Part shown: positions 1 to 64,000 of the stretch, in pieces | Layout of the letters: every line of letters begins with the position of its first letter | Numbering within the stretch: position 1 is the stretch's first letter | Source: Natrinema halophilum | GTDB lineage: Archaea > Halobacteriota > Halobacteria > Halobacteriales > Natrialbaceae | Direction of reading: 5' to 3' | NCBI RefSeq assembly: GCF_013402815.2 | Contig: NZ_CP058601.1 | Location: 3,844,001-3,908,000, forward strand | DNA length: 64,000 nt | Position numbers and translations under genes: made by a program | The notes under the pieces: generated by a model | Told to the model about the DNA's origin: nothing | The model's input: the letters and a program-made list of their open reading frames with translations, nothing else | Database searches by the model: none

Positions 1-2
1 TC

Positions 3-602
3 GAACACATCTGGCCACAGAGTCCTGACGGACTCCCTATCGAGGATGCCGACGAGTATTCTAGTCCCGAAGCTCGATATGACGCATATGTTCACCATCT
101 CGGAAACCTCACATTGGCGAGCAGATCGTGGAACTCGAAGTGGGGAAATGCTGCGTTCGAGACAAAGCGCGACGACGGGTATGTAGAGTCGAAGCTCTGG
201 GTGCAATGGGACATCCAAGACAACTACGACGAGTGGTCCGTCGCAAATATCGAGGACCGCGAGAAGGCGATAATCGAGTTCGTTCTCGAAGAATGGGCGA
301 CCCCTGAGACACGCCTTGGCGGCGTTGAAGAACCTGCAGACGCCATTGACCGACTCACGACGGAGGAGCAGTTCGTCCTCAAGGCACTCCGCCAGAACAC
401 CGGTGGCGCGGTTCGCCGTGTCATCCATGGAGATGTGTGCGAACTTTCCGATTCACCGTTTGACGATCCAAACTCGAACGGTACAGAACGAAACGAGGTG
501 GGTTCGATTCTGAGTCGCCTCCAAAACGTCGGTCTCGCTGAGCAGAACAAGCATACCTGGTCACCCACCGACGAGGCGCTTTCAGTGGAGGCTCCTACCT
601 AA
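3..602 (+). CDS. GmrSD/DUF262-DUF1524 family nuclease, C-terminal part (5' end outside window)
   Basis: The reading frame is open from the window edge, so the gene starts upstream. The first visible codons read EHIWPQ, followed about 30 residues later by HHLGNLTLASRSWNSKWGN. The E-H-I-x-P box plus the L-G-N-L-T-L...N box is the signature of the DUF1524 His-Me (HNH-like) nuclease domain that ends GmrSD-type type IV restriction enzymes (DUF262 NTPase + DUF1524). After it comes an approximately 90-residue tail that looks winged-helix-like (LTTEEQFVLKALRQNTGG...). GmrSD enzymes are known to cut modified phage DNA, but I infer family only, since the NTPase half is not visible. An internal TTG at 114 is not a real start because conserved residues lie upstream of it. 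Its position beside a DNA-modification cluster is suggestive. Confidence 0.75.
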   Translation, partial: EHIWPQSPDGLPIEDADEYSSPEARYDAYVHHLGNLTLASRSWNSKWGNAAFETKRDDGYVESKLWVQWDIQDNYDEWSVANIEDREKAIIEFVLEEWATPETRLGGVEEPADAIDRLTTEEQFVLKALRQNTGGAVRRVIHGDVCELSDSPFDDPNSNGTERNEVGSILSRLQNVGLAEQNKHTWSPTDEALSVEAPT

Positions 603-887
603 CGTTCGGTTTCTTCAATCCTTCTAAACCTCGCACTCCGAATTTTCGTTGGTGTCTGTGATCGGTGTGGTGGACTATGTGCCCCTGCCCTGAATCCACA
701 GTGTCACCAGCACGGAACAACGAATCGCTGTAGAGACCCCACACGAGACTCAAGCAACGGGGTTTCTCTAGCAAAGACACTTGCCCGACTGAACAGATGA
801 TAGGGAGTGATATATCGCCGTTGTCAAAGCTAAGCGGCGCTACACTGCTCCCCGTCGGTTTAGTTACTGTAGCGTCATGGGTGGCGT

Positions 888-1355
888 ATGAACTTGTGGC
901 TCGTGCCTGTCGACGAAGCGTCTTTCCAGCGGACACTTGCTAAGCCAATCGACCTGTCGGACTGGGATGACCGGCCCGACACATTCCCCGAGTCCACCCG
1001 CGTTTGGGGCGTCCGGACTGATCCAGAACAGGGTTCTTGGGAGCGTAACCGTCGAAATCTTGAACGAATAGAGCGTGACGATCCGCTCCTGATCTACCGC
1101 AACTCGGAGAGCCGATACACCGCAACTGGGCGTGTCGGGCCAATGACCCATACGGACCACGTCCGCGACGAGTATTGGGACGGGGGCCCAGCACTCGACA
1201 TCTACGCCGTAGAGGACTACGACGACTCCATCGATATCGATCCGAAGACCGTTAATCGGTTGCTCGGTTACGAAGAGTCATTCTGGCCACAAGGATTCTG
1301 GCGAGTGAGTGACGATCGTCCAACGGAACGAGTCGTTCGGAAGTTCGACATCTGA
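888..1355 (+). CDS. EVE/PUA-like domain protein
   Basis: This 155-aa protein starts MNLWLVPVDEASFQRTL and contains W-G-V-R near residue 40, then DDPLLIYRNSESRYTATGRV and a C-terminal SFWPQGFWRVSDDRP stretch. A strand-rich start followed by 'D-x-LLIY...ATGxV' is what EVE/PUA-superfamily readers look like. In known cases these bind modified bases in DNA or RNA (YTH, EVE). The aromatic-cage residues cannot be verified by eye. It stands alone on the + strand, 285 bp after the DUF1524 nuclease gene, and that gap holds no gene I can see. It could be a partner of that nuclease or a stand-alone reader. The fold call is inference, and function is unproven. Confidence 0.5.
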   Translation: MNLWLVPVDEASFQRTLAKPIDLSDWDDRPDTFPESTRVWGVRTDPEQGSWERNRRNLERIERDDPLLIYRNSESRYTATGRVGPMTHTDHVRDEYWDGGPALDIYAVEDYDDSIDIDPKTVNRLLGYEESFWPQGFWRVSDDRPTERVVRKFDI

Positions 1356-1378
1356 ATTGCCGGCAGGATTCTAAAATA

Positions 1379-2113
1379 TTAGTCTTTGAGCATCACCTCC
1401 GCTGCGTAGTCCAGATGTGGGGTTCGACGACCGCGGTACTCGAAAATGGCGTCGTTCAATGCTTCGCGGTAGATGTCTTGGATGGTCGCTTCGACTTCGT
1501 CACTCACATCACCGGTGACATGCTCGTCGATGAACCACGTCGTGGCTCTATCTGCTTCAAGATAGATGGCTGCGTCTTCGTACGCGGTCCATGCTGTGCG
1601 TCCGGTCCATCCGGCAATCCCTTCGTGGAGCCGCTCACCGACGACATGTTCGGCTGCGGTTTGCCATCTGGTTACGAGGTCGTCCGTGACCTCCGCAGCA
1701 TTCCGGACGATAGTAGTGAACGGTTGGACGGGTCGCCCGACCGCTTCGTGCGTGTCGATCGCGTCAAGCGCTTCGCTGCAAATGCGGTCAGCGATGAGAT
1801 CACGGTCAAGTTCCAGCGCTTCCAATTGAAGCGTCCCGCCGTGGTCTTTGACCGTGAGGCCGCTTCCGCCGCCAGCCTCCGCCCACGTTCGAACCGCGAT
1901 CCACAGCTCGCCGGTTCTAATGAGGTGGTTAGTCACGTTCCCGTCGGAATTCCGATCGCGGTTATGCGCGCGAACGGTAACCTCGCAGGGCTTCTTCGGA
2001 TGGTCGTGTTTGAGAGCTTCCCTTGCTATGTCTTCTGCTGTTTCGAGGACCACGCTTGTTTCATCGCCCTGTTCTGTGCGTTCGTCGGCTTCGGATGCTG
2101 TTTTTCGTGTCAT
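1379..2113 (-). CDS. hypothetical acidic protein, 244 aa
   Basis: I do not recognise the family. The minus-strand frame gives a typical haloarchaeal composition rich in Asp, Glu and Ala. It begins with an approximately 35-residue polar leader (MTRKTASEADERTEQGDET), then AEDIAREALKHDHPKKPCEVTVRAHNRDRNSDGN, and a helical C-terminal half (ATIQDIYREALNDAIFEYRGRR). A longer 293-aa frame exists on the opposite strand, but its Cys/Phe/Arg-rich composition is unlike halophile proteins, so I treat it as a shadow. There is no membrane segment or metal motif. The gene converges with the EVE-like gene. It is probably accessory-island cargo. Confidence 0.6.
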   Translation of the reverse strand: MTRKTASEADERTEQGDETSVVLETAEDIAREALKHDHPKKPCEVTVRAHNRDRNSDGNVTNHLIRTGELWIAVRTWAEAGGGSGLTVKDHGGTLQLEALELDRDLIADRICSEALDAIDTHEAVGRPVQPFTTIVRNAAEVTDDLVTRWQTAAEHVVGERLHEGIAGWTGRTAWTAYEDAAIYLEADRATTWFIDEHVTGDVSDEVEATIQDIYREALNDAIFEYRGRRTPHLDYAAEVMLKD

Positions 2114-2359
2114 TGGTATCGCGTGCTGTCCGCTGTTCGTACTGCTAACACGCGACGTCCGATGACGCGCTGGCCTCGCGTCAGCAGGAGACTACGATAC
2201 CGGGGATTTTGGTATCAAATTAGTTTGCCAGAGAGGTCTATGCATCGTCAGCTTGTAGATGCGGGGAGATTCTCGGGCGTCGCTTACTTGCTGTGATGAA
2301 TCTGGCAGTTAAAAACCCTCGTCCTGAGATGTCCTGAACTCTCGCCCTGCAGGACGAGA

Positions 2360-2593
2360 ATGGAACGAGGGCGAAATGTGTCTGAGATCCGTATTCCTTC
2401 ACAAGCTTTCACGCAACACCCACGGCTTCGCATCCGAGTCGTACTCGCTGACCCTCCCGCTGTGACTGCGTGTCTCCGCGGCAAGCACACCGATATGCTT
2501 GAGCTGCTGCACGAAATTGAACAATACGTTCGTCCGGATGATATCCTTTCAGACGGCTTCCTCCGCGTAGATCCGGGACACTTGACCGGCTGA
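2360..2593 (+). CDS. possible small protein, 77 aa
   Basis: A short open frame with an ATG start sits in an otherwise empty 600-bp gap between two minus-strand genes. The product is mixed in charge (for example HTDMLELLHEIEQYVRPDDILSD in its second half). Codon use is only weakly halophile-like and no domain is recognisable. A 114-aa frame on the opposite strand overlaps it and looks less protein-like (Ser/Arg rich). The gene may be spurious. Confidence 0.25.
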   Translation: MERGRNVSEIRIPSQAFTQHPRLRIRVVLADPPAVTACLRGKHTDMLELLHEIEQYVRPDDILSDGFLRVDPGHLTG

Positions 2594-2729
2594 AATACCG
2601 ACGACCGTGTGATGTGGCTGGTCCACAACGAGAATCAATCCCAGAAAAAGAACGTAGTGGAGCAGGCATTGATTGCAGAACTTCTCAACTACTCAGGCTA
2701 TCAGAAATAACTCTCTCGGATAAACTCCT

Positions 2730-3971
2730 TTACTGGTTATCAAGGAACTCTTCGAGTTTAGCGGATTCACCAGCGTGCCAGCTTTTCCGAGGCCGGACCT
2801 TGACGGGGACGATAGTTTCGGCATCGTCGTTCATGGCGTAGGCGTAGCCCGGGGCTTTCGGAATTTGTTGCATATAGTGGCTGATGGTCTGGGCGTCGTG
2901 AAGTTCAGAGATTTTGTCTCCGACCGCGTCTGAGTCTTGGCCTGCGGTGAGACGGTGGATGATTAGGGTGTCACACTGGGAGAGGATCCTGTTGTCCAGA
3001 GCACCGGGTTGTTGGGTGGCCATGACGAGGGAGAGGCCGGGGCGGCGGCCTTGCCGAACCCATTCAACGAGCGGATCGGTGCTGGGCTCAGAATGACCAG
3101 ACGGTGCGAACAGATGCGCTTCATCGAGAAAGAGCCAGACAAGGGGAAAGTTGACTTCGGTGTGTTCGCCTTTGATTTTCTTAACTTCTTCGCGGCTGCG
3201 ATCGAAGCTCCGCTTGTTGTACATCTTCTTGACGAGAATGCCGGTGAGCATGGTGCGGACGTTCCAGGGCAGGGCACCGGCACCGCTGAGATCAAGGACG
3301 ACAAACTCCCCGCCTTCGACGATTTCCTCGATTTTGGATCCAGAGGAACTGAAAATACCCCAGTTCTTGGCTTTCTCTAGGCGACGGTTGAGTGCATCCT
3401 TGATGTTGGCGGACTCGGGGGATGCTTCGACCTTATCGAGTAGATCCATAATGCTGTAGTACTGGCCGAAGTCTTCCTCTGCCTGTTCGATGACCTGGGA
3501 GAGGAGACCGGCCTGTGCTTGGGTTTCATCGATATCAAGCAGGTAAAGCCAGTCCTCGACGGAGAGTTCAGAGGGATAGAGTTCGAACCCTTCGTGGAAG
3601 TACTGCTGGATTTCTTCGTACTGTTCTTCGAGACCGGCCGGGTAGTAGACTTTAACCGGGTACTCCCTGGGGGAGATGTCCCAGCCATCAAGGAGATCTG
3701 TGTCAGGCGTCTGAACCTGGAGGCTCCAGTAGATACCCATCGCGTCGATGACCAAGCCGTTCAGATTCTGTCGGGCCTGGGCGGGGAGGGTCATCAGTTC
3801 CTCCATCATAACACCGAGAGTGTGGGATTTCCCAGAGCCACGTTTCCCACAGACGGTAACCATATGTGGCTCATTAAGATCAAGACGGACCTGTTCACCG
3901 AGCTCGTCAGTACTGTCGAACTTGCGGCCAAGATAGGCTGACAGTTCTTCTTTATCCCCGCCAATGATCAT
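2730..3971 (-). CDS. HerA-like DNA-translocating ATPase
   Basis: This 413-aa P-loop ATPase has Walker A GKRGSGKSH at residues 42-50 and Walker B LVWLFLDEAH at 277-286 (D283/E284). It then has MATQQPGALDNRILSQCDT, the sensor and arginine-finger region typical of HerA/FtsK-clade motors. HerA proteins form hexamers that pump DNA and often partner with nucleases in defence systems. The N-terminal HAS-barrel of classical HerA is absent because the Walker A box lies only 41 residues from the start. The ATG overlaps the stop of the upstream 1285-aa ATPase gene in an ATGA junction, so the two are translationally coupled. It is the last gene of the leftward operon. I infer that it is the motor of the restriction or exclusion module. 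Confidence 0.85.
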   Translation of the reverse strand: MIIGGDKEELSAYLGRKFDSTDELGEQVRLDLNEPHMVTVCGKRGSGKSHTLGVMMEELMTLPAQARQNLNGLVIDAMGIYWSLQVQTPDTDLLDGWDISPREYPVKVYYPAGLEEQYEEIQQYFHEGFELYPSELSVEDWLYLLDIDETQAQAGLLSQVIEQAEEDFGQYYSIMDLLDKVEASPESANIKDALNRRLEKAKNWGIFSSSGSKIEEIVEGGEFVVLDLSGAGALPWNVRTMLTGILVKKMYNKRSFDRSREEVKKIKGEHTEVNFPLVWLFLDEAHLFAPSGHSEPSTDPLVEWVRQGRRPGLSLVMATQQPGALDNRILSQCDTLIIHRLTAGQDSDAVGDKISELHDAQTISHYMQQIPKAPGYAYAMNDDAETIVPVKVRPRKSWHAGESAKLEEFLDNQ

Positions 3972-6900
3972 GTCTCATCACCAGTGAGTTCAGCTTTCAC
4001 ACGTATCTTCAGCAGGGACTGTTTTAGTTCCTCGGCAGCAGTTGTGGATCCTTGTAACCCATCGATCACCTGCTGGAACTCGTCATCATCCAGTTCAGAG
4101 AACTTGTCTGAGATGCTGTCCTCGGTCGCGTCTTCGACCACATCTATTTCGATGTCGGGGTCGTATTTCCGGACAGTTTCTTCGAACTCGTCACCGTCGA
4201 AGGCTTCCTCGTCTAACTGATTTCGTGCGGTTTCCCACTGCTCCCAGAAGTCCTCATACTGAGTGTGATCGAAGCGGTGAGGTTCGGCTTCGAGTTCTGA
4301 TTCACAGCTTTCCAGATAGCCCTCTCCTCTCCGGATCCAGCTTGATTCGCCAGGGATTCGGTCAGCATAGTTTTCCAGTTCCTCCTTCGCCGCAGCGACG
4401 TTGTCCTGTTCCTCACTGATTCCGTCCCTGATCGCATCTGTGACGAATCTGATGTCATCATCGAGGGAGGCCTCGTCCTCGGTTGGATCGTAAGTGTCCA
4501 CCGGTGGGACGATGCTTTTCCGCTGTGTGCGGAGCATTTCGATCAAACGGTCGAGACGGATATCCCCGTCAAGATACTGTTCTAAGTCAGCAGCAACATC
4601 GGCTTCCTCGATGTTGCGTTCGACCTGGTGGGTTTCCCAGAAGTCGTTGATAGTGGTTATACACTCGATGCTGAGACCCTCAGATTGGAGATCAGGATCC
4701 GTTCCGAACCACTCAAGCTTTGTAGCCAATGCCTCCAGGTCGTCTTTCTTGGCCAAAATGGTCGCGGCTTTTTTTACCTGTGTGGCCAGGTGGTCCAAGT
4801 CATCAAGGACGAGGTACCGGAGTTCGGGATCGAGGTTACTGAGCGGGTGGATAGTGTTCGCATAGCTGGCGACAGCAGAATCTACGAAGACATCATTTGC
4901 CATAATCTCGCGTAATAATTCATCTGCGCCTTGATACTCGAAGTCCCAGGATGCATCGATATCGTTTTGTATGTCTTCTAACTCGGTCGCATCAGCGGTC
5001 TCGATGCTGTCATATGTGTCGTTCAAATCCTCAATCTGGCTGATATCTGTGTCGTCCTGTTTTGCCTGGTCGAGGATCGCTATTTTGATTCTACGGCCGA
5101 CCCGTTTGCGGACTTGGCGGCGCTGGGTCTCGATACGGACATCGGCCGGTATGATCGTCGTCTCGTTATCGTCTTCAAAGACCCAACTGTACTCATCTAC
5201 GTATTGGCCCAGGATTAACAGCAGGTAGACCATTGCCCGGGTGACGTTTTCGACTTCGGAGGTGCCAAAGATCAGCTCCAGAATCTCATCGAAATCAAGG
5301 CCATCCTCGTCGAGATGTTCCTCGATGGAATCCAAGACGTGGCTGTAACTGCTCAGGTGGGGGACGATGTCGTAGTCTCCATTGCTGCGTTCCTCGATGA
5401 AGGATTCATTATCCGCGAACTGTTCAACGATCGCGCGGAATTCGTCCCCGGATTCGCGGGAACGATTGACTCTGCCGAATGATTGGACATCGATGTGGGG
5501 GTGGTTCGCGCTCTCGAAGATGAGGTCCCCTTCCCGGTCAAGGTGTTTGATCCCGTAGACAAGATTGAGATAATCCTTCCCTGGGTAGGTCCCGGTGAAT
5601 CCAAGCTTCTCACAGGGATACGTGTCTGCGATGTTGGTCAGGTTACTGTCAACAGTCTGGATGAGGGAAAAACTCGTTGGATCGGCAGTCCGGTCACGGA
5701 TATCCTCCGTCAGGTCGTTCCCTGCAAGATAGGCTAGCGACAGCTTCAGGAACATCACATAGGCTTGGTAATCATCGTATCGTGGGAAATGTTCTTGGGT
5801 CGCTTCGATCAGGTTGTAGTACCCGGACTCTTCGTCGATGTGGAGTTCGATATTTCTGTTGAGGTTCGAAGCAATATCGTCCGTGACCATGCCTGCTTGC
5901 CCGTTCCGCTCGGTCACATAGTACTTGGCAGGCAGGTCGCCTTCTGTGTCCCGCCCCAGTCGGATGACAATGTGTAATGCATCATCATCGACCTCGGTAC
6001 TGAGCTGTTCCGGCAGGTCATCAGGTGCGACAGTGAACAAAACCTTGGAGGTATAATTGAGGTCTTGGTCTGTATCGAAGACGAGATACTGGCCCTGCTG
6101 GTTCTCGAAGGCAGTATCGGGGAACCGGTGATTGAGCATATCCGCCCAGAGCTGGATAAGATTGTTCTCCTCGTGGTCCTCCAAATGCAGGTCTGTGACG
6201 GCTTCACCAACCTGATCTGCGAGGGAGAGTTCGCCTTCATCTGCTGCTGTCCCGGTGAGTTCGTTCGGGTTGAATTCTAATCGCTCATTTTCAAGAGAGA
6301 AATACTCCGATCCTTGGGTGGCGACACCGATCAGGTCCTCGGCTTCGCTGTCATCTATCTGAAGTTCGATGGATCCAGCGATATTGGTTATCTGATCAGT
6401 GGTGAAATAGACCGGTCGTTCTGTCCGGTCGAGGATACCCGTCTTGGCGATTTCGCAGAGGATTCGGAGATCGATCCCGGACGCATCTGGGTAGTCTGCC
6501 TCGATGGTGGCTTCGATGCTGTCCTCTCCCGGCAGTTCATCGAGGTTGACGCGTTCGACGTTCCCCCGGAGCTGGTCACGGACTGCATCACCATGTTGAT
6601 ACAGGAAATCGAGATCAATCTGGCCCTCACCGTCCCAGTGGTCGAGGAACGAGATCAGGATGCGTTTGTAATCGCGGAAGGCACGGACAACGGTTTCGTC
6701 CAGTGTTTCGTCTTCGAACTTTTGGACGATACTGAGGGCGAATTCGAGAGTATCATCGGTGAACGGATAGACATAGCCATCTTCACCGGGTTCTGCGGAG
6801 GCGATAGTGTCGTACCAGTCACCCGCCTCTCCACCGCGGTCCGCGAGCAATGGGATGACGTAGAGCCGGTACAGGTTGGCGAAAAGCTCCTTTGTTTCCT

Positions 6901-7825
6901 CCTCAGAGTGATCGATGTTGTAGCTGATGTTCTCATCAATGCGGTCGGTGAGGTCCCGTGCAGCAGCTGGGAAGTTCTCCCTGAACTCATCGTGGGAGAC
7001 AGTGTTTGCGAATAAGATGTATGGCGGCGTGGTGAAATCATCAAACCCGGAGACGGTGTTCCGGATCATCTTCTGGACGATGGCTTTAAGCCGATAGTTC
7101 CCACCTGGGTCCACCCCTTGCCGCGTGATCTGTTCGAATTCGTCAATATAGAACGCCGGGTAGTGGTCCTCTCGCTCGCGGTAGTAGGTGGTGAACCACG
7201 CGATCGTTTGGTGCGCATCACCCGCTGTCAGTGACTTTGTGACGCGAGCAATGTCTTCGAGCGAGGACGGATCTTCGAAGATATCGATGAGGTCCTGACG
7301 ATGGTTCGGAGGGAGGTCGTCATCAAGATCCTCAAGTGTGAGATTGATCTTCCGATCGTTGAAAATAGCAAGGAGATCATCCTCATCGACAGACGAACTG
7401 TACTCGACCAGTGCAGTGAAGAGGGCGTGGAGGAACTCCGTCGGGGTATCATGTTGTTCAAGGCTGATCGTGAGACAGTCGATAGGTGTCCCGCCGTAGT
7501 GGAGCTGGTCAAACTCTCTGTCACCGTACTCTTGATCGTCCTGACAGAGGAGGGCGATGTTTTCCATCATCACCGTTTTACCAGAGCCATACGCTCCGTG
7601 TAGTATCGCCCCAGGCGTTTCCTGCTCTGCTAAGCCTTGTTGGATCCCCCGAAGGATCTGGGCTCGTTTCTCCGTTAGGATGAAATGGGTGCCTTCCTGA
7701 AGGAATTCCTCGAACTGGGGAAGGTCGTTCTCATCGGCGAGGCGTTGGCATTCTCGCCGGACGCGTTTTATCGTTTGACGGTCGAGAATGTTGACAACAT
7801 CGTCTTTTGCTTCCTCCAGTGTCAT
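3968..7825 (-). CDS. large P-loop ATPase, BrxC/PglY-like
   Basis: This protein is 1285 aa long. Walker A GAYGSGKT lies at residues 77-84 and Walker B AFYIDEFEQI around 224-233 (D228/E229). The rest is a long acidic helical region without further motifs I can name. The size, N-terminal ATPase placement and adjacency to a PglZ-like gene fit the BrxC/PglY family of BREX systems. BREX normally pairs this ATPase with PglZ and a PglX methylase, and no methylase is present here. Both ends overlap neighbours by ATGA (the 106-aa gene upstream, the HerA gene downstream), showing a tightly coupled operon. Alternatives are another STAND-like or KAP-like defence ATPase. I am confident of the ATPase, less so of BrxC orthology. 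Confidence 0.7.
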   Translation of the reverse strand: MTLEEAKDDVVNILDRQTIKRVRRECQRLADENDLPQFEEFLQEGTHFILTEKRAQILRGIQQGLAEQETPGAILHGAYGSGKTVMMENIALLCQDDQEYGDREFDQLHYGGTPIDCLTISLEQHDTPTEFLHALFTALVEYSSSVDEDDLLAIFNDRKINLTLEDLDDDLPPNHRQDLIDIFEDPSSLEDIARVTKSLTAGDAHQTIAWFTTYYREREDHYPAFYIDEFEQITRQGVDPGGNYRLKAIVQKMIRNTVSGFDDFTTPPYILFANTVSHDEFRENFPAAARDLTDRIDENISYNIDHSEEETKELFANLYRLYVIPLLADRGGEAGDWYDTIASAEPGEDGYVYPFTDDTLEFALSIVQKFEDETLDETVVRAFRDYKRILISFLDHWDGEGQIDLDFLYQHGDAVRDQLRGNVERVNLDELPGEDSIEATIEADYPDASGIDLRILCEIAKTGILDRTERPVYFTTDQITNIAGSIELQIDDSEAEDLIGVATQGSEYFSLENERLEFNPNELTGTAADEGELSLADQVGEAVTDLHLEDHEENNLIQLWADMLNHRFPDTAFENQQGQYLVFDTDQDLNYTSKVLFTVAPDDLPEQLSTEVDDDALHIVIRLGRDTEGDLPAKYYVTERNGQAGMVTDDIASNLNRNIELHIDEESGYYNLIEATQEHFPRYDDYQAYVMFLKLSLAYLAGNDLTEDIRDRTADPTSFSLIQTVDSNLTNIADTYPCEKLGFTGTYPGKDYLNLVYGIKHLDREGDLIFESANHPHIDVQSFGRVNRSRESGDEFRAIVEQFADNESFIEERSNGDYDIVPHLSSYSHVLDSIEEHLDEDGLDFDEILELIFGTSEVENVTRAMVYLLLILGQYVDEYSWVFEDDNETTIIPADVRIETQRRQVRKRVGRRIKIAILDQAKQDDTDISQIEDLNDTYDSIETADATELEDIQNDIDASWDFEYQGADELLREIMANDVFVDSAVASYANTIHPLSNLDPELRYLVLDDLDHLATQVKKAATILAKKDDLEALATKLEWFGTDPDLQSEGLSIECITTINDFWETHQVERNIEEADVAADLEQYLDGDIRLDRLIEMLRTQRKSIVPPVDTYDPTEDEASLDDDIRFVTDAIRDGISEEQDNVAAAKEELENYADRIPGESSWIRRGEGYLESCESELEAEPHRFDHTQYEDFWEQWETARNQLDEEAFDGDEFEETVRKYDPDIEIDVVEDATEDSISDKFSELDDDEFQQVIDGLQGSTTAAEELKQSLLKIRVKAELTGDET

Positions 7826-8142
7826 GTGTTTACCTGGTATTTGAAGAGTGACCGTTTCAGATTGATTCTCGGGTCGACGATGTAAATCCTTGTATCAAGC
7901 ACGTCGTGTTCCGTGATACGTCGTGGATTTGCCATCAAGATGATCTTTTCGCCATTATTGTTATCACGGTCTGTCGGGCGGACAAATTCTGTGTCGAACG
8001 TTGTATCTGGTGTTCGGCGCTGACACTCGCTGATGAAGTCAAAGACTGTCTCATATTCGGCATGGATATCATCGATTGAAACGATGGCGATATCGGTGCC
8101 GGCTTGATCCAGATGATCCAAAACGGTGCGTACAATATTCAT
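7822..8142 (-). CDS. hypothetical protein of the PglZ/ATPase operon, 106 aa
   Basis: I do not recognise this small protein. It starts MNIVRTVLDHLDQAGTDIAIVSIDDIHAEYETVFDFI and ends with ITEHDVLDTRIYIVDPRINLKRSLFKYQVNT, suggesting a compact alpha/beta fold with strands IAIVSI and IILMAN. Its stop overlaps the start of the large ATPase gene (ATGA), and its start lies a few bases after the 252-aa gene. It is therefore very likely made together with both. Small conserved proteins in this position are common in BREX-like operons (BrxA or BrxB, for example), but I see no specific similarity to them. Confidence 0.6.
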   Translation of the reverse strand: MNIVRTVLDHLDQAGTDIAIVSIDDIHAEYETVFDFISECQRRTPDTTFDTEFVRPTDRDNNNGEKIILMANPRRITEHDVLDTRIYIVDPRINLKRSLFKYQVNT

Positions 8143-8147
8143 ACTGT

Positions 8148-8906
8148 TTAGGTGGTAACGAGTTCAATGACGGTCTTGCCCTCGTAGCGGTCGGTTGCAG
8201 CCCGGTTCTCGTCCTGTAACTGTTGGAGGATACTCTCGACTTGTTGCTCACTCCACTTGAAATCCATTGTAAGGACGCGCTGGATTTCTGCTAGATCCAT
8301 CCGGTTCCCATGTTCGGCAAGGATATCCTCGACGATATCCGCATCCTCGCCTCGGAAGTACGTGTACTGAGCAGGGTCGATATGCCATCGTCCATCCTCT
8401 TCTACGACGATCTCAAAATCGCGGAGGAAACTCGCAATCGCTCCTGCAGTCACCTTGTTCCCGCTGATCGTGTCCTTCATCAACGTGTTGACGGTGTCCG
8501 CGAGGTCGGCCCCCATATCGTAATTGCCAGCCTGAACCTTCCGGTCAAGTTCCTGAAGGAGGGTGTGGAAGTAGGTGAAGTTGGTCCGTGATTTGCGTTC
8601 TAACAGGTGGAATGCTGCAACACGGAAGTCAGGGGCGTTCAGGAGCTTCAACCCTTCGTCGGTGAGTTCGATGTGGTCGTTATCCTGTTTGAGAATCTCG
8701 ATGGACCGGTTCTCGTCTTGAAGGGTGAATTTGAACCAACCGTCGATCGATTTGAAGAGTTTGGAGTTTCTGTCGCGGTTGATTGCCTCCATTTCGTCAC
8801 GGAGTTCGTCTTCGGTAAGCTCGCCGCGGAAGTGAACGATCTGGGCGAGCTTTTCGATGCCCTTGAGAAGGTCTTGTCGTCCAATACGAGGGATTGTTTT
8901 TGGCAT
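8148..8906 (-). CDS. hypothetical operon protein with winged-helix-like ends, 252 aa
   Basis: The family is not recognised. The N-terminus has a helix-rich segment (GRQDLLKGIEKLAQIVHFRGELTEDELRDEM) that looks like a winged-helix module. The C-terminus has a second one (NRMDLAEIQRVLTMDFKWSEQQVESILQQLQDENRA). The middle includes FTLQDENRSIEIL and an aromatic FHTLLQEL helix. It sits 9 bp downstream of the PglZ gene and 5 bp upstream of the 106-aa gene, so it is co-transcribed with the effector genes. A DNA-binding or adaptor role for the PglZ/ATPase complex is a reasonable inference. A relationship to the small BREX proteins would need a profile search. Confidence 0.6.
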   Translation of the reverse strand: MPKTIPRIGRQDLLKGIEKLAQIVHFRGELTEDELRDEMEAINRDRNSKLFKSIDGWFKFTLQDENRSIEILKQDNDHIELTDEGLKLLNAPDFRVAAFHLLERKSRTNFTYFHTLLQELDRKVQAGNYDMGADLADTVNTLMKDTISGNKVTAGAIASFLRDFEIVVEEDGRWHIDPAQYTYFRGEDADIVEDILAEHGNRMDLAEIQRVLTMDFKWSEQQVESILQQLQDENRAATDRYEGKTVIELVTT

Positions 8907-8915
8907 AAATATGGA

Positions 8916-11684
8916 TCACTCGTCTTCGTATATAAGCCGAAGCCCCGCCATCTCGCTGATCGATGTCCCGCCGTGGTAGCCGTGGTCGTGCCCACTCCTG
9001 TTCTTGATATCGTACCGGGAGAGCAGCCCGACATCAGGCAAATCGAAGATACCGTCACCGCGTGGCTGGTAAACATCGACACCGTCGAACTGCCGGAGAT
9101 CACTGAGCGAAGCATTATCGCTGTCTGCATGCCACCCGAAGACGAATTTAGAGCCTGACTGAAGATACTCGACTTTCTCAGTTACGTCCCGGAGTGCATC
9201 GTCACTGACATCGTTAGCATCCTCCTCAGTAAGCATCGCACGGATACGGTCCACCGGTGGGCCATTCTCATCGGTGGCCACAGTCACGAACTGGTGGTCG
9301 CTTCGATTCGTGAACTCTGCCTCGCGGAAATTGACGCGGTATGCGTGTTGTAGCGGGACGGTCTCTGTCAGCATCTGTTGGTTGAACTCGTATTCCGGGC
9401 GTTCGTTGAGAACCATTTCCATCTCATAACGGGTGAGTTTCCCGTGGTCTGAGATGACCTCGATGTCAATCGGTTCCTCAATGATTGTGTCTGTAGCTTC
9501 GCGCAGATCTGCGAGAAGGTTGTCGAGGAAGTTGCCAAGCGTATTATAGTAGTTCTCGAATTCTTCGAAGGAGAGCATCTCGTGGAGTATTTTGTCGAAG
9601 TCTTCCAAGTATAGGACGATTTGGGACCGTTGTGCTGCGCGCGCTTCCGGGTCCACATCGTCGGTGTTCAGGACGTGGTGGCGTTCGTTCAACGTGCTTT
9701 CGACTTCGTTTACGAAGCCTCTGCGGACTGCGCCCAGGTGATCAGCTTCGATGGATAGGTCAGAGGAGAACCGGATATCGGCGACTTGGTCTGCAAATCG
9801 TGAGATCCCGGAGGAATTAAGCTGCGGTCGCTGGATGAGATGAAAATTGTTCTCGGTGCGTTCATCGACGAAATCGAAAGCGTCGGGATCGTAGCTGCTG
9901 TGCTTGAGATTGAATATGTCGTCACCGTGCCGGGGTTGCCAGCTGTAGATACCCGTGGTCTCAGCGGGAAGCCCAGTGAGGATGGTCGAGATAGCGGAGG
10001 GTGTGTACGACGGCAAATTGGAGAAAGCAAGGTCCACATCGTCCGGTTCTGTGTTCAGGAAACCGAACTGGTTGAGAAGCAGGTAGTCGGTATAGCCGAC
10101 ACTATCGAGGATGACAGTAAGCTTGATCCTGCCGTCCTCTGGTGCCGTGAGCAGATCGGAGAGATGGAGCCACTCATCGTCGGAGACAATTTCGTCGTAC
10201 CGATCAACGACTTCAGCACAGTAGCTGTCGTACTTGTCGATCAACTCCTGTTGCAGGAGATCCGAGACCGGTTCCTCCTCCCGCGTGTCCGCGAGGAACG
10301 AGGCCCACTGGTCCAAGAAGTGAGGCAGCGTATCTAGCTCTACCTCCTGTGTCCGAATGTCCTCTGCGAGGTCTTCGGCCTCGCGTTCACGAAGTTCTTG
10401 TTTGCGTGCCTGGTTTAGTGCGGTCAGGTACCGGTAGGCGAGCAGGTCCTCCCGATCGTTCTCATATACAACGTGGAGGAACTTTTGGAAGATGTCGGCC
10501 CAGCGATCCTCCGGGAACGCTGCATTGACGAAGCGAGGGTGTTTGATGAGCGCGACTTCCGCGAGGAGTTGGAGAAGGCTATCAACTTTTTCAACGGTGT
10601 TGAGAGCTTGGTCTGGTCCGTAGTCCTCGATTTGATGGCTGTCGCTTGATAATTGGTCCCGTACAGTATTGACCAGATCGGTGAATTCGTCTTCGTCAAC
10701 GGTGTGAAACAGGATACCGAAGTGTTGGGTCAGGATCTCAGCGGCGTGTTCTGGTTCTTGGATATTGATTGCCGTGTCCTGTCCTGTGATCTCTTGGTAG
10801 CTCTCTTGGATGGTATCGATGACATCCCGGTCTAATCGGACGGTGGCAAGTTCGGTCAGGGTTGCATCGAACAGCCGCCGCTGGGCGAGCCATTTGGTAA
10901 TCAGAGTTCGATACAGGCGCTGAAGATCCGGGTCGAGATCTTGAATCTCGGCTGCGACAGGATATTTAGGCTCGTTTTGTGCAAATCTGTCGCCATACGT
11001 GGCGAGGAGCCGGGGCGTGTAGACGTTCTGTTGGGCAGTTGGTTCGAGGCTGTCAAACAGCTCGGTGTTGGGAATACCAATACTGTCGAGGAAGAACTCG
11101 CGGACAGCTGTCGGGACGGACGACAAGGTGTCGTAGGGGATGTAGAAGTCGTCAAGTTGGTCGTCAGTACTGGTCTGAATGTGTGTGGGATTCAGCTCAG
11201 CTCCTGTGGCTGCCGCGGTGAAAGCGCGCAGAGCGAACTCGGCAAGGTCATCGATGGTGCGCGGTTGTGGTTCTGTGCCAGCCCCGCGTTCGAAGGCACT
11301 ACGGATGGTTCTGGTCGGATCATCCAACTGAACACGTTCAAAATGAACGAACGATGTGCCGGGAATCTCTTGGTAGCCATCAACGAGAAACCGAGGACAG
11401 AAGAATACGACAGTTCCATCTCCGTCGTTGTTCACGAGGTAATCGATACCGGTGTAAATCGTCTCTTGGAACTCCCATTCATCGACCGGCATCGACAGGA
11501 CACGGACATCGTCACTATCAACAATAGCACTGAGTACCCGTTTATCAAAGGGCACCGGGAGGTCAGTCGGCACATAGAGGATCTTCCCCGTCCCATCCAT
11601 AATCGCATCCCGAGTTCCAGTAAGACGTTGGAACGCAGTGAAATCGAACGAATCCTCCAGATACTGTTCCAGGGCTTCCTTCAT
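8916..11684 (-). CDS. PglZ-like alkaline-phosphatase-superfamily protein
   Basis: This 922-aa protein carries a C-terminal PglZ domain of the alkaline phosphatase superfamily. The metal site and nucleophile regions are visible as VILDSVGYTD (D527), LPSYTPSAISTILTGLP (T561 as likely nucleophile position), EVISDHGK (D746, H747) and GYHGGTSISE (H904, E911). The approximately 500-residue N-terminal part is helical and acidic, as in other long PglZ proteins. PglZ is a hallmark of BREX phage-defence systems, where it works with the BrxC/PglY ATPase, found here two genes downstream. The start ATG is followed upstream by 292 bp before queC, so this gene may open its own transcript. A weak AT-rich element (GCATTAAGT) lies about 40 bp upstream. 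It is probably the enzymatic core of the effector half. Confidence 0.85.
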   Translation of the reverse strand: MKEALEQYLEDSFDFTAFQRLTGTRDAIMDGTGKILYVPTDLPVPFDKRVLSAIVDSDDVRVLSMPVDEWEFQETIYTGIDYLVNNDGDGTVVFFCPRFLVDGYQEIPGTSFVHFERVQLDDPTRTIRSAFERGAGTEPQPRTIDDLAEFALRAFTAAATGAELNPTHIQTSTDDQLDDFYIPYDTLSSVPTAVREFFLDSIGIPNTELFDSLEPTAQQNVYTPRLLATYGDRFAQNEPKYPVAAEIQDLDPDLQRLYRTLITKWLAQRRLFDATLTELATVRLDRDVIDTIQESYQEITGQDTAINIQEPEHAAEILTQHFGILFHTVDEDEFTDLVNTVRDQLSSDSHQIEDYGPDQALNTVEKVDSLLQLLAEVALIKHPRFVNAAFPEDRWADIFQKFLHVVYENDREDLLAYRYLTALNQARKQELREREAEDLAEDIRTQEVELDTLPHFLDQWASFLADTREEEPVSDLLQQELIDKYDSYCAEVVDRYDEIVSDDEWLHLSDLLTAPEDGRIKLTVILDSVGYTDYLLLNQFGFLNTEPDDVDLAFSNLPSYTPSAISTILTGLPAETTGIYSWQPRHGDDIFNLKHSSYDPDAFDFVDERTENNFHLIQRPQLNSSGISRFADQVADIRFSSDLSIEADHLGAVRRGFVNEVESTLNERHHVLNTDDVDPEARAAQRSQIVLYLEDFDKILHEMLSFEEFENYYNTLGNFLDNLLADLREATDTIIEEPIDIEVISDHGKLTRYEMEMVLNERPEYEFNQQMLTETVPLQHAYRVNFREAEFTNRSDHQFVTVATDENGPPVDRIRAMLTEEDANDVSDDALRDVTEKVEYLQSGSKFVFGWHADSDNASLSDLRQFDGVDVYQPRGDGIFDLPDVGLLSRYDIKNRSGHDHGYHGGTSISEMAGLRLIYEDE

Positions 11685-11976
11685 CTAAACGGTACGTTGT
11701 CAACGGCCCCACTTAATGCTTCCAACGTGACGAGTACACCCTCTGCTTCTGATCATCGTCAATGGAGGATTGTCTACTGCCAAGGTAATCAGCCAACAAC
11801 GGACATCACGGCCCCGAGAATGTACAAAAGAGGACGATCCAGAGAACCCTACCGTTGCGACTGTATACAACTGCTCACGAATAGAAGCGGAAAGACACCC
11901 GGCATACTTGATGAGATTAATGTATGGCATGCCGCCTCGCCCCTGACGAGTGACTCCCTGTAGAATATCCCCGATA

Positions 11977-12687
11977 TCAGTCGCTGTAGACTGGCCGTTC
12001 CTTGTATTCAATCGGATCCTCAGTCCCCGCTTCTTGGAACGCTTTGAGTCTGTAGGCACACGCGTCACAGGTCCCACAGGCCGGAGATTCGTCCCGGTAA
12101 CAGCTCCACGTCAACTCGTATGGCACGTCAAGTTCGAGACCGCGTTCAGCAATATCCGTCTTGCTCCAATCGACAAACGGGGCCACTAGTTCGATCGATG
12201 TCTCCGGTTTCGTCCCAACGTTGATGACCTGCTGGAAAGCATCGAAGAACTCGGGTCTGCAGTCAGGATAACCCGAGTAATCCTCACTGTGTGCTCCAAT
12301 ATAGACTGTCTCACAGTCATTTGCTTCAGCGTAGGAGACTGCCATCGAGAGCAGGTTTGCGTTCCGGAATGGGACATAGCTGGACGGAACCTCATCACTG
12401 TCGAGGTCCACCTCGTTGACATCAATACTATCATCGGTCAGGCTGGAGGCACCGATCCGCGCCAAGTGGTCGGTCTCGATGTGGAGGAAGTCAGCGACAT
12501 CCATCCGTTCGGCAAGCTGGTGGGCACAGTCGAGTTCCTTGTTCTCGGTCTGCTGACCGTACGACGTGTGAAGGAAGTACAGGTTATGACCCCTGTATTT
12601 CGCCTCGAACGCTGCCGTCGCACTATCCATACCACCCGATACAAGAACAACAGCTCCATTCCGGTTTTCGTTAGTTGCAGTCGTCAT
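11977..12687 (-). CDS. queC: 7-cyano-7-deazaguanine (preQ0) synthase QueC
   Basis: QueC converts 7-carboxy-7-deazaguanine to preQ0 using ATP and ammonia. The 236-aa protein has the PP-loop SGGMDSATAAF near residue 17 and the C-terminal zinc cluster CYRDESPACGTCDACAYR with its four cysteines, so it looks catalytically complete. Length is usual for the family. It is the third gene of the queD-queE-queC run, 12 bp after queE. In Archaea preQ0 normally feeds archaeosine in tRNA. Here the genes lie divergent from two TGT/DpdA-like genes and beside PglZ/ATPase genes, which argues for a dedicated DNA-modification supply. Confidence 0.95.
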   Translation of the reverse strand: MTTATNENRNGAVVLVSGGMDSATAAFEAKYRGHNLYFLHTSYGQQTENKELDCAHQLAERMDVADFLHIETDHLARIGASSLTDDSIDVNEVDLDSDEVPSSYVPFRNANLLSMAVSYAEANDCETVYIGAHSEDYSGYPDCRPEFFDAFQQVINVGTKPETSIELVAPFVDWSKTDIAERGLELDVPYELTWSCYRDESPACGTCDACAYRLKAFQEAGTEDPIEYKERPVYSD

Positions 12688-12699
12688 TATTGACTATCT

Positions 12700-13482
12700 C
12701 TATGTTTCTGGTGCGTCGTTCCACAGATCGACGTGGAGCCGTGGCGTGTACTGGTAGCCATGCTTCAAGGCCATTTCTGCAGTCAATTCCCGCCTCTCGT
12801 TCAATCGTTCCCGTGTCGCCCCCTCTGGCATCAACAACACGTCCGAATCACGGATTACAGCATCTGTTGACGCCCTTAACCGATCAACAAGCTGGTTGAT
12901 ATCCGACACATCGTCCTGATCCATAGTGACGAACTTCAACTGGAACCCGTAGTCCTCGACCAAGTGAGATAGGGCATCTATGTCGATCCGTTGATTCTCG
13001 TGTCGGTCGGCCCATTGGCCGTCCTCTTTCGGGTCTTTCTCCGGGAGCGGTGTACTGCTTGCGAGTTTCGGACTGATACTCGCTAAATCGATCGATGCAT
13101 CACGGTAGATTGTGCCGTTGGTTTCGACGGTCGTGTGATACCCGGCGGTACTGAGCCTGTCCAGCAGCCGCACTGTCTCATCATGGATGAGCGGTTCACC
13201 GCCGGTCACCACTACGTGGTCTGCCTCATCATGGTCTTTTACCTCATCGACGATGGTGTCGAGGTCAAGCCAGGCATGGGTGGGCTCCCAACTGGTGTGG
13301 TAGGAATCACAGAACCAACACCGCAGATTGCAGCCACTCGTCCGAATGAAGACACTCGGCACACCGGCCAGTTTTCCCTCACCCTGTAACGAGTAGAACA
13401 ACTCGTTGATCGGTAGCGAACCGTCCGTTTCCACGTTATCAACGTCTCCATCGACAACGTCCGTATCAGCATTCACCGGCAT
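12700..13482 (-). CDS. queE: 7-carboxy-7-deazaguanine synthase QueE
   Basis: QueE is a radical SAM enzyme that rearranges 6-carboxy-tetrahydropterin to 7-carboxy-7-deazaguanine. The 260-aa protein shows FYSLQGEGKLAGVPSVFIR, then the [4Fe-4S] motif CNLRCWFC (CX3CX2C, as in QueE) and the SAM-binding GGEPL box about 55 residues later. The N-terminal 20 residues are an acidic extension. It lies 6 bp after queD and 12 bp before queC, so the three are co-transcribed. It is not RaSEA, the radical SAM partner of ArcS, because the QueE signature around the cysteines is clear. Confidence 0.95.
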   Translation of the reverse strand: MPVNADTDVVDGDVDNVETDGSLPINELFYSLQGEGKLAGVPSVFIRTSGCNLRCWFCDSYHTSWEPTHAWLDLDTIVDEVKDHDEADHVVVTGGEPLIHDETVRLLDRLSTAGYHTTVETNGTIYRDASIDLASISPKLASSTPLPEKDPKEDGQWADRHENQRIDIDALSHLVEDYGFQLKFVTMDQDDVSDINQLVDRLRASTDAVIRDSDVLLMPEGATRERLNERRELTAEMALKHGYQYTPRLHVDLWNDAPET

Positions 13483-13488
13483 ACGCTG

Positions 13489-13956
13489 TTATTGAGGGGC
13501 ACCAGCGGCTAGTTCACCGGTCTCCTGTACTTCAACAGTAACGTCGCTCACGCTATCGGGTAAGCCACGACGGAGACGCTGTTCGAGGACGAGGCTCATC
13601 ACTTCGGCTGTCGGTGGGTGATCCAAGACAACGACGGCATCACTGTCCCCGCTGGCGTCAAATGCCTCAATCAGTGGATCGCCCCGTTCAAGCAGGAAGC
13701 GATGGTCCCAGTCAGAGACAATATCGGTGATATCACCTTTGTCAACCACCCAACCGTCCTCGGTCAGGGTACCAGTCACTGAGACAGTGACCGAATAGTT
13801 GTGACCATGCGGGCGACTACACTTCCCATCGTGGTGCAGAATGCGGTGGCCTGTACTGATACGGATCGGCCGGTCCTGACCGACAGAGAGGGTCCGTTCA
13901 TCCTCTGTGAAATCGTGTGAGGCCAAAGAGTGTTCTTCGAGGGCACGTTGAGCCAT
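13489..13956 (-). CDS. queD: 6-carboxy-5,6,7,8-tetrahydropterin synthase QueD
   Basis: QueD makes 6-carboxy-tetrahydropterin from dihydroneopterin triphosphate, the first pathway step after GTP cyclohydrolase. The 155-aa protein has the zinc-binding histidines in STGHRILHHDGKCSRPHGHNYSV (H..., HxH), the WDHRFLL region and the C-terminal glutamate region VEVQETG. The gene is first in the leftward operon. A TATA-like TTTAAGTATT lies about 26 bp upstream of the ATG, so the transcript is probably leaderless. No GTP cyclohydrolase gene occurs in the window. That step must come from the chromosomal folate/archaeosine pathway. Confidence 0.93.
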   Translation of the reverse strand: MAQRALEEHSLASHDFTEDERTLSVGQDRPIRISTGHRILHHDGKCSRPHGHNYSVTVSVTGTLTEDGWVVDKGDITDIVSDWDHRFLLERGDPLIEAFDASGDSDAVVVLDHPPTAEVMSLVLEQRLRRGLPDSVSDVTVEVQETGELAAGAPQ

Positions 13957-14098
13957 ATCCGGAGATTACTCGGGTAATACTTAAACCTAAACCACTCCCT
14001 GAAAGTAGTATCTTCAAACCAGAATGGTTTATAGTATGATAATTGAGAGAGCGGAGGGTTAATTGAGGTCTCACACAGAGGTACTACACAGGTATTTA
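13957..14098. promoter_or_regulatory. divergent promoter region, queD operon / TGT operon
   Basis: This 142-bp intergenic stretch separates the two arms of the deazaguanine cluster. On the minus strand, TTTAAGTATT sits about 26 bp before the queD ATG, the normal TATA distance for a leaderless haloarchaeal transcript. On the plus strand, GGTTTATAGTATGATAATTG (about 14025-14045) gives a TATA-like box 60-70 bp before the TGT start. The stretch is AT-rich compared with the genes on each side. Shared control of both arms is plausible. Confidence 0.55.
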
Positions 14099-16021
14099 AT
14101 GTCTGCATTCAGGACGCTCGCAAAAGATGAATATGGTCGTCGAGGCGTTATAGACACGCCTGCGGGCCAAATTCAGACGCCTGCGCTTCTCCCCGTTGCG
14201 AACCTCATTGGAGGAACTACGCCAAAATCAGGGGGAATCTGGCGGTACGCCCGCCGGTATCTCTTCGAGAGCGACAGCGTCCAGGGAATCATGTTTCAGA
14301 CGATGACGTTCCTGGACTACAATCTCACCCCGGATAACCTGGCGGACTGGCGTGAGAAGCCCCTCAAACAGCATTTCGAGGAGAGTGATGTAGAACCCGG
14401 GTTCAGCCAGCCACTATTTGTGGACTCCGGCGGGTTCAAGCTGATGAACTCGACCACGTTCGGCCAGCCACCGGAAGAAGGTGGCAGTGAGAATGACTGG
14501 GGTATCTACACGAATCCAGAAAGCATCTTGAAACTGCAGCTGGACTACGGGGCTGACATCATCGCTACACTGGACTTCCCGATTCCACAGAACCTGAACC
14601 AAGACGAAGCCACGGAACGAATGAAAAAGAGCATCGACAACGCAGTCGAGTGCCTGCAGATGCTCAATGACCCCGAACTGCTGGATGAATGGGATGTAGA
14701 TGAAACGCCGTCTGTCTACGTGGCGATTCACGGTCACAGCTACGAGGACGTTCACTGGTACGTTAGCCGGTTCCTAGACCGCGCAAATGAACTCGATGAA
14801 GCCTTCGAGGGTTTCGCACTCGGATCACTGGTCCCGCTCAGCAACTCTCCTGATGTCCTAGTAGACATTGTCCAGGGGGCGAAAGATGCGATACCCGAAG
14901 AACGGTACGACGATATAGCGCTCCACGTGTTCGGTATCAGCGGCCGTCTCTGCCCACTCCTCGCGTTGCTCGGTGTCGATACATTCGATTCAGCGAACTA
15001 TCTGAAAGCCGCCCGTAACAAGAGCTTCATCCATCCAGAGACGTGGAAACGCACGAAGCTGGATCAAATCGAGGACTGGGACAACTGGTGTGGCTGTAAG
15101 GCATGCCAGGATATTCATATCGATGATATGCGGCATGCCCTTTTGGAGTCCGACGTCAAGTACAAACCAATCGAAGGCGAGCATGGCACTCATTTCAAGA
15201 GTGAGTACTATGCCCAGATTGCTCACCACAACTTCGAACTTTACAGCCGTCAGATGCAGGACGTCCGCGATGCTATCGACAACGATGGACTGCTCGAACT
15301 GGTCGCTGACTTCGCCCAGGACAAAAACATTGTCGAGAAGGGATTGAAACGGGCACAGCTCCACAACCCGGAGCTCCGTGAACAGCTTGCTGACCTTGGC
15401 TACGAAGCACTTGTCGCCGGGCCGGACACAGAAACCTTCCAGACCAAACTGTCCAGCTTCTACGATGACATCGATGATGAACAGGAGGAGAAACGAACAA
15501 TCTCACTGAAACACGGTCCAAACGACTTCGATATTCTCCAGTACGACAGCTACCAGCCACCCAGTGATGCATCGGTACTGCTGATTCTGCCGTGCAGCCA
15601 AGAGAAGCCGTATTCTGACTCTCGAACACACCAGGCTGTCATCTCCCGACTCAAGGACTATGAGGACAGCTATCACAAGATTTCTCTCTCAGGACTGTAC
15701 GGACCTGTGCCCGAAGCACAGGAAACGGTGGAGCCTGTGATGAGCTACGAATACGTGCTCACCACTGCAGACGAGGACCAGGTTGACCTCGTTGCGAACC
15801 GGCTGGCCGCGTATCTGGACCGGTACGGTGAGCAGTTTGATCATATCCTCGCCTACACGACCAGTAAAGCCTACCGCCAAGCAATCGAGGAAGCCTTCTC
15901 CCGGTACGGCCGCGGTGAGATGTATCCGCGCGAGCCACGCGCTCTCCAACTGACCGAACACTTCCGGAACACCAACATCGATGAATTAGTTGAGCGGATT
16001 GATACAGCACTTGTCGAATAA
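14099..16021 (+). CDS. TGT/DpdA-like transglycosylase fused to an ArcS-type (DUF5591-like) domain
   Basis: The protein is 640 aa from the ATG at 14099. A TTG at 14063 would add 12 residues but conserved TGT sequence starts at MSAFRTLAKDEYGRRG. Residues 1-400 are a TGT barrel: FVDSGGFK (D109, general base), GVDTFDSANY (D294/D297, nucleophile region) and zinc ligands C331-x-C333-x2-C336 with H376/H377. Residues 480-640 carry LILPCSQEKPYSDSRTH (P498-H511). This matches the PC-X3-KPY-X2-S-X2-H motif of archaeosine synthase ArcS, which adds lysine to preQ0 in tRNA. I see no PUA domain, the tRNA-binding part of archaeal TGT and ArcS. I infer DNA as substrate from context: queDEC divergent, a second TGT downstream, and PglZ/ATPase genes. 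If so, the modified base could be preQ0 or an ArcS-type derivative of it. Confidence 0.85.
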   Translation: MSAFRTLAKDEYGRRGVIDTPAGQIQTPALLPVANLIGGTTPKSGGIWRYARRYLFESDSVQGIMFQTMTFLDYNLTPDNLADWREKPLKQHFEESDVEPGFSQPLFVDSGGFKLMNSTTFGQPPEEGGSENDWGIYTNPESILKLQLDYGADIIATLDFPIPQNLNQDEATERMKKSIDNAVECLQMLNDPELLDEWDVDETPSVYVAIHGHSYEDVHWYVSRFLDRANELDEAFEGFALGSLVPLSNSPDVLVDIVQGAKDAIPEERYDDIALHVFGISGRLCPLLALLGVDTFDSANYLKAARNKSFIHPETWKRTKLDQIEDWDNWCGCKACQDIHIDDMRHALLESDVKYKPIEGEHGTHFKSEYYAQIAHHNFELYSRQMQDVRDAIDNDGLLELVADFAQDKNIVEKGLKRAQLHNPELREQLADLGYEALVAGPDTETFQTKLSSFYDDIDDEQEEKRTISLKHGPNDFDILQYDSYQPPSDASVLLILPCSQEKPYSDSRTHQAVISRLKDYEDSYHKISLSGLYGPVPEAQETVEPVMSYEYVLTTADEDQVDLVANRLAAYLDRYGEQFDHILAYTTSKAYRQAIEEAFSRYGRGEMYPREPRALQLTEHFRNTNIDELVERIDTALVE

Positions 16022-16094
16022 TCCGTGCTGTGAGATACGTTGCTTCAGGTCGTCCGATAGTTCTATAGGTCTTCGCCGTTGATCAGGGAGGTAG

Positions 16095-16556
16095 ATGACG
16101 TCGCTACTCATTCAATCGTGTTCTGCGACCAAGGAAGCGGTGGATACACCGGTGCCTGCCCTTGATTTGTACGATGGTTACTTTTTCAGGATCATCAAAA
16201 AGGCAGTGCGCACGAACCGGTTTCAGCCCGGACTTGACATAACAATTATATCAGCCAAACATGGTGTTGTCGAACCTGACGACCACATTGGCTACTATGA
16301 TCAGGAGATGGACACAGAGCGGGCCAACGAATTGAATGACGAAATTATCGACGCTATCGCTAGCAAGGTTGTCGAACACGAGTACGAGAAAGTATGGGTC
16401 AATCTGGGCAAGGACTACATGCCCGCTGTAGATGGAATTGATGAAGCGGTCGATGTCCCGGTTCTCCATATCGAGGGTAGTGGTATCGGAATGAAAGGCA
16501 AACAACTGAAACACTTGGTGTCCAGCAGCCGCTCGATACCGACCCACGGAGATTAA
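16095..16556 (+). CDS. DUF6884/YaaA-like small protein
   Basis: This 153-aa protein has an N-terminal LIQSCSATK (C9, K13), then PALDLYDGYFF and ITIISAKHGVVEPDDHIGYYDQEM. That order of motifs is the DUF6884/YaaA-like pattern. The C-S-x-x-K box resembles the P-C-S-x-x-K-P-Y box of the ArcS-type domain in the gene just upstream, so a related deazaguanine-ligase or nitrile-processing role is possible. It lies between the two TGT-like genes, 73 bp after the first and 3 bp before the second. It is very likely part of the modification machinery. The biochemical role is unknown. Confidence 0.7.
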   Translation: MTSLLIQSCSATKEAVDTPVPALDLYDGYFFRIIKKAVRTNRFQPGLDITIISAKHGVVEPDDHIGYYDQEMDTERANELNDEIIDAIASKVVEHEYEKVWVNLGKDYMPAVDGIDEAVDVPVLHIEGSGIGMKGKQLKHLVSSSRSIPTHGD

Positions 16557-16559
16557 CAG

Positions 16560-17813
16560 ATGGTGTCGTTCGACGTCATCGCTGAGGCAGGGGAGACACG
16601 ACGAGGCCAGCTCCAGATCAACGACAGAACACTGGAGACCCCGCACCTGTTTCCTGTCGTCAACTTCTATGGAGGCGGCAACGAACCGGCCTTGTTCGGC
16701 GGCGGTATCCACAGGACGGTGAAGGAGTTTATGGTCAACCATCCGCCGACCACCGGTGGAACGGACTATAGCGACCTCTTCGGCGGCGTTATGACCTCTA
16801 TCTCTTCCCTGACGGATTACGGGATCAGGGAGAAGAAACTGGAGGAGTACCTCGATAACGAGATCCGTGAATGGGGCAAGTTCAGCGACTACGACGGTAT
16901 GATCTTCGCTGACTCAGGTGGATATAAAATCCTAAAACAGGGCGGCGAACTGGAGGGCGAGGACTTCACGAAGGATATCACCCAAGACAAGGCGTTGGAC
17001 ATGCAGTTGGATCTCGGGCCGGACATCGTCGTCAACCTCGATCATCCGATCCATCCAGACGACGAGTTCGAGGAGCGGATCGAGAAGATGGAAAAGACTG
17101 CGGTCAACGCTCGACAGCTCGCAAAACGTCGGGACGAAGTTGACGGCGCGTGTTACCTGACTGTCCACGGGTATTACGAGGCGATGCTGGAGCGATCGTT
17201 TGACGCGATCGAGAACGAACTGGATAAGCCAATCCCCGAAGTGTTCGATGGTATCGCGCTGGGAAGCCTCGTCCCACGAAAGGACAACGTCGAGGTTCTG
17301 ATTGAAGCAGTCTCTGACTGCCGACTGGAAATGCAGCAACGCGGATACAATGATCTTCCGCTGCACGTATTCGGCATTTCGGGGAATGCGATGCCGTTAC
17401 TTGTAGCGGTCGGGGCTGATACCTTCGATTCAGCCTCCTACCTCCACCAGGCAATAAACGGCAAGTACTGTGTGAATCTCTTCGAGACTGTGCCGGTAGA
17501 GGAAGCGGACTTCCACGCTTGTGACTGCCGGATCTGTAATGACGGACTCCACCGCGATCGGATGCGGAACAGACTGGATGACCTGTATCAGAAGGACATC
17601 TTGGGCTCCGTCGCAGCCCACAATCTGGCGATCCAACAAAGGGAGCTACGCCGGTTCCGTCAGTTGATCGCCGAAGCCGACGAAGACCAAATCGCTGCGT
17701 ATCTAGAAGAAGCCGTCAAGGATCAGAAGGGCTTCCGCAAGTTCGCCTACAAACTGATCAATGAACGAATCAAGCCATACTTCGACGACGATGGAGAGAC
17801 AAGCTATGCATAA
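16560..17813 (+). CDS. second TGT/DpdA-like transglycosylase
   Basis: This is a 417-aa stand-alone TGT barrel. FADSGGYK places the general base at D118, and GADTFDSASY gives the nucleophile region (D287/D290). Zinc ligands are C321, C323, C326 in HACDCRIC and H354 in AAHNL. All catalytic and zinc positions are present, so it looks active rather than a dead partner subunit. There is no PUA domain, unlike archaeal tRNA TGT. DpdA proteins, the DNA-acting members of this superfamily, exchange guanine for preQ0 in DNA. Two such genes side by side may form a heterodimer or handle different strands or sequence contexts. Its stop overlaps the start of the GHKL gene by 8 bp. Confidence 0.85.
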   Translation: MVSFDVIAEAGETRRGQLQINDRTLETPHLFPVVNFYGGGNEPALFGGGIHRTVKEFMVNHPPTTGGTDYSDLFGGVMTSISSLTDYGIREKKLEEYLDNEIREWGKFSDYDGMIFADSGGYKILKQGGELEGEDFTKDITQDKALDMQLDLGPDIVVNLDHPIHPDDEFEERIEKMEKTAVNARQLAKRRDEVDGACYLTVHGYYEAMLERSFDAIENELDKPIPEVFDGIALGSLVPRKDNVEVLIEAVSDCRLEMQQRGYNDLPLHVFGISGNAMPLLVAVGADTFDSASYLHQAINGKYCVNLFETVPVEEADFHACDCRICNDGLHRDRMRNRLDDLYQKDILGSVAAHNLAIQQRELRRFRQLIAEADEDQIAAYLEEAVKDQKGFRKFAYKLINERIKPYFDDDGETSYA

Positions 17814-19335
17814 GACACCGAAAGTTAACGAGGTCAACGAGTTCATCGAGATTGCAAGCGACTTCGAGGATCCGTTAGAAGTCATTCGAGAAGCACTGTC
17901 GAATTCCTACGACGCAGAGGCAACCTGGGTCGAAATTGAGATCAAACAAGATGACGAGGGAAGGAACACCCTCATCATCGAGGACGACGGCCACGGTATG
18001 GACGAACAGGACCTGGAATCGTTCTTCGACCTCGGCAACTCCAACAAGCACGACGCGATTGGGTACAAGGGACACGGAACCAAGATCTACTACAAGAGCG
18101 ACGAGATTCGTGTCGAGAGCGTGAAAGACGGTAACCACGTTGAGTCTGTGATGGAGCAGCCGTGGGAGACACTGAACAACCACGAACTACCAACCTACTC
18201 GGTTGATACGGAAGAGACAGATGAAACCTCTGGCACCCGGATCGAGGTTCACGGCTTCCGGGCAGGCCAAGGCTTCGATCCAGAACAGCTCACATACAAC
18301 AAAATCGAGCACTACATCAAGTGGAAGACAATCGGTGGCTCAACTGCTTGGCACTTCGATGATGACTTCCACGAATTCGATATTGAGGTCACGCTCTCAC
18401 CGCAAATCGACAATACGCGCAAGCCAATAGAGACGACCAACAAGCTAGAATTCCCCGATGAAAACCTCCATCCTGACGGTGAATTCGTTGCAGAGCGGAT
18501 GTGCAAGCATTTCCCACCGCGTGAGCTAACTGTCACGTTGGACGATGGCCGAGAGCTTACTATCGAAGTCGTGGGAATGGTCGGTGGAAAAGAGGCGCGT
18601 AATGAACTTCCGACTTATGGCAAGCACTCAGCCCAGTTCGGGATCTGGCTGGCGAAGGACCACATCAAGGTCGAACGGTACAACGATGCTATCGGTGCAG
18701 ACAACGAGTTCTTCCATTTCTTCTTCGTCGCAAACTGCCAGTCGCTCGAACTATCCGCCAATAGGGAAAAGATACGGAATAAATCAGGTGATGTCTATCA
18801 GGCCATCACGAACGAACTGGAACGGTTCATGACCAAGGTCTGCCAAGAAGAATGGTACAGAGACTACATCGCCCGCCGCAAACTCGAAGACAAGAAACGA
18901 AGCGTTCAATCGCAGGAAAGCTCACTCCAAGATCGCCTGGTGAAAACCAAAGAGCAGGGTGGGCTCTCACCATCGAATCCTGCCGAGGTCATCGCAGCGT
19001 TAGAACGGTACAGCGCTAATGGATCGCCAGAGACTGTTGAGATTGCGGACTTCCGGATGGACGAAGAGGTTAATGCCATCGTCAACACCGATGATGGATA
19101 TAAGAACGCAGCACTACAAGCCAAGCTCAGTGATTTCTTCGAAGATGAGACACCGCTGACTCACATAGACCGGTTCATCTGCTGGAAGGTTGGTGATCGG
19201 GATGCTTTGACCAAGATCGAGCGGGCCTCCTATCTCGGTGACCCCATCCGCTTTGATTTCAGCAACAACGAAGTGACGTATGGAGAGGAAGATAAGAAAA
19301 CAATCCCTGTTCTCGAATTAGTCGACAAAATGTAG
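17806..19335 (+). CDS. GHKL (Hsp90/MutL/MORC-like) ATPase
   Basis: The protein is 509 aa from the ATG at 17806, which overlaps the stop of the TGT gene. An upstream ATG at 17761 gives a non-conserved leader and is less likely. The Bergerat ATP fold is clear: N-box EALSNSYD (E29, N33, D36), G1 box EDDGHGMD (D61, G62, G64) and G2 box GYKGHGTK (86-93). The C-terminal half has a helical part with basic residues and a strand-rich end. GHKL ATPases act as nucleotide-gated clamps. MORC- and MutL-like members occur in many defence systems. Coupling to the TGT gene suggests it belongs to the modification arm or reads modification status. Its partner is unknown. Confidence 0.8.
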   Translation: MHKTPKVNEVNEFIEIASDFEDPLEVIREALSNSYDAEATWVEIEIKQDDEGRNTLIIEDDGHGMDEQDLESFFDLGNSNKHDAIGYKGHGTKIYYKSDEIRVESVKDGNHVESVMEQPWETLNNHELPTYSVDTEETDETSGTRIEVHGFRAGQGFDPEQLTYNKIEHYIKWKTIGGSTAWHFDDDFHEFDIEVTLSPQIDNTRKPIETTNKLEFPDENLHPDGEFVAERMCKHFPPRELTVTLDDGRELTIEVVGMVGGKEARNELPTYGKHSAQFGIWLAKDHIKVERYNDAIGADNEFFHFFFVANCQSLELSANREKIRNKSGDVYQAITNELERFMTKVCQEEWYRDYIARRKLEDKKRSVQSQESSLQDRLVKTKEQGGLSPSNPAEVIAALERYSANGSPETVEIADFRMDEEVNAIVNTDDGYKNAALQAKLSDFFEDETPLTHIDRFICWKVGDRDALTKIERASYLGDPIRFDFSNNEVTYGEEDKKTIPVLELVDKM

Positions 19336-19551
19336 CTATCGGATGCAGAGTGTCATAGAACAGTTGGCAGACCTATCGACTTTCCGAATATCGTTCATTA
19401 TCGTGAGGAGATGACACATCATAAATAACAATCCAGTGCACGCCACTGATTATGCGATATCGACCCTCCGATGGGTAGAAGGTTTGGACACACCTATATT
19501 TCAATTATATTAGTGCGTAAATAAGCGTGTTTTTGGAAAGCATATAAGTGG

Positions 19552-19785
19552 TCAATCATCTTTGAGAAGTCTCCACAGGAGAGTGTTCCCTACTTTCTGT
19601 GAGGAAACTAATCCATTTTTTTCCATCTTCTGAAGTCGCTTATACGCAGTGTCGTGGGCACAACCTACATAATCTGCAATATCGCCCGTTCCTGCCATTC
19701 CCCCCTTGTCACTGATGGCATTATGAAAATCTTCAGTAGAGTACTCGCCGGTATACCGGCCAGATTCTTCGTCACGGTCGGGCAT
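19552..19785 (-). CDS. winged-helix transcriptional regulator, 77 aa
   Basis: This small protein has one helix-turn-helix module: TGDIADYVGCAHDTAYKRLQKMEKNGLVSSQKV, with a wing ending TLLWRL. The size and sequence style are those of small haloarchaeal wHTH regulators of mobile elements. It is transcribed away from the RAMP-type operon that starts at 19969. Its start codon lies 22 bp from a 9-bp palindrome (19807-19834), so it probably represses itself and perhaps the divergent operon. No ligand domain is present. Confidence 0.75.
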   Translation of the reverse strand: MPDRDEESGRYTGEYSTEDFHNAISDKGGMAGTGDIADYVGCAHDTAYKRLQKMEKNGLVSSQKVGNTLLWRLLKDD

Positions 19786-19806
19786 TACTCAATCGTTCAG
19801 TTCCAT

Positions 19807-19834
19807 TCTGATTAGTCCTAACGGTCTAATCAGA
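19807..19834. promoter_or_regulatory. palindromic operator, 9-bp arms
   Basis: TCTGATTAG and CTAATCAGA form a perfect inverted repeat with a 10-bp spacer, immediately upstream of the wHTH gene start. Arm length and spacing suit a dimeric winged-helix protein contacting one DNA face. I infer that it is the autoregulatory operator. Confidence 0.6.
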
Positions 19835-19836
19835 GA

Positions 19837-19886
19837 CCATTATGAATTCTCCGAAAGGCATTTACCAATAGGAGCATTCATAATGG
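19837..19886. repeat. inverted repeat, 16-bp arms with one mismatch
   Basis: The left arm is 19837-19852 (CCATTATGAATTCTCC) and the right arm 19871-19886. They are complementary except for one position, with 18 bp between. It lies between the wHTH gene and the RAMP-type operon, next to the shorter palindrome. It could be a second operator for the rightward promoter or the stem of a structured RNA. Confidence 0.6.
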
Positions 19887-19898
19887 ATGTGGACACCG

Positions 19899-19951
19899 GC
19901 CCCTCGGGGCATTAAGGTCATTAGGAATGCCTGGGTGCTGAGACACCCGGG
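19899..19951 (+). other. hairpin-rich leader of the RAMP-type operon
   Basis: Two hairpins precede the ATG at 19969: GCCCC-tc-GGGGC (19899-19910) and CCTGGGTG...CACCCGGG (19930-19951, 6-base loop, one G-T type pair). Haloarchaeal transcripts are often leaderless, so a structured leader of this kind is unusual. It could be a regulatory leader, a small RNA or a terminator of upstream transcription. Only the base pairing is seen directly. Confidence 0.35.
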
Positions 19952-19968
19952 TCGGGTTCCACACAGAC

Positions 19969-20580
19969 ATGAGCGAACCCATGAGAGAATCAAAGCTACC
20001 TGCTCAAGAAGCTATCGACCAAGCGTTAATTGAAGAAATACAGCAGCTGGATAAAATTGCGCTCGGGGAAGGGGCCGCGGTTTGTGAAGTCTGCGGTGAA
20101 AAACTGCGGGAAGGCGCACCGGTCGTCGTGTTCGTCTTCCGGCCGGTCGATCAACCGGCTTTCCAGTTCGGGCACGTGAAATGTATTGAGTGTCGGCATG
20201 AGCCGTCGGAGTTTTTCACGCTGGGTGTGCACGAGCTTGTCTTGGATGGCCGGATCGGCACGTGCAGTGATCCGGCGACTCAGTCGTCGTGGCCTGTTCT
20301 GCTGGGCCCGCAGCCGCGTGCTGTGAGTCCGGCAGATGCGACTACGGTACGACCTCTGCCGGGTGTGGTGTGGTTTCGACGCCCGGTTGCGCGTAGTGAG
20401 ACGTTCGTTACTGCGGATGGTGAATCGACGTGTAAGCCGTGGCAGCGTGCGGTGGTGCGGGCTGACAGATCGGACCGCGAGGGTGCGTCCGAGTCGGATG
20501 CTGGTTCGAAGAGTGATGATACGACTGAAACTACTGCCCGACACGCTGCTGATGGTGGCCGTCAGGGAGGTGTTCGCTGA
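19969..20580 (+). CDS. zinc-finger protein of the RAMP-type operon, 203 aa
   Basis: Residues 35-75 carry two CxxC pairs (AVCEVCGEKL and HVKCIECRHEP), a treble-clef or zinc-ribbon-like site. The C-terminal 40 residues are a polar, Ser/Asp-rich tail. The gene opens a rightward operon followed 2 bp later by a Cas7/RAMP-like gene. A Cys4 protein beside a Cas7-like protein recalls Csf1 of type IV CRISPR systems and may equally be the conserved uncharacterised subunit of the haloarchaeal HRAMP systems. I cannot choose between them by eye. Codon use here is visibly G/T-rich on the + strand compared with flanking genes, suggesting separate acquisition. Confidence 0.6.
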   Translation: MSEPMRESKLPAQEAIDQALIEEIQQLDKIALGEGAAVCEVCGEKLREGAPVVVFVFRPVDQPAFQFGHVKCIECRHEPSEFFTLGVHELVLDGRIGTCSDPATQSSWPVLLGPQPRAVSPADATTVRPLPGVVWFRRPVARSETFVTADGESTCKPWQRAVVRADRSDREGASESDAGSKSDDTTETTARHAADGGRQGGVR

Positions 20581-20582
20581 CG

Positions 20583-21548
20583 ATGCACGGGGAGCAAGAC
20601 ACGCAGGCCTTCGACGAATCGCACCTGGATATCGACTTTGACTTCTCGCGTCCCGTAGATGAGGTGGCGTTTCCTGACCTGTACGTTGGTCTCGATATCG
20701 ACTTGCTCGCGCCGGGTGATGGGATCGTCACGGATCGACACCACGCCTCAGCTGACCGGTACGAAGCCGACGATCCGCAGAATCAGATCGCGGGGCAGAT
20801 TTCGCCGTTCACGTTGTCGGGGTGGCTGCGCCATGGCTGTGAACGGGTGGTGCAGGCGGCGGGCGCGACGGCGTGCCATCCGGGCGAATCGAACGCGGAT
20901 TACATGTTGGAAGACGTGTACGCTCGTGATCTGGATGCAGGGTATCACGAGAAAGGCAGTTGTGTCGATGGCGATGCTGACGCGGGCTGTGTCGTTCATG
21001 ACTTGTTCGGTGGGTTCGGTGATCGGGCGGGTCGAGTGATTCGTCGTCCGATTCGGTTTTCGCCGATCCGACGCCAGGTGGATGTGACGAAGGGTGAGGC
21101 GGAAGCGCATTACCGACAACTCAACACGCAGGTGCGCTCCCGCAACGCCGAAGATGAGGGCCAACCGTTGCGGCAGGCGACGCGGGATGTCGTCGGGAAT
21201 CTTGTTGGGACATGGCGGCTCACGCTGCGGGAGTTGAAACCTGAATATGTGGGCTTGCTCGTCGAGGCCGTCGATTATCTGGATGCGCATAGTGCCGAGT
21301 ATGCAATGCAGCTTGGCGGGGCGCGGAACTTCGGTGCCGGGATTGTCGATGCTGACGTGGTGAACCCGCTGTACACGGACGCTGAACTCCGGCGGGTGTA
21401 TAATCGAGCGCAGGATGCGACGAGCGGGATGGACACGAAGGACGATGTGTGGCGTGACCAGTGTCGTGCGGAGTTCGTGCGTGCGTTGCAGGCACGGACG
21501 GCTGCGCGTGATGGTGACCTGCCGGTCCCCGGTGGTGAGTCGGCATGA
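20583..21548 (+). CDS. Cas7/RAMP-superfamily-like protein (HRAMP or Csf2-like)
   Basis: In this 321-aa protein the order of features fits the RAMP fold of Cas7. ISPFTLSGWLRHGCERVV resembles the 'IpGSslRG.lR' helix region. CVVHDLFGGFGDRAGRVIRRPIRFSPI resembles the 'C.LFG' thumb region. ELKPEYVGLLVEAVDYLD is followed by AMQLGGARNFGAGIVDADVV, the glycine-rich RAMP loop. Such proteins form RNA-binding backbones. HRAMP systems described in Halobacteria contain diverged Cas7 and Cas5 with assorted nucleases and no CRISPR array, and this locus matches that layout. Csf2 of type IV is the main alternative. The stop overlaps the next start (ATGA). Confidence 0.7.
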   Translation: MHGEQDTQAFDESHLDIDFDFSRPVDEVAFPDLYVGLDIDLLAPGDGIVTDRHHASADRYEADDPQNQIAGQISPFTLSGWLRHGCERVVQAAGATACHPGESNADYMLEDVYARDLDAGYHEKGSCVDGDADAGCVVHDLFGGFGDRAGRVIRRPIRFSPIRRQVDVTKGEAEAHYRQLNTQVRSRNAEDEGQPLRQATRDVVGNLVGTWRLTLRELKPEYVGLLVEAVDYLDAHSAEYAMQLGGARNFGAGIVDADVVNPLYTDAELRRVYNRAQDATSGMDTKDDVWRDQCRAEFVRALQARTAARDGDLPVPGGESA

Positions 21549-21832
21549 CGGGGTCGGACGAGGCTGATGATCCTGGTGACGATGTGGACGCGGAGGAAGA
21601 TCTTGATGAGCTGGCTCCGGTGGTGTCGTCGTTGCGGACGGCGCAAGAGCAGGATGGCGGGGCGGACCAGATCGTGGAGAGAGGGGATGACCACGCGGAG
21701 TCGGATCGGGATGCGTTGGATGAGCTAGCCCCGGTTGCGTCGGGGGTGCGGACTGCCCAGAGCCAACCCGATGCGGGTGCTGCTGATGGTTCGAGTGATG
21801 ACGGTGATGAGGGGTGTGGTGGCGATGACTGA
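21545..21832 (+). CDS. small acidic protein with a duplicated segment, 95 aa
   Basis: The start overlaps the Cas7-like stop by ATGA, and its end overlaps the next start by 8 bp, so it is a genuine operon member. The sequence is very acidic (MTGSDEADDPGDDVDAEED). It contains an approximate internal duplication: LDELAPVVSSLRTAQ near residue 21 and LDELAPVASGVRTAQ near residue 57. Two equal short helices in a disordered acidic chain suggest a bivalent linker or tether, perhaps binding two Cas7-like subunits. No family recognised. Confidence 0.6.
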   Translation: MTGSDEADDPGDDVDAEEDLDELAPVVSSLRTAQEQDGGADQIVERGDDHAESDRDALDELAPVASGVRTAQSQPDAGAADGSSDDGDEGCGGDD

Positions 21833-22667
21833 TTCGTCGTCGGTGACTGCGGGCGCGGGGCGAGAGTCGGGTGGCAGTGAGGCTGTGACGGACGTGGATC
21901 CGATGCTGGCGGTGTACCGGCATGACGTCCACAAACTGCGTGGCCGGTCACACGCAGCGGCTCGTGACCGCGTTGCTGGTGTGCGGGTGAATGAGACGGT
22001 CCTGTTGGGTGCGGATCGGGATGCGGCGCTGCTGAGCCGCCCGGCCGGGGAGCCGGAGCAGACGCTGGATGCCCACGCGGCTCCGTCGCGGGTGTCGCTG
22101 GTGACTGGTGACGTGGTGATATCTGGGTCGGTCGGTGCGGATGGTCGTGACGCGGGCGTGCGGGAGTTAGTCCGGATTGAGGATTCGGAGGAGATGCATG
22201 AGGCGTGGCTGTCGTCGGACGTAGCGGGGCTGTTCAACGAGTCAGTGCATTATCCGTACACGTCGCTGAAGTACCACACGCTGCTGGCGGCGGCGCTCCT
22301 TGATAATTACCACGCGGGGTTCGGGTTCGAGGAGTTGTTCTTGGCGGTCGAGGAGCCGGATGGGGCGGTAACGCCGCACCGGACGGTGCTTTCGACTCCC
22401 GACATGCAACTGTGCGTGACTGGTGAGCCGGGTGGCCGACCGGCGGCGCGGCTTGGTGACGGGCCGGCGCGGTGCTTCGCGGACGTGTGGGCACGCCTGC
22501 CAGAACACCCGCTCGATGTGGGTGGTGAGCGGCGGTGGCGGGTGTTGGATGCGCAGTTGCGGCGCATCCGCTCGTGGTCGGCGGCGCTCCAGTATGTTGA
22601 GGAGTTTTGTCGGCGCTTCGACTCGCGTGGTTCGGGTCGCGGCGGTCGTGTTGGGGGTGGGAGGTGA
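21825..22667 (+). CDS. 280-aa protein of the RAMP-type operon, candidate Cas5-like or conserved HRAMP subunit
   Basis: I chose the ATG at 21825 (MTDSSSVTAGAG), which overlaps the 95-aa gene; the longer frame from 21735 runs through that gene. After an approximately 25-residue polar leader come DPMLAVYRHDVHKLRGRSH and a core with NESVHYPYTSLKYHTLLAAALLDNY. Next is GFGFEELFLAVEEP, and the helical C-terminus ends in a Gly/Arg-rich tail. No catalytic motif is visible. By position it should be the Cas5-like or uncharacterised conserved subunit of an HRAMP-type complex. A structure-based comparison would be required to confirm. Confidence 0.55.
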   Translation: MTDSSSVTAGAGRESGGSEAVTDVDPMLAVYRHDVHKLRGRSHAAARDRVAGVRVNETVLLGADRDAALLSRPAGEPEQTLDAHAAPSRVSLVTGDVVISGSVGADGRDAGVRELVRIEDSEEMHEAWLSSDVAGLFNESVHYPYTSLKYHTLLAAALLDNYHAGFGFEELFLAVEEPDGAVTPHRTVLSTPDMQLCVTGEPGGRPAARLGDGPARCFADVWARLPEHPLDVGGERRWRVLDAQLRRIRSWSAALQYVEEFCRRFDSRGSGRGGRVGGGR

Positions 22668-23086
22668 TGCCGGTGGGATGGGGGTGCGGTGGCGGGTGGC
22701 GTGGCTGTCGTCGCGGCGTGGCGGTGCTCGTGGTGGGGTACCGGTCACGCCGAACGGTGGCTGCTTGTGTGGCAGGCTGTGGTGGGCGTGCCGTTGCGAG
22801 CAGCAGTGAGAGTGATCGTGGGTGCGGTGGGCGACGGCGGGCGTCGGGATGCGTGGTGGTGTCCCGACGTCGTTGCTCGACCGCTCGCTGCGTGGTGGCG
22901 GGTGGCTCTGTGTGGTCGCTGCAGCGGCTGTGTGGCCGGTCCGATGCTGGGACGCCCGTGCGGAGAACAGTTGAAACAGGGTGTGTGGGGGTGCAGTGGT
23001 GTCGTGAGTGTGGCGGTTGTCAGCGTGTGCGTGGTGGCACACGTCTGCACAGAACCTGGAGTGGAAACGGAGGGATGTATGTATGA
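22667..23086 (+). other. GT-rich interval: odd 139-codon frame or non-coding RNA
   Basis: An open frame begins at an ATG overlapping the previous stop (TGATG) and runs 139 codons. Its product is Cys/Trp/Arg/Gly-rich and basic, unlike any neighbour, and a second long frame overlaps it. The + strand is dominated by G and T (runs of GGTGG, GTGTG). The strong skew and poor protein quality make a non-coding role possible, for instance a guide or scaffold RNA for the RAMP complex. Translational coupling argues the other way. I leave it undecided. Confidence 0.3.
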
Positions 23087-23111
23087 CTACCATTCATCAG
23101 GTGAGTGACGT

Positions 23112-23852
23112 ATGAGTGGGTTCGAGATTTGGGGTGATGTCGATAAGTTTCGAACGGCGGGAACGGAATCGGTCGAACATCTGTGGGCGAAAGTAGAGTT
23201 AGATCGGCGACGGGAGGCTGAACGTGAGCCGTGGTTTCCAGGTGAGTATCGATTCGAGAAGAAGTTTGCTGACCGGGTCCCGGATTGTCTGGTGTATGGC
23301 GGGCCGGTGAATCGGTGGATCGAGATCGTCGCTGGGAGTGACCAGCCGTACCGCGCGAAGACACGGGAAGCGCTCCGGCTCGGGTGTGTCGTCCACTGGG
23401 TGTTCCACACTGAGCACCGTGAGCAGCAGGTAGCGGCGCGATCGGCGCTCGAACCGGAGCTGGAGGGTCCGTTTGAGTTCGGCGAGTATGATCCGCTGGC
23501 AGACGAGTTAGATGTGGGGACCCCGATCACGTTTAAGAACTACGCGTTCCCCGTCGAGGAATTCGCTGAGTTTCGGCCTGAGGAGATCCTTGGGTATCGG
23601 AAAGGGAAAGCACGGATTGCGCGGCGAGCGTTCGGGTGGGATCTCGGATTATTCGACCTGGCAGGCAGTCACCGCCGATTGATCGCTATGACCCGTGACG
23701 GCCGGCGTTTCAAGTCACTCGCACCAGGGCAACCCGATGAAGACGCTGTCTGGGATTTCCCAGCGAAAGACGGGATTACAACATTAATCGAGAACGGACG
23801 GGTCACACGGCTCGGGCCAGTCGGACAGCCCGACAACCAAGACTCTCGGTAG
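23112..23852 (+). CDS. PD-(D/E)XK-like (CoiA-type) nuclease of the RAMP-type operon
   Basis: In this 246-aa protein, the N-terminal 110 residues read SVEHLWAKVEL (E/H helix), then EKKFADRVPDCLVYGG, RWIEIVAG and LRLGCVVHWVFHTEH. This is the order of a PD-(D/E)XK restriction-like fold in CoiA-type nucleases, with D in PDCLV and E in WIEI as likely metal ligands. The C-terminal part has no known motif. HRAMP loci are reported to carry varied nucleases that may replace the lost CRISPR effector nuclease, so this would be the cutting subunit. It is separated from the 280-aa gene by the GT-rich interval. Confidence 0.6.
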   Translation: MSGFEIWGDVDKFRTAGTESVEHLWAKVELDRRREAEREPWFPGEYRFEKKFADRVPDCLVYGGPVNRWIEIVAGSDQPYRAKTREALRLGCVVHWVFHTEHREQQVAARSALEPELEGPFEFGEYDPLADELDVGTPITFKNYAFPVEEFAEFRPEEILGYRKGKARIARRAFGWDLGLFDLAGSHRRLIAMTRDGRRFKSLAPGQPDEDAVWDFPAKDGITTLIENGRVTRLGPVGQPDNQDSR

Positions 23853-23885
23853 GCTGCTAGTCGGGATCTGTGAGTTGTTTCTGTA

Positions 23886-24105
23886 TTAGTCGGCCCAACT
23901 GGCAAACCACCGATCGAGAACAGCGATCCCGAGAAGGTGCACAATGAGTCCACCGAGGAGAAACAATGCTCAAAATGGATCGCCAGTGATGCCAGCCACA
24001 ACAGCCTTCACCGGCCAGTAGGTTGGGAGGATTCCAGCAGCAAATTGGAGTGGCTCTGGTACTAACGCTACCACAACAGCAGGTCCGAGCACGGCCTCAT
24101 TCGGG
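23886..24105 (-). pseudogene. ABC permease C-terminal remnant
   Basis: On the minus strand the frame reads VLGPAVVVALVPEPLQFAAG and PTYWPVKAVVAGITGDPF, then an in-frame TGA, then ALFLLGGLIVHLLGIAVLD and RWFASWAD before its stop. The pattern of membrane helices and 'PTYWPVKA' is that of haloarchaeal fluoroquinolone-type ABC export permeases. There is no start or N-terminal part: the integrase gene abuts it. The fragment marks an older chromosomal gene truncated by insertion. Confidence 0.5.
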
Positions 24106-24114
24106 ACCCGTCTC

Positions 24115-25092
24115 TCAACTCGCTCCAGCGAGACGGGTGTATCCCGGTTCGTCGAGCATCGATTGATACGCGTGATCGATATCTCGGCCTGAGAGGTGGA
24201 CATAGCGACCGGGGACACGCGACCCAGGGACCCACCCAAACCAGACGCACATCTGTGCTTCTGTGAGGTAGTTCGCCAGGTAGGTTGCGCGACTATGTCT
24301 GAAATGGTGGGGATTGACCGGCTTCTCAATCCCAACCCGCTCTCGCGCCTGGTCGAGAATCCGTAATCGAATGTACTGGTAGCCAATCGTTTCATCTGGA
24401 GAGCCTTGTTTTTCATCGATCTTGCACCATAACGGCGCGTTTGGCCGTCTGTTTGGATGGGCGGTAAGCCACGAGTCGAGATACGATTCGGATTCGAGCA
24501 GTAGTAGTCGGCGTGAACCGGTCTTCCCTGAAACAACGACTTGCTTCCCCAGCGTCGTGTTCTCAATGTGACTGACTTGGAGGTCGATGAGTTCGCCGAT
24601 TCTGGCTCCGGTTTCCCACAGCACTGCAATGAATGCGCGGTCACGCTCGTTGTGGCACGCATCGACTAATGCTTGGACATCACGTGGCGTGAGAAGACTC
24701 TGGGGAAGGATTCGTTTCTGCTCTACCGGCCCGCGCCGGATCCACTTCGTTTCCTCGGGGTCCTCGCCATCATTCATCCACTTCCAAAACTGCTTGATAG
24801 CCTGCTTGTAATCAACGACTGTCGAAGCGCTCGTTCCGCGGGTGTACAACCACGCGACGAGTTCCACGATATCTTCTTTGTCGAGATCAGCAAACGGAGT
24901 CTGACCGACGTGGTCGGTGATGATTTTGAAATGAGAGAGTACTTTCTGTTGTTGTGCGTGGCTGATATCTGCGAGAACCATATCCCGGTGATACTCCTGA
25001 ATGAGTCGCTTATTTTCTGGGTGGATCTGTGAGGCTGACTCAACATAGGTCAGTACTCGGGCGGCTGCCGCTTCGTAATCCATCGTCGGCAT
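24115..25092 (-). CDS. tyrosine recombinase/integrase (XerC/D type)
   Basis: The 325-aa protein has an N-terminal SAM-like core-binding domain (residues 40-115, with STVVDYKQAIKQFWKW) and a C-terminal catalytic domain. Catalytic residues are visible: Arg in ETGARIGEL, Lys in VVSGKTGSRR, HFRHSRAT (H-x-x-R), Trp in FGW and Tyr in PGRYVHLSG. It therefore looks active. The gene sits right after the RAMP-type nuclease gene and a truncated permease, so it may be the integrase that brought in the 19.5-23.9 kb block. No flanking att duplication was found by eye. Confidence 0.88.
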   Translation of the reverse strand: MPTMDYEAAAARVLTYVESASQIHPENKRLIQEYHRDMVLADISHAQQQKVLSHFKIITDHVGQTPFADLDKEDIVELVAWLYTRGTSASTVVDYKQAIKQFWKWMNDGEDPEETKWIRRGPVEQKRILPQSLLTPRDVQALVDACHNERDRAFIAVLWETGARIGELIDLQVSHIENTTLGKQVVVSGKTGSRRLLLLESESYLDSWLTAHPNRRPNAPLWCKIDEKQGSPDETIGYQYIRLRILDQARERVGIEKPVNPHHFRHSRATYLANYLTEAQMCVWFGWVPGSRVPGRYVHLSGRDIDHAYQSMLDEPGYTRLAGAS

Positions 25093-25566
25093 GCCATCCA
25101 GACAGGGTCTCTACGGAGATAATCCGCGCGATAAGCGCCTCCAGTCATGTTGTTCGATTATCGTGGTTCACATCGGGATATTCAGCCGTGAGTGCGGCCC
25201 TCGGCGATGTGGTCGTACTGTGAGTCGCTCCTGACTGCTCTCAATTAGCGTGTCTTTCTCGGTCCTCCATGCGTTTCGGTTGGGATCGATGGGCGTCTCT
25301 TAGCTGCAACCCATCCGTGTCGTTGGACGCGTTGAGTGTTGCTGCGAGTGCGCCCGCGACGGCTTGTAAGCAGTCGGGTTTGCGCGGCGGATGGGGCTGT
25401 CTCTGGATTATGGAGAATTCGTTACATCTTGCGGCGAAGTAGTGGGAGTGTTGCGTTGAATCGGTGAGTCGAAATCTAGTGGAAGACGCAGTGTGAAGGC
25501 AACTCCCCGACGGTGTTGCTGAGAGCACGAGGGTTTATCCCTGCATGCTGGTTTCACCTGTTCATC
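25093..25566. other. intergenic stretch without a supported gene
   Basis: About 470 bp upstream of the integrase gene. Short minus-strand frames occur but their Ser/Thr/Arg/Pro-rich products overlap each other and lack halophile composition. I see no repeat or RNA gene here. Confidence 0.4.
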
Positions 25567-25650
25567 ATGAGATTCGAGAGAGAGCAAGTTCAGAAACGAG
25601 GACAGCGCCACCCCATTGACACGGATGTAGTCGGTGGTGTGCGAAGATGA
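25567..25650 (+). CDS. possible 27-aa leader peptide
   Basis: MRFEREQVQKRGQRH... ends in a TGA that overlaps the next ATG (ATGA). Because that junction is typical of coupled haloarchaeal genes, a tiny translated leader is plausible. It is strongly basic. Length makes the call uncertain. Confidence 0.3.
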   Translation: MRFEREQVQKRGQRHPIDTDVVGGVRR

Positions 25651-26147
25651 ACGCTGCTACAAGATACGTGGAGGCGTCGAAGTCAGGGTCTCCACTGCGC
25701 GCGTATGTGGCAGATCATGGGCAAGGCGTGTCGCAAAGTGATCTCAAACATACGGAGATTGCTGGTCGGTCGATAACCCTCTCAAATGACGTGAATGCTG
25801 ACGACCAGGATCTCATCTCGGATGGGATCCGAGTGACTGACCCGGCGGAAAAGTCGTGTTTCAGTAATTCGCTCGGGATGTGGAAGTTCAACGAGAGATT
25901 TAGCTACGTCGAAGGGTTCGCAGTCATGGGTGATCTTGACGTTGGAGGGATTGAGCACGCTTGGTGTCTGCTTGACGGGGAGCATCTAGTCGATCCGACG
26001 ACAGCATCGTTTGACCACTATTACGGTGTCGTCATCGACGATCCAGAAATTCTCCACCGGTATGCCGAAGAGTACCCTCACGAAGGGATTCTCGGCAATC
26101 ACAAAAATCGACACGCGTTTCTCCGTGATCGTGGGTACATCGATTAA
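25647..26147 (+). CDS. hypothetical protein with Cys-His-Asp thiol-protease-like triad, 166 aa
   Basis: I do not know a name for this family. The conserved-looking core is KSCFSNSLGMWKFNERFSYVEGFAV, then GGIEHAWCLLDGEHLVDPTT and YYGVVIDDPEILHRYAEEYPHEGILGNH. The order Cys (CFSNS), His (HAW) and Asp (DPTT) matches the triad order of papain/transglutaminase-like folds. 'YVEG...HAW...vDPT' is typical of small phage and plasmid proteins of that kind. A thiol hydrolase or a degenerate relative is inferred. It is located among recombinase genes, so is likely mobile-element cargo. Confidence 0.6.
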   Translation: MNAATRYVEASKSGSPLRAYVADHGQGVSQSDLKHTEIAGRSITLSNDVNADDQDLISDGIRVTDPAEKSCFSNSLGMWKFNERFSYVEGFAVMGDLDVGGIEHAWCLLDGEHLVDPTTASFDHYYGVVIDDPEILHRYAEEYPHEGILGNHKNRHAFLRDRGYID

Positions 26148-26256
26148 CCCGGGGCGCTGGACAGAATTCTTTGCCGCGATGTCCTTTGTGTTCCTCTCCT
26201 TAGGCAGATTTGCTGTGAAGTCGCGTCGGGAACCCAATCACTGTCCTCAAGTTGAA

Positions 26257-26874
26257 TCAGACCTTCAGCATATGATCGTAGATTCGTTCAGTGGTCTGGA
26301 TACTGCGATGTCGTAATCGATTCCGGACATGGTAGAGCGTATTTTCGTCTTCTTCGTTCATCATTCTGTAGGCGACGCTGTGTCGGAGTGCGTGCGGTGT
26401 CACGTCACTGGCGTTCCCCCGAGTGCCATCAATCTTGTATGGCTGAACCCCTGCTTCCTCAGCGACCTTGTGAAGCATATTCCGAACGCCTTGTTCAGAA
26501 ATCCGATTGGAGGATCGAGACGGGAAGAGTGCTTGCGGATCTTTCCAGCGGGAGTTAAGATATGCTGAGAGCAATCGCGCTGTGTCCTTCGATAGTGTGA
26601 GGGTCACTGGTGGTGGGGAATTTTCGTTCGGGTAATCCTTCTGGATGTCTGTCGGCAGATAGAGTTCCGAGTTTCCGTTTCGAAGCAGCGTCTTGTTGAT
26701 CTGGACGAGTTCTCCAACGCGGAGTCCAGTATCGTACATGAACGCGATAATGGCTTCGTTGCGCTGCTGGAGGTATTCTGCACCGGTGGTGTAGCATGCT
26801 GATCGGAGTGCTTCGACTTGGTCCGGTGTCATCCATACTTTCGCGCGAACTTTGGAGTTTGCAGGAGACTCCAA
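26257..26874 (-). CDS. tyrosine recombinase, catalytic-domain only, 205 aa
   Basis: The protein holds the catalytic domain with Arg in YDTGLRVGEL, HALRHS (H-x-x-R), LRHRSIQTTERIYDH (His and Tyr nucleophile). The N-terminal core-binding domain of full-length integrases is missing: the frame begins at MESPANSKVRAKVWMTPDQVEALR. Short recombinases of this size are common in haloarchaeal plasmids and proviruses. It is probably active in a different architecture, although loss of the arm domain by deletion cannot be excluded. Confidence 0.8.
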   Translation of the reverse strand: MESPANSKVRAKVWMTPDQVEALRSACYTTGAEYLQQRNEAIIAFMYDTGLRVGELVQINKTLLRNGNSELYLPTDIQKDYPNENSPPPVTLTLSKDTARLLSAYLNSRWKDPQALFPSRSSNRISEQGVRNMLHKVAEEAGVQPYKIDGTRGNASDVTPHALRHSVAYRMMNEEDENTLYHVRNRLRHRSIQTTERIYDHMLKV

Positions 26875-27072
26875 AGTTGACTAAGCCGATATCTTCGAAC
26901 ACGCCTCCGTCACCGTTCACAGAACAGCCGTTTGCTCTCCGAGGAAATTTCGGCGAGACCCTACATGCGGTGCCCAACTTCTCTGGACGTTGTTGCTTGT
27001 CCGTGAGTTCTCTATCTTCGAGGAAGACAAGGTATTCAACAGTGTTATCCAAGGTCTGTTTAATTATCGTGC

Positions 27073-27435
27073 ATGGCGGAACAACTCTCGTTGAAGCAAC
27101 TTTACCAGTACACCTTCGCAACCGACGAGCGACTCGCTAAAATGGAATCCGGGATAGAATTTGACGAGGAGCCCACTAAGTTTACTGCGTTCTATCATCG
27201 TGACCGCGGCGGCGTCGAAGAAGACGTTCTGGTACGAGATGTGAACGAGATAATTGAGGAGTCGAAATGGAGTCCACTGCTGGACGAAGGATTTGAGCGG
27301 ATTGCGCACCTGCTTGAGGGGGCAAATACCATCCCGGTCGGAGAAAAAGAGAACGGCGACCTCTATGAACTCACCTACGGTAACGGCGAACCAGCAGTCG
27401 GAGATAAAGTACAGATCCAGCTGCGACAGGGGTAA
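27073..27435 (+). CDS. hypothetical acidic protein, 120 aa
   Basis: No family recognised. The product begins MAEQLSLKQLYQYTFATDERLAKMESGIEFDEEPTKF and ends with a strand-rich segment (GDLYELTYGNGEPAVGDKVQIQLRQG). The composition is clean halophile type and the start has an AT-rich TTTAATTA just upstream. It converges with the 227-aa gene, 7 bp apart. Likely island cargo. Confidence 0.6.
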   Translation: MAEQLSLKQLYQYTFATDERLAKMESGIEFDEEPTKFTAFYHRDRGGVEEDVLVRDVNEIIEESKWSPLLDEGFERIAHLLEGANTIPVGEKENGDLYELTYGNGEPAVGDKVQIQLRQG

Positions 27436-27442
27436 GTAAAGG

Positions 27443-28126
27443 TCAGAAAGTACGGCTGGAGCGTTCTTTGTCTGTGAGAGTCGGATAGAATGCGTGGAGA
27501 TCGATATCCTGGTACAGTCGTTCATCCAAGTCATCGACCACTGTGATACATCTCTCCGACATTTTTAGCAGGTCTTCCCAACCAGAGATGTATAGTATTT
27601 GCAGAGGAGAGTGGAGGAAGTCGTGGCGGTGAGACCTTACCCGCTTCACTTTATCATGGCTCAACAGCCCGGTCTCATCCATCAACCGGGCCATGTCGGT
27701 GATAGAGGATCTCCGACTATTCAACCACTGCATGATCTGTGTACCGTACGGCTCTTCACTGTCCTCGTCAAGAGCACGATTTCGGTTCTCTTCCATCCAC
27801 TCCAGAATTTGGTACCCTTCTTCCGTCTCATTTCGGAAGTGGTGGAAGCACAGGATCGGAACTCCTGCCTCGAAATAACTCACTGTCAAGCTATGGAGTT
27901 CGTACGTCTTCAACCCGACACCGCCGAAACTGAACTCCATGGGAAGATCATCATCCTCTGCCTCTTCCCATTCCTGCTGTAGTTCATCATGCAGCCGGTG
28001 AACTTCATTGTGGAATCCGTCCAGGAATGCCAACGACAGTGCATTCTTGACATCATCCGGCATATCGCTTGTATGCCAGTCACTGGACTTCCCGTCCTCA
28101 TCACCGACTATCTCAGAAAATTCCAT
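27443..28126 (-). CDS. hypothetical protein, 227 aa
   Basis: Not recognised. It is acidic, with a helical N-terminal half (KNALSLAFLDGFHNEVHRLHDELQQEWEEAEDDD). A hydrophobic strand follows (GVPILCFHHFRNE), and the C-terminal half contains RRSSITDMARLMDETGLLSHDKVKRVRSHRHDFLHSP. The His/Arg-rich RSHRHDFLH segment resembles RNase-toxin-like 'R..H' helices seen in HEPN-type proteins, but the spacing is not diagnostic. No partner gene overlaps it. Confidence 0.55.
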   Translation of the reverse strand: MEFSEIVGDEDGKSSDWHTSDMPDDVKNALSLAFLDGFHNEVHRLHDELQQEWEEAEDDDLPMEFSFGGVGLKTYELHSLTVSYFEAGVPILCFHHFRNETEEGYQILEWMEENRNRALDEDSEEPYGTQIMQWLNSRRSSITDMARLMDETGLLSHDKVKRVRSHRHDFLHSPLQILYISGWEDLLKMSERCITVVDDLDERLYQDIDLHAFYPTLTDKERSSRTF

Positions 28127-28292
28127 AGATGCACAGACAGAACCGGCCTTGAAAAATCCTCCTCAGCAAACGGGTCCAATGTCCTTCTCAATCCGGTGAC
28201 GATATACTATACCAGAATAGACAATTCTCAGTTAGCCTATTCTGTATTAGGCTATTCGAGAGTTTTATCTGGTTGGGCCGCAGTCAAAGGAT

Positions 28293-29684
28293 ATGGAGCG
28301 ATTCGTGGATCGGGAGGATGAACTCAGTCGGCTTCGAGACTGCTATGAGTCGGACGACGCTGATATGGTCGTGATTTTCGGGCGTCGTCGTCTCGGGAAA
28401 ACCGAACTCGTCCGAGAGTCACTAACAAACCGCGATGACGCCATTCTGTACCAAGCGACTGAGACGACTCGGCAGATCCAGCTGGACGCGTTTGTGGACG
28501 TAGCGGCCGAGTCGTTTCCGGGGATCGACCGGATCGAGAACGAGTGGGAATCGCTGCTTGGGTACCTCGCTGACCAGGATGCAGTCATCGTGCTGGACGA
28601 GTTCCCGTACCTGATTGACGCCGACGAAAGCCTCCCATCTGTTATCCAGCGACTCTGGGATCAGGAGTTGCGTGACACGGGCGTGACGCTCGTGCTCGTG
28701 GGATCTTCGATCAGTATGATGGAGGAGGCGACACTCCTCGGGAACAGTCCGTTGTATGGTCGATTCACTGAGAAAATCGATCTCCACCAGCTCGACTTTG
28801 CTGCCGTGCGGACGTTCTTTCCCGAGAGCTATACCCCCGAACAGTTGCTGTTCGCGTGGGGCGTGTTTGGCGGGACACCGTATTATTTGGACGGCATCGA
28901 TCTGGATGGTGACCTCGGGACAGTCATCCAGCAGTCGCTGCTGTCACGGCAGGGATTCCTGCACGACGAACCGGAATACGTGCTCCGTACTGAGCTGACG
29001 GAGCCGAATCGATACTTTGCCATCCTGAAAGCGATTGCCGCTGGGAACACGACCTCGAACGAGATCGCACAAACAGTCGGGATTGATGGCAAACAGATTT
29101 CGACGTACACGCAGAAACTGGAGCGGCTGCGATTGGTCGAACGTGAGGTTCCGGTGACAGAGGACAAGACGAAGTCACGCCGAGGGCGGTACCGGATTCT
29201 CGATCCGTTGTTCAGGTTTTGGTTCCGGTTCGTCTACGGGAACGAAGACCGCTACGAGCGATTGGGTGCCGACGCCTACGAGACGGTTATCGAACCGGAG
29301 CTGGCGGATTTCGTGAGCCAGGAGTTTGAAAATCGTTGTCAGGACATCCTCCCGGATATCTACCCCGAGCTGATGTTCACCGATATCGGCCGCTGGTGGT
29401 ACAACGAGTACGAAGTGGATGTGGTTGGATTCGATGCAGACGGGACGATGGTAACGGGTGAGTGCAAGTTCACGTCCGCGCCACTTGATTACGGTGCGCT
29501 TGCCTCGCTTGAAGACCACACAGATGAGATTCGATGGTCGCCTGATGATGGTGAGGTAGAGCACCAGTATGCGCTGTTCGCGCGAAACGGGTTCACGCAA
29601 TCTGTTCGTGATGAAGCGTCGGACCGTGACGACCTGCAGTTGTTCGACCTCGAACGGATCGTTGACCCAAGTGAGTCAAAGTAG
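28293..29684 (+). CDS. archaeal ATPase with DUF234 (ATPase_2 family)
   Basis: In this 463-aa protein, Walker A is FGRRRLGKTEL at residues 29-39 and Walker B AVIVLDEFPYLI around residue 100. VLVGSSISMMEE is the sensor region. A winged helix follows (TTSNEIAQTVGIDGKQISTYTQKLERLRLV). The C-terminal DUF234 part has FWFRFVYGNEDRYE and a PD-(D/E)XK-like core (WWYNEYEVDVVGFDADGTMVTGECKF; D, E-x-K). Such proteins are abundant in archaeal genomes and often lie in defence or mobile regions. The nuclease residues look intact. It stands alone. Confidence 0.88.
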   Translation: MERFVDREDELSRLRDCYESDDADMVVIFGRRRLGKTELVRESLTNRDDAILYQATETTRQIQLDAFVDVAAESFPGIDRIENEWESLLGYLADQDAVIVLDEFPYLIDADESLPSVIQRLWDQELRDTGVTLVLVGSSISMMEEATLLGNSPLYGRFTEKIDLHQLDFAAVRTFFPESYTPEQLLFAWGVFGGTPYYLDGIDLDGDLGTVIQQSLLSRQGFLHDEPEYVLRTELTEPNRYFAILKAIAAGNTTSNEIAQTVGIDGKQISTYTQKLERLRLVEREVPVTEDKTKSRRGRYRILDPLFRFWFRFVYGNEDRYERLGADAYETVIEPELADFVSQEFENRCQDILPDIYPELMFTDIGRWWYNEYEVDVVGFDADGTMVTGECKFTSAPLDYGALASLEDHTDEIRWSPDDGEVEHQYALFARNGFTQSVRDEASDRDDLQLFDLERIVDPSESK

Positions 29685-29741
29685 AACTATTGGGGGCACG
29701 ATACGAGTTGCTTAGAGAACAGCGTGTTCCGCCGGTAATGG

Positions 29742-30452
29742 TTAGTTGCCGGGATAGACAATGGAAGGGTCACAGGCGGGGTCAGCATCCTTTGGGAGGG
29801 TTGAGTAGGAGCCGGCAGACTCCCGTGCTGTCAGGGCAATGATGGCGGCGTCAAGGACGTCGTCGACGCGGCCAGACTGGATTCGGTGGTGCCATTGGCT
29901 GTTTGCTTGCCGTTTGTCAGCGAGTTCTATTACTGGTTGGAAGGATTCGCCCCCATTCTTGATGAGACACTTTTTCCGTACTTCGAAGCCTGCGTCGCTT
30001 TTCTTCGACGGGAGATTGTCGCCGTGGTACGCTTTGAAGCACACCTCTGGATGGCTCTCGTAGAGTGTCTTATGTGCAGTATCGAATTCATCTAGTAAGG
30101 TGTTCACTTCCTGGATACGCGGGACGAGGCCCCAGCTGTGGCTTCCCAGCCCACGGGTATTCTTTGCTACAGCCACGTCATAGTCTCCTGCGGTTACTGC
30201 GTCACTGTTCGGTGTCCAGAAGACGGTACTGCCACGCGAACCGAGGAAGTCCTTGGCTTCTTGATCACACTCTCGATCCCCCTCACTTTCTAAGTGAACC
30301 GGGATATCCACTAGGATCTCGTTTGCTCGCTCCCTGTATTCGTGCCAGACGTTGAGCAGTGAAGGTTCTGTACTGACGTTGGTGGTCTCTGTGGTCGCTT
30401 CGACAACGACCCATGATCCGCTTGCCCAATCCACGCCGACGTGTGAACCCAT
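29742..30452 (-). CDS. DUF429 family protein (predicted RNase H-like)
   Basis: I chose the ATG at 30452 (MGSHVGVDWASGSWVVV), since the conserved GVDWASG strand with its first Asp begins there; an upstream start adds 8 residues. DUF429 proteins have an RNase H-like fold. NEILVDIPVHL and the C-terminal RVDDVLDAAIIALTA (DDVLDA) supply the other acidic residues. The substrate is unknown for the family. The product is about 236 aa, a usual length. Neighbours are unrelated. Confidence 0.8.
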   Translation of the reverse strand: MGSHVGVDWASGSWVVVEATTETTNVSTEPSLLNVWHEYRERANEILVDIPVHLESEGDRECDQEAKDFLGSRGSTVFWTPNSDAVTAGDYDVAVAKNTRGLGSHSWGLVPRIQEVNTLLDEFDTAHKTLYESHPEVCFKAYHGDNLPSKKSDAGFEVRKKCLIKNGGESFQPVIELADKRQANSQWHHRIQSGRVDDVLDAAIIALTARESAGSYSTLPKDADPACDPSIVYPGN

Positions 30453-30618
30453 AGAGAAGAGAATTGAGGAATACACTTAGTTTCCAACAAAGAGGGGCCA
30501 AGGATGAGAAACGGTCAGTTAAGAACGAGGCAGTCTTGTCTGTCATCTGTTGAATAAGGTCGAACGGTGTGGTGCAGGAACCGAATACGTGATATTGAAT
30601 ACCCAGCAGACTGGTGAC

Positions 30619-31143
30619 CTATTCTTCAGAGTTGTCTGTTGTGATCTCGTCTTGGAAGTTCGAGACAGCATCGGCGTGTTGTTCGGTGGCCTGTCGTTTG
30701 CGTTCCGTTGTCTCAGCGATATTGTTGTGTTGGGCGATATCAGCGAGGTCTTCAGCTTCAGGGTTGAGTTGGTATAGCTTGATTTTCCCGCCATCATCTG
30801 GGTATTGGAAATACTCTTTCCAGAGTCCAGTTTTGGCACCTTCGGTGAGCCGACTTGCAACCGTGCCGTGACTCACCACGAGTGCATCATCGATTTCGCT
30901 GAATCGCTTGGGACCATCAGCGAGCTGAGCGACGATTTCTACTGCGCCTTTCTTCTGGAAGAAGTCTCTGACCTTCTGATGATCAATCTCGGTTTCCGGT
31001 TCATCATCCGGTTTTGTATCTTCAGTAGCGTCTACGGACTTACTGTTCTGATCAGGGTATTCAGAGCCCGAGTTGCTGGTTTTTTCTAAATTCCCGACAG
31101 TCTCTGTTTCGTTATCAGAGGTGTTTGAGGTGTCGTTCGGCAT
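30619..31143 (-). CDS. winged-helix regulator with acidic N-terminal extension
   Basis: The start at 31143 is supported by a strong GGAGG ribosome-binding site 8 bases upstream; a TTG at 31170 lies before that site and is unlikely. The first 65 residues are Asn/Ser/Thr/Glu-rich and probably disordered. From residue 70 there is a HxlR/ArsR-like module (KGAVEIVAQLADGPKRFSEIDDALVVSHGTVASRLTEG). A tail with ERKRQATEQHADAVSNF looks helical. It may regulate the recombinase pair that is divergently transcribed from 31269. Confidence 0.75.
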   Translation of the reverse strand: MPNDTSNTSDNETETVGNLEKTSNSGSEYPDQNSKSVDATEDTKPDDEPETEIDHQKVRDFFQKKGAVEIVAQLADGPKRFSEIDDALVVSHGTVASRLTEGAKTGLWKEYFQYPDDGGKIKLYQLNPEAEDLADIAQHNNIAETTERKRQATEQHADAVSNFQDEITTDNSEE

Positions 31144-31268
31144 GTTGTTATCCTCCTCTTCGGGCTCCAAGGTTTTAACTTACAGTGAATCAAACCACTA
31201 CTTACTCAAAATTAGAACTACTATGTATTTGATCCACAACCGGCCGAACAGAGGTGAACAGGGCTCAC

Positions 31269-31430
31269 ATGAGTTCTGAAGCTTCTGACTCATACCAGTC
31301 GGCCATCGACACGGCAGAGGACCTACGAGATGATTTGGAGGCAATCGCAGCGAGCAATCTCCCGTTCGCCTACGACGCCGAACGCATCTTAGAAGAATTA
31401 GATCGAGCACGAGGTGACGACTCAAAATGA
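31269..31430 (+). CDS. small acidic protein coupled to a recombinase gene, 53 aa
   Basis: The frame begins MSSEASDSYQSAIDTAEDL and ends in a TGA overlapping the recombinase ATG (ATGA). It is fully acidic and helical, as expected of a halophile protein. Small proteins ahead of haloarchaeal recombinase-like genes are common and may act as excision or control factors. No family name known. Confidence 0.65.
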   Translation: MSSEASDSYQSAIDTAEDLRDDLEAIAASNLPFAYDAERILEELDRARGDDSK

Positions 31431-32782
31431 GGGGACGTATCGACCAGAAAACACTCGAAGAACAGTTACCGGCGATCCTCCGCGAGCAATTTCAACTGGA
31501 TGGACTACCGCGCGACCACGCCCCATCCTGGGAATACATCACCGCGAATACTCGGTACTCTGCGGAAGGACTGAACAACAGGTCCAAAGAATTGTACGGA
31601 CAAACCCTCCTCGAATTTCTCAGAGAACAAGGGTTTGGTGTCCGTAACACCGGGAGATGGCCTACCGACGATGAAGAGACCATTCAGTCTCTGGAATACT
31701 ATGTCAATAGTGCTCAGGATCGACGAGGATGGAAAGAGAACACCATTGATTCCGTTCGATCAGTGATCAACAAAGTGTACGAGGCGATCCGAGAGGAAGG
31801 TCTCGACATTGAGTTACTGGACCTCGGTGTCTACAGTTCTAACGACGAGCGTGTGGAGAACATCCAGTACACGATCACGGTAATCGAATACATGGACCGT
31901 GATCTAGCAGACAGTACGATGGGGAACTATCCCCGGTATTTTGAGGAATACTACAATATTGTGAAGAATAAGTATCAAGTCAGCTTTAACCCAGTCACAG
32001 AAGCGTTGGACGAGTTTGAATGGTATCGGAGCGAGAGCGACCCACAGCCGGTAACTGAACCGCAATTGAACGATCTGTGGAATGCGTTGACTGTGCTTGA
32101 GGAGTGTCCGATAGGAGATTATGAGTTGGAACGATGGCGACTCTGGATGAAGGTCCTCCTCGTCTTTTTGATTGCCGTCGGTCCTCGTTCAAGCGAGGTT
32201 GAGCAAATCGATGTACGATCCCAGCTTCATTTCGGTGACGATCCGTACGTCCACTTTGACGAGCGAAAGAACCAGAGACGGAATGAAGGGCCTAGCAAAG
32301 TCCCGATCATGATGGACACAACATTGCTTGAACTCTATGTAGACTACATCAACTCGGTTGACGGGAATGGGAAATTACTCCCCAGCTCCCAATCTGCATC
32401 TGGGTCCCGTCGAGCCTCCACGCTGAATGATTGGCTGGAGGAACTGTGCAAGATTGCTGATGTTCGATTAGACGATGGATCGTTCCCGACCATCCAGAAC
32501 TTCCGGCAATTCTGGAAGACACTGTATAAGAGAGCGCTGCACGAAAATCGAGAAGAAATCAAATTCGTGTCGGAAGAGGGTGGGACGAAAACACCTAGCG
32601 TTGACGAAAAGAACTATCTCGATAACGTCGAGAACCGAGAGCACGTTCGAGAACTGGGGCGACAATATTTCAATGGCATTCTCGATCTCGGCAAAACACC
32701 TGCTGTGCTCCAAGCTGAATTAGATCAAGAGTCACACCTCGGCGGACAGTCCAGGATTCAGGATTACGACACTCACGCGTAG
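31427..32782 (+). CDS. haloarchaeal tyrosine-recombinase-like protein, 451 aa
   Basis: This long recombinase-like protein has a helical N-terminal DNA-binding half (residues 80-220 with ENTIDSVRSVINKVYEAIREEGLD). The C-terminal domain includes VAVGPRSSEVEQ (expected first Arg) and NFRQFWKTLYKRAL in place of HxxR. A late RQYFNGIL segment could hold the nucleophile Tyr. The HxxR histidine is replaced by Asn, as in several haloarchaeal 'phage integrase-like' proteins, so activity is uncertain. It is coupled to the 53-aa gene. It may be a divergent integrase or a DNA-binding derivative. Confidence 0.65.
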   Translation: MRGRIDQKTLEEQLPAILREQFQLDGLPRDHAPSWEYITANTRYSAEGLNNRSKELYGQTLLEFLREQGFGVRNTGRWPTDDEETIQSLEYYVNSAQDRRGWKENTIDSVRSVINKVYEAIREEGLDIELLDLGVYSSNDERVENIQYTITVIEYMDRDLADSTMGNYPRYFEEYYNIVKNKYQVSFNPVTEALDEFEWYRSESDPQPVTEPQLNDLWNALTVLEECPIGDYELERWRLWMKVLLVFLIAVGPRSSEVEQIDVRSQLHFGDDPYVHFDERKNQRRNEGPSKVPIMMDTTLLELYVDYINSVDGNGKLLPSSQSASGSRRASTLNDWLEELCKIADVRLDDGSFPTIQNFRQFWKTLYKRALHENREEIKFVSEEGGTKTPSVDEKNYLDNVENREHVRELGRQYFNGILDLGKTPAVLQAELDQESHLGGQSRIQDYDTHA

Positions 32783-33059
32783 TTTCTTTGGCGGAGTCAA
32801 TAGCGTGCTCTCTCACGCCGATCACTGATATCTACAGGCACCGGTTCGACTGTCGAACGAATCGACCTCTAAGGCGTGAGGTGTCCGAATTCGGGTGCTT
32901 CAGACCCCGGATAGTCAAGTTTTCATCACGTGGTTGGGCGTCCGCTGGGACGTCGGTGGCGTGCGTCTGCAGCGTGGTAGGGGGTTGTCCCGTCGTATCG
33001 TAGTGATAGGGTTACTGGGCTGCCCGCGCTTGACGGCTCTGCTCAACTGTGAGCCGAAC

Positions 33060-33272
33060 TTACCGACTGAGATCTTCTCGCAGTTCCTCTTCTAAGTTAG
33101 TGAGTTCTGCATCGAGTTCAGCATCATCCACCTGTTCTGGTGGCTTGTCTTCTTCACCCTCGGCGTGATCATCGATTGGATGGCTGAACATCCGATTTAA
33201 CTGATCGAGACTAGTGAAGAAGCGCCGGAACTCTTCGTCGTCCATAATTGAAGGTGTATGCTCTATTGACAA
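33060..33272 (-). CDS. hypothetical small acidic protein, 70 aa
   Basis: The product starts MSIEHTPSIMDDEEFRRFF and ends in an acidic coiled-coil-like run (DDAELDAELTNLEEELREDLSR). The composition is strongly halophilic. It lies alone in a sparse stretch between two recombinase genes. No family recognised. Confidence 0.5.
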   Translation of the reverse strand: MSIEHTPSIMDDEEFRRFFTSLDQLNRMFSHPIDDHAEGEEDKPPEQVDDAELDAELTNLEEELREDLSR

Positions 33273-33600
33273 AAGCGTCGATGCCGATTACGGGCCGTAG
33301 CCTTCGCCATGTATCACTTCCAGATGTCTGTTTTATTATTATTTGAGTTGGGTGGCTTGTGACCCCTCCGAAATCATAGCAGGAACTTCTGTCCAGCGGA
33401 TTTGGTTGAGTCTGCTAACCGGATAAGATCCGGGAGACACCATCCCGTCTCTGTACAGCGAATCTGAGTGAACTGAATTGGTTCGGTTGTGAGAGACTAC
33501 AAATCGAAAACGAACGGGACACCAGTTATGACTGAAAAGTGATGTGTGAGAGCAAGACCGAATCTAACTCTATCTTGGGGCTTTACCGGAAGTGTATGTT
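33273..33600. other. intergenic stretch without a supported gene
   Basis: Lower-GC sequence between the 70-aa gene and a minus-strand recombinase. It includes a TTTATTATTATTTGAG tract that could be a promoter for the 70-aa gene. No coding frame of quality. Confidence 0.35.
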
Positions 33601-34860
33601 CTATATTTCAAGCCCCAATGAGCGGAGTTCCTCGATCTCGCTTTGGATGCTCTTGACTCGCTCTTTCATGTCGCCACCAGCTTCCAACGCTGAGTCGAAG
33701 AGTCGTTCTTCCCGTTCTTCGAGCCGCTCGACACCCTTCGGACTCAGAGCCTGCCCACACCACATACATTGGGCCTCTCCCCTGGGCGTATCGCGTTGTC
33801 AGCGCGGACACTCCACCGGCCCGATGTCCTCAATCTCATCCTCAGAAACGTCTGCTCCGTGGGTTCGGGCAACTTCTCGTGCAGTATCCTCTCGGAACAC
33901 GTTGATGTATCGGCGGGCCTCGTCGCTATTTTCGACCCACCCATGGTGCTTTTCTATATGATTCTGTGACACGTTCTTTCGTGCGAGGTAACTTGCGGAA
34001 GATTTCCGCATCCGCGTGAATTCTATCTTCGACGGCTTTCTGAGATCGCCATTATCGACTGCTCGTTTGACGGGTGCTCGGAGCATTTTCAACTTCATGT
34101 TGTAGCTCACGTCCCGCCCGGTGTCTAAGTCCGACCAAAGCGGTGCATCGGGCTCGTTACCCCGAGGGTGAACCTCTAACCAGCGTTTGAGGTATGGGAC
34201 TGATGTGATTAGTACAATCGAGCGGCGACCCCGCTTTCCATCGACGGTGATTTCCATCCCGTACTTGTGATCACTAACGTCACCGACAGTTAGTTCACGG
34301 AACTCCTCGGATCGCGTACCAGCATCCCAGCTGACGGCGACTGCTGCCTTGTTGCGTGCGTGTTTGGCGTTATCTAGGACAGGAACGATGTGCTCGTCCC
34401 ACCACCACATCTTCGTCGGGTCTGGTTTTGGGTTGTAGTCTCTGGGGAGGTCGGCCGAGATCCACTCGATACTTGATGGTTTCTCGTCCTCATAATCACC
34501 TTCTGTTATGTGCCCACCAAACACTCGAAGCGCGACCCGATGGTCACGTTTCGATTCTTCGCTATCATAGTTTGCGTTGATCCAACTGACGTATTTCTTT
34601 GCGGCCTCTTTCTCTTTCTTTGACTCTCCGATGATTTCTACTAAATCTGGCTCAGGTATTTCATCTGGCGAATATTTGGACGAATCCCCAGCCATCATCG
34701 TACAGTGTTGGAGGAGCTTTGTCCATCGGCCCTCAGAGTAATTGTGGACCCCGAGTTCTGAGGAGAACTTGAGAAGGGCGTCTTTCTCCTCTGGTGACAG
34801 AGTCTCCGATTTCTCAATCCGCGTGTGGAGTGTTTCGATCTTGTCTGGCAGCTTTGGCAT
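33601..34860 (-). pseudogene. tyrosine recombinase with in-frame TGA in its C-terminal zinc ribbon
   Basis: The first 353 codons are a normal haloarchaeal integrase. The Arg box is WDAGTRSEEF, the Lys region VDGKRGRRS, followed by TRMRKSSASYLAR (H replaced by T, Arg kept), HHGWVENS and ARRYINVF with the Tyr. After GPVECPR a TGA (33799-33801) interrupts the frame. The same frame then continues 66 codons (QCMWCGQALSPKGVERLEE...) to a TAG at 33601. The two halves together make a CxxC...CxxC ribbon in which the TGA replaces the second Cys. Either the tail is lost or the base is a recent nonsense change. The catalytic domain itself is complete, so the truncated form may still work. Confidence 0.75.
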
Positions 34861-34903
34861 ACTCTAATTTAGAATGGGTAGGCATTTGAACTCTTGGTAT
34901 ATG

Positions 34904-35077
34904 TCCGGGAGGCGGCATACTTTTGCGACGAACTACGGCGAGCAGTTCATCTGCTCGCCTCTTCGAGAGTCGCAAATATGGAACTCGACTGGATTTGAAC
35001 CAGACGAGTCACAGCCCGGGAGCGCAGCGAAGCGAGTACCCCGGACTGTCTCGGCGAGGTTCGCAATCCGGGAGGCG
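34904..35077. repeat. hairpin-rich recombinase-associated element
   Basis: Upstream of the recombinase gene lies TCCGGGAGGCGGCAT (34904-34918), followed by nested inverted repeats. TTTGCGAC (34922-34929) pairs with GTCGCAAA (34969-34976) and encloses GGCGAGCAG-ttcat-CTGCTCGCC (34937-34959). Further right are tRNA T-arm-like sequence (GGATTTGAACC), GAGCGCAGCGAAGC and another TCCGGGAGGCG (35067-35077). The 15-bp box recurs at 36861. The element probably relates to attachment or excision sites but contains no complete tRNA. Confidence 0.5.
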
Positions 35078-35248
35078 CCCCTTCTTCTGTGACAGCTTTC
35101 CCGGATCGCGTTCACCGAGATCGTTCAGCCAACCGTTTATCGGCCGTGGCTCTGCCGCGGTTCGATTCGCGATGGCTGTAAACCGGTCGGGTTCGCTCGA
35201 CGGCGGGCGATCGTTACCCTCTCCCGAGTCGGGTGATCGCGAGACGAG

Positions 35249-35596
35249 TCACCCGATCAGCGATGGCCCAAACCGTATCACCCACAACGTGGCCATGCCG
35301 ACGACGATCGTATAAAAAACGTTCTCGGTGCGCCACGCAACCGTCGTGGCGATCGACCCTGCGACGAGGCGTGCGTCGAGCACCGTTTCTCCCAGCGTCG
35401 GCTGGACCGTCACGACCGCAGGGACGACGAGGGCAGCGAGGACGGCCGCAGGGACGTATCGCAGTGTTTGTTCAACGCGCGGCGGCACCGAGTCGATTCG
35501 CCCGAACAAATAAACGAATGAGAGCCGGATCACGTACGTACAGATACCAATACCCGCTATCGCGGCCCAGATACGTATGTGAGACCACTCGGTCAT
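35249..35596 (-). CDS. azlD: branched-chain amino acid exporter subunit AzlD
   Basis: The product is 115 aa. I start it at the ATG 35596, which overlaps the azlC stop (ATGA). Four hydrophobic segments are visible, beginning IWAAIAGIGICTYVIRLSFVYLFG, with the R-x-x-PAAVLAAL motif of AzlD (LRYVPAAVLAALVVPAVV). AzlD is the small subunit of the AzlCD exporter for branched-chain amino acids and analogues. It is co-transcribed after azlC. It is housekeeping cargo between two recombinase loci. Confidence 0.85.
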   Translation of the reverse strand: MTEWSHIRIWAAIAGIGICTYVIRLSFVYLFGRIDSVPPRVEQTLRYVPAAVLAALVVPAVVTVQPTLGETVLDARLVAGSIATTVAWRTENVFYTIVVGMATLWVIRFGPSLIG

Positions 35597-36294
35597 GCTG
35601 TCCTCCACGCGTCGACGACGACTCCGGAAAGGATTCCGATCACGGCAGCGATGGGCAAATCGAGATTGAACGGAACGCCGAGTGTCGCAATACTGAGGGC
35701 AGTGACCCCGGCAACCACGCCCGCCGCTGTTGTTCCTGCGTCTTTCATTGCCGGCACCAGTACCGCGATGAACACCAGTGGCAGCGCGAAGTTTAACTCG
35801 AGTGCATCTGGGACACTTGCTCCAAGAACGGCTCCGACGAACGTTCCGATTTGCCAGACGATCCACAGCGTCGCAGCTATCCCAACGTAGTACCAGAGTC
35901 GATGCCGTTCGTCGTTCGTTTCGTATTCGGCCACGGACATCGCGTATGCCTGATCGGTCAGCAAGTAGGCGGCCAGCCCGCGAATACGAAGGGAGAACGG
36001 TTGAAGATACGGTGCGATCGACGCCGAATACATCACCATCCGGATATTGATCACGACCGCTGTCCCAACGACGATAATAAACGACGCGTTCGAACCGATG
36101 AGGTCGATGGCGGCTAACTGTGAGGCTCCCGCAAAGACGATTGCGGACATCCCGACCGTTTCAGCGATCGTCAAACCCTCACTGATGGCAGTGATTCCGG
36201 TAATAAGTGCAAAGGGAACGATTCCGATGACGAGCGGCATGGCTGCACGGATACCGGCAAATAAATCGGGATGAAGCCGTTCACGAAGTATCAT
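35593..36294 (-). CDS. azlC: branched-chain amino acid exporter subunit AzlC
   Basis: This 233-aa membrane protein has about seven hydrophobic segments. Its N-terminus shows the AzlC signature AAMPLVIGIVPFALITG and the conserved IVFAGASQLAAIDLIG. Later INIRMVMYSASIAPYL matches the family. AzlC with AzlD exports branched-chain amino acids. It is the first gene of the pair. Both are flanked by sequences sharing the TCCGGGAGGCGGCAT box, so the pair may have been trapped between recombinase remnants. Confidence 0.88.
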   Translation of the reverse strand: MILRERLHPDLFAGIRAAMPLVIGIVPFALITGITAISEGLTIAETVGMSAIVFAGASQLAAIDLIGSNASFIIVVGTAVVINIRMVMYSASIAPYLQPFSLRIRGLAAYLLTDQAYAMSVAEYETNDERHRLWYYVGIAATLWIVWQIGTFVGAVLGASVPDALELNFALPLVFIAVLVPAMKDAGTTAAGVVAGVTALSIATLGVPFNLDLPIAAVIGILSGVVVDAWRTA

Positions 36295-36429
36295 ACATAG
36301 CGCTCTCTGACGCGAGTGTGAAACCGTACCGGTTTATCGATACCGCCGAGGTTTTTGGCGTTCTGGCGGTGGCACTTCCTTCGACTCGAGAGCGGTTTCA
36401 CCTTACTGGGAACGGTCGGAACGATGCCC

Positions 36430-36748
36430 CGCTAGCGAGCGAGAACCGGTGAGAGCGCCTGCGTGGCGTCGATCGTATTTGAACGACACGAGAAGAGCGG
36501 CGAGCGTTCCCTGCCGCGAGTTGCAACTCGGGGTGTCGGCGCGACCTGTGTCGCTGTCGGTTCCGACCGGAGAGCGTATTCCCGTTCCCGAATCCCTCGA
36601 CGGGCTCGTACCTGCGGATGGAGTGTACGGGGTTGAGCCGGTAGTGAAAGCCGTCGAGCGTACTTTGCGATACTTCGTTCTTCCGCGCATCGAGGTACAT
36701 CTCCTTCACCTCAACAGGCGAGATGGGTTCGAGTTCGTTCTTCGTCAT
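36430..36748 (-). pseudogene. degraded tyrosine recombinase, N-terminal fragment
   Basis: From the ATG at 36748 the frame reads MTKNELEPISPVEVKEMYLD and QSTLDGFHYRLNPV, the typical start of haloarchaeal XerC-like integrases. The frame then shifts; in another frame SRQGTLAALLVSFKYDRRHAGA follows, matching the next conserved segment. No catalytic domain remains. This is a relic of an earlier integration. Confidence 0.65.
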
Positions 36749-36777
36749 CGGATTCTCCGAAGTACCCCCATGAGCGA

Positions 36778-36875
36778 GGAGTGGAGCTGTCCCCGGTCCC
36801 GCGAGCGGAGCGAGCGGGGCTACGGAAGGCGAGCGCAGCGAAGCCTTCCGGACGTTCAAATCCGGGAGGCGGCAT
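36778..36875. repeat. second hairpin-rich recombinase-associated element
   Basis: The element contains CCCGC...GCGGG and GGAAGGC...GCCTTCC hairpins, GAGCGCAGCGAAGC, then GTTCAAATCCGGGAGGCGGC. It shares the TCCGGGAGGCGGCAT box with 34904 and lies, as there, just upstream of a minus-strand recombinase gene (here a relic). The T-arm-like TTCAAAT suggests derivation from a tRNA 3' end. Confidence 0.45.
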
Positions 36876-37035
36876 CCTGTTACCGGTTGATCAATAACCG
36901 AAAGCATCCGCGCCATCCTGCGACGCCAACTTTTCTCGTGCGAGTTCAACCGGTCACTGGGTGCACCCCGTCACGTCTGGCGTTGTGCAATAATCGAAAC
37001 GCGCTGGGGGAACCTAGTTCTTACGGTGAATTGAA

Positions 37036-37057
37036 GTCGTTAAGAACCTTTGACCCG
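37036..37057 (+). repeat. recurrent motif copy 1
   Basis: GTCGTTAAGAACCTTTGACC, 110 bp upstream of the 160-aa membrane protein gene. The same core occurs at 38056, 40357 and (partly) 41330, always in the AT-rich cassette region upstream of genes. It may be a binding site or an ancient repeat. Confidence 0.5.
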
Positions 37058-37167
37058 TGCTGATTCCCTAATTCATCTATTTGAGGAACGCGCAGGTTCG
37101 GTAAAGCCAAACAGAAAGATGCAAAAATCCCATCAAAAAGCTATTCTCCCTTGCCGGAAGTAGAATA

Positions 37168-37650
37168 ATGAATAGATATATGCCATCTGATGATCCTGGT
37201 CGAGATCTTGCTGGAGGTATTGGTGGGGCTATTGCATTTCTTATAATTCTAGGTATGAAAGCTGCTATACTGCTATTTTCTCTCCCTTACCTATACGGGT
37301 TGCTAATTTCACTATGGCCGATACTAATTGTAATAAATATGTTTTGTATCGGTTTAGGTTGTCTCATATATGGTCTTTTAGGACTTGTTCAATTTATTAC
37401 AGGAGGGAGTGATCTGTTAGTTGAATTATTCCCTCAACTCACAACGGAGGTGCGTATTGGTGTGTATCTGAGTCTACTATTGATTATTGGGCCTACCCTA
37501 TTGCTGGCTGGAAGACGGATGTATAGACCTGCTAAATGCCTGACTGCTCGTTCACTAAGCCGATTACGCGAATTATATGCAGAACACGGGCCTAATGGAT
37601 TGGTTTGGGTCGTGCCAGAGATAAGACGACTGTACAAAAAGGTGAGGTGA
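37168..37650 (+). CDS. hypothetical membrane protein, 160 aa (AT-rich)
   Basis: Four hydrophobic segments are visible, including LAGGIGGAIAFLIILG, MKAAILLFSLPYLYGLLIS, PILIVINMFCIGLGCLIYG and VYLSLLLIIGPTLLLAG. A basic cytosolic tail follows (LRELYAEHGPNGLVWVVPEIRRLYKKVR). The gene is clearly richer in A and T than the rest of the window and its protein is less acidic, pointing to transfer from a different haloarchaeal pool. A recurrent 22-bp motif lies upstream. Function unknown. Confidence 0.65.
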   Translation: MNRYMPSDDPGRDLAGGIGGAIAFLIILGMKAAILLFSLPYLYGLLISLWPILIVINMFCIGLGCLIYGLLGLVQFITGGSDLLVELFPQLTTEVRIGVYLSLLLIIGPTLLLAGRRMYRPAKCLTARSLSRLRELYAEHGPNGLVWVVPEIRRLYKKVR

Positions 37651-37709
37651 TTAATTCCACCAAGCACTACTAATCGCCTCAATTATGAGTAAGTGTAAAA
37701 GTTGTCAGT

Positions 37710-38036
37710 TTAGGGGGAATACATTCGCAAAGCTGTTTGGATAGATGTTTCGGTTCTCGTAACGAAATCGGATAAGCTTCGTCTCAATCGGAAGTTTGTG
37801 TCCGTGCTCTCGGTGAAGATATCAGCTCGTTGCCCTCCATCAAGATATGGCTCCTCAGTCTTGATGGTGTAGCTGGTGTCCCCATCAATTTCCTCTCGAA
37901 GTATCTCTATCTGATTCCATTCCTCAAACGGGCCGATGCCCGCCTGCCATCGGTCGTGATCGGCTCTGTTGTCGACAGTGGGAACTGCTAAGGCAAAGTC
38001 GTCTGCCAGTTGGTCCAGTATTGCAGATCGGTTCAT
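37710..38036 (-). CDS. hypothetical protein, 108 aa
   Basis: Not recognised. The sequence is acidic: MNRSAILDQLADDFALAVPT, then IEILREEIDGDTSYTIKTEEPYLDGGQRADIFTEST, ending LSDFVTRTETSIQTALRMYSP. It is divergent from the SHOCT/PH-like gene at 38146. A badly decayed second copy of this gene lies at 40140-40320, again divergent from a second SHOCT-type copy. So the two genes move as a cassette. Confidence 0.55.
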   Translation of the reverse strand: MNRSAILDQLADDFALAVPTVDNRADHDRWQAGIGPFEEWNQIEILREEIDGDTSYTIKTEEPYLDGGQRADIFTESTDTNFRLRRSLSDFVTRTETSIQTALRMYSP

Positions 38037-38055
38037 ATCAGGTTCAATATGATCA

Positions 38056-38077
38056 GTCGTTAAGAATCTTTGATCTG
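38056..38077 (+). repeat. recurrent motif copy 2
   Basis: GTCGTTAAGAATCTTTGATC, about 90 bp upstream of the 651-aa gene; a variant of the motif at 37036 and 40357. Confidence 0.5.
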
Positions 38078-38145
38078 CGTGAATGCTCCGATCAAGCTAC
38101 TACGCAGACACAAAAGTTAATATTGCCTGAAATCTCAAAACTGCT

Positions 38146-40101
38146 ATGGGATTGTTTTCGAGAAACTCAGGTGAGACGAGTGATTCTGAGGCCGTCGTAC
38201 GTGAGTTGGTCGAGAACGCGGAAAGCGACACTGTTACTTCGGAGCTGTTGACCAGCACTAAGACGAGTGGTATCCTCTCAGATGGAATAACGCTCAAGAA
38301 TAACCCAGTCAACTATTTTCTGGAAGATAACGAACAGCCCCACTTTATTTTTTATAGAAACGACACCCCTGTCCTGCAGGCAACGGAGGTTAATCTTGAT
38401 CTGAGGTTGGAATTCGAGAAAAAACCTAATTTTGTCATTTGCCTCACAGACCATAGGATAGTTCTCATCGAGAGCAGTAATGGTAGAGACTTAGCAAAAA
38501 GTATCCCTTATACGGCAATTTCGAAAATCATAGGAATTGAGGATCATAATCGCTATTACGAGCTTTCTCTACAACTCAAAACAGAAGCTACAGATCTTAT
38601 CCAGGATATATTTTCAAGCTTTGGTGAGCAAGTCTCCGACAAAGGAAATCTTTGGAACTTAGCGATGTATGTCTCATTTGATTCTGATACTGGTCATAAG
38701 TCCAAAATAGATGTTATGCGAAATGCTCGTGATTATCTCAGATCTGCAATTGAGGAAGCAACTGATTTCTATCAAGAACCGACTACTACTGAAAATACCG
38801 AGTCAGCCACCGGTTCCGGCAACCCTAATAGCGAAAATGATTCTGAGGTTATAACGGACACAACTACCGAATCAAAGTCTCCTGATAACTTAGGACCGAA
38901 GGCTTCTGACTCTTCGGCAGGTTCAGCAGAGCCATCATCTATTGAGGTTGGTATCTCAATTCACTCAGAAACAGCGGATACTGATGACTGGCTGAAAAAC
39001 ATTGACGGAACTGTTGCCACGCAACAAAAATCAATAAATCATACTAAGGTATTTGGTAGTGACTATGTTGAGTTCATATATGGATTTACTGATATAGCCG
39101 AAGTTTACAAAGAAAATGATGGATTATCTATTGGTGGTAAGCAGTTAAGATTTTTAGACATTCTGAATGTCCGGTTCTTAGAAGATAGAGATCTTGTAGC
39201 CGGATCTAATCTATCCGTACTACGCGGGTGCGATTATATTGCTCTCACAGTCGCCACTGATGGGGTCTCTCCAGATCAAACAGCTACTGATTATGAAGGG
39301 GGCGTCTCTCATCTGTACCTCATTGGTTCTCCGAAAGATCTCAGAAGGTATGCCAAGGGATCTCACAAGAGCGATAACGAATATCAAGTGAGTGATGCTC
39401 CATCTGCTTCCAGAAGTGACTTGCAAACGCTCTTCGACAAAGTCAGAGATGACGTGTCAGCCACGTCTTCAGAGGTGTATATACTTCAGGATTATATTGA
39501 ACGTCCTTCGCATCTCAAGATAGAAGGGTGGCAGGAATCAGGTGCTACCAAAATAAATGCCGGGATTGGTGGAGATATAGAAAGCAGCGGAAAATCGCGA
39601 GGAATCCAAGTTGGGCCCTATACGAGTGCTAGATCTCAGTCTGAAGGGTCGATTATTGCAGAGTTGGATGGTAGTATTTCTGATAATTCCTTTTCATCCG
39701 AAATCAGCTTCCTGCGAATATCAAGGAAGGGAATATTCGTTGACTCTGATCCTGTTTTGAATTTCGATTATAGTGCAATCGATAGGGTTCTGAAAAGGGA
39801 CAACGGCTTCAGCATTGAAGCAGACGGAACTGTTTACACTATCGTGGGCCCGAGACAGACGTCAAATATGCTGTTTGGGAAAGATGGTTTATTTTCCTCA
39901 CTGGACTCACCCGCTCTCGAAGAGGCAATCGCATTTATTCAGGAGCAGGTGAGCCAGAGCCGCGAGAATAAGGAACCTGTAGAGGAGAGTGACAACAAGC
40001 CAGCTGACAAACTCAGGGAACTAAAAAACCTCCACGAAGAAGGAGTTCTTACTGATGACGAATTTAAGTCGAAGAAAAGAGAGTTGCTTGACGACTTTTA
40101 A
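38146..40101 (+). CDS. large SHOCT-domain protein with PH-like regions, 651 aa
   Basis: The protein starts MGLFSRNSGETSDSEAVVRELV. It has a PH-like strand region (FVICLTDHRIVLIESSNGRDLAKSIPYTAISKIIG), a disordered Ser/Thr/Glu linker (residues 215-265) and a second strand-rich half (SFLRISRKGIFVDSDPVLNFDYSAIDRV). It ends in a SHOCT helix pair (DKLRELKNLHEEGVLTDDEFKSKKRELLDDF). SHOCT modules are short oligomerisation or recruitment motifs in prokaryotic proteins, often paired with PH-like domains. The gene is AT-rich and its start is near the cell-surface-like 'GLFS' leader but without a signal peptide. A truncated paralog follows at 40447. Confidence 0.7.
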   Translation: MGLFSRNSGETSDSEAVVRELVENAESDTVTSELLTSTKTSGILSDGITLKNNPVNYFLEDNEQPHFIFYRNDTPVLQATEVNLDLRLEFEKKPNFVICLTDHRIVLIESSNGRDLAKSIPYTAISKIIGIEDHNRYYELSLQLKTEATDLIQDIFSSFGEQVSDKGNLWNLAMYVSFDSDTGHKSKIDVMRNARDYLRSAIEEATDFYQEPTTTENTESATGSGNPNSENDSEVITDTTTESKSPDNLGPKASDSSAGSAEPSSIEVGISIHSETADTDDWLKNIDGTVATQQKSINHTKVFGSDYVEFIYGFTDIAEVYKENDGLSIGGKQLRFLDILNVRFLEDRDLVAGSNLSVLRGCDYIALTVATDGVSPDQTATDYEGGVSHLYLIGSPKDLRRYAKGSHKSDNEYQVSDAPSASRSDLQTLFDKVRDDVSATSSEVYILQDYIERPSHLKIEGWQESGATKINAGIGGDIESSGKSRGIQVGPYTSARSQSEGSIIAELDGSISDNSFSSEISFLRISRKGIFVDSDPVLNFDYSAIDRVLKRDNGFSIEADGTVYTIVGPRQTSNMLFGKDGLFSSLDSPALEEAIAFIQEQVSQSRENKEPVEESDNKPADKLRELKNLHEEGVLTDDEFKSKKRELLDDF

Positions 40102-40139
40102 CTGATAAAATCTACTTTTCTTCTGGCAGTAGTCTCAAA

Positions 40140-40340
40140 GCTGTAAGGATCGATGGTTTCCGTTGTCGTAGCGGAAGTGGAGGAGCTTTGCCTCAATTGG
40201 AAGCTTCGTGTCTGCTCTTTCCGTAAAGACGTCAGCCCGTTGCTTTCCATCAGGATTCGTTATCAGCTTTACTATCGACAGTAGGAACTGCTAAGGCAAA
40301 GTCGACTGCCAGTTGCTCCAGTATCGTGGATGGATCATAC
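40140..40340 (-). pseudogene. decayed copy of the 108-aa gene
   Basis: DNA here matches the gene at 37710-38036 in blocks, including the CTTCGTGTC...TCTTTC...GTAAAGA region and GGAACTGCTAAGGCAAAGTC near 40290, but the middle is deleted and the frame is broken. It retains the same orientation relative to the following SHOCT-type copy. Confidence 0.6.
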
Positions 40341-40356
40341 ACGTCTGATATGACCA

Positions 40357-40378
40357 GTCGTTAAGAACCCTTGACCCG
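40357..40378 (+). repeat. recurrent motif copy 3
   Basis: GTCGTTAAGAACCCTTGACC, about 90 bp upstream of the degraded SHOCT gene, the same spacing as copy 2. Confidence 0.5.
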
Positions 40379-40446
40379 CGTTGGTTTGCGAATTAAGCTA
40401 CTGTACTGACGCAAAAGGTAATAAGGAGCTATTTGATTATTCAGAT

Positions 40447-40753
40447 ATGGGATTATTTTCGAGTAACTCAGATGACACTGCTTCTTCTCGTGAGCGAGTG
40501 ACTGAGCTTGTAGAAGCAGCATACAGTAGTACGGTAACAGAAGAGCGTTTGACTCAATTAGACACGTCTGGATTAGTCACACGAGGAATACAGCTGGACG
40601 AGCCCCCGGTGATTGATTATCTCGCTGAAAGAAAATGCATCGGATGATAGCGCAGGAGACAGACTTCGAGAATTGAACGATCTCCACAAAGAGGGTATCC
40701 TCACTGACGACGAATTTGAGTCGAAAAAAGAAGATGTGCTGGACAACTTCTGA
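40447..40753 (+). pseudogene. internally deleted copy of the SHOCT/PH-like gene
   Basis: The beginning reads MGLFSSNSDDTASSRERVTE, paralogous to the start of the 651-aa protein, through IDYLAE. The frame then ends at a TGA (40645-40647). In a shifted frame the DNA continues as DRLRELNDLHKEGILTDDEF and SKKEDVLDNF, the same SHOCT end as the large gene. So some 550 codons were removed with a one-base frame change. An intact gene is unlikely, although an 88-residue N-terminal peptide could be made. Confidence 0.7.
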
Positions 40754-40778
40754 TCGACAGAGTCTGTCTATTAGCCGT

Positions 40779-41192
40779 TCATAGCTCGCGTCTTCCATCA
40801 GGAACACAGGGCCAACAGGGGAAATCATCCGAAAGCTTGTCGCAGTCGCACTCCTCCTCGGAGTCGTCGTAGGGTGGTGCTTCGACTGCTATGCCACCAT
40901 CCGCTCTCGTGGAAGGCTCAGTCGCTACAGCTTCAAGAAGGGGCTCACGGATAGCGACAGCGACCATATGCTTGCAGGCCCCTTCCTGGTACTCCCACGC
41001 GGGACAGGTACAATCTGACGGGATTTTCCCTTCGGCGTGAACCATATAGGTGTGTTCTCGCGGATCGTCGTAGGAACCGTTCACCACTTCAATGACACCC
41101 TCTCCGAGAAGGGTAAACTCGAAAGCTTCCCACGATGCTCGTTTGGCCATCTGTTCGTCGTACTCAAGTAGTTCGAGTGTTGATTGGCTCAT
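40779..41192 (-). CDS. SWIM zinc-finger protein, 137 aa
   Basis: I start at 41192 (MSQSTLELLEYDEQMAKRASW), since upstream codons to 41264 are unlike the family. The SWIM motif CxC-xn-CxH is visible as CTCPAWEYQEGACKH around residue 60. Before it, TYMVHAEGKIPSDCTC is the usual strand leading in. Stand-alone SWIM proteins are very common in haloarchaea and are thought to bind DNA or proteins. A Cys-rich tail (ECDCDKLSDDFPCWPCVP) adds a possible second metal site. Confidence 0.8.
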   Translation of the reverse strand: MSQSTLELLEYDEQMAKRASWEAFEFTLLGEGVIEVVNGSYDDPREHTYMVHAEGKIPSDCTCPAWEYQEGACKHMVAVAIREPLLEAVATEPSTRADGGIAVEAPPYDDSEEECDCDKLSDDFPCWPCVPDGRREL

Positions 41193-41329
41193 TGGCGTTT
41201 TGCTCCACAGAAGGCCACTGTCCGCCTGCTCCAACAGGCGGGCTTTTCCAAGCGATATGCCCAACAGGGACAGTTACCTTCTGATCGAAATAGCGGTACA
41301 GAATCCCGGTGATTAGCCACTCGTATCTC

Positions 41330-41350
41330 GTCAAAGATTCTTGACCCGCG
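41330..41350 (+). repeat. recurrent motif, diverged copy 4
   Basis: GTCAAAGATTCTTGACCCGCG shares the TTGACCCGCG end and GTC start with the copies at 37036, 38056 and 40357. It lies 138 bp upstream of the SWIM gene start, on the opposite strand. Confidence 0.35.
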
Positions 41351-41413
41351 AGATTTCTGCTGGTCAGATTTGGCTAAGGTACTCTCTCCGTTACTCCATT
41401 TTCGCCTCCTCGG

Positions 41414-41853
41414 TCAACTGTGAGTAGTGCTTTTCGAGGCGTACTCGTACTTATCCAGGTAGTCGAGGACTTGCTCTGTCTTCTCCGCTTCGAGGATGCT
41501 GCTCCTCACCGCTTTCTCGTCCTCAACCGAGGGGATGAGCATCTTGTCGTGCAAGCCCTGCTCAACCCCGTCGATAGATCCGAGGAACTTGATGAACACT
41601 CGAAGAGTCGATAGCTGTCCCTTGAGGGTGATCGTCTAGAGATCGCCGTCCTGTTTCCTCCAGAGTCGATACTCGTGGAGTGAGCGGGCCGTTAGTTCGT
41701 TGAGGTTGGTGATACCCACTTGATCACACCATTGAGCGAACGGCTCCAGACGGTAGTGGTAGCCCTGTAGCGTTGCTTCTGCAACCTCGTCACGACGTTG
41801 TGCCAGAAACATTCTCTCGCGTCTACGGGAGTGATGGGGTCGAGTGCTGCCAT
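41414..41853 (-). pseudogene. degraded tyrosine recombinase, N-terminal half
   Basis: The frame starts MAALDPITPVDARE, shifts by one base near 41813, then continues MFLAQRRDEVAEATLQGYHY, ITNLNELTARSLHEYRLWRK, an in-frame TAG (41636-41638) and ITLKGQLSTLRVFIKFLGSI to a TGA at 41414. This is the core-binding domain of haloarchaeal XerC-like integrases. The catalytic domain is absent. It abuts the truncated FAD oxidoreductase, so it may be the recombinase that defined this island edge. Confidence 0.8.
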
Positions 41854-41864
41854 TGGTTGCCGCA

Positions 41865-42146
41865 TCAGATTTCGCTGAGTACTTCGACTTGGACACTCGC
41901 ATCAAACGCGGCTGGGCCGGGCTGTGTGCGGTTACCCCAGACAATCATCCTAGTATCGACGAAACGGGCCCGGGCTTCGTCACCGCGTCCGGGTTTTCTG
42001 GCCACGGGTTCCAGCATGCACCGGCGACTGGCCAGATCGTGTCCGAACTCGTCTACGACGGTACGACGCGGCTCGTCGACGTCTCGGATCTGACGGCCGA
42101 CCGGTTCGAGGGGGACGAAGTGCTCGTCGAACGGAGCGTCGTCTGA
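41865..42146 (+). pseudogene. C-terminal remnant of an FAD-dependent (DAO-type) oxidoreductase
   Basis: The frame encodes RIKRGWAGLCAVTPDNHPSI, GPGFVTASGFSGHGFQHAPA and TGQIVSELVYDG, which is the conserved end of DAO-type oxidoreductases (sarcosine/glycine oxidase clade). No FAD-binding N-terminus is present. Upstream is recombinase sequence, so the gene was cut by integration. A short in-frame GTG start at 41844 could express the fragment, but it would not bind FAD. Confidence 0.75.
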
Positions 42147-42209
42147 CTCTCCCGCCGGCGAGTCCAGAAAATTGCCGTCCACTCGCGGGTCGACGAAGAC
42201 AGCCCTTTC

Positions 42210-43178
42210 TTAGTCCATCGGGACCTCGGTGCCTGCTTCTTCGGCCCGTTCGTATACGGCCTGGGCGGCGGCCGCGTCGAGAGAGGCGGTTCCGACACTT
42301 TCCACGACCAGCGTCTCCGACGGCGAGGCGCGTGTGTAACCGCTCGCGAGCAAGTTGCCCAACGGTACGAGGTCATCCTCCGACAGGTCGGTTGCCAGCA
42401 GATCTCCGATTTCGGCTACTTCCGTCGGAACGTCGGCGAAGACGCAGTCGGCTTGCTCCAGCACCTCGGGTTCGAGTTCCTGCATCCCCGCTTCGTAGGC
42501 GCCGATGGCAACGACGAGCGCACCGTCGGCTAGCGCGTCTGCGGGAAACACCGGCTCCAAGCTCGTGGTAGCGGTGACGACGACGTCCGCACCGTCGACG
42601 GCCCGTCGCGCCGAGTCGACAGCGTGTGCTGGAATCCCCTCGTCGCGGAGCCTTGCGGCGCAACGATCTCGAGAATCGCTCGGGGAGTGGATTCTGACGT
42701 CCTCCAGCGACGCGACTGTGTTGATAGCCCGGGTCTGCCAGAATCCTTGCGCGCCGGCGCCCAAGACGCCGAGGGTGGTCGCGTTTTCGGCCAGCGCTCT
42801 CACCGCGAGCGCGCCAATGCACCCGGTCCGGGCGTTCGTAACGGTCGTCCCGCCCATGAGGGCTTTCGTTACGCCGGTCCGCGCATCGGTGAGCAGAATC
42901 TGTGCGTGGAGTGTCGGTAGCCCGCGCGTCTCATTGCCCTCGTTCACCGTAACCAGTTTTGTCACGAACTGCGAATCGCCGTGGATGTAGGCGGGCATGG
43001 CGATTCCGGTCCCCAGTGGTTCGTCGCCCTCGAGGCCGCTCCCGACGGGGAAGTGGATCCGCTCGGGACGCTCGACGTTTCCCGCCGTCTGCTGAACGAG
43101 CGCGTCTTCCACGACCGGCAGCAGCGCCTCGATGTCGAGAACCTGCTCAACCTTGGATTCTGAGAGAATGGTGACCAT
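42210..43178 (-). CDS. ornithine cyclodeaminase/mu-crystallin family protein
   Basis: The product is 322 aa from the ATG at 43178 (MVTILSESKVEQVLDIEALL). The family's NAD-binding core is clear: TLGVLGAGAQGFWQTRAINT (Gly-rich loop), and GGTTVTNARTGCIGALAVRALA precedes it. Typical functions are ornithine cyclodeaminase, alanine dehydrogenase (archaeal Ala-DH type) or ketimine reductase. The sequence does not show which. It converges with the truncated FAD oxidoreductase, and the two may once have belonged to one amino-acid catabolic locus. Confidence 0.9.
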   Translation of the reverse strand: MVTILSESKVEQVLDIEALLPVVEDALVQQTAGNVERPERIHFPVGSGLEGDEPLGTGIAMPAYIHGDSQFVTKLVTVNEGNETRGLPTLHAQILLTDARTGVTKALMGGTTVTNARTGCIGALAVRALAENATTLGVLGAGAQGFWQTRAINTVASLEDVRIHSPSDSRDRCAARLRDEGIPAHAVDSARRAVDGADVVVTATTSLEPVFPADALADGALVVAIGAYEAGMQELEPEVLEQADCVFADVPTEVAEIGDLLATDLSEDDLVPLGNLLASGYTRASPSETLVVESVGTASLDAAAAQAVYERAEEAGTEVPMD

Positions 43179-43344
43179 GAACCCGGAAAGCACGTCCTCC
43201 GCGTTAGGTTTTTCTTTCCCGGGTACTACCGCTGCGTGTCCTCGGAGCCGAGGCGGGGAACCCTGTCGGCGGGTCGGCCGCCGGACGGATCATTCTCCCC
43301 CCGACGCCCGCCGACGAACAAAACCGCGGCGGAACTGTTCGACT

Positions 43345-43465
43345 CCGCCGCGGTGGTGTCGTGTACTCCATCAGCTGGATGGGAGCGCCGGTCGGGGAAC
43401 GCGATGAGACGAACGCCTCGGTGTAACCGTCGCGCTCGGCGTAGTCGACGACGTCTCTGCCCTCT
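43345..43465 (-). pseudogene. glyoxalase/VOC-family remnant
   Basis: The minus strand reads DLAEGRDVVDYAERDGYTEA then SSRSPTGAPIQLMEY, the usual end of a VOC-fold protein ('sPdG.piql'). The frame is short and its upstream part is shifted (SGRDLQRVK in another frame). It is a fragment rather than a functional gene. Confidence 0.4.
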
Positions 43466-44013
43466 GCCAGGTCTTGACGCGTTGCAGATCGCGGCCGCTC
43501 AGGGCAACCTCACTCTCGACGCGCGAGTTCTCCTCCTGCCACTGGCTACAGTGCTTGAGGCGGGAGCGATAGGGGTCGAGTATGCTTGCGAGTCTTTGCT
43601 CGTTCTCGAGGCACGAAAGACCGACGAGGCACGACACGCTGGGCTAAAAAGGCCCTCCCGAGGGGGATGCCGCAGGTCCGTTCCCGTTAGCCCGTGGACG
43701 ACTACAGCCAGGTTTGGATTCGTAACTATTCGCTTTCGAAACACGCACTTTCTTAGTCATAATCGGATTGAATAACGATATCGTATTATCCGTCACGGAT
43801 GGACAACCGTACTACAAGTTCGGGAATCGATCTCGTCGTGCCACGAGGAGATGCAGACGGGGCTGCTTCTGGCAGGACACGACGTACCGGAACGCTCTTT
43901 TCACGCTCATTTTTCCCGTCTAGGTCTCCGACCGTCAGTGGGCCGGCCGCAGCAGCGAATTCCAAAGCGAGCACGAAATCCACCAGCACGACCACGCATC
44001 CCGGCACAGAACT
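43466..44013. other. intergenic stretch without a supported gene
   Basis: Overlapping short frames on both strands lack halophile composition. An AT-rich stretch near 43760-43800 (ATAACGATATCGTATTATC) could hold a promoter. Nothing else seen. Confidence 0.35.
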
Positions 44014-44676
44014 ATGAACACGCACACGCAGAATCAGATGCAAACGTCGGCTCAGTCGCTTCCAACGTGGCTCGATCGGTACACCACGATTGCGCTGTAC
44101 GGGCTCGGTGTCGGAACGGCACTGTGTCTCTTCGCACTGTTTACGAACCCGATCCCTGACCCATCGTTCCCGTGGGCAACGCTTCCCCAATCCGTGAGAC
44201 TCCCGTTCACCCAGCCTCGAATCGAGCACTGGCCTGTAACGTACACGATCGGGATTTGGCTCTGGGTCTTCGGCGTCCCCGCGACGTTCTTCGCCGGATG
44301 GCGTCGATATCGGACCCGGTGGAACACATCCCGCACGACGTGGCTCGTCTGGATGCCGGCGGTGGTAATGGGTGGCGTGACGACCTACTGCCGGTTTTTC
44401 TGGCCGAAACTCTATCCGGCATCGTGGAACGCACCGTCGTACACGTTCGTCTGTTGGGGGTACTGTTCCTCGTACGACCCGTTGTGGAACAATCTCGCAT
44501 ACGTCGTTGCACTGTTCGGTGTTTTCACAGGAATCCTGGCCTATAAGAAGAGGCTGCGGTCGCAGTACTGGATCGGAGCATTCGGTGTCCTCGCACTGCC
44601 GCTGGGGCTGCCGGCGCTCTACGAAGCGTACAGACGGCAGTCGTCCCAGTCCGAACGGTCAGGAGAAACTGTATGA
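44014..44676 (+). CDS. hypothetical multi-span membrane protein, 220 aa
   Basis: About five hydrophobic segments: YTTIALYGLGVGTALCLFALF, TYTIGIWLWVFGVPATFFAG, WLVWMPAVVMGGVTTYC, NLAYVVALFGVFTGILAY and WIGAFGVLALPLGLPAL. Cysteines cluster in the third loop (FVCWGYCSSYDPLW). It overlaps the next membrane protein gene by ATGA, so the two are made together. I do not recognise either family. No cofactor motif is visible. Confidence 0.7.
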   Translation: MNTHTQNQMQTSAQSLPTWLDRYTTIALYGLGVGTALCLFALFTNPIPDPSFPWATLPQSVRLPFTQPRIEHWPVTYTIGIWLWVFGVPATFFAGWRRYRTRWNTSRTTWLVWMPAVVMGGVTTYCRFFWPKLYPASWNAPSYTFVCWGYCSSYDPLWNNLAYVVALFGVFTGILAYKKRLRSQYWIGAFGVLALPLGLPALYEAYRRQSSQSERSGETV

Positions 44677-45365
44677 TCGACCGAACTCTTGGACGGGAGG
44701 CCGGAATGCGGGGATCTGGGGTCACTCGCCGCGACCTTCTCGTCGGCGGGTGGATGACGCTGACCGTTCTCGCGTTCTATCACAACTTCCTGTTTGTTCA
44801 CTCGACCGGACTCTCGTATCTTTACGCCTTCGGCGCGTACGGATTTGGAACGGTGTACGCGCGATACGATGCGGTTATCCGGCGATTGCTCGTGATCGGG
44901 ACGATCGGCGGGTTCATCGAACTACTCGGCGATTACTTTCTCGTTCGCATCGCGGAGACGCTCGTCTATCCGACAGGCTACCCGTTCCTCTTGCGTTCCC
45001 CGGCATACATGCCGTTCGCGTGGGCGATCCTCATCGCGTTCATGGGATACGTTGCGCTGCGGTTTGCAGACCGTTGGGGTTCACTCGCTGCGTACATCGG
45101 TCCATCGGCGTTCGCGTTCGTCTCCGAAAGCGGATATGAGTCGTTCGCTAGCAACGGTGGTGGGTGGGTCTACACGACGGCCCCGCTCGGATGGATCGGG
45201 CACGCACCGCTGTTTATCGTGATTGCAGAAGCCCTCATGTTCGCGACGAGTTACTACTGGGTCAGACGAGAGTGGCTCACCGCAGGGGTCGGAATCGGGC
45301 TTACGATCACTGTCAGTTACATCGTGGTCTACTACCTCTTCGCACTCGTCGGTTCGCTCGTGTAA
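44673..45365 (+). CDS. hypothetical membrane protein, 230 aa
   Basis: After a short basic N-terminus (RRDLLVGGW) come six or seven hydrophobic segments (LTVLAFYHNFLFVHSTGLSYLYAFGAYG, FVIGTIGGFIELLGD-type, FAWAILIAFMGYVALRF, FIVIAEALMFATSYYW and ITVSYIVVYYLFALVGSLV). Conserved-looking residues are E in FIELLGDYFLV and ESGYESFA in a loop. It is coupled to the preceding gene. Function unknown. Confidence 0.7.
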   Translation: MIDRTLGREAGMRGSGVTRRDLLVGGWMTLTVLAFYHNFLFVHSTGLSYLYAFGAYGFGTVYARYDAVIRRLLVIGTIGGFIELLGDYFLVRIAETLVYPTGYPFLLRSPAYMPFAWAILIAFMGYVALRFADRWGSLAAYIGPSAFAFVSESGYESFASNGGGWVYTTAPLGWIGHAPLFIVIAEALMFATSYYWVRREWLTAGVGIGLTITVSYIVVYYLFALVGSLV

Positions 45366-46203
45366 TCGGCTCGAGGCGGTCTCTTAGTCGCCTCAGGTGC
45401 CGATGTGTGATCTTAGACGGCTTCGAACAGTCCCCATCAGGTATCCGGCGACTGAATCGATCGTTAGTCCACCGTGCATCAACGAGAGGCCAAATCCACC
45501 GTCCCCCCGGTGTGCCGGAATTCGTCAGCGCAGTGGCTTCGACTGCTGTTCTCGACGTTTCGGCGGTGACGAATCCGATCCATGCCGCGTGAGATGGCGC
45601 GAAGATGAAGCCGAAAACCAATCCGGTGTTGTGTACGGATAGTTTCTTGCTCGTGAGACTTCTGCCCCTCCAGCGATTGGCCTGGTAACGAGTCGGCAAT
45701 CTGTAGGGTGTGCGTAGCTGAACTCGTGGGCTCGGCACATCACAGTCCGGGGTCCGCTTTCGTTCAGTTACTGTTCGAATGCGTAAGTATTCCAGACTCG
45801 TTTCTTGCGATCCCAAAGGGAACGACGTGGTCCCGGCGAGGCGGACTCTTTCCCATCATCGTCACGTTCGAACCGCGGTTTGACGTCTCTGAATGTGCCC
45901 AGCAGGCATTCCAGTTCCCGTAGTGATACTGTCACAGCGCAATCTTGGGCTCGTCTATTTCCCTGCCTGTCTCCAGCACGAATTGACGCGTGAGCAAACG
46001 ATATCGGTGCTACCACCGACTTCGTCCCGGTTCGGTACGTGATATAGAACTGTCGTACGAAATACGCGGGACCGACCAGACGTTCCGCAGGCAGTCTATT
46101 CATCGGAACGAGGGGTATCGACGAGCGTGAAATTTAGCTCTCGCTACAATTATAGCGAGCCGATGATTGAAACAATTGTGGTGTTCGCGACCGTATCGAC
46201 CGT
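45366..46203. other. intergenic stretch, possible decayed coding sequence
   Basis: About 840 bp without a good gene. On the minus strand near 45540-45640 a hydrophobic run (NTGLVFGFIFAPSHAAWIGF) suggests a fragment of a former membrane protein, but it is flanked by stops and Arg-rich frames. No repeat or RNA gene seen. Confidence 0.3.
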
Positions 46204-47193
46204 ATGAGCCTTTTCGAAATGACTACACAGCTCGTCGTGCTTTTCGTCGTATTTGGCCTGACTGTCGGAATTCTCTTTGGGTTTTTCGGAATGGGTGGGA
46301 GCTTCTTCGTCACCCCCGCACTTCTCGTTCTCGGTCATTCCGCCCCTACTGCCGTCGGAACTGGGCTAGCCTTCGTGTTTTGGACGTCACTCATCGCAAC
46401 TCTCAGCCATCGTGACCTCGATCACATCGATTATCGACTCGGTGTTCTGTTGATCGTCGGAATGACGGTCGGCATCGAGATTGGGAAACGAGTACTGCTG
46501 GTACTCGTGGTCGTCGGAGTCGCAGATTTCACTGTGAGTCTCATATACGTCGTACTGCTCGCAGCGGTTGGCACGTTCGTCATCCGTGACGGACGACACC
46601 CCGCAATCGAGGACGAAACGAACCTCGTGGCCCGCTCGTCTACGGCCCTCGAGCGCGTCTCCCTTCCGCCGATGGTTTCCGTTCGGGAAAGTATCGACGT
46701 CTCACTCTGGGTTATCTTACTGATCGCAGTGGTGATCGGGAGTCTCTCCGGTTTTCTCGGCGTCGGCGGCGGTTTCTTGATGATGCCCGCTCTCGTGTAC
46801 GGTCTGGCGATGCCGGGACCTGTCGCCGTCGGGACGGACATCTTTCAGATAACTATTTCCAGTGCCTACGGTGCCTTCGTATACGGACGACAGGGGGCGA
46901 TTCATTTCGCCATGCTGGTCCCGCTGCTCGTCGGCAGCACGGTCGGGACTCACATCGGTGCCGTGCTTACAGAGTACCTCGACGATGAAGCGCTCAGAAC
47001 GTTTTTCGGCGTCATGTTACTCGTCGGGAGCGCCTCGGTCGCGAGCAAAACCGTCAGCCACACGTACGACATCGATCTACTGCACAACCTCAGTCTGACG
47101 TTCCTACTCGGTGGAGCGCTGGTGATGAGCGTACTCCTTCTCTATCTCGGAATACGAACCGTACACGAAGATCGAGTGGCCGTCAGACGGTAG
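46204..47193 (+). CDS. TauE/SafE-family sulfite/anion exporter
   Basis: This 329-aa protein has two homologous halves of hydrophobic segments. The first repeat shows GLTVGILFGFFGMGGSFFVTPALLVLG and the second GSLSGFLGVGGGFLMMPALVYGLAMP, the G-x-GGG-x-x-x-P signature of TauE/SafE transporters. A loop of about 45 residues separates them (HPAIEDETNLVARSS...). Family members export sulfite, sulfoacetate or similar anions. The substrate cannot be read. It stands alone. Confidence 0.88.
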   Translation: MSLFEMTTQLVVLFVVFGLTVGILFGFFGMGGSFFVTPALLVLGHSAPTAVGTGLAFVFWTSLIATLSHRDLDHIDYRLGVLLIVGMTVGIEIGKRVLLVLVVVGVADFTVSLIYVVLLAAVGTFVIRDGRHPAIEDETNLVARSSTALERVSLPPMVSVRESIDVSLWVILLIAVVIGSLSGFLGVGGGFLMMPALVYGLAMPGPVAVGTDIFQITISSAYGAFVYGRQGAIHFAMLVPLLVGSTVGTHIGAVLTEYLDDEALRTFFGVMLLVGSASVASKTVSHTYDIDLLHNLSLTFLLGGALVMSVLLLYLGIRTVHEDRVAVRR

Positions 47194-47315
47194 GGTGACG
47201 GTCCAGTCACTGCTCCCGTTTCACGCCACGGAAACGAATAGCCGCCGACGGTAATCGGTCTGCCGGGATCGTGATCCTCCCGTGTAAGTCCACAGACCGG
47301 GAATCAGAACAGGAC

Positions 47316-47323
47316 TTTATATT
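47316..47323 (+). promoter_or_regulatory. TATA box of the SHOCT membrane protein gene
   Basis: TTTATATT lies about 25 bp upstream of the ATG at 47345, the usual spacing for a leaderless haloarchaeal transcript. Confidence 0.6.
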
Positions 47324-47344
47324 CTCACAGGGGCATTATGAATT

Positions 47345-47725
47345 ATGACATCGCAAGAACCGCTCGTCAGGAGCCTGCTACTCATCGTTGCCGTAGTCAT
47401 CCTCGTTCCGTTCCTCATGATGATACTCATGATGCCCATGATGGGAATGTGGGGCGGCGGACACATGTGGGGCGGCGGACACATGTGGGATGGTGGGACC
47501 TGGGGTGGGACGGGGGCGACGTGGATGTGGCTCGTGATGTGGGCAGTAGTGCTGGCAGTCGTCGTCAGTCTCGGGTACTTCCTGTATAGAGCGGTTCGTC
47601 GGCCAACGGGACGAGATACCGACGCCGCGCTGCGGGAATTGCGACTGTCGTATGCTCGAGGAGAACTCTCCGACGAGGAATTCGAGGAGCGACGACAGCG
47701 ACTTCGGGCCCGGAAAGAAGGCTGA
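47345..47725 (+). CDS. SHOCT-domain membrane protein with GGGHMW repeats, 126 aa
   Basis: The N-terminus is a long membrane segment (LLLIVAVVILVPFLMMILMMPMMGMW), then two tandem GGGHMW repeats, a second segment (WLVMWAVVLAVVVSLGYFLYRAV) and a C-terminal SHOCT helix pair (ALRELRLSYARGELSDEEFEERRQRLRARKEG). The Met/His/Trp-rich loop could bind copper or another soft metal. A copper-storage-like gene lies 400 bp downstream on the other strand. Metal binding is inference only. Confidence 0.75.
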   Translation: MTSQEPLVRSLLLIVAVVILVPFLMMILMMPMMGMWGGGHMWGGGHMWDGGTWGGTGATWMWLVMWAVVLAVVVSLGYFLYRAVRRPTGRDTDAALRELRLSYARGELSDEEFEERRQRLRARKEG

Positions 47726-48120
47726 TAGCAACTGACGGGTCGAAGCTCGGTCCCCGTCCGGAGAACGAGTGATGGGAGTTCTAAGACCGTTGGGTGACAA
47801 GACCGTTTGGTGACCCGCTGGGTCGGCAGTAGCGTATTTCACCGGCGCCATCGTCGAAGTATCACCGACCCCATGTACGGTATAGCAGTTGATGCGGCCC
47901 GTGGGACCTCGCGGGGTGAACGACCCGTCGTCCTCGACGGTCGCTGTCTGCGTGGAGGACGGCCCCGTTGATAGGGCCGTACGCGCTGAAAAGTGCGTCT
48001 GTGGTTACCACTGGACGGCGACTGTTGACAGGATACGTGGAAGTGTCTCCGAAAAACCAGAAAACGAACAACGCGAATATCCCATTCGTGGAATCCTCGT
48101 CCTTTCGGGAGTAGGGAACG
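47726..48120. other. intergenic stretch without a supported gene
   Basis: About 395 bp between convergent genes. Short Arg-rich frames only; a near-duplicate GACAAGACCGTTTGGTGA/ACCGTTGGGTGACAAG is visible around 47785-47815. Nothing else seen. Confidence 0.35.
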
Positions 48121-48468
48121 TCAAGACGCTTGTATCATCTCGCGACACGATTCCGCACACGCTTCGACGACGTCGGCACAGACCTGGCAGTGATCGTGAT
48201 CGTGACGCCGACACTCCTCTGCGCACTCTTCGGCGGCCCCGGCAGTGGCTTCGGCGAGTTCGTCGCTGTAATTTGAGTTGCGCGCCATAAACCGAGCATG
48301 GTCGCTTGCGAGGTCGGCGACGTCCCGACAGAGTCGGATGCATCGGGACATGTCCATGTCCTCGTCGAGGCACTCATCGGCACACCACTCACAGGACTGT
48401 ACCGCTTCGAGGCAATTATCTAAGCACGTTTCTTCGGTCTCATTCAGATCGAGTTCTTGGAGCGCCAT
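48121..48468 (-). CDS. four-helix-bundle copper-binding (Csp-like, DUF326) protein, 115 aa
   Basis: I use the ATG at 48468 (MALQELDLNETEETCLDNCL). Cysteines recur every three to four residues along helices: CLDNCLEAVQSCEWCADECLDEDM, CIRLCRDVADLAS and CAEECRRHDHDHCQVCADVVEACAESC. That pattern lines the core of Csp-type four-helix bundles, which store Cu(I). Haloarchaeal members are cytosolic and about this size. No signal peptide is present. It may work with copper proteins elsewhere such as the halocyanin at 60 kb. Confidence 0.85.
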   Translation of the reverse strand: MALQELDLNETEETCLDNCLEAVQSCEWCADECLDEDMDMSRCIRLCRDVADLASDHARFMARNSNYSDELAEATAGAAEECAEECRRHDHDHCQVCADVVEACAESCREMIQAS

Positions 48469-48858
48469 CGCATGCCAGGCACATCTCCTGCGAAGATGGT
48501 GGTTGTGCCTTCGAATCCAAGGGTATGGGTGGTGACATCGGGTCGCAAAACCGTTCTCATACGTGTGCGACCGGCCATTGCTGTCGCTCCCGTTCGGTTG
48601 CAAGCATCGAATACCCGGACTCGCAGGATGCGAAGAGTTTCAGTCCCGTTCTTTGCGACCGGCACCTCTCTTTGAGTCCGGGCGGGCAATTCCCTGGACT
48701 CTCGATCGCTCGTTGCATTCGCATTGTCACTCGTTGCATCCACAGATCTGATAGCGGGAGTCGTCACCGTCCGATGTTCGCCTCACGGCGGCAGGGGGAA
48801 ATAGCGACGCCCTCTCTGACCGTCACCGAGGCCGGATCGATGCCGAACCGATCGGATC
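48469..48858. other. intergenic stretch without a supported gene
   Basis: Several overlapping frames on both strands, all rich in Arg/Ser/Cys and none resembling a haloarchaeal protein. No repeat seen. Confidence 0.35.
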
Positions 48859-49378
48859 TCAATCGTCGGCCGAGACGACGATCGTTCCGGTCGCGAGATC
48901 GCCGAGCCGATTTTGGTCCGACGCAACGTACGCAGTGACGATCCCGACGAAGTAGAAGATGGGAAGCGCATCGACGATTCGAAGTCCCGACGAAGTAGAA
49001 GATGAGAAGCGCATCGACGATTCGAAGGAGATTTCGGAGCACGGCTGCACCCCACGTACATCGAGAGCCTTCTTTCCTGACGACGATTCCTCGAGCCCGT
49101 TTGCCGATCGTCTGTCCGTAGTACCCCTCGAAACTGGTCTGGTACAGTAAGAGCACGATCGGAGCACCGAACTGCACGGAGAGCAAGAGCACACAGTACC
49201 CGCCGAACGGCCCACCGATCACGACCACTCCGGCGGCGTACGCGAGGACGCCGACGGCGAGGGCGACGAACAGGCCGTCGATGAGCAGTGCTTCGGCGCG
49301 TCGGTCGAGAATGCCGGCGATCTCGTTCGTGTTCGGGGTCGGATATCGTTGCAAAGCACCACGAGGAAATCTAGACAT
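48859..49378 (-). pseudogene. RDD-family membrane protein broken by a 43-bp tandem duplication
   Basis: The N-terminal part is a normal RDD protein: ILDRRAEALLIDGLFVALAVG (RRaeALLIDg), three membrane segments and YYGQTIGKRARGIVV. Within the last helix, the coding segment for RIVDALxIFYFVG appears twice because DNA at 48943-48985 is repeated at 48986-49028 with two differences. Since 43 is not a multiple of three, the frame is lost. Removing one copy restores IFYFVGIVTAYVASDQNRLG and a natural end (VVSADD) at 48859. The break looks recent because the rest is undamaged. Confidence 0.8.
48943..49028. repeat. 43-bp tandem duplication inside the RDD gene
   Basis: Two head-to-tail copies, 48943-48985 and 48986-49028, differ at one internal base (GATGGG versus GATGAG) and at the final base. 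The duplication shifts the reading frame of the RDD gene. Confidence 0.85.
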
Positions 49379-49653
49379 TTCAATATAAATGGTAAATACA
49401 TTTAATCAATTTCATATATACACTCGATTTCGAACCGGGACAACGTCTGTCGTGACTGAGAGGCGCGATCCGTCCAGGATGAAACGAGGAGGGACGAATC
49501 AGTTGCCGTCGGTTCCGGATCGAGGGTACGGAGAGGTGTGTTGATACGCATTCTGACACATCCGCTAGTGTCTGTAGAGATCCGGGACGTTCGGGTTCCG
49601 GCAAGACGCTCGTATCTGGCAACGACTTTCCCTTACGGTGCAAAAGTATACAC

Positions 49654-50514
49654 GTGAGCAGTAACTCGATTATCAACGAAAGCGAAACGTTCGAAATCGG
49701 CGAGAGGACCGTCCACCGACTCGGATTCGGTGCGATGCGGCTCTGTGGCGACGAGATCATCGGTTCGCCTGACGACGAAGAAACTGCCCGCGAAATCGTC
49801 CAAAACGCAGTCGACTGCGGTGTCGACTTCATCGACACCGCCGACTCGTACGGCCCGGCCGTAAGCGAGCGGCTTATCGGCGAGGCGATCGGCGATCCGG
49901 ACGATGTTCTCATTGCGACCAAGGCGGGATTGCTGCGCAACCGTCGGGGTGACTGGATCGCCCACGGCGACCCCGATTACATCCGCAATCAGGTGCTCAC
50001 GTCGCTGGATCGGCTTCGAACGGACACGATCGACCTCTACCAGTTCCACCGGCCCGACGACGACACACCGTTCGAGGATTCAGTTCAGGCCTTCGCGGAA
50101 CTCAAAGATGAGGGGGTCGTCGAACAAGTCGGACTCAGTAACGTCTCGGTCGACCTCATCGAACGAGCCCGCGAACACGTCGAGGTCGCGACCGTCCAGA
50201 ACCGATACAATCTGAACGATCGCGGAAGCGCAGCGGCCCTCGAGTACTGTGAGGAACACGACATCGGCTTCATCCCGTGGGCGCCGATCAACGGCGCTGA
50301 TCTCGAGGAACACGGTGATCTCCTCGACGAGATCGCCGACGACCACGATGCGTCGCGTCGACAGGTCGGAATCGCGTGGCTCCTCGAACGCTCGCCTGTC
50401 ATGCTCCCGATTCCGGGCACGTCCGATCCCGGTCACCTCGAGTCGAACGTCGCTGCATCGCAGCTATCGCTCAGCGATGACGACGTACAGCGATTGACCG
50501 AAGCGGCGGACTGA
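49654..50514 (+). CDS. aldo/keto reductase
   Basis: The product is 286 aa from a GTG start; upstream lies only AT-poor sequence and no better start. The catalytic tetrad is visible: D and Y in DFIDTADSYGP, K in IATKAG and H in YQFHRPDDD. The C-terminal cofactor region reads MLPIPGTSDPGHLESN, the usual NADPH site. Typical role is NADPH-dependent carbonyl reduction; the substrate is unknown. It is followed directly by a 29-bp-unit minisatellite. Confidence 0.92.
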   Translation: MSSNSIINESETFEIGERTVHRLGFGAMRLCGDEIIGSPDDEETAREIVQNAVDCGVDFIDTADSYGPAVSERLIGEAIGDPDDVLIATKAGLLRNRRGDWIAHGDPDYIRNQVLTSLDRLRTDTIDLYQFHRPDDDTPFEDSVQAFAELKDEGVVEQVGLSNVSVDLIERAREHVEVATVQNRYNLNDRGSAAALEYCEEHDIGFIPWAPINGADLEEHGDLLDEIADDHDASRRQVGIAWLLERSPVMLPIPGTSDPGHLESNVAASQLSLSDDDVQRLTEAAD

Positions 50515-50544
50515 TACTAACTGCGGAGTCTTGTACCGTCCTCA

Positions 50545-50769
50545 TTCAGCACACCGTCGCTGACGAGTTTCCGTTTAGCACACCGTCGCTGACGAGTTTC
50601 CGTTCAGCACACCGTCGCTGACGAGTTTCCGTTCAGCACACCGTCGCTGACGAGTTTCCGTTCAGCACACCGTCGCTGACGAGTTTCCGTTCAGCACACC
50701 GTCGCTGACGAGTTTCCGTTCAGCACACCGTCGCTGACGAGTTTCCGTTCAGCACACCGTCGCTGACGA
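50545..50769. repeat. minisatellite, 29-bp unit, 7 full copies plus a partial one
   Basis: The unit begins TTCAGCACACCGTCGCTGAC and ends GAGTTTCCG. Full copies start at 50545, 50574, 50603, 50632, 50661, 50690 and 50719; a 22-bp partial copy starts at 50748. The first two copies differ by one base (TTCAGC versus TTTAGC). Units are contiguous without spacers. The array lies between convergent stop codons and could serve as a bidirectional transcription boundary. Confidence 0.95.
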
Positions 50770-52059
50770 TTAGCGGTCCGGTTCTCCCTCGAGTCGGCTC
50801 GCTATCTGCCGGGAGAGGTCGGTGAGGTAGAACGAGCCCCAGACCGCGGCAACCACGGCGCCGGCGCTGTCGAACATGAGGTCGACGATTGTATCGCTGA
50901 GTCCGTATTGGGCGACGACTGCCTGAAACCCGAGCAGCCGCGCGCTTTCGTCGATGGCGAATTCGAGGAGTTCCCAGACGACGCCAAATGCGAGGACGAA
51001 CACGAGGATAAACGCGAACAGCACCGTCGTCGGCAGATACACGTCGTCGGTATGGAGATCGATCGCCCGGACGACCGCGTATCCAGCCGCGGCGACGATC
51101 GAGGCGGAGATCGTGTGTGTCAGACTATCCCACTGTCCGACGAGCGCGTAGACGCCAGCTGAACCGAGTGCGTGGAGAAAGACGGCCACGGTGAGCCAGA
51201 ACACGAGTCCCGGCTCGAGTGGCAATCTGGCATCTCGCTCGAGGATAGCCGGAAGGAACGTAATCGCGAGCGCAACGCCGGCGTTGACGACGGTCGTCAG
51301 GTCGCGACGGAAGAGACCGAACAGGAGGAGGCCGGCGAGTGCGATCTGCATTCCTCTCGAAAACCGTCGGACTGTCTCGTCTGGGATGTCCAGTCGGTCG
51401 CGGATCAGGGCGGGGATCGGTTCGGATTTCGAGGCCGATCCGGAGTCGTCCGCCGGAGCGACCCGCTCGGAGACGCTCTCCGAGTACGACCGGAACGAAC
51501 GGTCGAACAGGATCCCCGCGAGGAAGCCGGCAACCGCCGCATAGGCGAACTCGATCATCAGCGCTCGATTGGCCGCATCCTGAGAGCGACCGTCAAGAAG
51601 GTAGTCGGTTCCGAACGCCACGTCGGCGACCCATTGAGCGACGTTCCAGCCCCCGGCGACGGCGAGCGTCGTGAGGGAGACCAGCACGACCGCAAAAGAG
51701 TGGCTCATTCGAACCGCAGTCAGCCGGTCGATCTCGACTGCCACGATGAGCGCAACAGCAGCGACGGCGACGTACGTCGTGATCCCCGTCAGGATAGACT
51801 CGCCGTACACCGTCGCGTCGACGACCGGGAGCAGGACGAGGATCAGCAGATCCCAGGGTGGAATCGCGAGCGGATCCCGAAAGACGGCGACCGGGAGCAA
51901 CGCTATCGCGACCGCAAAACCGGTAAAGACGAACCAGCGGTACGATCCGGTGAATCCGTGACTGATCGCGAGGACGCCAAGGGCGATCGTCATGAGCCAG
52001 GCAAGCGCCGCGCGTCGCTCTGACCTATCGGACGATTCACCGGATCTGGTGCCCGCCAT
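50770..52059 (-). CDS. multi-span membrane protein with YjdF/DUF2238-like C-terminus
   Basis: The product is about 429 aa from the ATG at 52059; a GTG at 52083 would add eight residues. Ten or more hydrophobic segments are visible in two clusters separated by an acidic loop (RVAPADDSGSASKSEPIP). The C-terminal cluster contains WDSLTHTISASIVAAAGYAV, VWELLEFAIDE and LSDTIVDLMFDSAGAVVAA, the H/E/D pattern seen in DUF2238 (YjdF) proteins. No function is known for these. The stop codon adjoins the minisatellite. Confidence 0.7.
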   Translation of the reverse strand: MAGTRSGESSDRSERRAALAWLMTIALGVLAISHGFTGSYRWFVFTGFAVAIALLPVAVFRDPLAIPPWDLLILVLLPVVDATVYGESILTGITTYVAVAAVALIVAVEIDRLTAVRMSHSFAVVLVSLTTLAVAGGWNVAQWVADVAFGTDYLLDGRSQDAANRALMIEFAYAAVAGFLAGILFDRSFRSYSESVSERVAPADDSGSASKSEPIPALIRDRLDIPDETVRRFSRGMQIALAGLLLFGLFRRDLTTVVNAGVALAITFLPAILERDARLPLEPGLVFWLTVAVFLHALGSAGVYALVGQWDSLTHTISASIVAAAGYAVVRAIDLHTDDVYLPTTVLFAFILVFVLAFGVVWELLEFAIDESARLLGFQAVVAQYGLSDTIVDLMFDSAGAVVAAVWGSFYLTDLSRQIASRLEGEPDR

Positions 52060-52225
52060 ATGCGAGAACACGGGTTCGACCACCTAAACGAGCGGGCCTG
52101 TGTATTAGCGGTCAGTGCGTCGACCGTTCCCACAAAGATCTCGACTGGTGATCCCTCCGGCTCCGTCGGGTCACTCTGGGGTTCGTTTACCGAAGACTGA
52201 TAGAGCAGTGATTCAATATCGAAAC

Positions 52226-53074
52226 ATGATCGAAATCAATGAACTCGAGCACGGAGTAACCCGCGTTAATAGCGTCGAACTGCACTACGTGACCGCCGGG
52301 GAGGGTCCGCCGCTGGTTTTGCTCCACGGCTGGCCACAGACCTGGTACGAGTGGCGAAACGTGATTCCGGAATTAGCCGAGGAGTACACCCTCATCGCAC
52401 CCGATCTTCGCGGGATGGGCGACTCGGAAACGCCCGTCGCGGGCTACGACAAAGACACGGTCGCGACGGACGTCCGAGAACTTGTACACCACCTCGGATT
52501 CGGTGACGAACTGATCGCTCTCGTCGGTCACGACTGGGGGATGCCGACGGCCTACGCGTACGCCGCTCAGTACCGCGACGAAGTCCGAGCGCTCGCCGTC
52601 CTCGAGGCTGGACTACCGGGTATAAACGAAGATGAGAAGCGAAAACTCTGGCATACACGGTTTCACGGCGTTCGGGACCTGCCCGAACAGCTCGTCGCCG
52701 GACGCGAACGTCGCTATCTTTCCTGGTTCTATCGAAAGGGTGCCTACGATCCGTCCGCGATCGATGCGGACGCTCGTGACGAGTACGTCCGCTGTTACTC
52801 CGCACCCGGCGGACTTCGCGGCGGCTTCGAGTACTACCGCGCCTACGAGACCGACGCCGAACACAACCGGGAACACGCCGAAGAACCACTCGAGATGCCG
52901 GTTCTCGCTCTCGGTGGCGACGCTTCGTTCGGTGAACTGCCGATCAGAGACATGAACGCGGTCGCGACCGCAGTCGACGGTGACGTCGTCGACCGCGCCG
53001 GCCACTGGATCCCCGAGGAACGGCCGGCGTACTTCATCGACCGATTGACGGGGTTCCTAGAGGACACGGCGTAA
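52226..53074 (+). CDS. alpha/beta hydrolase, epoxide-hydrolase-like
   Basis: The product is 282 aa starting at the ATG 52226 (MIEINELEHGVTRVN); a longer frame from 52115 adds Arg/Pro-rich sequence. The fold markers are VLLHGWPQTWYEWRNV (oxyanion HGWP), the nucleophile elbow LVGHDWGMPTAYA (Asp nucleophile) and GHWIPEERP with the catalytic His. An Asp nucleophile and HGWP point to epoxide hydrolase or haloalkane-dehalogenase-like chemistry. Two cap-domain Tyr may be in YLSWFYRKGAYD. It stands alone. Confidence 0.88.
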   Translation: MIEINELEHGVTRVNSVELHYVTAGEGPPLVLLHGWPQTWYEWRNVIPELAEEYTLIAPDLRGMGDSETPVAGYDKDTVATDVRELVHHLGFGDELIALVGHDWGMPTAYAYAAQYRDEVRALAVLEAGLPGINEDEKRKLWHTRFHGVRDLPEQLVAGRERRYLSWFYRKGAYDPSAIDADARDEYVRCYSAPGGLRGGFEYYRAYETDAEHNREHAEEPLEMPVLALGGDASFGELPIRDMNAVATAVDGDVVDRAGHWIPEERPAYFIDRLTGFLEDTA

Positions 53075-53181
53075 CGAGACGGTTCGGCCCGGCGGTGGGA
53101 TCTCATTTTCGGTGCAGTAGATCGGCTGTATTGGGTATCGAACCGGAGTCGAACGTGGTCCGCGGTGATCGGAATCGGGTT

Positions 53182-53307
53182 TCAGTCGACGAACTCGATC
53201 GCCTCTGCACAGACTGGACACTCGTGCTTTCCATCGTCGATCACAAGTACGTCTGCTGTGCCCGTCCAGCCGCACTCCGGACAGAGCACGGACTCGTGTT
53301 CGGTCAT
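53182..53307 (-). CDS. zinc-ribbon protein, 41 aa
   Basis: Starting at 53307 the product reads MTEHESVLCPECGWTG and then HECPVCAEAIEFVD. Two CPxC knuckles about 20 residues apart form a zinc ribbon. Small proteins of this kind are frequent and widely conserved in haloarchaea. Function unknown. Confidence 0.75.
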   Translation of the reverse strand: MTEHESVLCPECGWTGTADVLVIDDGKHECPVCAEAIEFVD

Positions 53308-53444
53308 ACTATGCGGTTCTTGGGAGGACGGGAGTATCAAGTTACGGGACCGTTGTCCGATCACGCAACGCGATCCGAGATCGCTGGGACTTCGGTGCGG
53401 GAGAAGACGACCGAGGTCCGCCGATGTGAACGGATTCTCACCGG

Positions 53445-53984
53445 TTAGCCTCCGCGCTTCCTGGAGTCGGTTTCGACGAGTCGTGTCCGCTCGCGGGCGG
53501 CCCGGGCTTCGTCGATGGAATCGTTCGCGACGAGCCGGTCGACCTTTCGTTCGAACTCCGCTTCAGTGAGTTGCCCCTCGACGTACTGTTGTTTCAGGTC
53601 GGCGAGCGCTCGTTCGGCTCGCTCCGTCGCTGTTGGTTCCGGCGGTGAGAGAAATTCCGACAGCCCGACTGGCGGAAGCGGCGAATATTCGTATTCGAGT
53701 CGCTCCACGAGCGTTGCCACTCGGTCACTCTGGGGTAGCGATGCATTCCGGACGACGATCCAGAGGGCGCCGCTGACGGAGAGCGTAAAAACCACGAGCA
53801 GGACCGAGAGGCTACCGAGGAAGGGGACCGCGAGTTCGAGGAGTACTTCCACGACCGGCGTCCCGCTGACGAGGCCCGAGTAAACGAGTAATCCGAGATA
53901 GCCGACGGCGACGAGTACGAGGCCCCCGGAGAGGAGAATGCCGAATACGGCGAGCCAGAGCCACTTGTTCTTGAGAAGTGCCAT
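53445..53984 (-). CDS. SHOCT-domain membrane protein, 179 aa
   Basis: From the ATG at 53984: MALLKNKWLWLAVFGILLSG begins the first of two or three membrane segments (with VEVLLELAVPFLGSLSVLLVVF following). A cytosolic loop comes next, then the SHOCT helix pair (ERALADLKQQYVEGQLTEAEFERKVDRLVAND). Upstream codons to 54197 are not family-like. SHOCT ends are thought to mediate oligomerisation or recruitment. This is the second such gene in the window's chromosomal part. Confidence 0.75.
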   Translation of the reverse strand: MALLKNKWLWLAVFGILLSGGLVLVAVGYLGLLVYSGLVSGTPVVEVLLELAVPFLGSLSVLLVVFTLSVSGALWIVVRNASLPQSDRVATLVERLEYEYSPLPPVGLSEFLSPPEPTATERAERALADLKQQYVEGQLTEAEFERKVDRLVANDSIDEARAARERTRLVETDSRKRGG

Positions 53985-54290
53985 TACCAGGTCGTCGATA
54001 CGGTCGCTCGATTTGTATATCCAATGCCTTCCCGAGCCCCCAGCTGTAGCGAATTCGACGGCGCCGATCGTTCGTTTGAAACCGAACACGGCAGCCTGCG
54101 ACTTGGAAACCGATACTCGACGGCCGAGTTCTCTGAATACGCGTTCCGCTCGAGCGTCTCTGCAGGTCCCTCTCTCAGGTATTCGACAGAGAATCACGCT
54201 GTGTGCGACCTGGCGTCGGTTCAGAATCCGTCGGGCGGCGGTCGAATCGGGCCGAGGCGGGCCGACGGCGGATAAAAACCGCGAGAGCCG

Positions 54291-54419
54291 TCAGAAAATG
54301 CCCCGAAGAAGAATTAGCAAGAGCCCGGACAGGATAATGAGGCCGAGGAAACCGGCAAAGACCATCGCTGCTTGCCGGCCGGTTAGCGATTCTCCGTCGA
54401 GGAATTCGTCAGAGACCAT
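54291..54419 (-). CDS. small single-span membrane protein, 42 aa
   Basis: Product MVSDEFLDGESLTGRQAAMV is followed by a hydrophobic helix (FAGFLGLIILSGLLLILLRG) and ends in IF. Acidic start plus one clean helix and good codon use make it a probable gene. Function unknown. Confidence 0.6.
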   Translation of the reverse strand: MVSDEFLDGESLTGRQAAMVFAGFLGLIILSGLLLILLRGIF

Positions 54420-55050
54420 GCCCGAAAATATCGAGCCGCTCGCTTAAACGTACTGGTCAGTCGGTGCAAGACCCACTGGAGGGATTGCCGTGGGTCGTTA
54501 CGCGGAGGTGATTCGAACTCGAGACCGTGTGGTGAGCTCCCGGCCGAGCCACAGACAGTGTCATCGCAGAGTCCGGATGACGTCGGTTCCGCCGTCGGGC
54601 TGCGACTATAGTAGTCGTTGAAACGATGGCCCCACCGCTTGCGCTGGGGCGGCCAGCGAGTGCTCGCAGGCCGCGAATCTGGAAGCGGGGTGTGTAATGA
54701 CGTTCACCGACTACGATAGGACGGGGTCCGTATTGAGGAGCGGGGGACGGTGTCGGACGTTGCCGTCGATGCCGGGTCTGTCCGGCAAATAGCCCCGAAG
54801 TCGGCGACTCTGCCGGTAGAGGGGAATACCAGCGCCGACTCCACTGCAAAGAAGAGTCCCGGCGTCGATGCTGCCAATAACGGGAAATACCAGCGTTGGT
54901 TCTGCCGGTGAACAGGCTCAACAACTGACCGGAACGGCCATGGGTGTCCCTGTTTCATTCAGCGGGTGAACGTCTCGCGCCGCGTACACGAGTCGCGTCG
55001 TGATTCGCGCACTCTCGTCGGGATTCCGTTCCAGCAGGGTGAGGTGGATA
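54420..55050. other. intergenic stretch without a supported gene
   Basis: About 630 bp. Overlapping minus-strand frames are Arg/Ser/Thr-rich. The short string AATACCAGCG occurs twice (near 54825 and 54890) with similar flanks, which may be a decayed duplication. No RNA gene recognised. Confidence 0.35.
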
Positions 55051-55230
55051 TCACTCTCGATAAACGATGTACCCTTGCGTCTCGAGCACCTCGAGTACGT
55101 CGTCGGGAACCGTCGCCTCCGGCGCGCTCGTCTCGGCGTACTCGAGTTCGTTTTCGCCGACGACTTCGAACGCGTAGTCAGTGCCCTCATAGTCGACGAC
55201 GACCTGCGCGTTCTCGATTGTGAGGTCCAT
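55051..55230 (-). CDS. hypothetical acidic protein, 59 aa
   Basis: The product begins MDLTIENAQVVVDYEGTDYA and ends with VPDDVLEVLETQGYIVYRE. It is strongly acidic with alternating strands and a C-terminal helix, and has clean halophile codon use. The family is unknown to me. Confidence 0.6.
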   Translation of the reverse strand: MDLTIENAQVVVDYEGTDYAFEVVGENELEYAETSAPEATVPDDVLEVLETQGYIVYRE

Positions 55231-55427
55231 CAGGCTCGGCCGTACGTCAACGATGCTCGTAAAAGTGAGCCGAGGAACAGCAAGGCAACACCATCGTCCT
55301 ATCGATCTGTCGGAGTGGATAGCGAGAGCGGAACTGCAGGGAAACTCCGGACGGCTCCGTTTCTCGAGTAAGAACGCAATTTAGAGCGGAGAGCGCCGTT
55401 TTGATCGGGATGGCGGATACGTCGCGT

Positions 55428-55823
55428 TTATTCGTTGAGATGGCCCCGATATCCCTTCGGTTCGAAACCACGACGGCAAATCACGCGCTTGCGACCGACG
55501 GTAATCGCGCTGATCTGGTTATCGTCTTCCATGCGATCGATTACGTCTTCGAGCCGTTCTTTCGACCACTTGGTTTCGTCGCGAATCGTCGATTGATCGA
55601 CCCGGCCACCTCGTTTGACCAGTAGTCGAAGAATTTTGTCTTCGTCGGGCAGTTCACGTTCGTCAACGCCGTATTCTATCTCCTCTGCGTAGCTTAACGT
55701 TTCGTCTTCCCCTTCCGTATCCTGTTGCTCGGTCGAAGTCACCGCCGGCTCGTCTGATGGGGTGTCGTCGGTTGAACTGCTCCAGAGAGACGAGAGGCGC
55801 GTCCAGAGTGTATTGAATACCAT
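55428..55823 (-). CDS. winged-helix protein with membrane-less acidic leader, 131 aa
   Basis: The first 60 residues are Ser/Thr/Asp/Glu-rich. Residues 60-120 hold a winged helix: EDKILRLLVKRGGRVDQSTI then RDETKWSKERLEDVIDRMED and a wing (ISAITVGRKRVICRRG). This is the DUF7343-like style of haloarchaeal wHTH proteins. An AT-rich promoter region lies upstream. The regulated gene is unknown. Confidence 0.7.
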   Translation of the reverse strand: MVFNTLWTRLSSLWSSSTDDTPSDEPAVTSTEQQDTEGEDETLSYAEEIEYGVDERELPDEDKILRLLVKRGGRVDQSTIRDETKWSKERLEDVIDRMEDDNQISAITVGRKRVICRRGFEPKGYRGHLNE

Positions 55824-56219
55824 GTGTTAATCACGCTCCATTGGAACTACCACAGCTTGAACGCCCACCTAATTTGATTTTATGTTTCATATTTTACACA
55901 CTTGGTTTCCATTGGTTACGTCGTAGGTATCGTGACGGTACCGTCGTCGAATAGCAACCACCTTGCGACCCGCAAGTTAGTTTTGATCTCCTCTTGCTGG
56001 GACAGTCGCGAGGATACGTCAGCGGTGCTATCATGTTCGGTGACCGACGGGCCCGTTGACTCGAGAGAGAGTGTGCCCGCCCGGTTCCCGTTCTCTTAGC
56101 GCGCGAGTGGCAAAAGCCCCCGCTACCAGCAGATCGGTCGGTGCGATCCCGTCGAGGACGCTCGATCGGACCGAATCGTCGTCGAGTCGCGCTTTTGGCT
56201 GCCCGAATCGCCGTGGCTG
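55824..56219. other. intergenic stretch with AT-rich promoter-like part
   Basis: 55870-55905 is AT-rich (ATTTGATTTTATGTTTCATA), fitting the promoter of the divergent wHTH gene. The rest shows nothing recognisable. Confidence 0.4.
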
Positions 56220-57026
56220 CTACCGGTCGGTCCTCCCCACTGCTTCGAGGTACGACTCCGCGAGTGTGTCGAGCGCCTCGTGGTGGTTCGTCGAGTGCGG
56301 CGCGGTCAGCGGCGAGACGCTAATGCAACCTTCGACGATGGCGCGACGATCGGTGTCTTCGGGATTGGGAAGCGAGTCGGGGTCCATGTCCTCCCAGACG
56401 CGGTCGTGGAGTGTAATGCGGTCGCCGTCGCGTTCGGCGTCCATCTCGTAGCGCTTCGAGGGCCGCGTGATCTTGATCGGCGCTGGCTCCCCGTCCGGCA
56501 AGGGGACGTTGACGTTAAGATATGCAGCATGATCGAAGACGCCTGCATCGAGCACGCGATCTGCGAGATAGCTCGTTACGCGCTTCGCTTCAGCGTAGTC
56601 GCCAGCTGTCACCTCGATTTCGGAGAAGGGTGTATGGTCGGCGGGAATGTACAGCGACGTCGCAATAGCAGGGACGTCGAAGAAGGCTGCTTCGACGGCC
56701 GCACTGATCGTCCCTGACCGACCGAGGACGTACTCACCTAAGTTCGCACCCTTGTTACAGCCTGCGACGACGAGGTCCGGGAAGGGCCCGAGTTCGGCGA
56801 GGCCGGCGACGACACAGTCGGCGGGCGTCCCGTGAACTGCATATCCCAATTCGTGGTCGTCGACTTCGACTTCGTGTGAGAGCGATCGGCCACACGCGCT
56901 CCGGTCCCTGGCCGGAGCGACGACGGTCACGTTCGCGATCGGAGAGAGGGCATCGTACAGCGCCCGGATACCGGAGCTGTCGATCCCGTCGTCGTTTGTC
57001 AACAAAATCTCGAAGGCATCGCTCAT
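56220..57026 (-). CDS. surE: 5'/3'-nucleotidase SurE
   Basis: SurE hydrolyses nucleoside monophosphates and some polyphosphates. The 268-aa protein has the N-terminal metal site ILLTNDDGIDSSGIRAL (DD), VVAPARDRSACGRSLS (Ser at the metal site), GTPADCVVAGL and VVAGCNKGANLGEYVLGRSGTISAA (the N-x-G...SGT motif). All family motifs are present and the length is usual. It is transcribed in the same direction as the Rsm22-like gene but 91 bp downstream of it. Confidence 0.95.
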   Translation of the reverse strand: MSDAFEILLTNDDGIDSSGIRALYDALSPIANVTVVAPARDRSACGRSLSHEVEVDDHELGYAVHGTPADCVVAGLAELGPFPDLVVAGCNKGANLGEYVLGRSGTISAAVEAAFFDVPAIATSLYIPADHTPFSEIEVTAGDYAEAKRVTSYLADRVLDAGVFDHAAYLNVNVPLPDGEPAPIKITRPSKRYEMDAERDGDRITLHDRVWEDMDPDSLPNPEDTDRRAIVEGCISVSPLTAPHSTNHHEALDTLAESYLEAVGRTDR

Positions 57027-57117
57027 ACAATTCCGGTCGGTCGGCGCTGCGAAAAGCCCACCGCTTTCTTACCTTTCCGTTCCGAGACTACGTGATCGAC
57101 GACCGCCCCCGCTTCTG

Positions 57118-58698
57118 TCAGGCGAGCCGGTCGACGATTGTTTCTTCGTCGACGACTAGATTGTAAGCTTCCTCGTCGTCGTTCCAGAGTGCGAGGGCAT
57201 TTTCGAACGAACAGACCTCCCCGTAGTCTGCCTCGAGCAGCGGCCGGTTGAGCGACGTCTCCGTCGTGAGGACGGCGTAGTGATCGGTTTTCTCGCTTCC
57301 GTCACTGATCTTGAACAGGGGGTTCGATCCGCCGTGGTGGCTATCGGGTTCGTCGCCCGCGGGGTCGTTCCCGCTCAGTGACCGGCTGAGTTTCGCCGCC
57401 ACGAGGTCGATCCGATTCGTGACGTGTTGGTTCATCGCTGCCATTTTCGCCCATTCGCTCGTTTCGAGGCTCATGTCGATCCGGCGACGACCGTCGAGTC
57501 GGAGCAGCGTGGCGGAAAACTGGACGTCGACGTTCACGAACTCTCCGGGCGCGTGGTCCTCGTCGTCGGCGGGCGTGGCTTCGTCAAGTCGCCGCTGGAA
57601 CCCTGGAACGTCTACGTTCGGTCGAACGTCGAACGACCAGCCGCGATCGGATGGGGTTTCCCCAGGCCAGAGCCTGACTGTCGGTCCGTAGACGGTCACC
57701 TCGCCGAGTCGGTGGCTGGCCGAATCCTCGCCGCTGTCGATGTCGATACGAGCGTCTTCCGGGTCCCAGATCCGTTCGCCCTCGAGTTCGCGTTCTACCT
57801 CTCGCAATTCGATGCTCGTGTTCCTATCTGCGGGTGCGATGGCGAGAAACGTCCCGTCTGGCGCGAGCGTTTCGAGAAACGTCCCCGTGACAGCGACCGG
57901 GTCGGCGAGCTCACTCAGGACGTTACAGGCGAGAATGAGGTCGAAGCCGTCGTCGGGTGCTGTGGGATCGAACCCGTCGATGGAGCCATCACCACTCCGA
58001 TCGAGACTCTCGATCGGATCGAATTCCTCTGCTGTCGTCCGGTGGATCGTCGCGTGGACGTTCCGCCCTGTCACCGTAAGCAGATCCTCAAGGACGTCTG
58101 CGGCGGCACTCGGCTCGATCGCGTGGTACTCGAGCAAGGCGTCGTCGGGGAGGTACTCACAGAGCCCGAGTGCGGGGCCACCGACGCCTGCACCGATGTC
58201 GAGCACTCGGAGGTTTCGCCCCAGCAGGCCCCGATCAGCGAGGTCGTCGAGCGCGTATTGAATCGCCGCGTAGTAGCCTGGCAGGTGGTACAGCGCGTAG
58301 CCGGCCGCACCGTCCTCGTCGTACTCGACCGGCCGGCCGTCGAAGTAGTCGGCTTTGAATCGGCGGATCGTCGAGCGAAGCAGGTCTCCGGACGCACCGT
58401 CTGCCCAGTTCGGCCCGTAGCGGTCGCTCAGCAAATCTTCGAGTCGGCGTTCGAGTTCGGGGGGAATTCGCTCGACCGGCTTTCGTCGGGGCTGAACGGG
58501 ATCGTCGCCGACCGGGACGAACGTTCCGTCGTCGCGCTCGATCAGGCCGAGGTCGGCAGCGTCCTCGCGGAGATGTTGACGGACGACGGCTGGATGGGGA
58601 GTTCCCTCGACGTATTCACAGATTTCGTCGGGATCGATCGGTCGGACGTTCCGCAGATACTTCGCGTTCGAGCGGATAGCTTCGCGTTGATCCGTCAC
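57118..58698 (-). CDS. Rsm22-like SAM-dependent methyltransferase
   Basis: The 526-aa protein starts at a GTG overlapping the tyrA-like stop. Residues 1-75 look like a winged helix (HPAVVRQHLREDAADLGLIERDDG). The methyltransferase core follows: LRVLDIGAGVGGPALGLCEYL (SAM loop) and FDLILACNVLSELADP (motif IV region). This is the arrangement of haloarchaeal 'small ribosomal subunit Rsm22' proteins. Rsm22 homologues act on or with the mitochondrial small subunit in eukaryotes; the archaeal substrate is not established. Its coupling to tyrA is a conserved-looking arrangement but not informative of role. Confidence 0.8.
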   Translation of the reverse strand: MTDQREAIRSNAKYLRNVRPIDPDEICEYVEGTPHPAVVRQHLREDAADLGLIERDDGTFVPVGDDPVQPRRKPVERIPPELERRLEDLLSDRYGPNWADGASGDLLRSTIRRFKADYFDGRPVEYDEDGAAGYALYHLPGYYAAIQYALDDLADRGLLGRNLRVLDIGAGVGGPALGLCEYLPDDALLEYHAIEPSAAADVLEDLLTVTGRNVHATIHRTTAEEFDPIESLDRSGDGSIDGFDPTAPDDGFDLILACNVLSELADPVAVTGTFLETLAPDGTFLAIAPADRNTSIELREVERELEGERIWDPEDARIDIDSGEDSASHRLGEVTVYGPTVRLWPGETPSDRGWSFDVRPNVDVPGFQRRLDEATPADDEDHAPGEFVNVDVQFSATLLRLDGRRRIDMSLETSEWAKMAAMNQHVTNRIDLVAAKLSRSLSGNDPAGDEPDSHHGGSNPLFKISDGSEKTDHYAVLTTETSLNRPLLEADYGEVCSFENALALWNDDEEAYNLVVDEETIVDRLA

Positions 58699-59486
58699 TC
58701 TTCATCACCTTCGGTGGATCCCGCGTCGACGGCGACTTCGTCAGTAGCCTCGTCGTGCCAGTGGGACGCTGCCTCCCGGTAGAGCGACTCGAGTTCATCT
58801 TGATCGGCCTCGGCAATAGCCGCGGCGGCGTCTGCAACCGCGGCTGCTCCGTCGAACGTGTCCTGAATGTCGGCGTAGACTCGCGGCGTTCCCGCTGTCA
58901 CCTGCTGAGCGAGCCGCCGAAGCTCCTCGTATATCGGCGTTTCGAACCCTTCCGGAACCGATTCTGCAGCCAGCGCGAAGGAGAGTATCGCGGCGTGAGT
59001 CGCCGCCTGAACGGTCTCCATGGCTCCGTCGTGGTCCGCCGCCGTCGTCTCAATCAGGTCGTTTCCGCGACCTTCGAGTGCGGCGAGGATTTCGTCTATC
59101 GCCGGTCCCGTTCGGTCGCAAACGATAGCGATCGAGCCCGGCGAGCGTTCGGGTGCAAAGAGCGGATGGAGGCTCGCTCGCTCAAGTTCGGGCGCGTGGC
59201 GCTCCATGGCCGCGAGTGCGGGTTCCATCACGCCCGAGACGTCGACGACCGCTCGTTCGGCCCGTCCCGCCTGGGCGGCGATTGCATCGGTTACGTGCGT
59301 CATCGGCACAGCGAGACAGACGACGTCGTAGCGACTGTCGCCCTCGAGGTCGGCGACCTCACCGTCGACCGTCTCGGCCGCGGCCGCTGCGGCGTCGTCG
59401 TCGACGTCGGCGAAGGCGATCCGGGCGTCGATCGCGTTCCCGAACCACGTCCCCATCGACCCCGCGCCGACGATCAGTACGTCCAT
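58695..59486 (-). CDS. tyrA: prephenate dehydrogenase (TyrA-like)
   Basis: This 263-aa protein has an N-terminal Rossmann start MDVLIVGAGSMGTWFGNAI and VVCLAVPMTHVTDAIA. The catalytic region contains ASLHPLFAPERSP, where the His of HPLF matches the prephenate-binding motif. The C-terminal helical dimerisation part is shorter than in bacterial TyrA. It would make 4-hydroxyphenylpyruvate for tyrosine. The stop overlaps the Rsm22-like start. Confidence 0.88.
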   Translation of the reverse strand: MDVLIVGAGSMGTWFGNAIDARIAFADVDDDAAAAAAETVDGEVADLEGDSRYDVVCLAVPMTHVTDAIAAQAGRAERAVVDVSGVMEPALAAMERHAPELERASLHPLFAPERSPGSIAIVCDRTGPAIDEILAALEGRGNDLIETTAADHDGAMETVQAATHAAILSFALAAESVPEGFETPIYEELRRLAQQVTAGTPRVYADIQDTFDGAAAVADAAAAIAEADQDELESLYREAASHWHDEATDEVAVDAGSTEGDEE

Positions 59487-59759
59487 CGGTCGCTCTTACC
59501 TGCCGACGTTGCAAAAGCCGTTCGATCGACCGCCTCGAGTGAGTGTTCGTCCGCTCGAGGTCCTCGTCGCGCCGGTGATCTCTGCGACGTGGAGCGGAAC
59601 TGAGTGGAGGGAGCTATCGTCGGATCGACCCGGGCCACTAGACAGTCGCTGAGGGATTGCCCCACGGAAGCAGCGACGACGACGATGATTCACTCGAAGG
59701 TTCTGAACGCCGCTGGGTACGCGAAGTCGCGGCACAGTGTGAGTGTGATCGTCGTCGAC

Positions 59760-59812
59760 GGCACGACCCGGTCACAGGCGAACGGCGGCACGACCCGGTC
59801 ACAGGCGAACGG
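59760..59812. repeat. two-copy tandem repeat, 27-bp unit
   Basis: Two head-to-tail copies beginning GGCACGACCCGGTCACAGGC lie at 59760-59786 and 59787-59812. They directly precede the 22-bp minisatellite and may share its slippage history. Confidence 0.8.
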
Positions 59813-59828
59813 GATGACTGAGAACCAA

Positions 59829-59980
59829 CGCGAAACGACGTGACATCGAACGCGAAACGACGTGACATCGAACGCGAAACGACGTGACATCGAACGCGAA
59901 ACGACGTGACATCGAACGCGAAACGACGTGACATCGAACGCGAAACGACGTGACATCGAACGCGAAACGACGTGACATCG
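59829..59980. repeat. minisatellite, 22-bp unit, about 7 copies
   Basis: The unit begins CGCGAAACGACGTGACATCG and ends AA. Copies start at 59829, 59851, 59873, 59895, 59917, 59939 and 59961 (the last lacks two bases). Copies are identical and contiguous, so no CRISPR spacers are present. It lies in a 625-bp non-coding gap between tyrA-like and halocyanin genes. Confidence 0.95.
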
Positions 59981-60111
59981 GTCTCCGACCGCTCGTCGCA
60001 CCCGGACTTCACGAATAGTCGCTCTATCGGGTATTCTTTCTCTCTCCCCACTTCGTTCCAGTATCGATGGAACGGTCACCCGTGTTCTGACAGTCCGCTC
60101 GAGCCGCGTAA

Positions 60112-60861
60112 TCAATGGCTATGGCCGTCGTCGCTGCTGTCGCCGTGATCATTGCCGCTGTGGTCGTGCCCGGTAGAATCGTTGTGACCGCTCTCACCTT
60201 CCGCGAGAGTGGTGCGGACCTGCTCGTTGTATCGCTCGAGTTGCCCGATTGCCGCATCCGGTCGGTCCTTTGCCGGTGGTTTCAGGCCGGGTTGGTCGTC
60301 CGGACTCGGCCACCCGACGAGGACGGTGCCGACCATTCCATCTCTTTCATGTGGCGTACAGACGTAGTCGTAAACGCCTTCGACGTCAAACGTTTGCTCG
60401 AACGTATCGCCTTCCTCGCTCACCGGCCCGCTTCCCCACGGTTCGGCTGCGTCGGGAATCCGTTGCTGGTCGCCGTGTGTCTCCGGATGATACGCAGTTG
60501 TATCGTGGGATCCACGTTCGAGTACCCACGTAACGGTCCCTCCCGGCTCGACGTGAACGACGTGGGGCCCGAAGTGCATTCCCGCCTCGTTCGATATCAT
60601 CTCGACTTCGATATCCGATACCGGCTGCCCGACGGTGTGATCGGACGAGTGGGCGTGTGTTCCGGTTTCAGTGTCGGTCCCGCTGGTGTTTCCGTCAGTT
60701 CCGTCGGCAGTATCGCTGGTCCCGTCGTCTGTTCCGTCGTCTGTTCCGTCGTTGTCGTCGTCAGATTCGTCGTTTCCGCCGAGACATCCCGCTGCTACGA
60801 GTGTGAGAGTGCCACCACTGTACCGTAGCAATCGGCGCCGACAAACGGTCGGTCCAGCCAT
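60112..60861 (-). CDS. halocyanin-like blue copper lipoprotein
   Basis: This 249-aa protein has an N-terminus with Arg pairs (CRRRLLRYSGG) and a lipobox TLVAAGCLGG, as in haloarchaeal Tat-exported lipoproteins anchored outside the membrane. A 45-residue Asp/Thr/Gly linker follows. The cupredoxin domain has GSHDTTAYHP (first His) and YVCTPHERDGMVG (Cys, His, Met), the four type I copper ligands. After it comes a tail ending in many His (GHDHSGNDHGDSSDDGHSH) that might bind extra metal. The role is extracytoplasmic electron transfer. Confidence 0.9.
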   Translation of the reverse strand: MAGPTVCRRRLLRYSGGTLTLVAAGCLGGNDESDDDNDGTDDGTDDGTSDTADGTDGNTSGTDTETGTHAHSSDHTVGQPVSDIEVEMISNEAGMHFGPHVVHVEPGGTVTWVLERGSHDTTAYHPETHGDQQRIPDAAEPWGSGPVSEEGDTFEQTFDVEGVYDYVCTPHERDGMVGTVLVGWPSPDDQPGLKPPAKDRPDAAIGQLERYNEQVRTTLAEGESGHNDSTGHDHSGNDHGDSSDDGHSH

Positions 60862-61106
60862 TAGTACAAGCAGAAATCAATAGTATATAAATTATTTTCG
60901 CTTTATATTAGGTGTGTAGTTACCAACAGATCGCAGTCCCTCTTTCCCTCGGGAAGCAAAGCAGGTCGATCGACTCGGGTCGGGCGTCCACCGGTGAGTA
61001 TTGCGATACCGAAAATCTACTCCGATTTCGAACCACCGGTCCCGGCGTGTATCCGGGCACGGAATCGGGAGCTGAATACTTATGAATCCGACACGGAAGG
61101 ACGACT

Positions 61107-62159
61107 ATGATCAGGATCGGAATCGTCGGAGCGGGAGCAGCAGCCACCGCGGCAACCTACGCGCTCGAGGACGCAGCAGACGGGGTGGACAGTACCATCC
61201 TGGAGAAATCACGTGGACTCTGCGGCCGTGCTGCGACCAGGCGCCACGAAGACGTCGTCTACGATTACGGGGCGAACTACGTCAAATCCGACGACGAGCG
61301 GGTAAACGAGTTGCTGACGGAAACGATCGATACCGACGGGTTGGTCGACGTGACTGACCCGGTGTGGACGTTCGATAGCCGCGGCGAGATTTCGAAAGGC
61401 GAAGGTCGCGACGATCACAAATGGACCTATCGGCGGGGGCTGACCCAGATTGCGAAGCGACTGGTCGCTCGGACCGACGCGACGGTGCATCGCGAGACGC
61501 GAGTGTCGACCCTGTTCAGGGACGCGGAAACGGAAACCTGGCGACTCGAGGACGACGGCGGCCGGTCGTGGGGTCCGTTCGACGTCCTCCTACTGAACCC
61601 GCCGGCACCGCAGACCGCCGAGTTGTTGCGGTCGGCCGACTGGAATGCGCCAGTACGCGACTCGCTCGCGGCGGCCGCCGAGCGCGTTCCCTATCGGTCG
61701 GTCTGGACCGGTATCTTCCATTACCCGTTCGAACTCGAGCGACCGTACTACGCCCTCGTCAACACGGACAAGGATCACGAGGTCGGCTGGATCGGTCGCG
61801 AAGAGTGCAAGCCCGGCCACGTTCCCGACGGCGAGTCGCTGTTGGTCGTCCAGGCAAATCACGAATGGTCGGTCGACCGCGCCGACGAGCCGCCTGAAGC
61901 AACGCTCGAGCGCCTCGCGGACCTGACCGCCGATCTGCTGGACGACGATCGCTTGCGTGACCCAGGCTGGACCGACTATCAGGACTGGCGGTACGCATTA
62001 CCGGACGATCGCCTCGACCGTGAGCCCCTACAGCGCGCCGAACGCGACGGGCTGTACTGTCTCGGCGACTGGGTCGTCGGCGAAGGGCGTATCCACGCGG
62101 CGCTTCGCAACGGACTGGATGTCGGGCGGCGAGTCGCCGACACCGATACGGAGCGATAG
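61107..62159 (+). CDS. FAD/NAD(P)-dependent oxidoreductase, renalase-like
   Basis: This 350-aa protein starts MIRIGIVGAGAAATAATYAL (G-x-G-x-x-A dinucleotide loop), then LEKSRGLCGRAATRR and YDYGANYVKSDD, typical of renalase-type flavoproteins. The C-terminal GLYCLGDWVVGEGRIHAALRNGLDVG matches the FAD-binding end. Members oxidise reduced nicotinamide isomers or amines. The substrate is unknown here. A longer frame inside the first 100 bases on another frame is a shadow. Confidence 0.88.
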   Translation: MIRIGIVGAGAAATAATYALEDAADGVDSTILEKSRGLCGRAATRRHEDVVYDYGANYVKSDDERVNELLTETIDTDGLVDVTDPVWTFDSRGEISKGEGRDDHKWTYRRGLTQIAKRLVARTDATVHRETRVSTLFRDAETETWRLEDDGGRSWGPFDVLLLNPPAPQTAELLRSADWNAPVRDSLAAAAERVPYRSVWTGIFHYPFELERPYYALVNTDKDHEVGWIGREECKPGHVPDGESLLVVQANHEWSVDRADEPPEATLERLADLTADLLDDDRLRDPGWTDYQDWRYALPDDRLDREPLQRAERDGLYCLGDWVVGEGRIHAALRNGLDVGRRVADTDTER

Positions 62160-62197
62160 CGGAACTGTCCGCCGCGGTTGCGACCGGTCGCGGAACC

Positions 62198-63538
62198 TTA
62201 CAGCGCCGAGGTGGCCTCGTCTAACACCTCGGTATCGACGAAGAGGACCACGTGGTCCCCGCGCTCGACGACGGTTTCGCCCCGCGGAGTGATCAGTTCA
62301 TCGTCACGGGTGATCGCCCCGATGACGATTCCGGTCGGGAGTTCTGTCATCGCATCGTCGATCCGACTTTCGAACAGTACACTGTCACGGTTGACCTCGA
62401 TTTCGAGGACCTCCGCGCGGTCCGACTCGAGCATGGCGACGTTTTCGGTCTCTTGCTCGCGGGTGAAGCGAGTGATCTCTTCGGCAGTGACGAGTCGCGG
62501 ATTCACTCCGACGTCGATTCCGACCGTTTCGAAGAGGTCGACGTACTCACCCGCTTCGACGACACCGATGGTGCGACTGACACCGAGTCGCCCGGCCAGC
62601 AGAGAGACGAGCAGATTCTTCTCGTCGCTCTCGAGGGCGGCGACGACGAGGTCGGATTCATCGACGTGCTCTCGAACGAGAAAGTCGATGTCAGTCGCAT
62701 CGCTTCGCAAAACAAGCGTCTCCGGTAGCATCTCGGCCAGTTTGCGCGCCCGCTTGGGGTCACGTTCGATGAGACGCACATCGACGCCCTTCTCTTCCTC
62801 GAAGAGCCGGGCCGTCTGGTAGCCGATTTCGCCGCCACCGACGATGACGACCTCGTCGACGTCTTCGAGGGACAGTTCGGGCGTCAGTGAGGCCGCGAAC
62901 GCGCGGACGCTCTCCTCGGAGCCGATCACGACGACGGCGTCACCGACCTCGATGACCGCGTCGCCAGTCGGCACGATGACCTCGTCACCGCGCAAGAGGG
63001 CGGCGAAGGTCAACGATTCGTATCGATCGGCTTCTGCGACTGTTTCGCCGGCGATAGGGCTCTCCATCTCGACCTCGAACTCGGCCATCCGAACGAGTCC
63101 GCCGGCGAAGGTATCGACGTCGTGTGCGCCGGGCAGGCCGGCGATGCGGACGATCGTTTCAGCAGTCTGGAGATCCGTACAGACCATGAAATCGACGCCG
63201 AACGCACCCGCCGAACGTTCCCAGGTCTGCAGGAGATTCGTCTTCTTGACTCGGGCGATCGTAAACGGTGTACCGATGGCTTTTGCCACACCGCAGACGA
63301 CGATATTCGTCTCGTCGCTGTTGGTACTCGCGATGACCAGATCCGCGTTCTCGATACCGGCTTCGGTGAGCGTTTCGATCGACGTCCCGTCGCCTTCCAG
63401 CGCCAGCACGTCGTGGGAGTACGTGATCGACTCGACCTTGACAGGATCGGTATCGACGACGACGACGTTGTGTTTTTCGGCGAGGCCCTCGGCGATGTTC
63501 GAGCCGACTTGTCCAGCACCGACGACGATCACGCGCAC
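62198..63538 (-). CDS. trkA: Trk potassium uptake regulatory protein TrkA
   Basis: This 446-aa protein has two RCK modules. The first begins MRVIVVGAGQVGSNIAEGLA with VVVDTDPVKVE, the second at DEVVIVGGGEIGYQTARLFE. Each is followed by a TrkA-C domain (SPIAGETVAEADRYESLTFA and RDSVLFESRIDDAM). NAD(H)/ATP binding at these sites gates the partner TrkH potassium channel, essential for salt-in osmotic balance in haloarchaea. The TrkH gene is not in the window. Confidence 0.95.
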   Translation of the reverse strand: MRVIVVGAGQVGSNIAEGLAEKHNVVVVDTDPVKVESITYSHDVLALEGDGTSIETLTEAGIENADLVIASTNSDETNIVVCGVAKAIGTPFTIARVKKTNLLQTWERSAGAFGVDFMVCTDLQTAETIVRIAGLPGAHDVDTFAGGLVRMAEFEVEMESPIAGETVAEADRYESLTFAALLRGDEVIVPTGDAVIEVGDAVVVIGSEESVRAFAASLTPELSLEDVDEVVIVGGGEIGYQTARLFEEEKGVDVRLIERDPKRARKLAEMLPETLVLRSDATDIDFLVREHVDESDLVVAALESDEKNLLVSLLAGRLGVSRTIGVVEAGEYVDLFETVGIDVGVNPRLVTAEEITRFTREQETENVAMLESDRAEVLEIEVNRDSVLFESRIDDAMTELPTGIVIGAITRDDELITPRGETVVERGDHVVLFVDTEVLDEATSAL

Positions 63539-63844
63539 CGTCGTCTCACCCGCGAGCGATGCGGACTCGAGTCGGCGCAGATGCCACCCATGTCACTGAC
63601 GTGTACTCCGAGCAGCAAGTGGGTTTGGTCTGATTTCTCCGATAGTCATCGCAGTTACGACCGGCGAACCGCGGTCTTTGAACGCTGAACCGACGAACCC
63701 GACGACGACCGGCCACGATCGCACGATCGGGTATCTGCCTGGAGGATTGCCGTCCCGGTACTTGCCTGGAGGAGCGTCATCCGGGAACCAGCACCGACCG
63801 GGGTTCCCACTGGTGAAGCCCTGCCTGTTCCGCCGGGGTGGCTG
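63539..63844. other. intergenic stretch without a supported gene
   Basis: About 306 bp upstream of trkA. CCTGGAGGA occurs twice with TACTTGCC/TATCTGCC before it (63730-63775), a short imperfect duplication. Otherwise nothing seen. Confidence 0.35.
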
Positions 63845-64000
63845 TCACGGCATTTCGTGAACCGTCAACTCGACATCGCGTCGCCGGCCTTCGATGTCCG
63901 CGACCAGCCGCTCGACGACACGCTCGGCTTCGGAGAGCAGTTTCGGCTCGACTTTCTGTACGACCCAGTCCAGCGAGACGAACCGCGGTAGCGAAACCGC
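63845..64000 (-). CDS. partial CDS, C-terminal 51 residues (gene starts outside window)
   Basis: The frame is open to the window edge and ends at 63845. It reads SLPRFVSLDWVVQKVEPKLL then ERVVERLVADIEGRRRDVEL and VHEMP. Helical and charged; family not recognisable from this piece. Confidence 0.6.
   Translation of the reverse strand, partial: AVSLPRFVSLDWVVQKVEPKLLSEAERVVERLVADIEGRRRDVELTVHEMP

Follow-up and report, generated by a model that had tools for sequence, protein, structure and literature searches.

A TGT–ArcS-core fusion protein in a putative 7-deazaguanine DNA modification and restriction locus of haloarchaea

Results

A TGT barrel and an ArcS-type domain in one protein

The window, a stretch of 64,000 nucleotides from Natrinema halophilum, contains an open frame at positions 14099–16021 of the plus strand that encodes a 640-aa protein (P0001), in which a TGT barrel (TGT1; aa 1–437, 14099–15409, plus strand) is followed by a DUF5591 or ArcS-core domain (aa 483–605, 15545–15913, plus strand). 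The first-pass annotation had claimed a complete TGT barrel and an exact PC-X3-KPY-X2-S-X2-H motif for this protein, and both are confirmed; the domains are recognised independently by Pfam, by NCBIfam, by the match to 2q07, and by superposition on 1iq8. Pfam TGT covers residues 101–408 (E 1.4e-29), and an AlphaFold model of the fusion, which is of low confidence at residues 113–136 and 443–471, aligns over 346 residues with the Pyrococcus horikoshii archaeosine TGT (1iq8) at 2.9 Å with a Z of 35 (VIA-align Z 35.1 for the barrel). Both catalytic aspartates (D109 and D297) and the zinc ligands C331, C333, C336, and H377 are in place in the TGT part. The second domain is matched by Pfam DUF5591 (E 3.8e-18), residues 483–611 match the sequence of the solved DUF5591 protein AF0587 (2q07, E 7e-8), and the NCBIfam ArcS model covers residues 484–599 with 109.8 bits, which is below its cut-off of 440 bits. 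The ArcS motif itself, PCSQEKPYSDSRTH (aa 498–511, 15590–15631, plus strand), fits PC-X3-KPY-X2-S-X2-H exactly, and the number of such matches expected in a random protein of the same length and composition is 5.5e-8. We obtained no Pfam match for a PUA domain in the fusion, whose C terminus lies 35 residues past DUF5591, and the claimed absence of PUA is thus borne out.

We aligned 59 fusion homologues, of which 31 are haloarchaeal, 27 come from bacterial loci, and one comes from a Thermococcaceae MAG. D109, D297, H377, C499, K503, P504, Y505, and S508 are invariant in all 59, across archaea and bacteria, and in the second domain C499, K503, P504, Y505, and S508 make up what looks like a catalytic pattern. 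H511 varies in six of the 59, and the zinc cysteines are missing in a few. The fusions of genomes G124 and G260 (loci L076 and L067) have partly or wholly lost the zinc-site cysteines of the TGT part and have kept both catalytic aspartates.

A conserved block of three genes and a set of preQ0 genes adjoin the fusion

Three genes follow the fusion on the plus strand. The first, at 16095–16556, encodes a 153-aa DUF6884 protein of the DpdC/YaaA superfamily (Pfam E 2.2e-13; PADLOC DpdC E 4e-5), the second, at 16560–17813, a 417-aa TGT that we call TGT2 (Pfam E 1.6e-27), and the third, at 17806–19335, a 509-aa GHKL ATPase (Pfam HATPase_c_3). The active-site and zinc residues of TGT2 are intact in an alignment of 28 sequences, and its score against the NCBIfam DpdA model is 22 bits, where the cut-off is 200. 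In 28 of 28 haloarchaeal loci these three genes lie on one strand and overlap or nearly touch, with GHKL straight after TGT2, and the fusion is found near the block in either orientation. Among 391 haloarchaeal genomes, 43 carry the GHKL gene. The fusion accompanies it in 38 of these and is missing from the other five, and one further genome has the fusion but no GHKL block.

The structural model of the DUF6884 protein (pLDDT 92) resembles YaaA (5caj, Z 10.9) and AF0587 (2q07, Z 9.8), and the fold is common to DUF6884 and the ArcS core (DUF5591). YaaA-fold proteins may vary in role, and a BRC paper proposes dPreQ0 alone for TGT-bearing systems (PMC12839542), so one could suppose that DUF5591 is a mere DNA-binding or dimerisation part, that DUF6884 has some other role, and that the base stays dPreQ0. 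We regard this as improbable, since no substitution of C499, K503, P504, Y505, or S508 occurs among the aligned archaeal and bacterial homologues.

On the minus strand, upstream of the fusion, are genes for preQ0 synthesis that encode a QueD-like (PTPS) protein at 13489–13956, a radical SAM protein (Pfam Radical_SAM) at 12700–13482, which we take to be QueE-like from its position and from knowledge of the family, and QueC at 11977–12687. QueD, QueE, and QueC genes are present in 14 of 31 haloarchaeal fusion loci. A small HTH protein and possible regulator (19552–19785, minus strand) is also found near several sister loci, and RAMP-type (type III CRISPR-like) genes at 19969–22667 of the window likewise have counterparts beside several sister loci.

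Two putative restriction modules replace one another in haloarchaea

Next to the preQ0 genes, and also on the minus strand, lies a module of five genes. Its two largest proteins are a 922-aa protein of the alkaline-phosphatase superfamily (8916–11684; Pfam Phosphodiest E 2.3e-6), which has conserved DHG and HGG motifs and is a probable effector, and a 1285-aa AAA/STAND-like ATPase (3968–7825) with a conserved GAYGSGKT and a Pfam AAA_22 match that is below the cut-off (E 3e-4). The others are a 252-aa protein with weak winged-helix matches (8148–8906), a 106-aa protein (7822–8142), and a 413-aa HerA-family DNA translocase (2730–3971; Pfam DUF87 E 1.4e-13; PADLOC mad8/HerA). The 922-aa protein is presumably PglZ-like; it matches Phosphodiest alone and has no Pfam PglZ match up to E 0.1. 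Profiles of this protein and of the 1285-aa ATPase found no relatives among solved structures, and the BREX names that we use are therefore tentative.

This PglZ-like/252-aa/ATPase/HerA module is found in five of 31 loci, the window among them. A different module, composed of an MZB helicase, a DpdJ-like helicase, and a STAND-like ATPase, is found in 19 of the 31, with at least three parts in 17. The two are mutually exclusive across the 31 loci (p 0.005), and seven loci have neither inside the stretch read. When the genome of the window host was searched with the 1578-aa helicase of a sister locus, the best match was a weak one of 24 bits. From their DruE/DpdJ and MZB matches, the sister-locus helicases would belong to the YprA family.

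The two modules bring the loci close to different known systems. BRIGADE, as outlined in a preprint on YprA helicases, is a predicted 7-deazaguanine cluster with Dpd-like effectors in halophilic archaea, usually with two YprA-like helicases (PMC12458937). The window, from a halophile as well, also has clustered 7-deazaguanine genes, and the sister loci with the helicase module (MZB/DruE-like plus DpdJ-like DEAD-box) fit that outline, but the window itself has the PglZ-like/HerA module instead of the two helicases, and the portion of the BRIGADE main text available describes no TGT–ArcS fusion, TGT2, or GHKL (PMC12458937). BREX-related capture (BRC, PMC12839542) has HerA, a PglZ-like protein, and a large ATPase, to which the window offers HerA, a large ATPase, and the tentatively named PglZ-like protein, and a subset of BRC systems has a TGT; however, DpdC and DpdB were not found there and only dPreQ0 was suggested (PMC12839542), whereas the window has DUF6884 and an ArcS-type domain. 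Neither the 1285-aa nor the 252-aa protein of the window has a Pfam match to the BRC parts DUF6079 (BrxC-like) or DUF4007 (BrxA-like). The bacterial Dpd system, as reported in outline, consists of DpdA, DpdB, and DpdC and places dPreQ0 and dADG in DNA. It shares with the window a TGT-type base exchange, which in the window is predicted to act on DNA, a DUF6884/DpdC-type protein, and putative restriction genes, but the window has two TGTs, one of them fused to an ArcS-type domain, as well as a GHKL ATPase and an archaeal host. A PADLOC scan of ten window proteins gave no match to DpdB (a DndB/ParB-like ATPase). The conserved block, the Que genes, and the alternative restriction modules together therefore suggest that the locus is a DNA-modification and restriction system, in which the restriction part would be supplied by whichever module is present.

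The fusion is patchy in haloarchaea and extends to several bacterial phyla

Of the 391 haloarchaeal genomes sampled, 39 have the fusion. When 84,980 genomes were scanned with the alignment of the family, 59 loci were recovered, among them full-length fusions from Poribacteria, Cyanobacteria, Chloroflexota, Deinococcales, and a few other groups. In Cyanobacteria (L130, L131, L136, L140, L141, and L143) genes for a GmrSD_N-domain protein and a HEPN protein come after the fusion, and other bacterial fusions adjoin genes for DpdJ-like helicases, DrmA, Snf2-type proteins, or HerA (with or without NurA). In one locus of Deinococcales (L150), the genes for a DpdJ-like helicase, the fusion, QueD, QueE, and QueC are consecutive. 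The Fe-ADH and SHMT neighbours in Poribacteria look like ordinary synteny, and we set them aside as parts of the system. In locus L159, a TGT gene and a separate gene for DUF5591 (8580–10477) lie side by side next to HerA and look like the fusion split in two.

DUF6884 was not found in 17 of 22 bacterial fusion genomes searched, and in those 17 the fusion's own domain therefore probably suffices. In the same 22 genomes, several of which are draft MAGs, no RaSEA scored above the cut-off.

We also considered a phage origin of the fusion and found no support for it, as the phage search gave distant TGT matches only. Viral contigs gave one match to the fusion, weak and partial, and the ArcS-core domain alone had only weak Sulfolobus virus matches in phages. 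A plasmid of Haladaptatus sp. YSMS36 (L216) carries two genes of fusion length annotated as tRNA-guanine transglycosylase, together with TGT2, DUF6884, an ATP-binding protein, a PLD-like protein, and two helicases.

The host has a separate tRNA archaeosine pathway

Outside the window, the host genome encodes its own TgtA, ArcS, and RaSEA, the last in a single copy. It also has a second QueC/QueE/QueD set outside the window, 63–70% identical to the window set (QueC 70%). Archaeosine synthase ArcS resembles the fusion in that a TGT-like part precedes DUF5591 and the first motif is the same. However, the TGT part of tRNA ArcS is degenerate, and the host ArcS is without the DSGG segment, whereas the TGT of the fusion is intact. 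The second motif differs as well, being SG[LM]YGPVP in the fusions and TSP[IL]G[IV]VP in tRNA ArcS, and in the domain tree, which is rooted by midpoint only, tRNA ArcS forms its own clade with 100/100 support and the fusions fall outside it.

The fusion could in principle be a second tRNA archaeosine enzyme that joins the TGT and ArcS steps. Its nearest family models are indeed those of tRNA enzymes: among NCBIfam models it scores closer to TgtA than to DpdA, with no match to the DpdA model NF041059 up to E 0.01, and archaeal TGT is reportedly not strictly dependent on PUA (according to a title cited in PMC11298593). Nevertheless, we think this very improbable, as TgtA, ArcS, and RaSEA are already in the host, the fusion is patchy (10% of haloarchaea), it is present in bacteria without RaSEA, and surroundings of defence genes recur.

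RaSEA also bears on whether the fusion, with RaSEA supplied by the host, would make deoxyarchaeosine in DNA, as the first-pass annotation had proposed. The window host does encode RaSEA, and dG+ is known in phage DNA, with traces in phage nt-1, which has an ArcS homologue (PMC6884629). Yet the one RaSEA of the host is not at the window locus, and RaSEA is found in none of the 22 bacterial carriers searched, so archaeosine by the known route is not a general end product. With the second motif also different from that of tRNA ArcS, the domain in a clade apart, and a DpdA-type pair beside the block of fusion-less haloarchaea (see below), the proposal did not gain support; we hold this route to be doubtful for the fusion, and archaeosine is unlikely as the product of the family.

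A DpdA-like and DUF6884 pair appears to stand in for the fusion

At the search threshold used, the fusion is missing from five of the haloarchaeal genomes that carry the GHKL block. In all five, a gene for a 310-aa protein (P0002) is near the block, and this gene is in none of the 31 fusion loci. In G028 and G143, the 310-aa protein and a second DUF6884 protein, of 149 aa, are encoded immediately before the block. Searches of PDB and PHROGs with the 310-aa protein gave nothing useful, and it was identified only through its match to DpdA of Halorubrum tailed virus 29 (HRTV-29; 26% identity, E 2e-15). In this virus, DpdA adjoins a YaaA-type gene, and the pair (gp32–gp33, YaaA–DpdA) is thus of the same kind as that beside the fusion-less block, although it is viral, is made of separate genes, and has about 26% identity. 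The viral gene next to DpdA (L215, 3110–4235) is annotated as peroxide stress protein YaaA and may encode a DpdC-type enzyme. In G028 and G143 an 829-aa GmrSD_N-type protein is encoded after GHKL (L205, 17887 onward).

The DpdA and DpdC-type pair appears to fill the slot of the fusion, and this suggests by analogy that the DUF5591 domain may do a DpdC-like job on DNA. That the target is DNA and not tRNA, as was claimed at the outset, is supported by the separate TgtA, ArcS, RaSEA, and QueC/E/D of the host, by the defence locus, and by the DpdA-like protein beside the block of the five fusion-less genomes, paired with DUF6884 in G028 and G143. Gene context and the replacement pair thus point to DNA as the probable target of the fusion.

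Discussion

The domains, the residues, the gene association, and the swapping of modules are seen directly, and we infer the order of steps, the product, the DNA target, and the restriction. We consider it reasonably probable that the fusion serves as the insert-and-convert enzyme in a haloarchaeal system that modifies DNA with a 7-deazaguanine and restricts DNA lacking it. In such a system, QueD, QueE, and QueC would make preQ0, and the fusion together with TGT2, perhaps as a mixed dimer, would swap guanine for preQ0 in host DNA, with the GHKL ATPase gating or powering the base exchange. Conversion would fall to the ArcS-type domain, in which Cys499 would probably serve as nucleophile, and to the adjacent DUF6884 protein, both acting on the nitrile once the base is in place. 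Because the TGT step is reversible, this conversion would fix the swap and yield the finished mark. HerA would capture any DNA without the mark for the PglZ-like module to cut. Speaking against this scheme, the NCBIfam models place the fusion closer to TgtA than to DpdA, the host does encode RaSEA, and in a few haloarchaeal genomes the GHKL block occurs without the fusion (five) or the fusion without the block (one).

Inserting first and locking second is a reasonable order, because Thermococcus kodakarensis ArcS is reported to act on the preQ0 nucleoside and not on free preQ0, and the preQ0–lysine adduct is reported to stop the reverse TGT reaction. The earlier suggestion that the domain acts on preQ0 already within nucleic acid is plausible in light of this substrate.

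The likeliest finished mark would be an amide, dADG, which we prefer because of the parallel with DpdC and to which we give about an even chance. Counting against a single amide product, the haloarchaeal loci hold two nitrile-type domains, which are not obviously needed for an amide alone, and PC-X3-KPY is common to the fusion and to lysine-transferring ArcS. Alternatively, the ArcS-type domain might put lysine or another amine on preQ0 in DNA, with the adduct as the final mark and no RaSEA step. The motif of lysine-transferring ArcS is exact in most copies of the fusion, T. kodakarensis ArcS reportedly requires only the preQ0 nucleoside to form an adduct that prevents reversal, and the 22 bacterial carriers searched have no RaSEA, all of which agree with such an adduct. 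The fusions nevertheless differ in the second motif (SG[LM]YGPVP vs TSP[IL]G[IV]VP) and lie in a separate clade, and the DpdA and DUF6884 pair found in place of the missing fusion suggests a DpdC-like step. We therefore see an amine adduct, both as the action of this domain and as the mark, as a less likely candidate. Deoxyarchaeosine and plain dPreQ0 are each improbable as the mark.

Returning to the fusion as an insert-and-convert enzyme, a bolder form of this reading, which we offer tentatively and think rather unlikely, is that the fusion, as one polypeptide, writes a preQ0–lysine (amidine) deoxynucleoside or a related adduct, a mark so far unreported in cellular genomes, and that this writer is a portable cassette, common to haloarchaea and a number of bacterial phyla, which can be coupled to one restriction module or another. 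If the insert-and-convert reading is right, a single protein would both insert a 7-deazaguanine in DNA and lock it chemically. This would account for the permanence of a reversible base exchange and connect the making of archaeosine in tRNA with the self-marking of DNA. BRIGADE and BRC, two recently named hybrid defence classes, would be joined by a common writer cassette, the writer would reach several bacterial phyla, and the question of its product would become concrete and measurable.

Follow-up and report, generated by a model that had tools for sequence, protein, structure and literature searches.

In Halobacteria, the gene for a transglycosylase (TGT) paralogue, TGT2, is followed directly by a gene for a GHKL ATPase in every one of the 43 genomes that carry it, among 391 surveyed (TGT2 was called from matches above 370 bits). 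Judged from sequence comparisons, the best reading of this GHKL protein is that it is a nuclease-dead clamp of the paraMORC3 type, probably recruited as the ATP-dependent partner of a DNA transglycosylase. No report of a GHKL–TGT pairing was found in the searchable literature. We describe the pair in a 64,000-nucleotide stretch of Natrinema halophilum DNA (the window), in which it lies beside the following genes and signals:

11977..12687, minus strand: QueC, preQ0 synthase (PADLOC QueC, 2.8e-31)
12700..13482, minus strand: QueE, 7-carboxy-7-deazaguanine synthase (PDB 6nhl, 8.2e-19)
13489..13956, minus strand: QueD-like protein, 6-carboxytetrahydropterin synthase (PDB 6-pyruvoyl and 6-carboxy tetrahydropterin synthases, best 3e-5)
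14102..16021, plus strand: TGT1, 639 aa, TGT domain fused to an ArcS-type domain (Pfam TGT, 1.4e-29; DUF5591, 3.8e-18)
16095..16556, plus strand: DUF6884 protein, DpdC-like, 153 aa (Pfam DUF6884, 2.2e-13; PADLOC DpdC, 4.2e-5)
16560..17813, plus strand: TGT2, TGT paralogue, 417 aa (Pfam TGT, 1.6e-27; PDB archaeosine TGT 1iq8, 7.6e-20, residues 107–374)
17793..17798, plus strand: GGAGAG, candidate ribosome-binding site of the GHKL gene, within the TGT2 gene (from sequence)
17806..17813, plus strand: 8-bp overlap ATGCATAA of the TGT2 stop and the GHKL start (from sequence; junction conserved)
17806..19335, plus strand: GHKL ATPase gene, paraMORC3-like and TGT-linked, 509 aa (Pfam HATPase_c_3, 2.3e-14; HATPase_c, 7.2e-10)

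A DUF6884 gene lies in front of TGT2 in all 43 genomes, and the trio of DUF6884, TGT2 and GHKL was found together in 43 of the 44 loci examined. In a 44th genome with a GHKL gene (G039), that gene is a broken remnant and TGT2 is absent; the 44th TGT match (G237, 124 bits) is TGT1-like. TGT1, present in 38 of the 43 TGT2 genomes, is dispensable; GHKL is not. A sequence-only reading of the window had proposed that absence of the GHKL gene from most related clusters would speak against its interpretation; instead, the gene was kept throughout. The same reading placed the GHKL ATG inside the end of the second TGT gene with an 8-bp overlap, and the sequence bears this out: ATGCATAA is common to the GHKL ATG (17806) and the TGT2 TAA (17811–17813), with GGAGAG 7 nt 5′ of the ATG. 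Translation from an in-frame ATG at 17761 would lengthen the protein; the homologues, however, start at, or a few residues from, the site equivalent to 17806. In the window and 42 other Halobacteria loci, the distance from TGT2 stop to GHKL start ranges from −11 to +4 nt (43/43). The genes overlap by at least 1 nt in 24 of the 43 and by 8 bp in 8, the exact overlap being kept only among these eight closest loci, and a GGAGG-type site for GHKL lies within the 3′ end of the TGT gene in most. Balanced synthesis of TGT2 and GHKL from such an overlapping junction is plausible. The constant adjacency and conserved junction rule out a chance pairing.

Pairwise distances among GHKL proteins correlate best with those of TGT2 (r = 0.95), compared with 0.90 for TGT1, 0.78 for neighbour c11, 0.70 for DUF6884 and 0.51–0.75 for neighbours c3–c7, a measure that does not prove interaction because gene neighbours are inherited together. 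DUF6884, equally adjacent to GHKL, correlates less, and it is also short and noisy. Outside the genome survey, a plasmid collection yielded two haloarchaeal loci with the trio and one Caballeronia relative without a TGT. An origin of the pair in viruses or phages was rejected: a phage collection gave three weak MutL-like matches, and viral contigs gave one relative (L140), among whose listed open reading frames no TGT was recognized by eye.

The restriction side of the window consists of four genes, two of them with tentative labels:

2730..3971, minus strand: HerA-like translocase ATPase (Pfam DUF87, 1.4e-13; PADLOC mad8, 1.4e-21)
3968..7825, minus strand: 1285-aa P-loop protein, whose position and size tentatively suggest a BrxC-like protein (Pfam AAA_22, 3.1e-4, not reaching the cut-off; PADLOC SspC, 0.0015)
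8148..8906, minus strand: 252-aa protein of unknown family, whose gene accompanies the PglZ-like one in L069 and L095 as well
8916..11684, minus strand: tentatively PglZ-like protein of the alkaline-phosphatase superfamily, 922 aa (Pfam Phosphodiest, 2.3e-6)

PADLOC PglZ did not match the 922-aa protein, and neither the PglZ nor the BrxC label was confirmed by PADLOC, PDB or NCBIfam. The combination of a PglZ-like protein, a large P-loop ATPase and HerA with a TGT in one locus (window, L069 and L095) resembles BREX-Related Capture (BRC, PMC12839542). DUF6079, a BRC feature, was not matched in the 1285-aa protein at E 0.001, and no STAND or GNAT gene was noticed in the genes that were scanned. 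In turn, PMC12839542 reports no DpdB or DpdC for BRC and does not mention GHKL, whereas the window has a DpdC-like protein and GHKL. The whole four-gene module was found in the window and L069 among the 44 loci, and also in L095, and is thus optional to the trio. Restriction types at the 44 loci, which overlap, are Dpd-like with a DpdJ-type helicase (27), GmrSD/SspE-like (13), PglZ/HerA-type (5) and helicase–nuclease (4), with none seen at 4. Because the restriction genes vary while the trio stays, GHKL belongs to the modification core, and we rejected as a main reading that it is part of one restriction module.

The partner of GHKL could still be a restriction module, because in published systems such as paraMORC3/VcSduA GHKL clamps work on the side of restriction. 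In one rival reading the protein is a self/non-self sensor: it would scan DNA, inform the restriction machinery whether the DNA is modified, and share a transcript with TGT2 only because the sensor has to fit the mark. Two sources suit such a role: GHKL proteins in restriction–modification systems have been proposed to form DNA loops that join the recognition site to the cleavage site (PMC2292703), and paraMORC3/VcSduA, the closest type of relative in the literature, is an effector of restriction (PMC12137116). However, the same GHKL occurs with at least four restriction modules, to all of which it would have to signal, and its direct coupling in 43 of 43 loci is to TGT2 and to no particular restriction gene. 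We therefore regard a scanner as unlikely, and favour a GHKL protein that serves the modification enzyme.

The domain structure of the GHKL protein, with approximate limits for the first two domains, is as follows:

17806..18270, plus strand: GHKL ATP-binding domain, residues 1–155 (Pfam match 25–112; limits from the secondary structure of the model)
18271..18789, plus strand: S5/transducer-like domain, residues 156–328 (structure match to MORC3, MORC2 and MutL, model residues 6–364)
18790..18963, plus strand: long helices, probable coil linker, residues 329–386 (helices 329–347 and 349–384 in the model)
18979..19332, plus strand: degenerate PD-(D/E)XK-like nuclease domain, residues 392–509 (alignment against relatives; bacterial counterpart modelled and searched)

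The ATP-site residues E29, N33, D36, D60, G62, G64, G86, K88, G89, H90, G91 and T92, together with K284, are identical in 52 of 52 aligned relatives. In an AF2 model (pLDDT 82.3), residues 6–364 have the MORC2/3/4 ATPases as their nearest solved fold, with MORC3 best (Z 21.5, r.m.s.d. 3.5 over 302 residues); the MORC proteins differ in sequence (14% identity) and in having another C-terminal domain, and no zinc finger was matched by Pfam in the window protein. The fold supports the MORC/MutL-like clamp suggested by the sequence-only reading. A plain MutL or mismatch-repair protein was rejected, since the NCBIfam MutL equivalog scored 36.4 bits where 180 are required, in a match confined to residues 21–74. 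A BbrUII/HgiDII restriction enzyme was likewise rejected, the GHKL part alone matching (43.2 bits against a cut-off of 550). Hsp90-family structures follow MORC closely (Z about 19) and translational coupling suits a chaperone–client pair, so that the protein might be an Hsp90-like assembly factor that folds or dimerizes TGT2, or a TGT1–TGT2 pair, and never touches DNA. We consider this very unlikely: the nuclease-like domain of its relatives points to DNA as the substrate, as does a relative on a Pacearchaeota contig, whose gene belongs to a string that also encodes two DNA methylases and a restriction enzyme of the BsaWI type.

TGT2 matches archaeosine TGT over the catalytic part only, and Pfam shows no further domain in it, for example a PUA domain for tRNA binding; residues D118, D290, C321/C323/C326 and H354, which we take to be the catalytic Asp and Zn ligands, are kept in 42 of 42. 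DpdA models match it weakly (PADLOC, 2.2e-4; NCBIfam, 4.9e-5). The catalytic columns of TGT1 are conserved in 32 of 32, and NCBIfam ArcS matches it at 1.3e-31 (best stretch 483–598); ArcS has the motif spacing PCx3KPYx2Sx2H. This ArcS-type domain, whose other known context is the modification of tRNA with archaeosine, is what would suit an accessory tRNA-modification locus in which TGT1 and TGT2 modify RNA and GHKL helps with RNA. Several features make an RNA role highly doubtful: a separate canonical TGT, to which TGT2 is additional, is encoded elsewhere in the genome; genes of restriction type crowd the loci; 43 of 44 loci retain the DpdC-like gene; and the distribution is patchy (43 of 391 genomes).

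With DNA as the probable target, the closest comparison is with Dpd islands (dpdA–K), which share a TGT homologue, a DUF6884/DpdC-like protein and preQ0 genes, as well as a DpdJ-like helicase module at many haloarchaeal trio loci. The haloarchaeal loci differ in having GHKL instead of DpdB and usually two TGTs, one of them fused to an ArcS-type domain. The DndB/DpdB family (PF14072) was found in none of the 43 TGT2 genomes, the same search being positive in 2 of 14 control genomes. DpdB is described in PMC12839542 as the ATPase for base insertion by bacterial Dpd systems, and a bacterial survey set dpdAB as required (PMC11888242); PMC12839542 also states that DpdB is dispensable in some Dpd clusters, and no replacement for it need therefore exist.

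The kinship of the GHKL protein is seen in relatives that have no TGT beside them. These proteins, from bacteria and two other archaea, are GHKL–transducer proteins with a terminal nuclease-like domain, and they resemble paraMORC3 (Iyer, Abhiman and Aravind 2008, PMC2292703), described as a GHKL ATPase with an S5/transducer and a C-terminal restriction-fold domain, both in architecture and in having standalone members without conserved neighbours. The TGT-free relatives have no recurrent neighbour (largest shared cluster, 6 of 43 loci), a count in which a TGT further off would be missed because some contigs are only 4–7 kb. An E-D-ExK motif is present in all 32 aligned TGT-free relatives, drawn from 42 contig loci (alignment A2; L074–L076, L081, L085, L126, L128, L131, L132 and L134–L139 were left out for reasons that include incompleteness, no clear start, strong divergence and near copies). 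None of the 43 TGT-linked proteins keeps the E or the K of ExK and one keeps the D, although their ATP-site residues are invariant; the window protein has P392, N423, A436 and Q438 at the positions of E, D, E and K. It thus shares with paraMORC3 an N-terminal GHKL domain with intact ATP-binding motifs and the S5/transducer after it; it and its 42 orthologues lack the E-D-ExK nuclease and have a TGT as partner. Because the motif is lost, we regard the TGT-linked proteins as derived from, and not members of, the nuclease-bearing paraMORC3 group.

According to PMC12137116, VcSduA is a Shedu type I-D defence gene with a nuclease stated to be DUF4263 (Shedu); Pfam DUF4263 was not matched up to E 1 in seven TGT-free relatives and one TGT-linked protein. 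With the bacterial C-terminal domain, Foldseek gave nothing at E 0.001 and a PDB sequence-profile search nothing convincing; a second structure search, with low Z scores throughout, was topped by EndoMS (5.7), FokI (4.3), MspJI (3.8) and McrBC (3.7), with NucC (3.2) sixth behind an acetyl-CoA carboxylase entry. EndoMS, FokI, MspJI, McrBC and NucC are PD-(D/E)XK enzymes. The isolated TGT-linked and TGT-free C-terminal profiles match weakly (hhalign E 0.0024, probability 12%), and the two domains appear homologous on the strength of their continuity with the conserved N-terminal part. That the domain still cuts DNA by means of other residues, the protein being an effector that the mark restrains, is extremely improbable: the domain is folded in the model (pLDDT mostly 79–91 over residues 421–509) and keeps invariant residues such as E394, W460 and D464, but several different residues replace the E and K of ExK among the 43, and it diverges faster relative to the rest of the protein (mean identity 41% versus 68–70%) than in TGT-free relatives (49% versus 53–56%).

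On balance, we lean towards the GHKL protein being an ATPase subunit dedicated to a Dpd-like machinery for DNA modification in haloarchaea, derived from a nuclease-decayed paraMORC3-type enzyme and now serving TGT2. We infer DNA as the target, ATPase activity and clamp action of the GHKL protein, a physical complex with TGT2 and a role in place of DpdB. The ancestor would have been a defence enzyme with a GHKL ATPase, a transducer and a restriction-fold nuclease whose active site decayed. ATP binding may close a GHKL dimer around DNA, and the clamp and retained C-terminal domain would hold or position TGT2 on the duplex, where a guanine would be flipped and exchanged for preQ0 from QueDEC. ATP hydrolysis would release the complex, DUF6884 and/or the ArcS-type domain of TGT1 would finish the base, and the nearby restriction module, of whichever type, would attack DNA without the mark. 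Of the mechanisms on offer, loading of the TGT on DNA by GHKL, as put forward in the sequence-only reading, is the best, and it agrees with the absence of DpdB; that reading was right to couple the two proteins, the pairing being obligate, and overlooked the degenerate nuclease-like domain, the paraMORC3 kinship and the interchangeable restriction modules. More tentatively, the dead nuclease domain may help to choose or hold the site of the self-mark, which would make the complex an ATP-powered, possibly sequence-specific 7-deazaguanine writer serving several unrelated restriction modules.

The pairing bears on the access of DNA transglycosylases to guanines inside the double helix and on their need for an ATPase. 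If this reading is true, a GHKL protein that obligately partners the transglycosylase and stands in for DpdB would be a second, structurally well understood class of ATPase for such an enzyme, and haloarchaea amenable to genetics would allow the question to be tested. A defence nuclease would also, in a clean example, have lost its blade and joined the self-marking apparatus, in loci where a single modification core can work with interchangeable restriction modules.

The GHKL gene encodes a 509-aa paraMORC3-like ATPase and is the fourth gene of an operon that opens with a TGT gene, in a haloarchaeal genome of 4.84 Mb:

14102–16021, + strand: TGT1, a TGT domain fused to an ArcS-type domain (DUF5591), first gene
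16095–16556, + strand: DUF6884, a DpdC-like protein, second gene
16560–17813, + strand: TGT2, a second TGT, third gene
17806–19335, + strand: GHKL, fourth gene

Divergent from this operon lie QueD, QueE and QueC, followed by genes for PglZ-like, 252-aa, large P-loop and HerA-like proteins; the names PglZ and BrxC are tentative for genes of the window. The 3′ end of TGT2, ATGCATAA, contains the GHKL start codon, with GGAGAG 7 nt upstream, bearing out the overlap proposed in the sequence-only reading. At 20583–21548 is a gene for a 321-aa protein weakly similar to Csm3/RAMP proteins (PADLOC 0.0025; NCBIfam TIGR03986 0.026); relatives of this protein (90%) and of its 203-aa neighbour (78%) also follow the GHKL gene at comparison locus L032. 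A phage-type integrase gene (24115–25092, Pfam) and a second recombinase-like open reading frame (26257–26874, recognized by eye) downstream of the cluster would fit a mobile or defence island.

At the gene level, the association of GHKL with TGT2 is firm. Among 391 Halobacteria genomes searched for both families, 44 carry GHKL homologues, 44 carry TGT2-family matches and 43 carry both. The exceptions are G039, with a broken GHKL remnant, no TGT2 and QueC nearby (L073), and G237, with a TGT1-like match (124 bits) and no GHKL. In the DNA fetched around all 43 non-self GHKL loci, DUF6884, TGT2 and GHKL occur together in 42 (all except G039), as they do in the window. Far from being absent from most related clusters, a possibility raised earlier, GHKL lies directly behind TGT2 in 43 of 43, with junctions of −11 (n = 1), −8 (8), −4 (4), −1 (11), 0 (7), +1 (3), +2 (8) and +4 nt (1). 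Contigs from 84,980 species, scanned separately, yielded 63 loci: all 21 from Halobacteria, whose genomes partly overlap the 391, have the trio, and neither the 42 others nor a Caballeronia plasmid relative has a TGT match (E 0.001) within the DNA examined. A C-terminal piece of a second GHKL copy (58–65% identity) beside a HerA gene at L070:1246–1608 is probably a decay remnant.

The surroundings of this core vary. TGT1 is present in 38 of 43 genomes, and 13 of 44 loci have QueC, QueD and QueE all in the vicinity. In a census of about 20 kb per locus (30 kb for the window), with overlapping categories, the restriction side of the 44 loci comprises a DpdJ-like helicase module (27), a GmrSD/SspE-like protein (13), a PglZ/HerA type (5), a helicase–nuclease (4) or none seen (4). 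GHKL might instead report to the restriction side, but this is less likely because unrelated restriction modules share it; that these modules change while the trio stays indicates that GHKL moves together with the modification core. Pairwise distances point the same way, correlating with those of GHKL at r = 0.95 for TGT2, 0.90 for TGT1, 0.70 for DUF6884, 0.51–0.75 for neighbour clusters c3–c7 and 0.78 for c11. In several haloarchaea (L065:322–2811 and the c11 loci), an 829-aa GmrSD/Orf5/SspE-like protein adjoining the core is possibly a one-protein effector that recognizes the 7-deazaguanine mark. In a variant (L062, L065–L068), no TGT1 was found genome-wide at E 1e-40; these loci mostly carry DUF6884 in duplicate, along with a conserved gene for a 310-aa protein with no family assigned.

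Both TGTs retain residues to which TGT and ArcS work assigns roles: D118, D290, CxCxxC (321–326) and H354 in 42/42 TGT2 proteins, and the Asp residues at equivalent positions plus C330, C335 and H376, together with ArcS-type C498, K502, P503, Y504 and S507, in 32/32 TGT1 proteins. With its ArcS-like Cys and Lys residues kept, TGT1 may produce deoxyarchaeosine or a lysine adduct instead of dADG. A separate canonical TGT (293.7 bits) is encoded elsewhere in the genome. DndB/DpdB (PF14072) was detected in none of the 43 trio-bearing genomes.

An AlphaFold2 model of the GHKL protein (52 sequences, pLDDT 82.3) supports the proposed MORC/MutL-like clamp: its GHKL–transducer body has its top structural match in MORC3 (Z 21.5, 302 residues, rmsd 3.5), closely followed by MORC2, MutL, Hsp90 and topoisomerase VI. 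Two long helices then lead to a small C-terminal α/β domain. Twelve ATP-site residues and K284 are identical in 52/52 sequences. paraMORC3 proteins, a subset of them standalone, are defined by Iyer et al. 2008 (PMC2292703) as having GHKL, S5 and a restriction-fold nuclease with an E-D-ExK motif. The E, D and ExK are present in 32/32 aligned TGT-free relatives (of 42 found), whereas in the TGT-linked proteins the ExK E and K and the first E are each kept in 0/43 and the D in 1/43. The domain also drifts faster relative to the rest of the protein in the TGT-linked group (mean identity 41% versus 68–70%) than in the TGT-free group (49% versus 53–56%). Modelled alone, the bacterial domain (pLDDT 91.7) shows weak structural resemblances, the highest-ranking being to EndoMS, FokI, MspJI and McrBC, with nothing significant by Foldseek; isolated haloarchaeal and bacterial domain profiles match weakly (E 0.0024, probability 12%). 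A 100/100 branch separates the haloarchaeal group, which sits on a long stem, from the other sequences, so a single recruitment would be the simplest history; rooting is unsure owing to long branches and the outlier L133.

According to PMC12137116, VcSduA, said to have the paraMORC3 organisation, defends against phage as a single gene and depends on both its ATPase and its nuclease residues. Relatives do partner DNA-modification enzymes: on a Pacearchaeota contig (L099:7750–13233), a GHKL gene with E-D-ExK intact is flanked by genes for an N6/N4 DNA methylase and for a BsaWI-type restriction enzyme, and a second N6/N4 methylase belongs to the same gene string. The string also includes a QueC-family gene, an odd neighbour for a restriction–modification operon. 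BREX-Related Capture systems unite PglZ, BrxC, HerA and sometimes TGT (PMC12839542), PMC6884629 deals with phages and archaeal viruses, and a Dpd survey covering bacteria made dpdAB a requirement for inclusion (PMC11888242). The word GHKL is absent from the first two, as is 'transglycosylase' from PMC2292703, and open-licence PMC papers, available mostly as listings, yielded no description of a GHKL–TGT pair.

On the most economical reading, the GHKL clamp would be the ATP-dependent partner that enables TGT2 to act on DNA, in the position held by DpdB, the ATPase of bacterial Dpd systems. The retained, catalytically blank nuclease domain would then naturally serve as a DNA- or partner-binding element.
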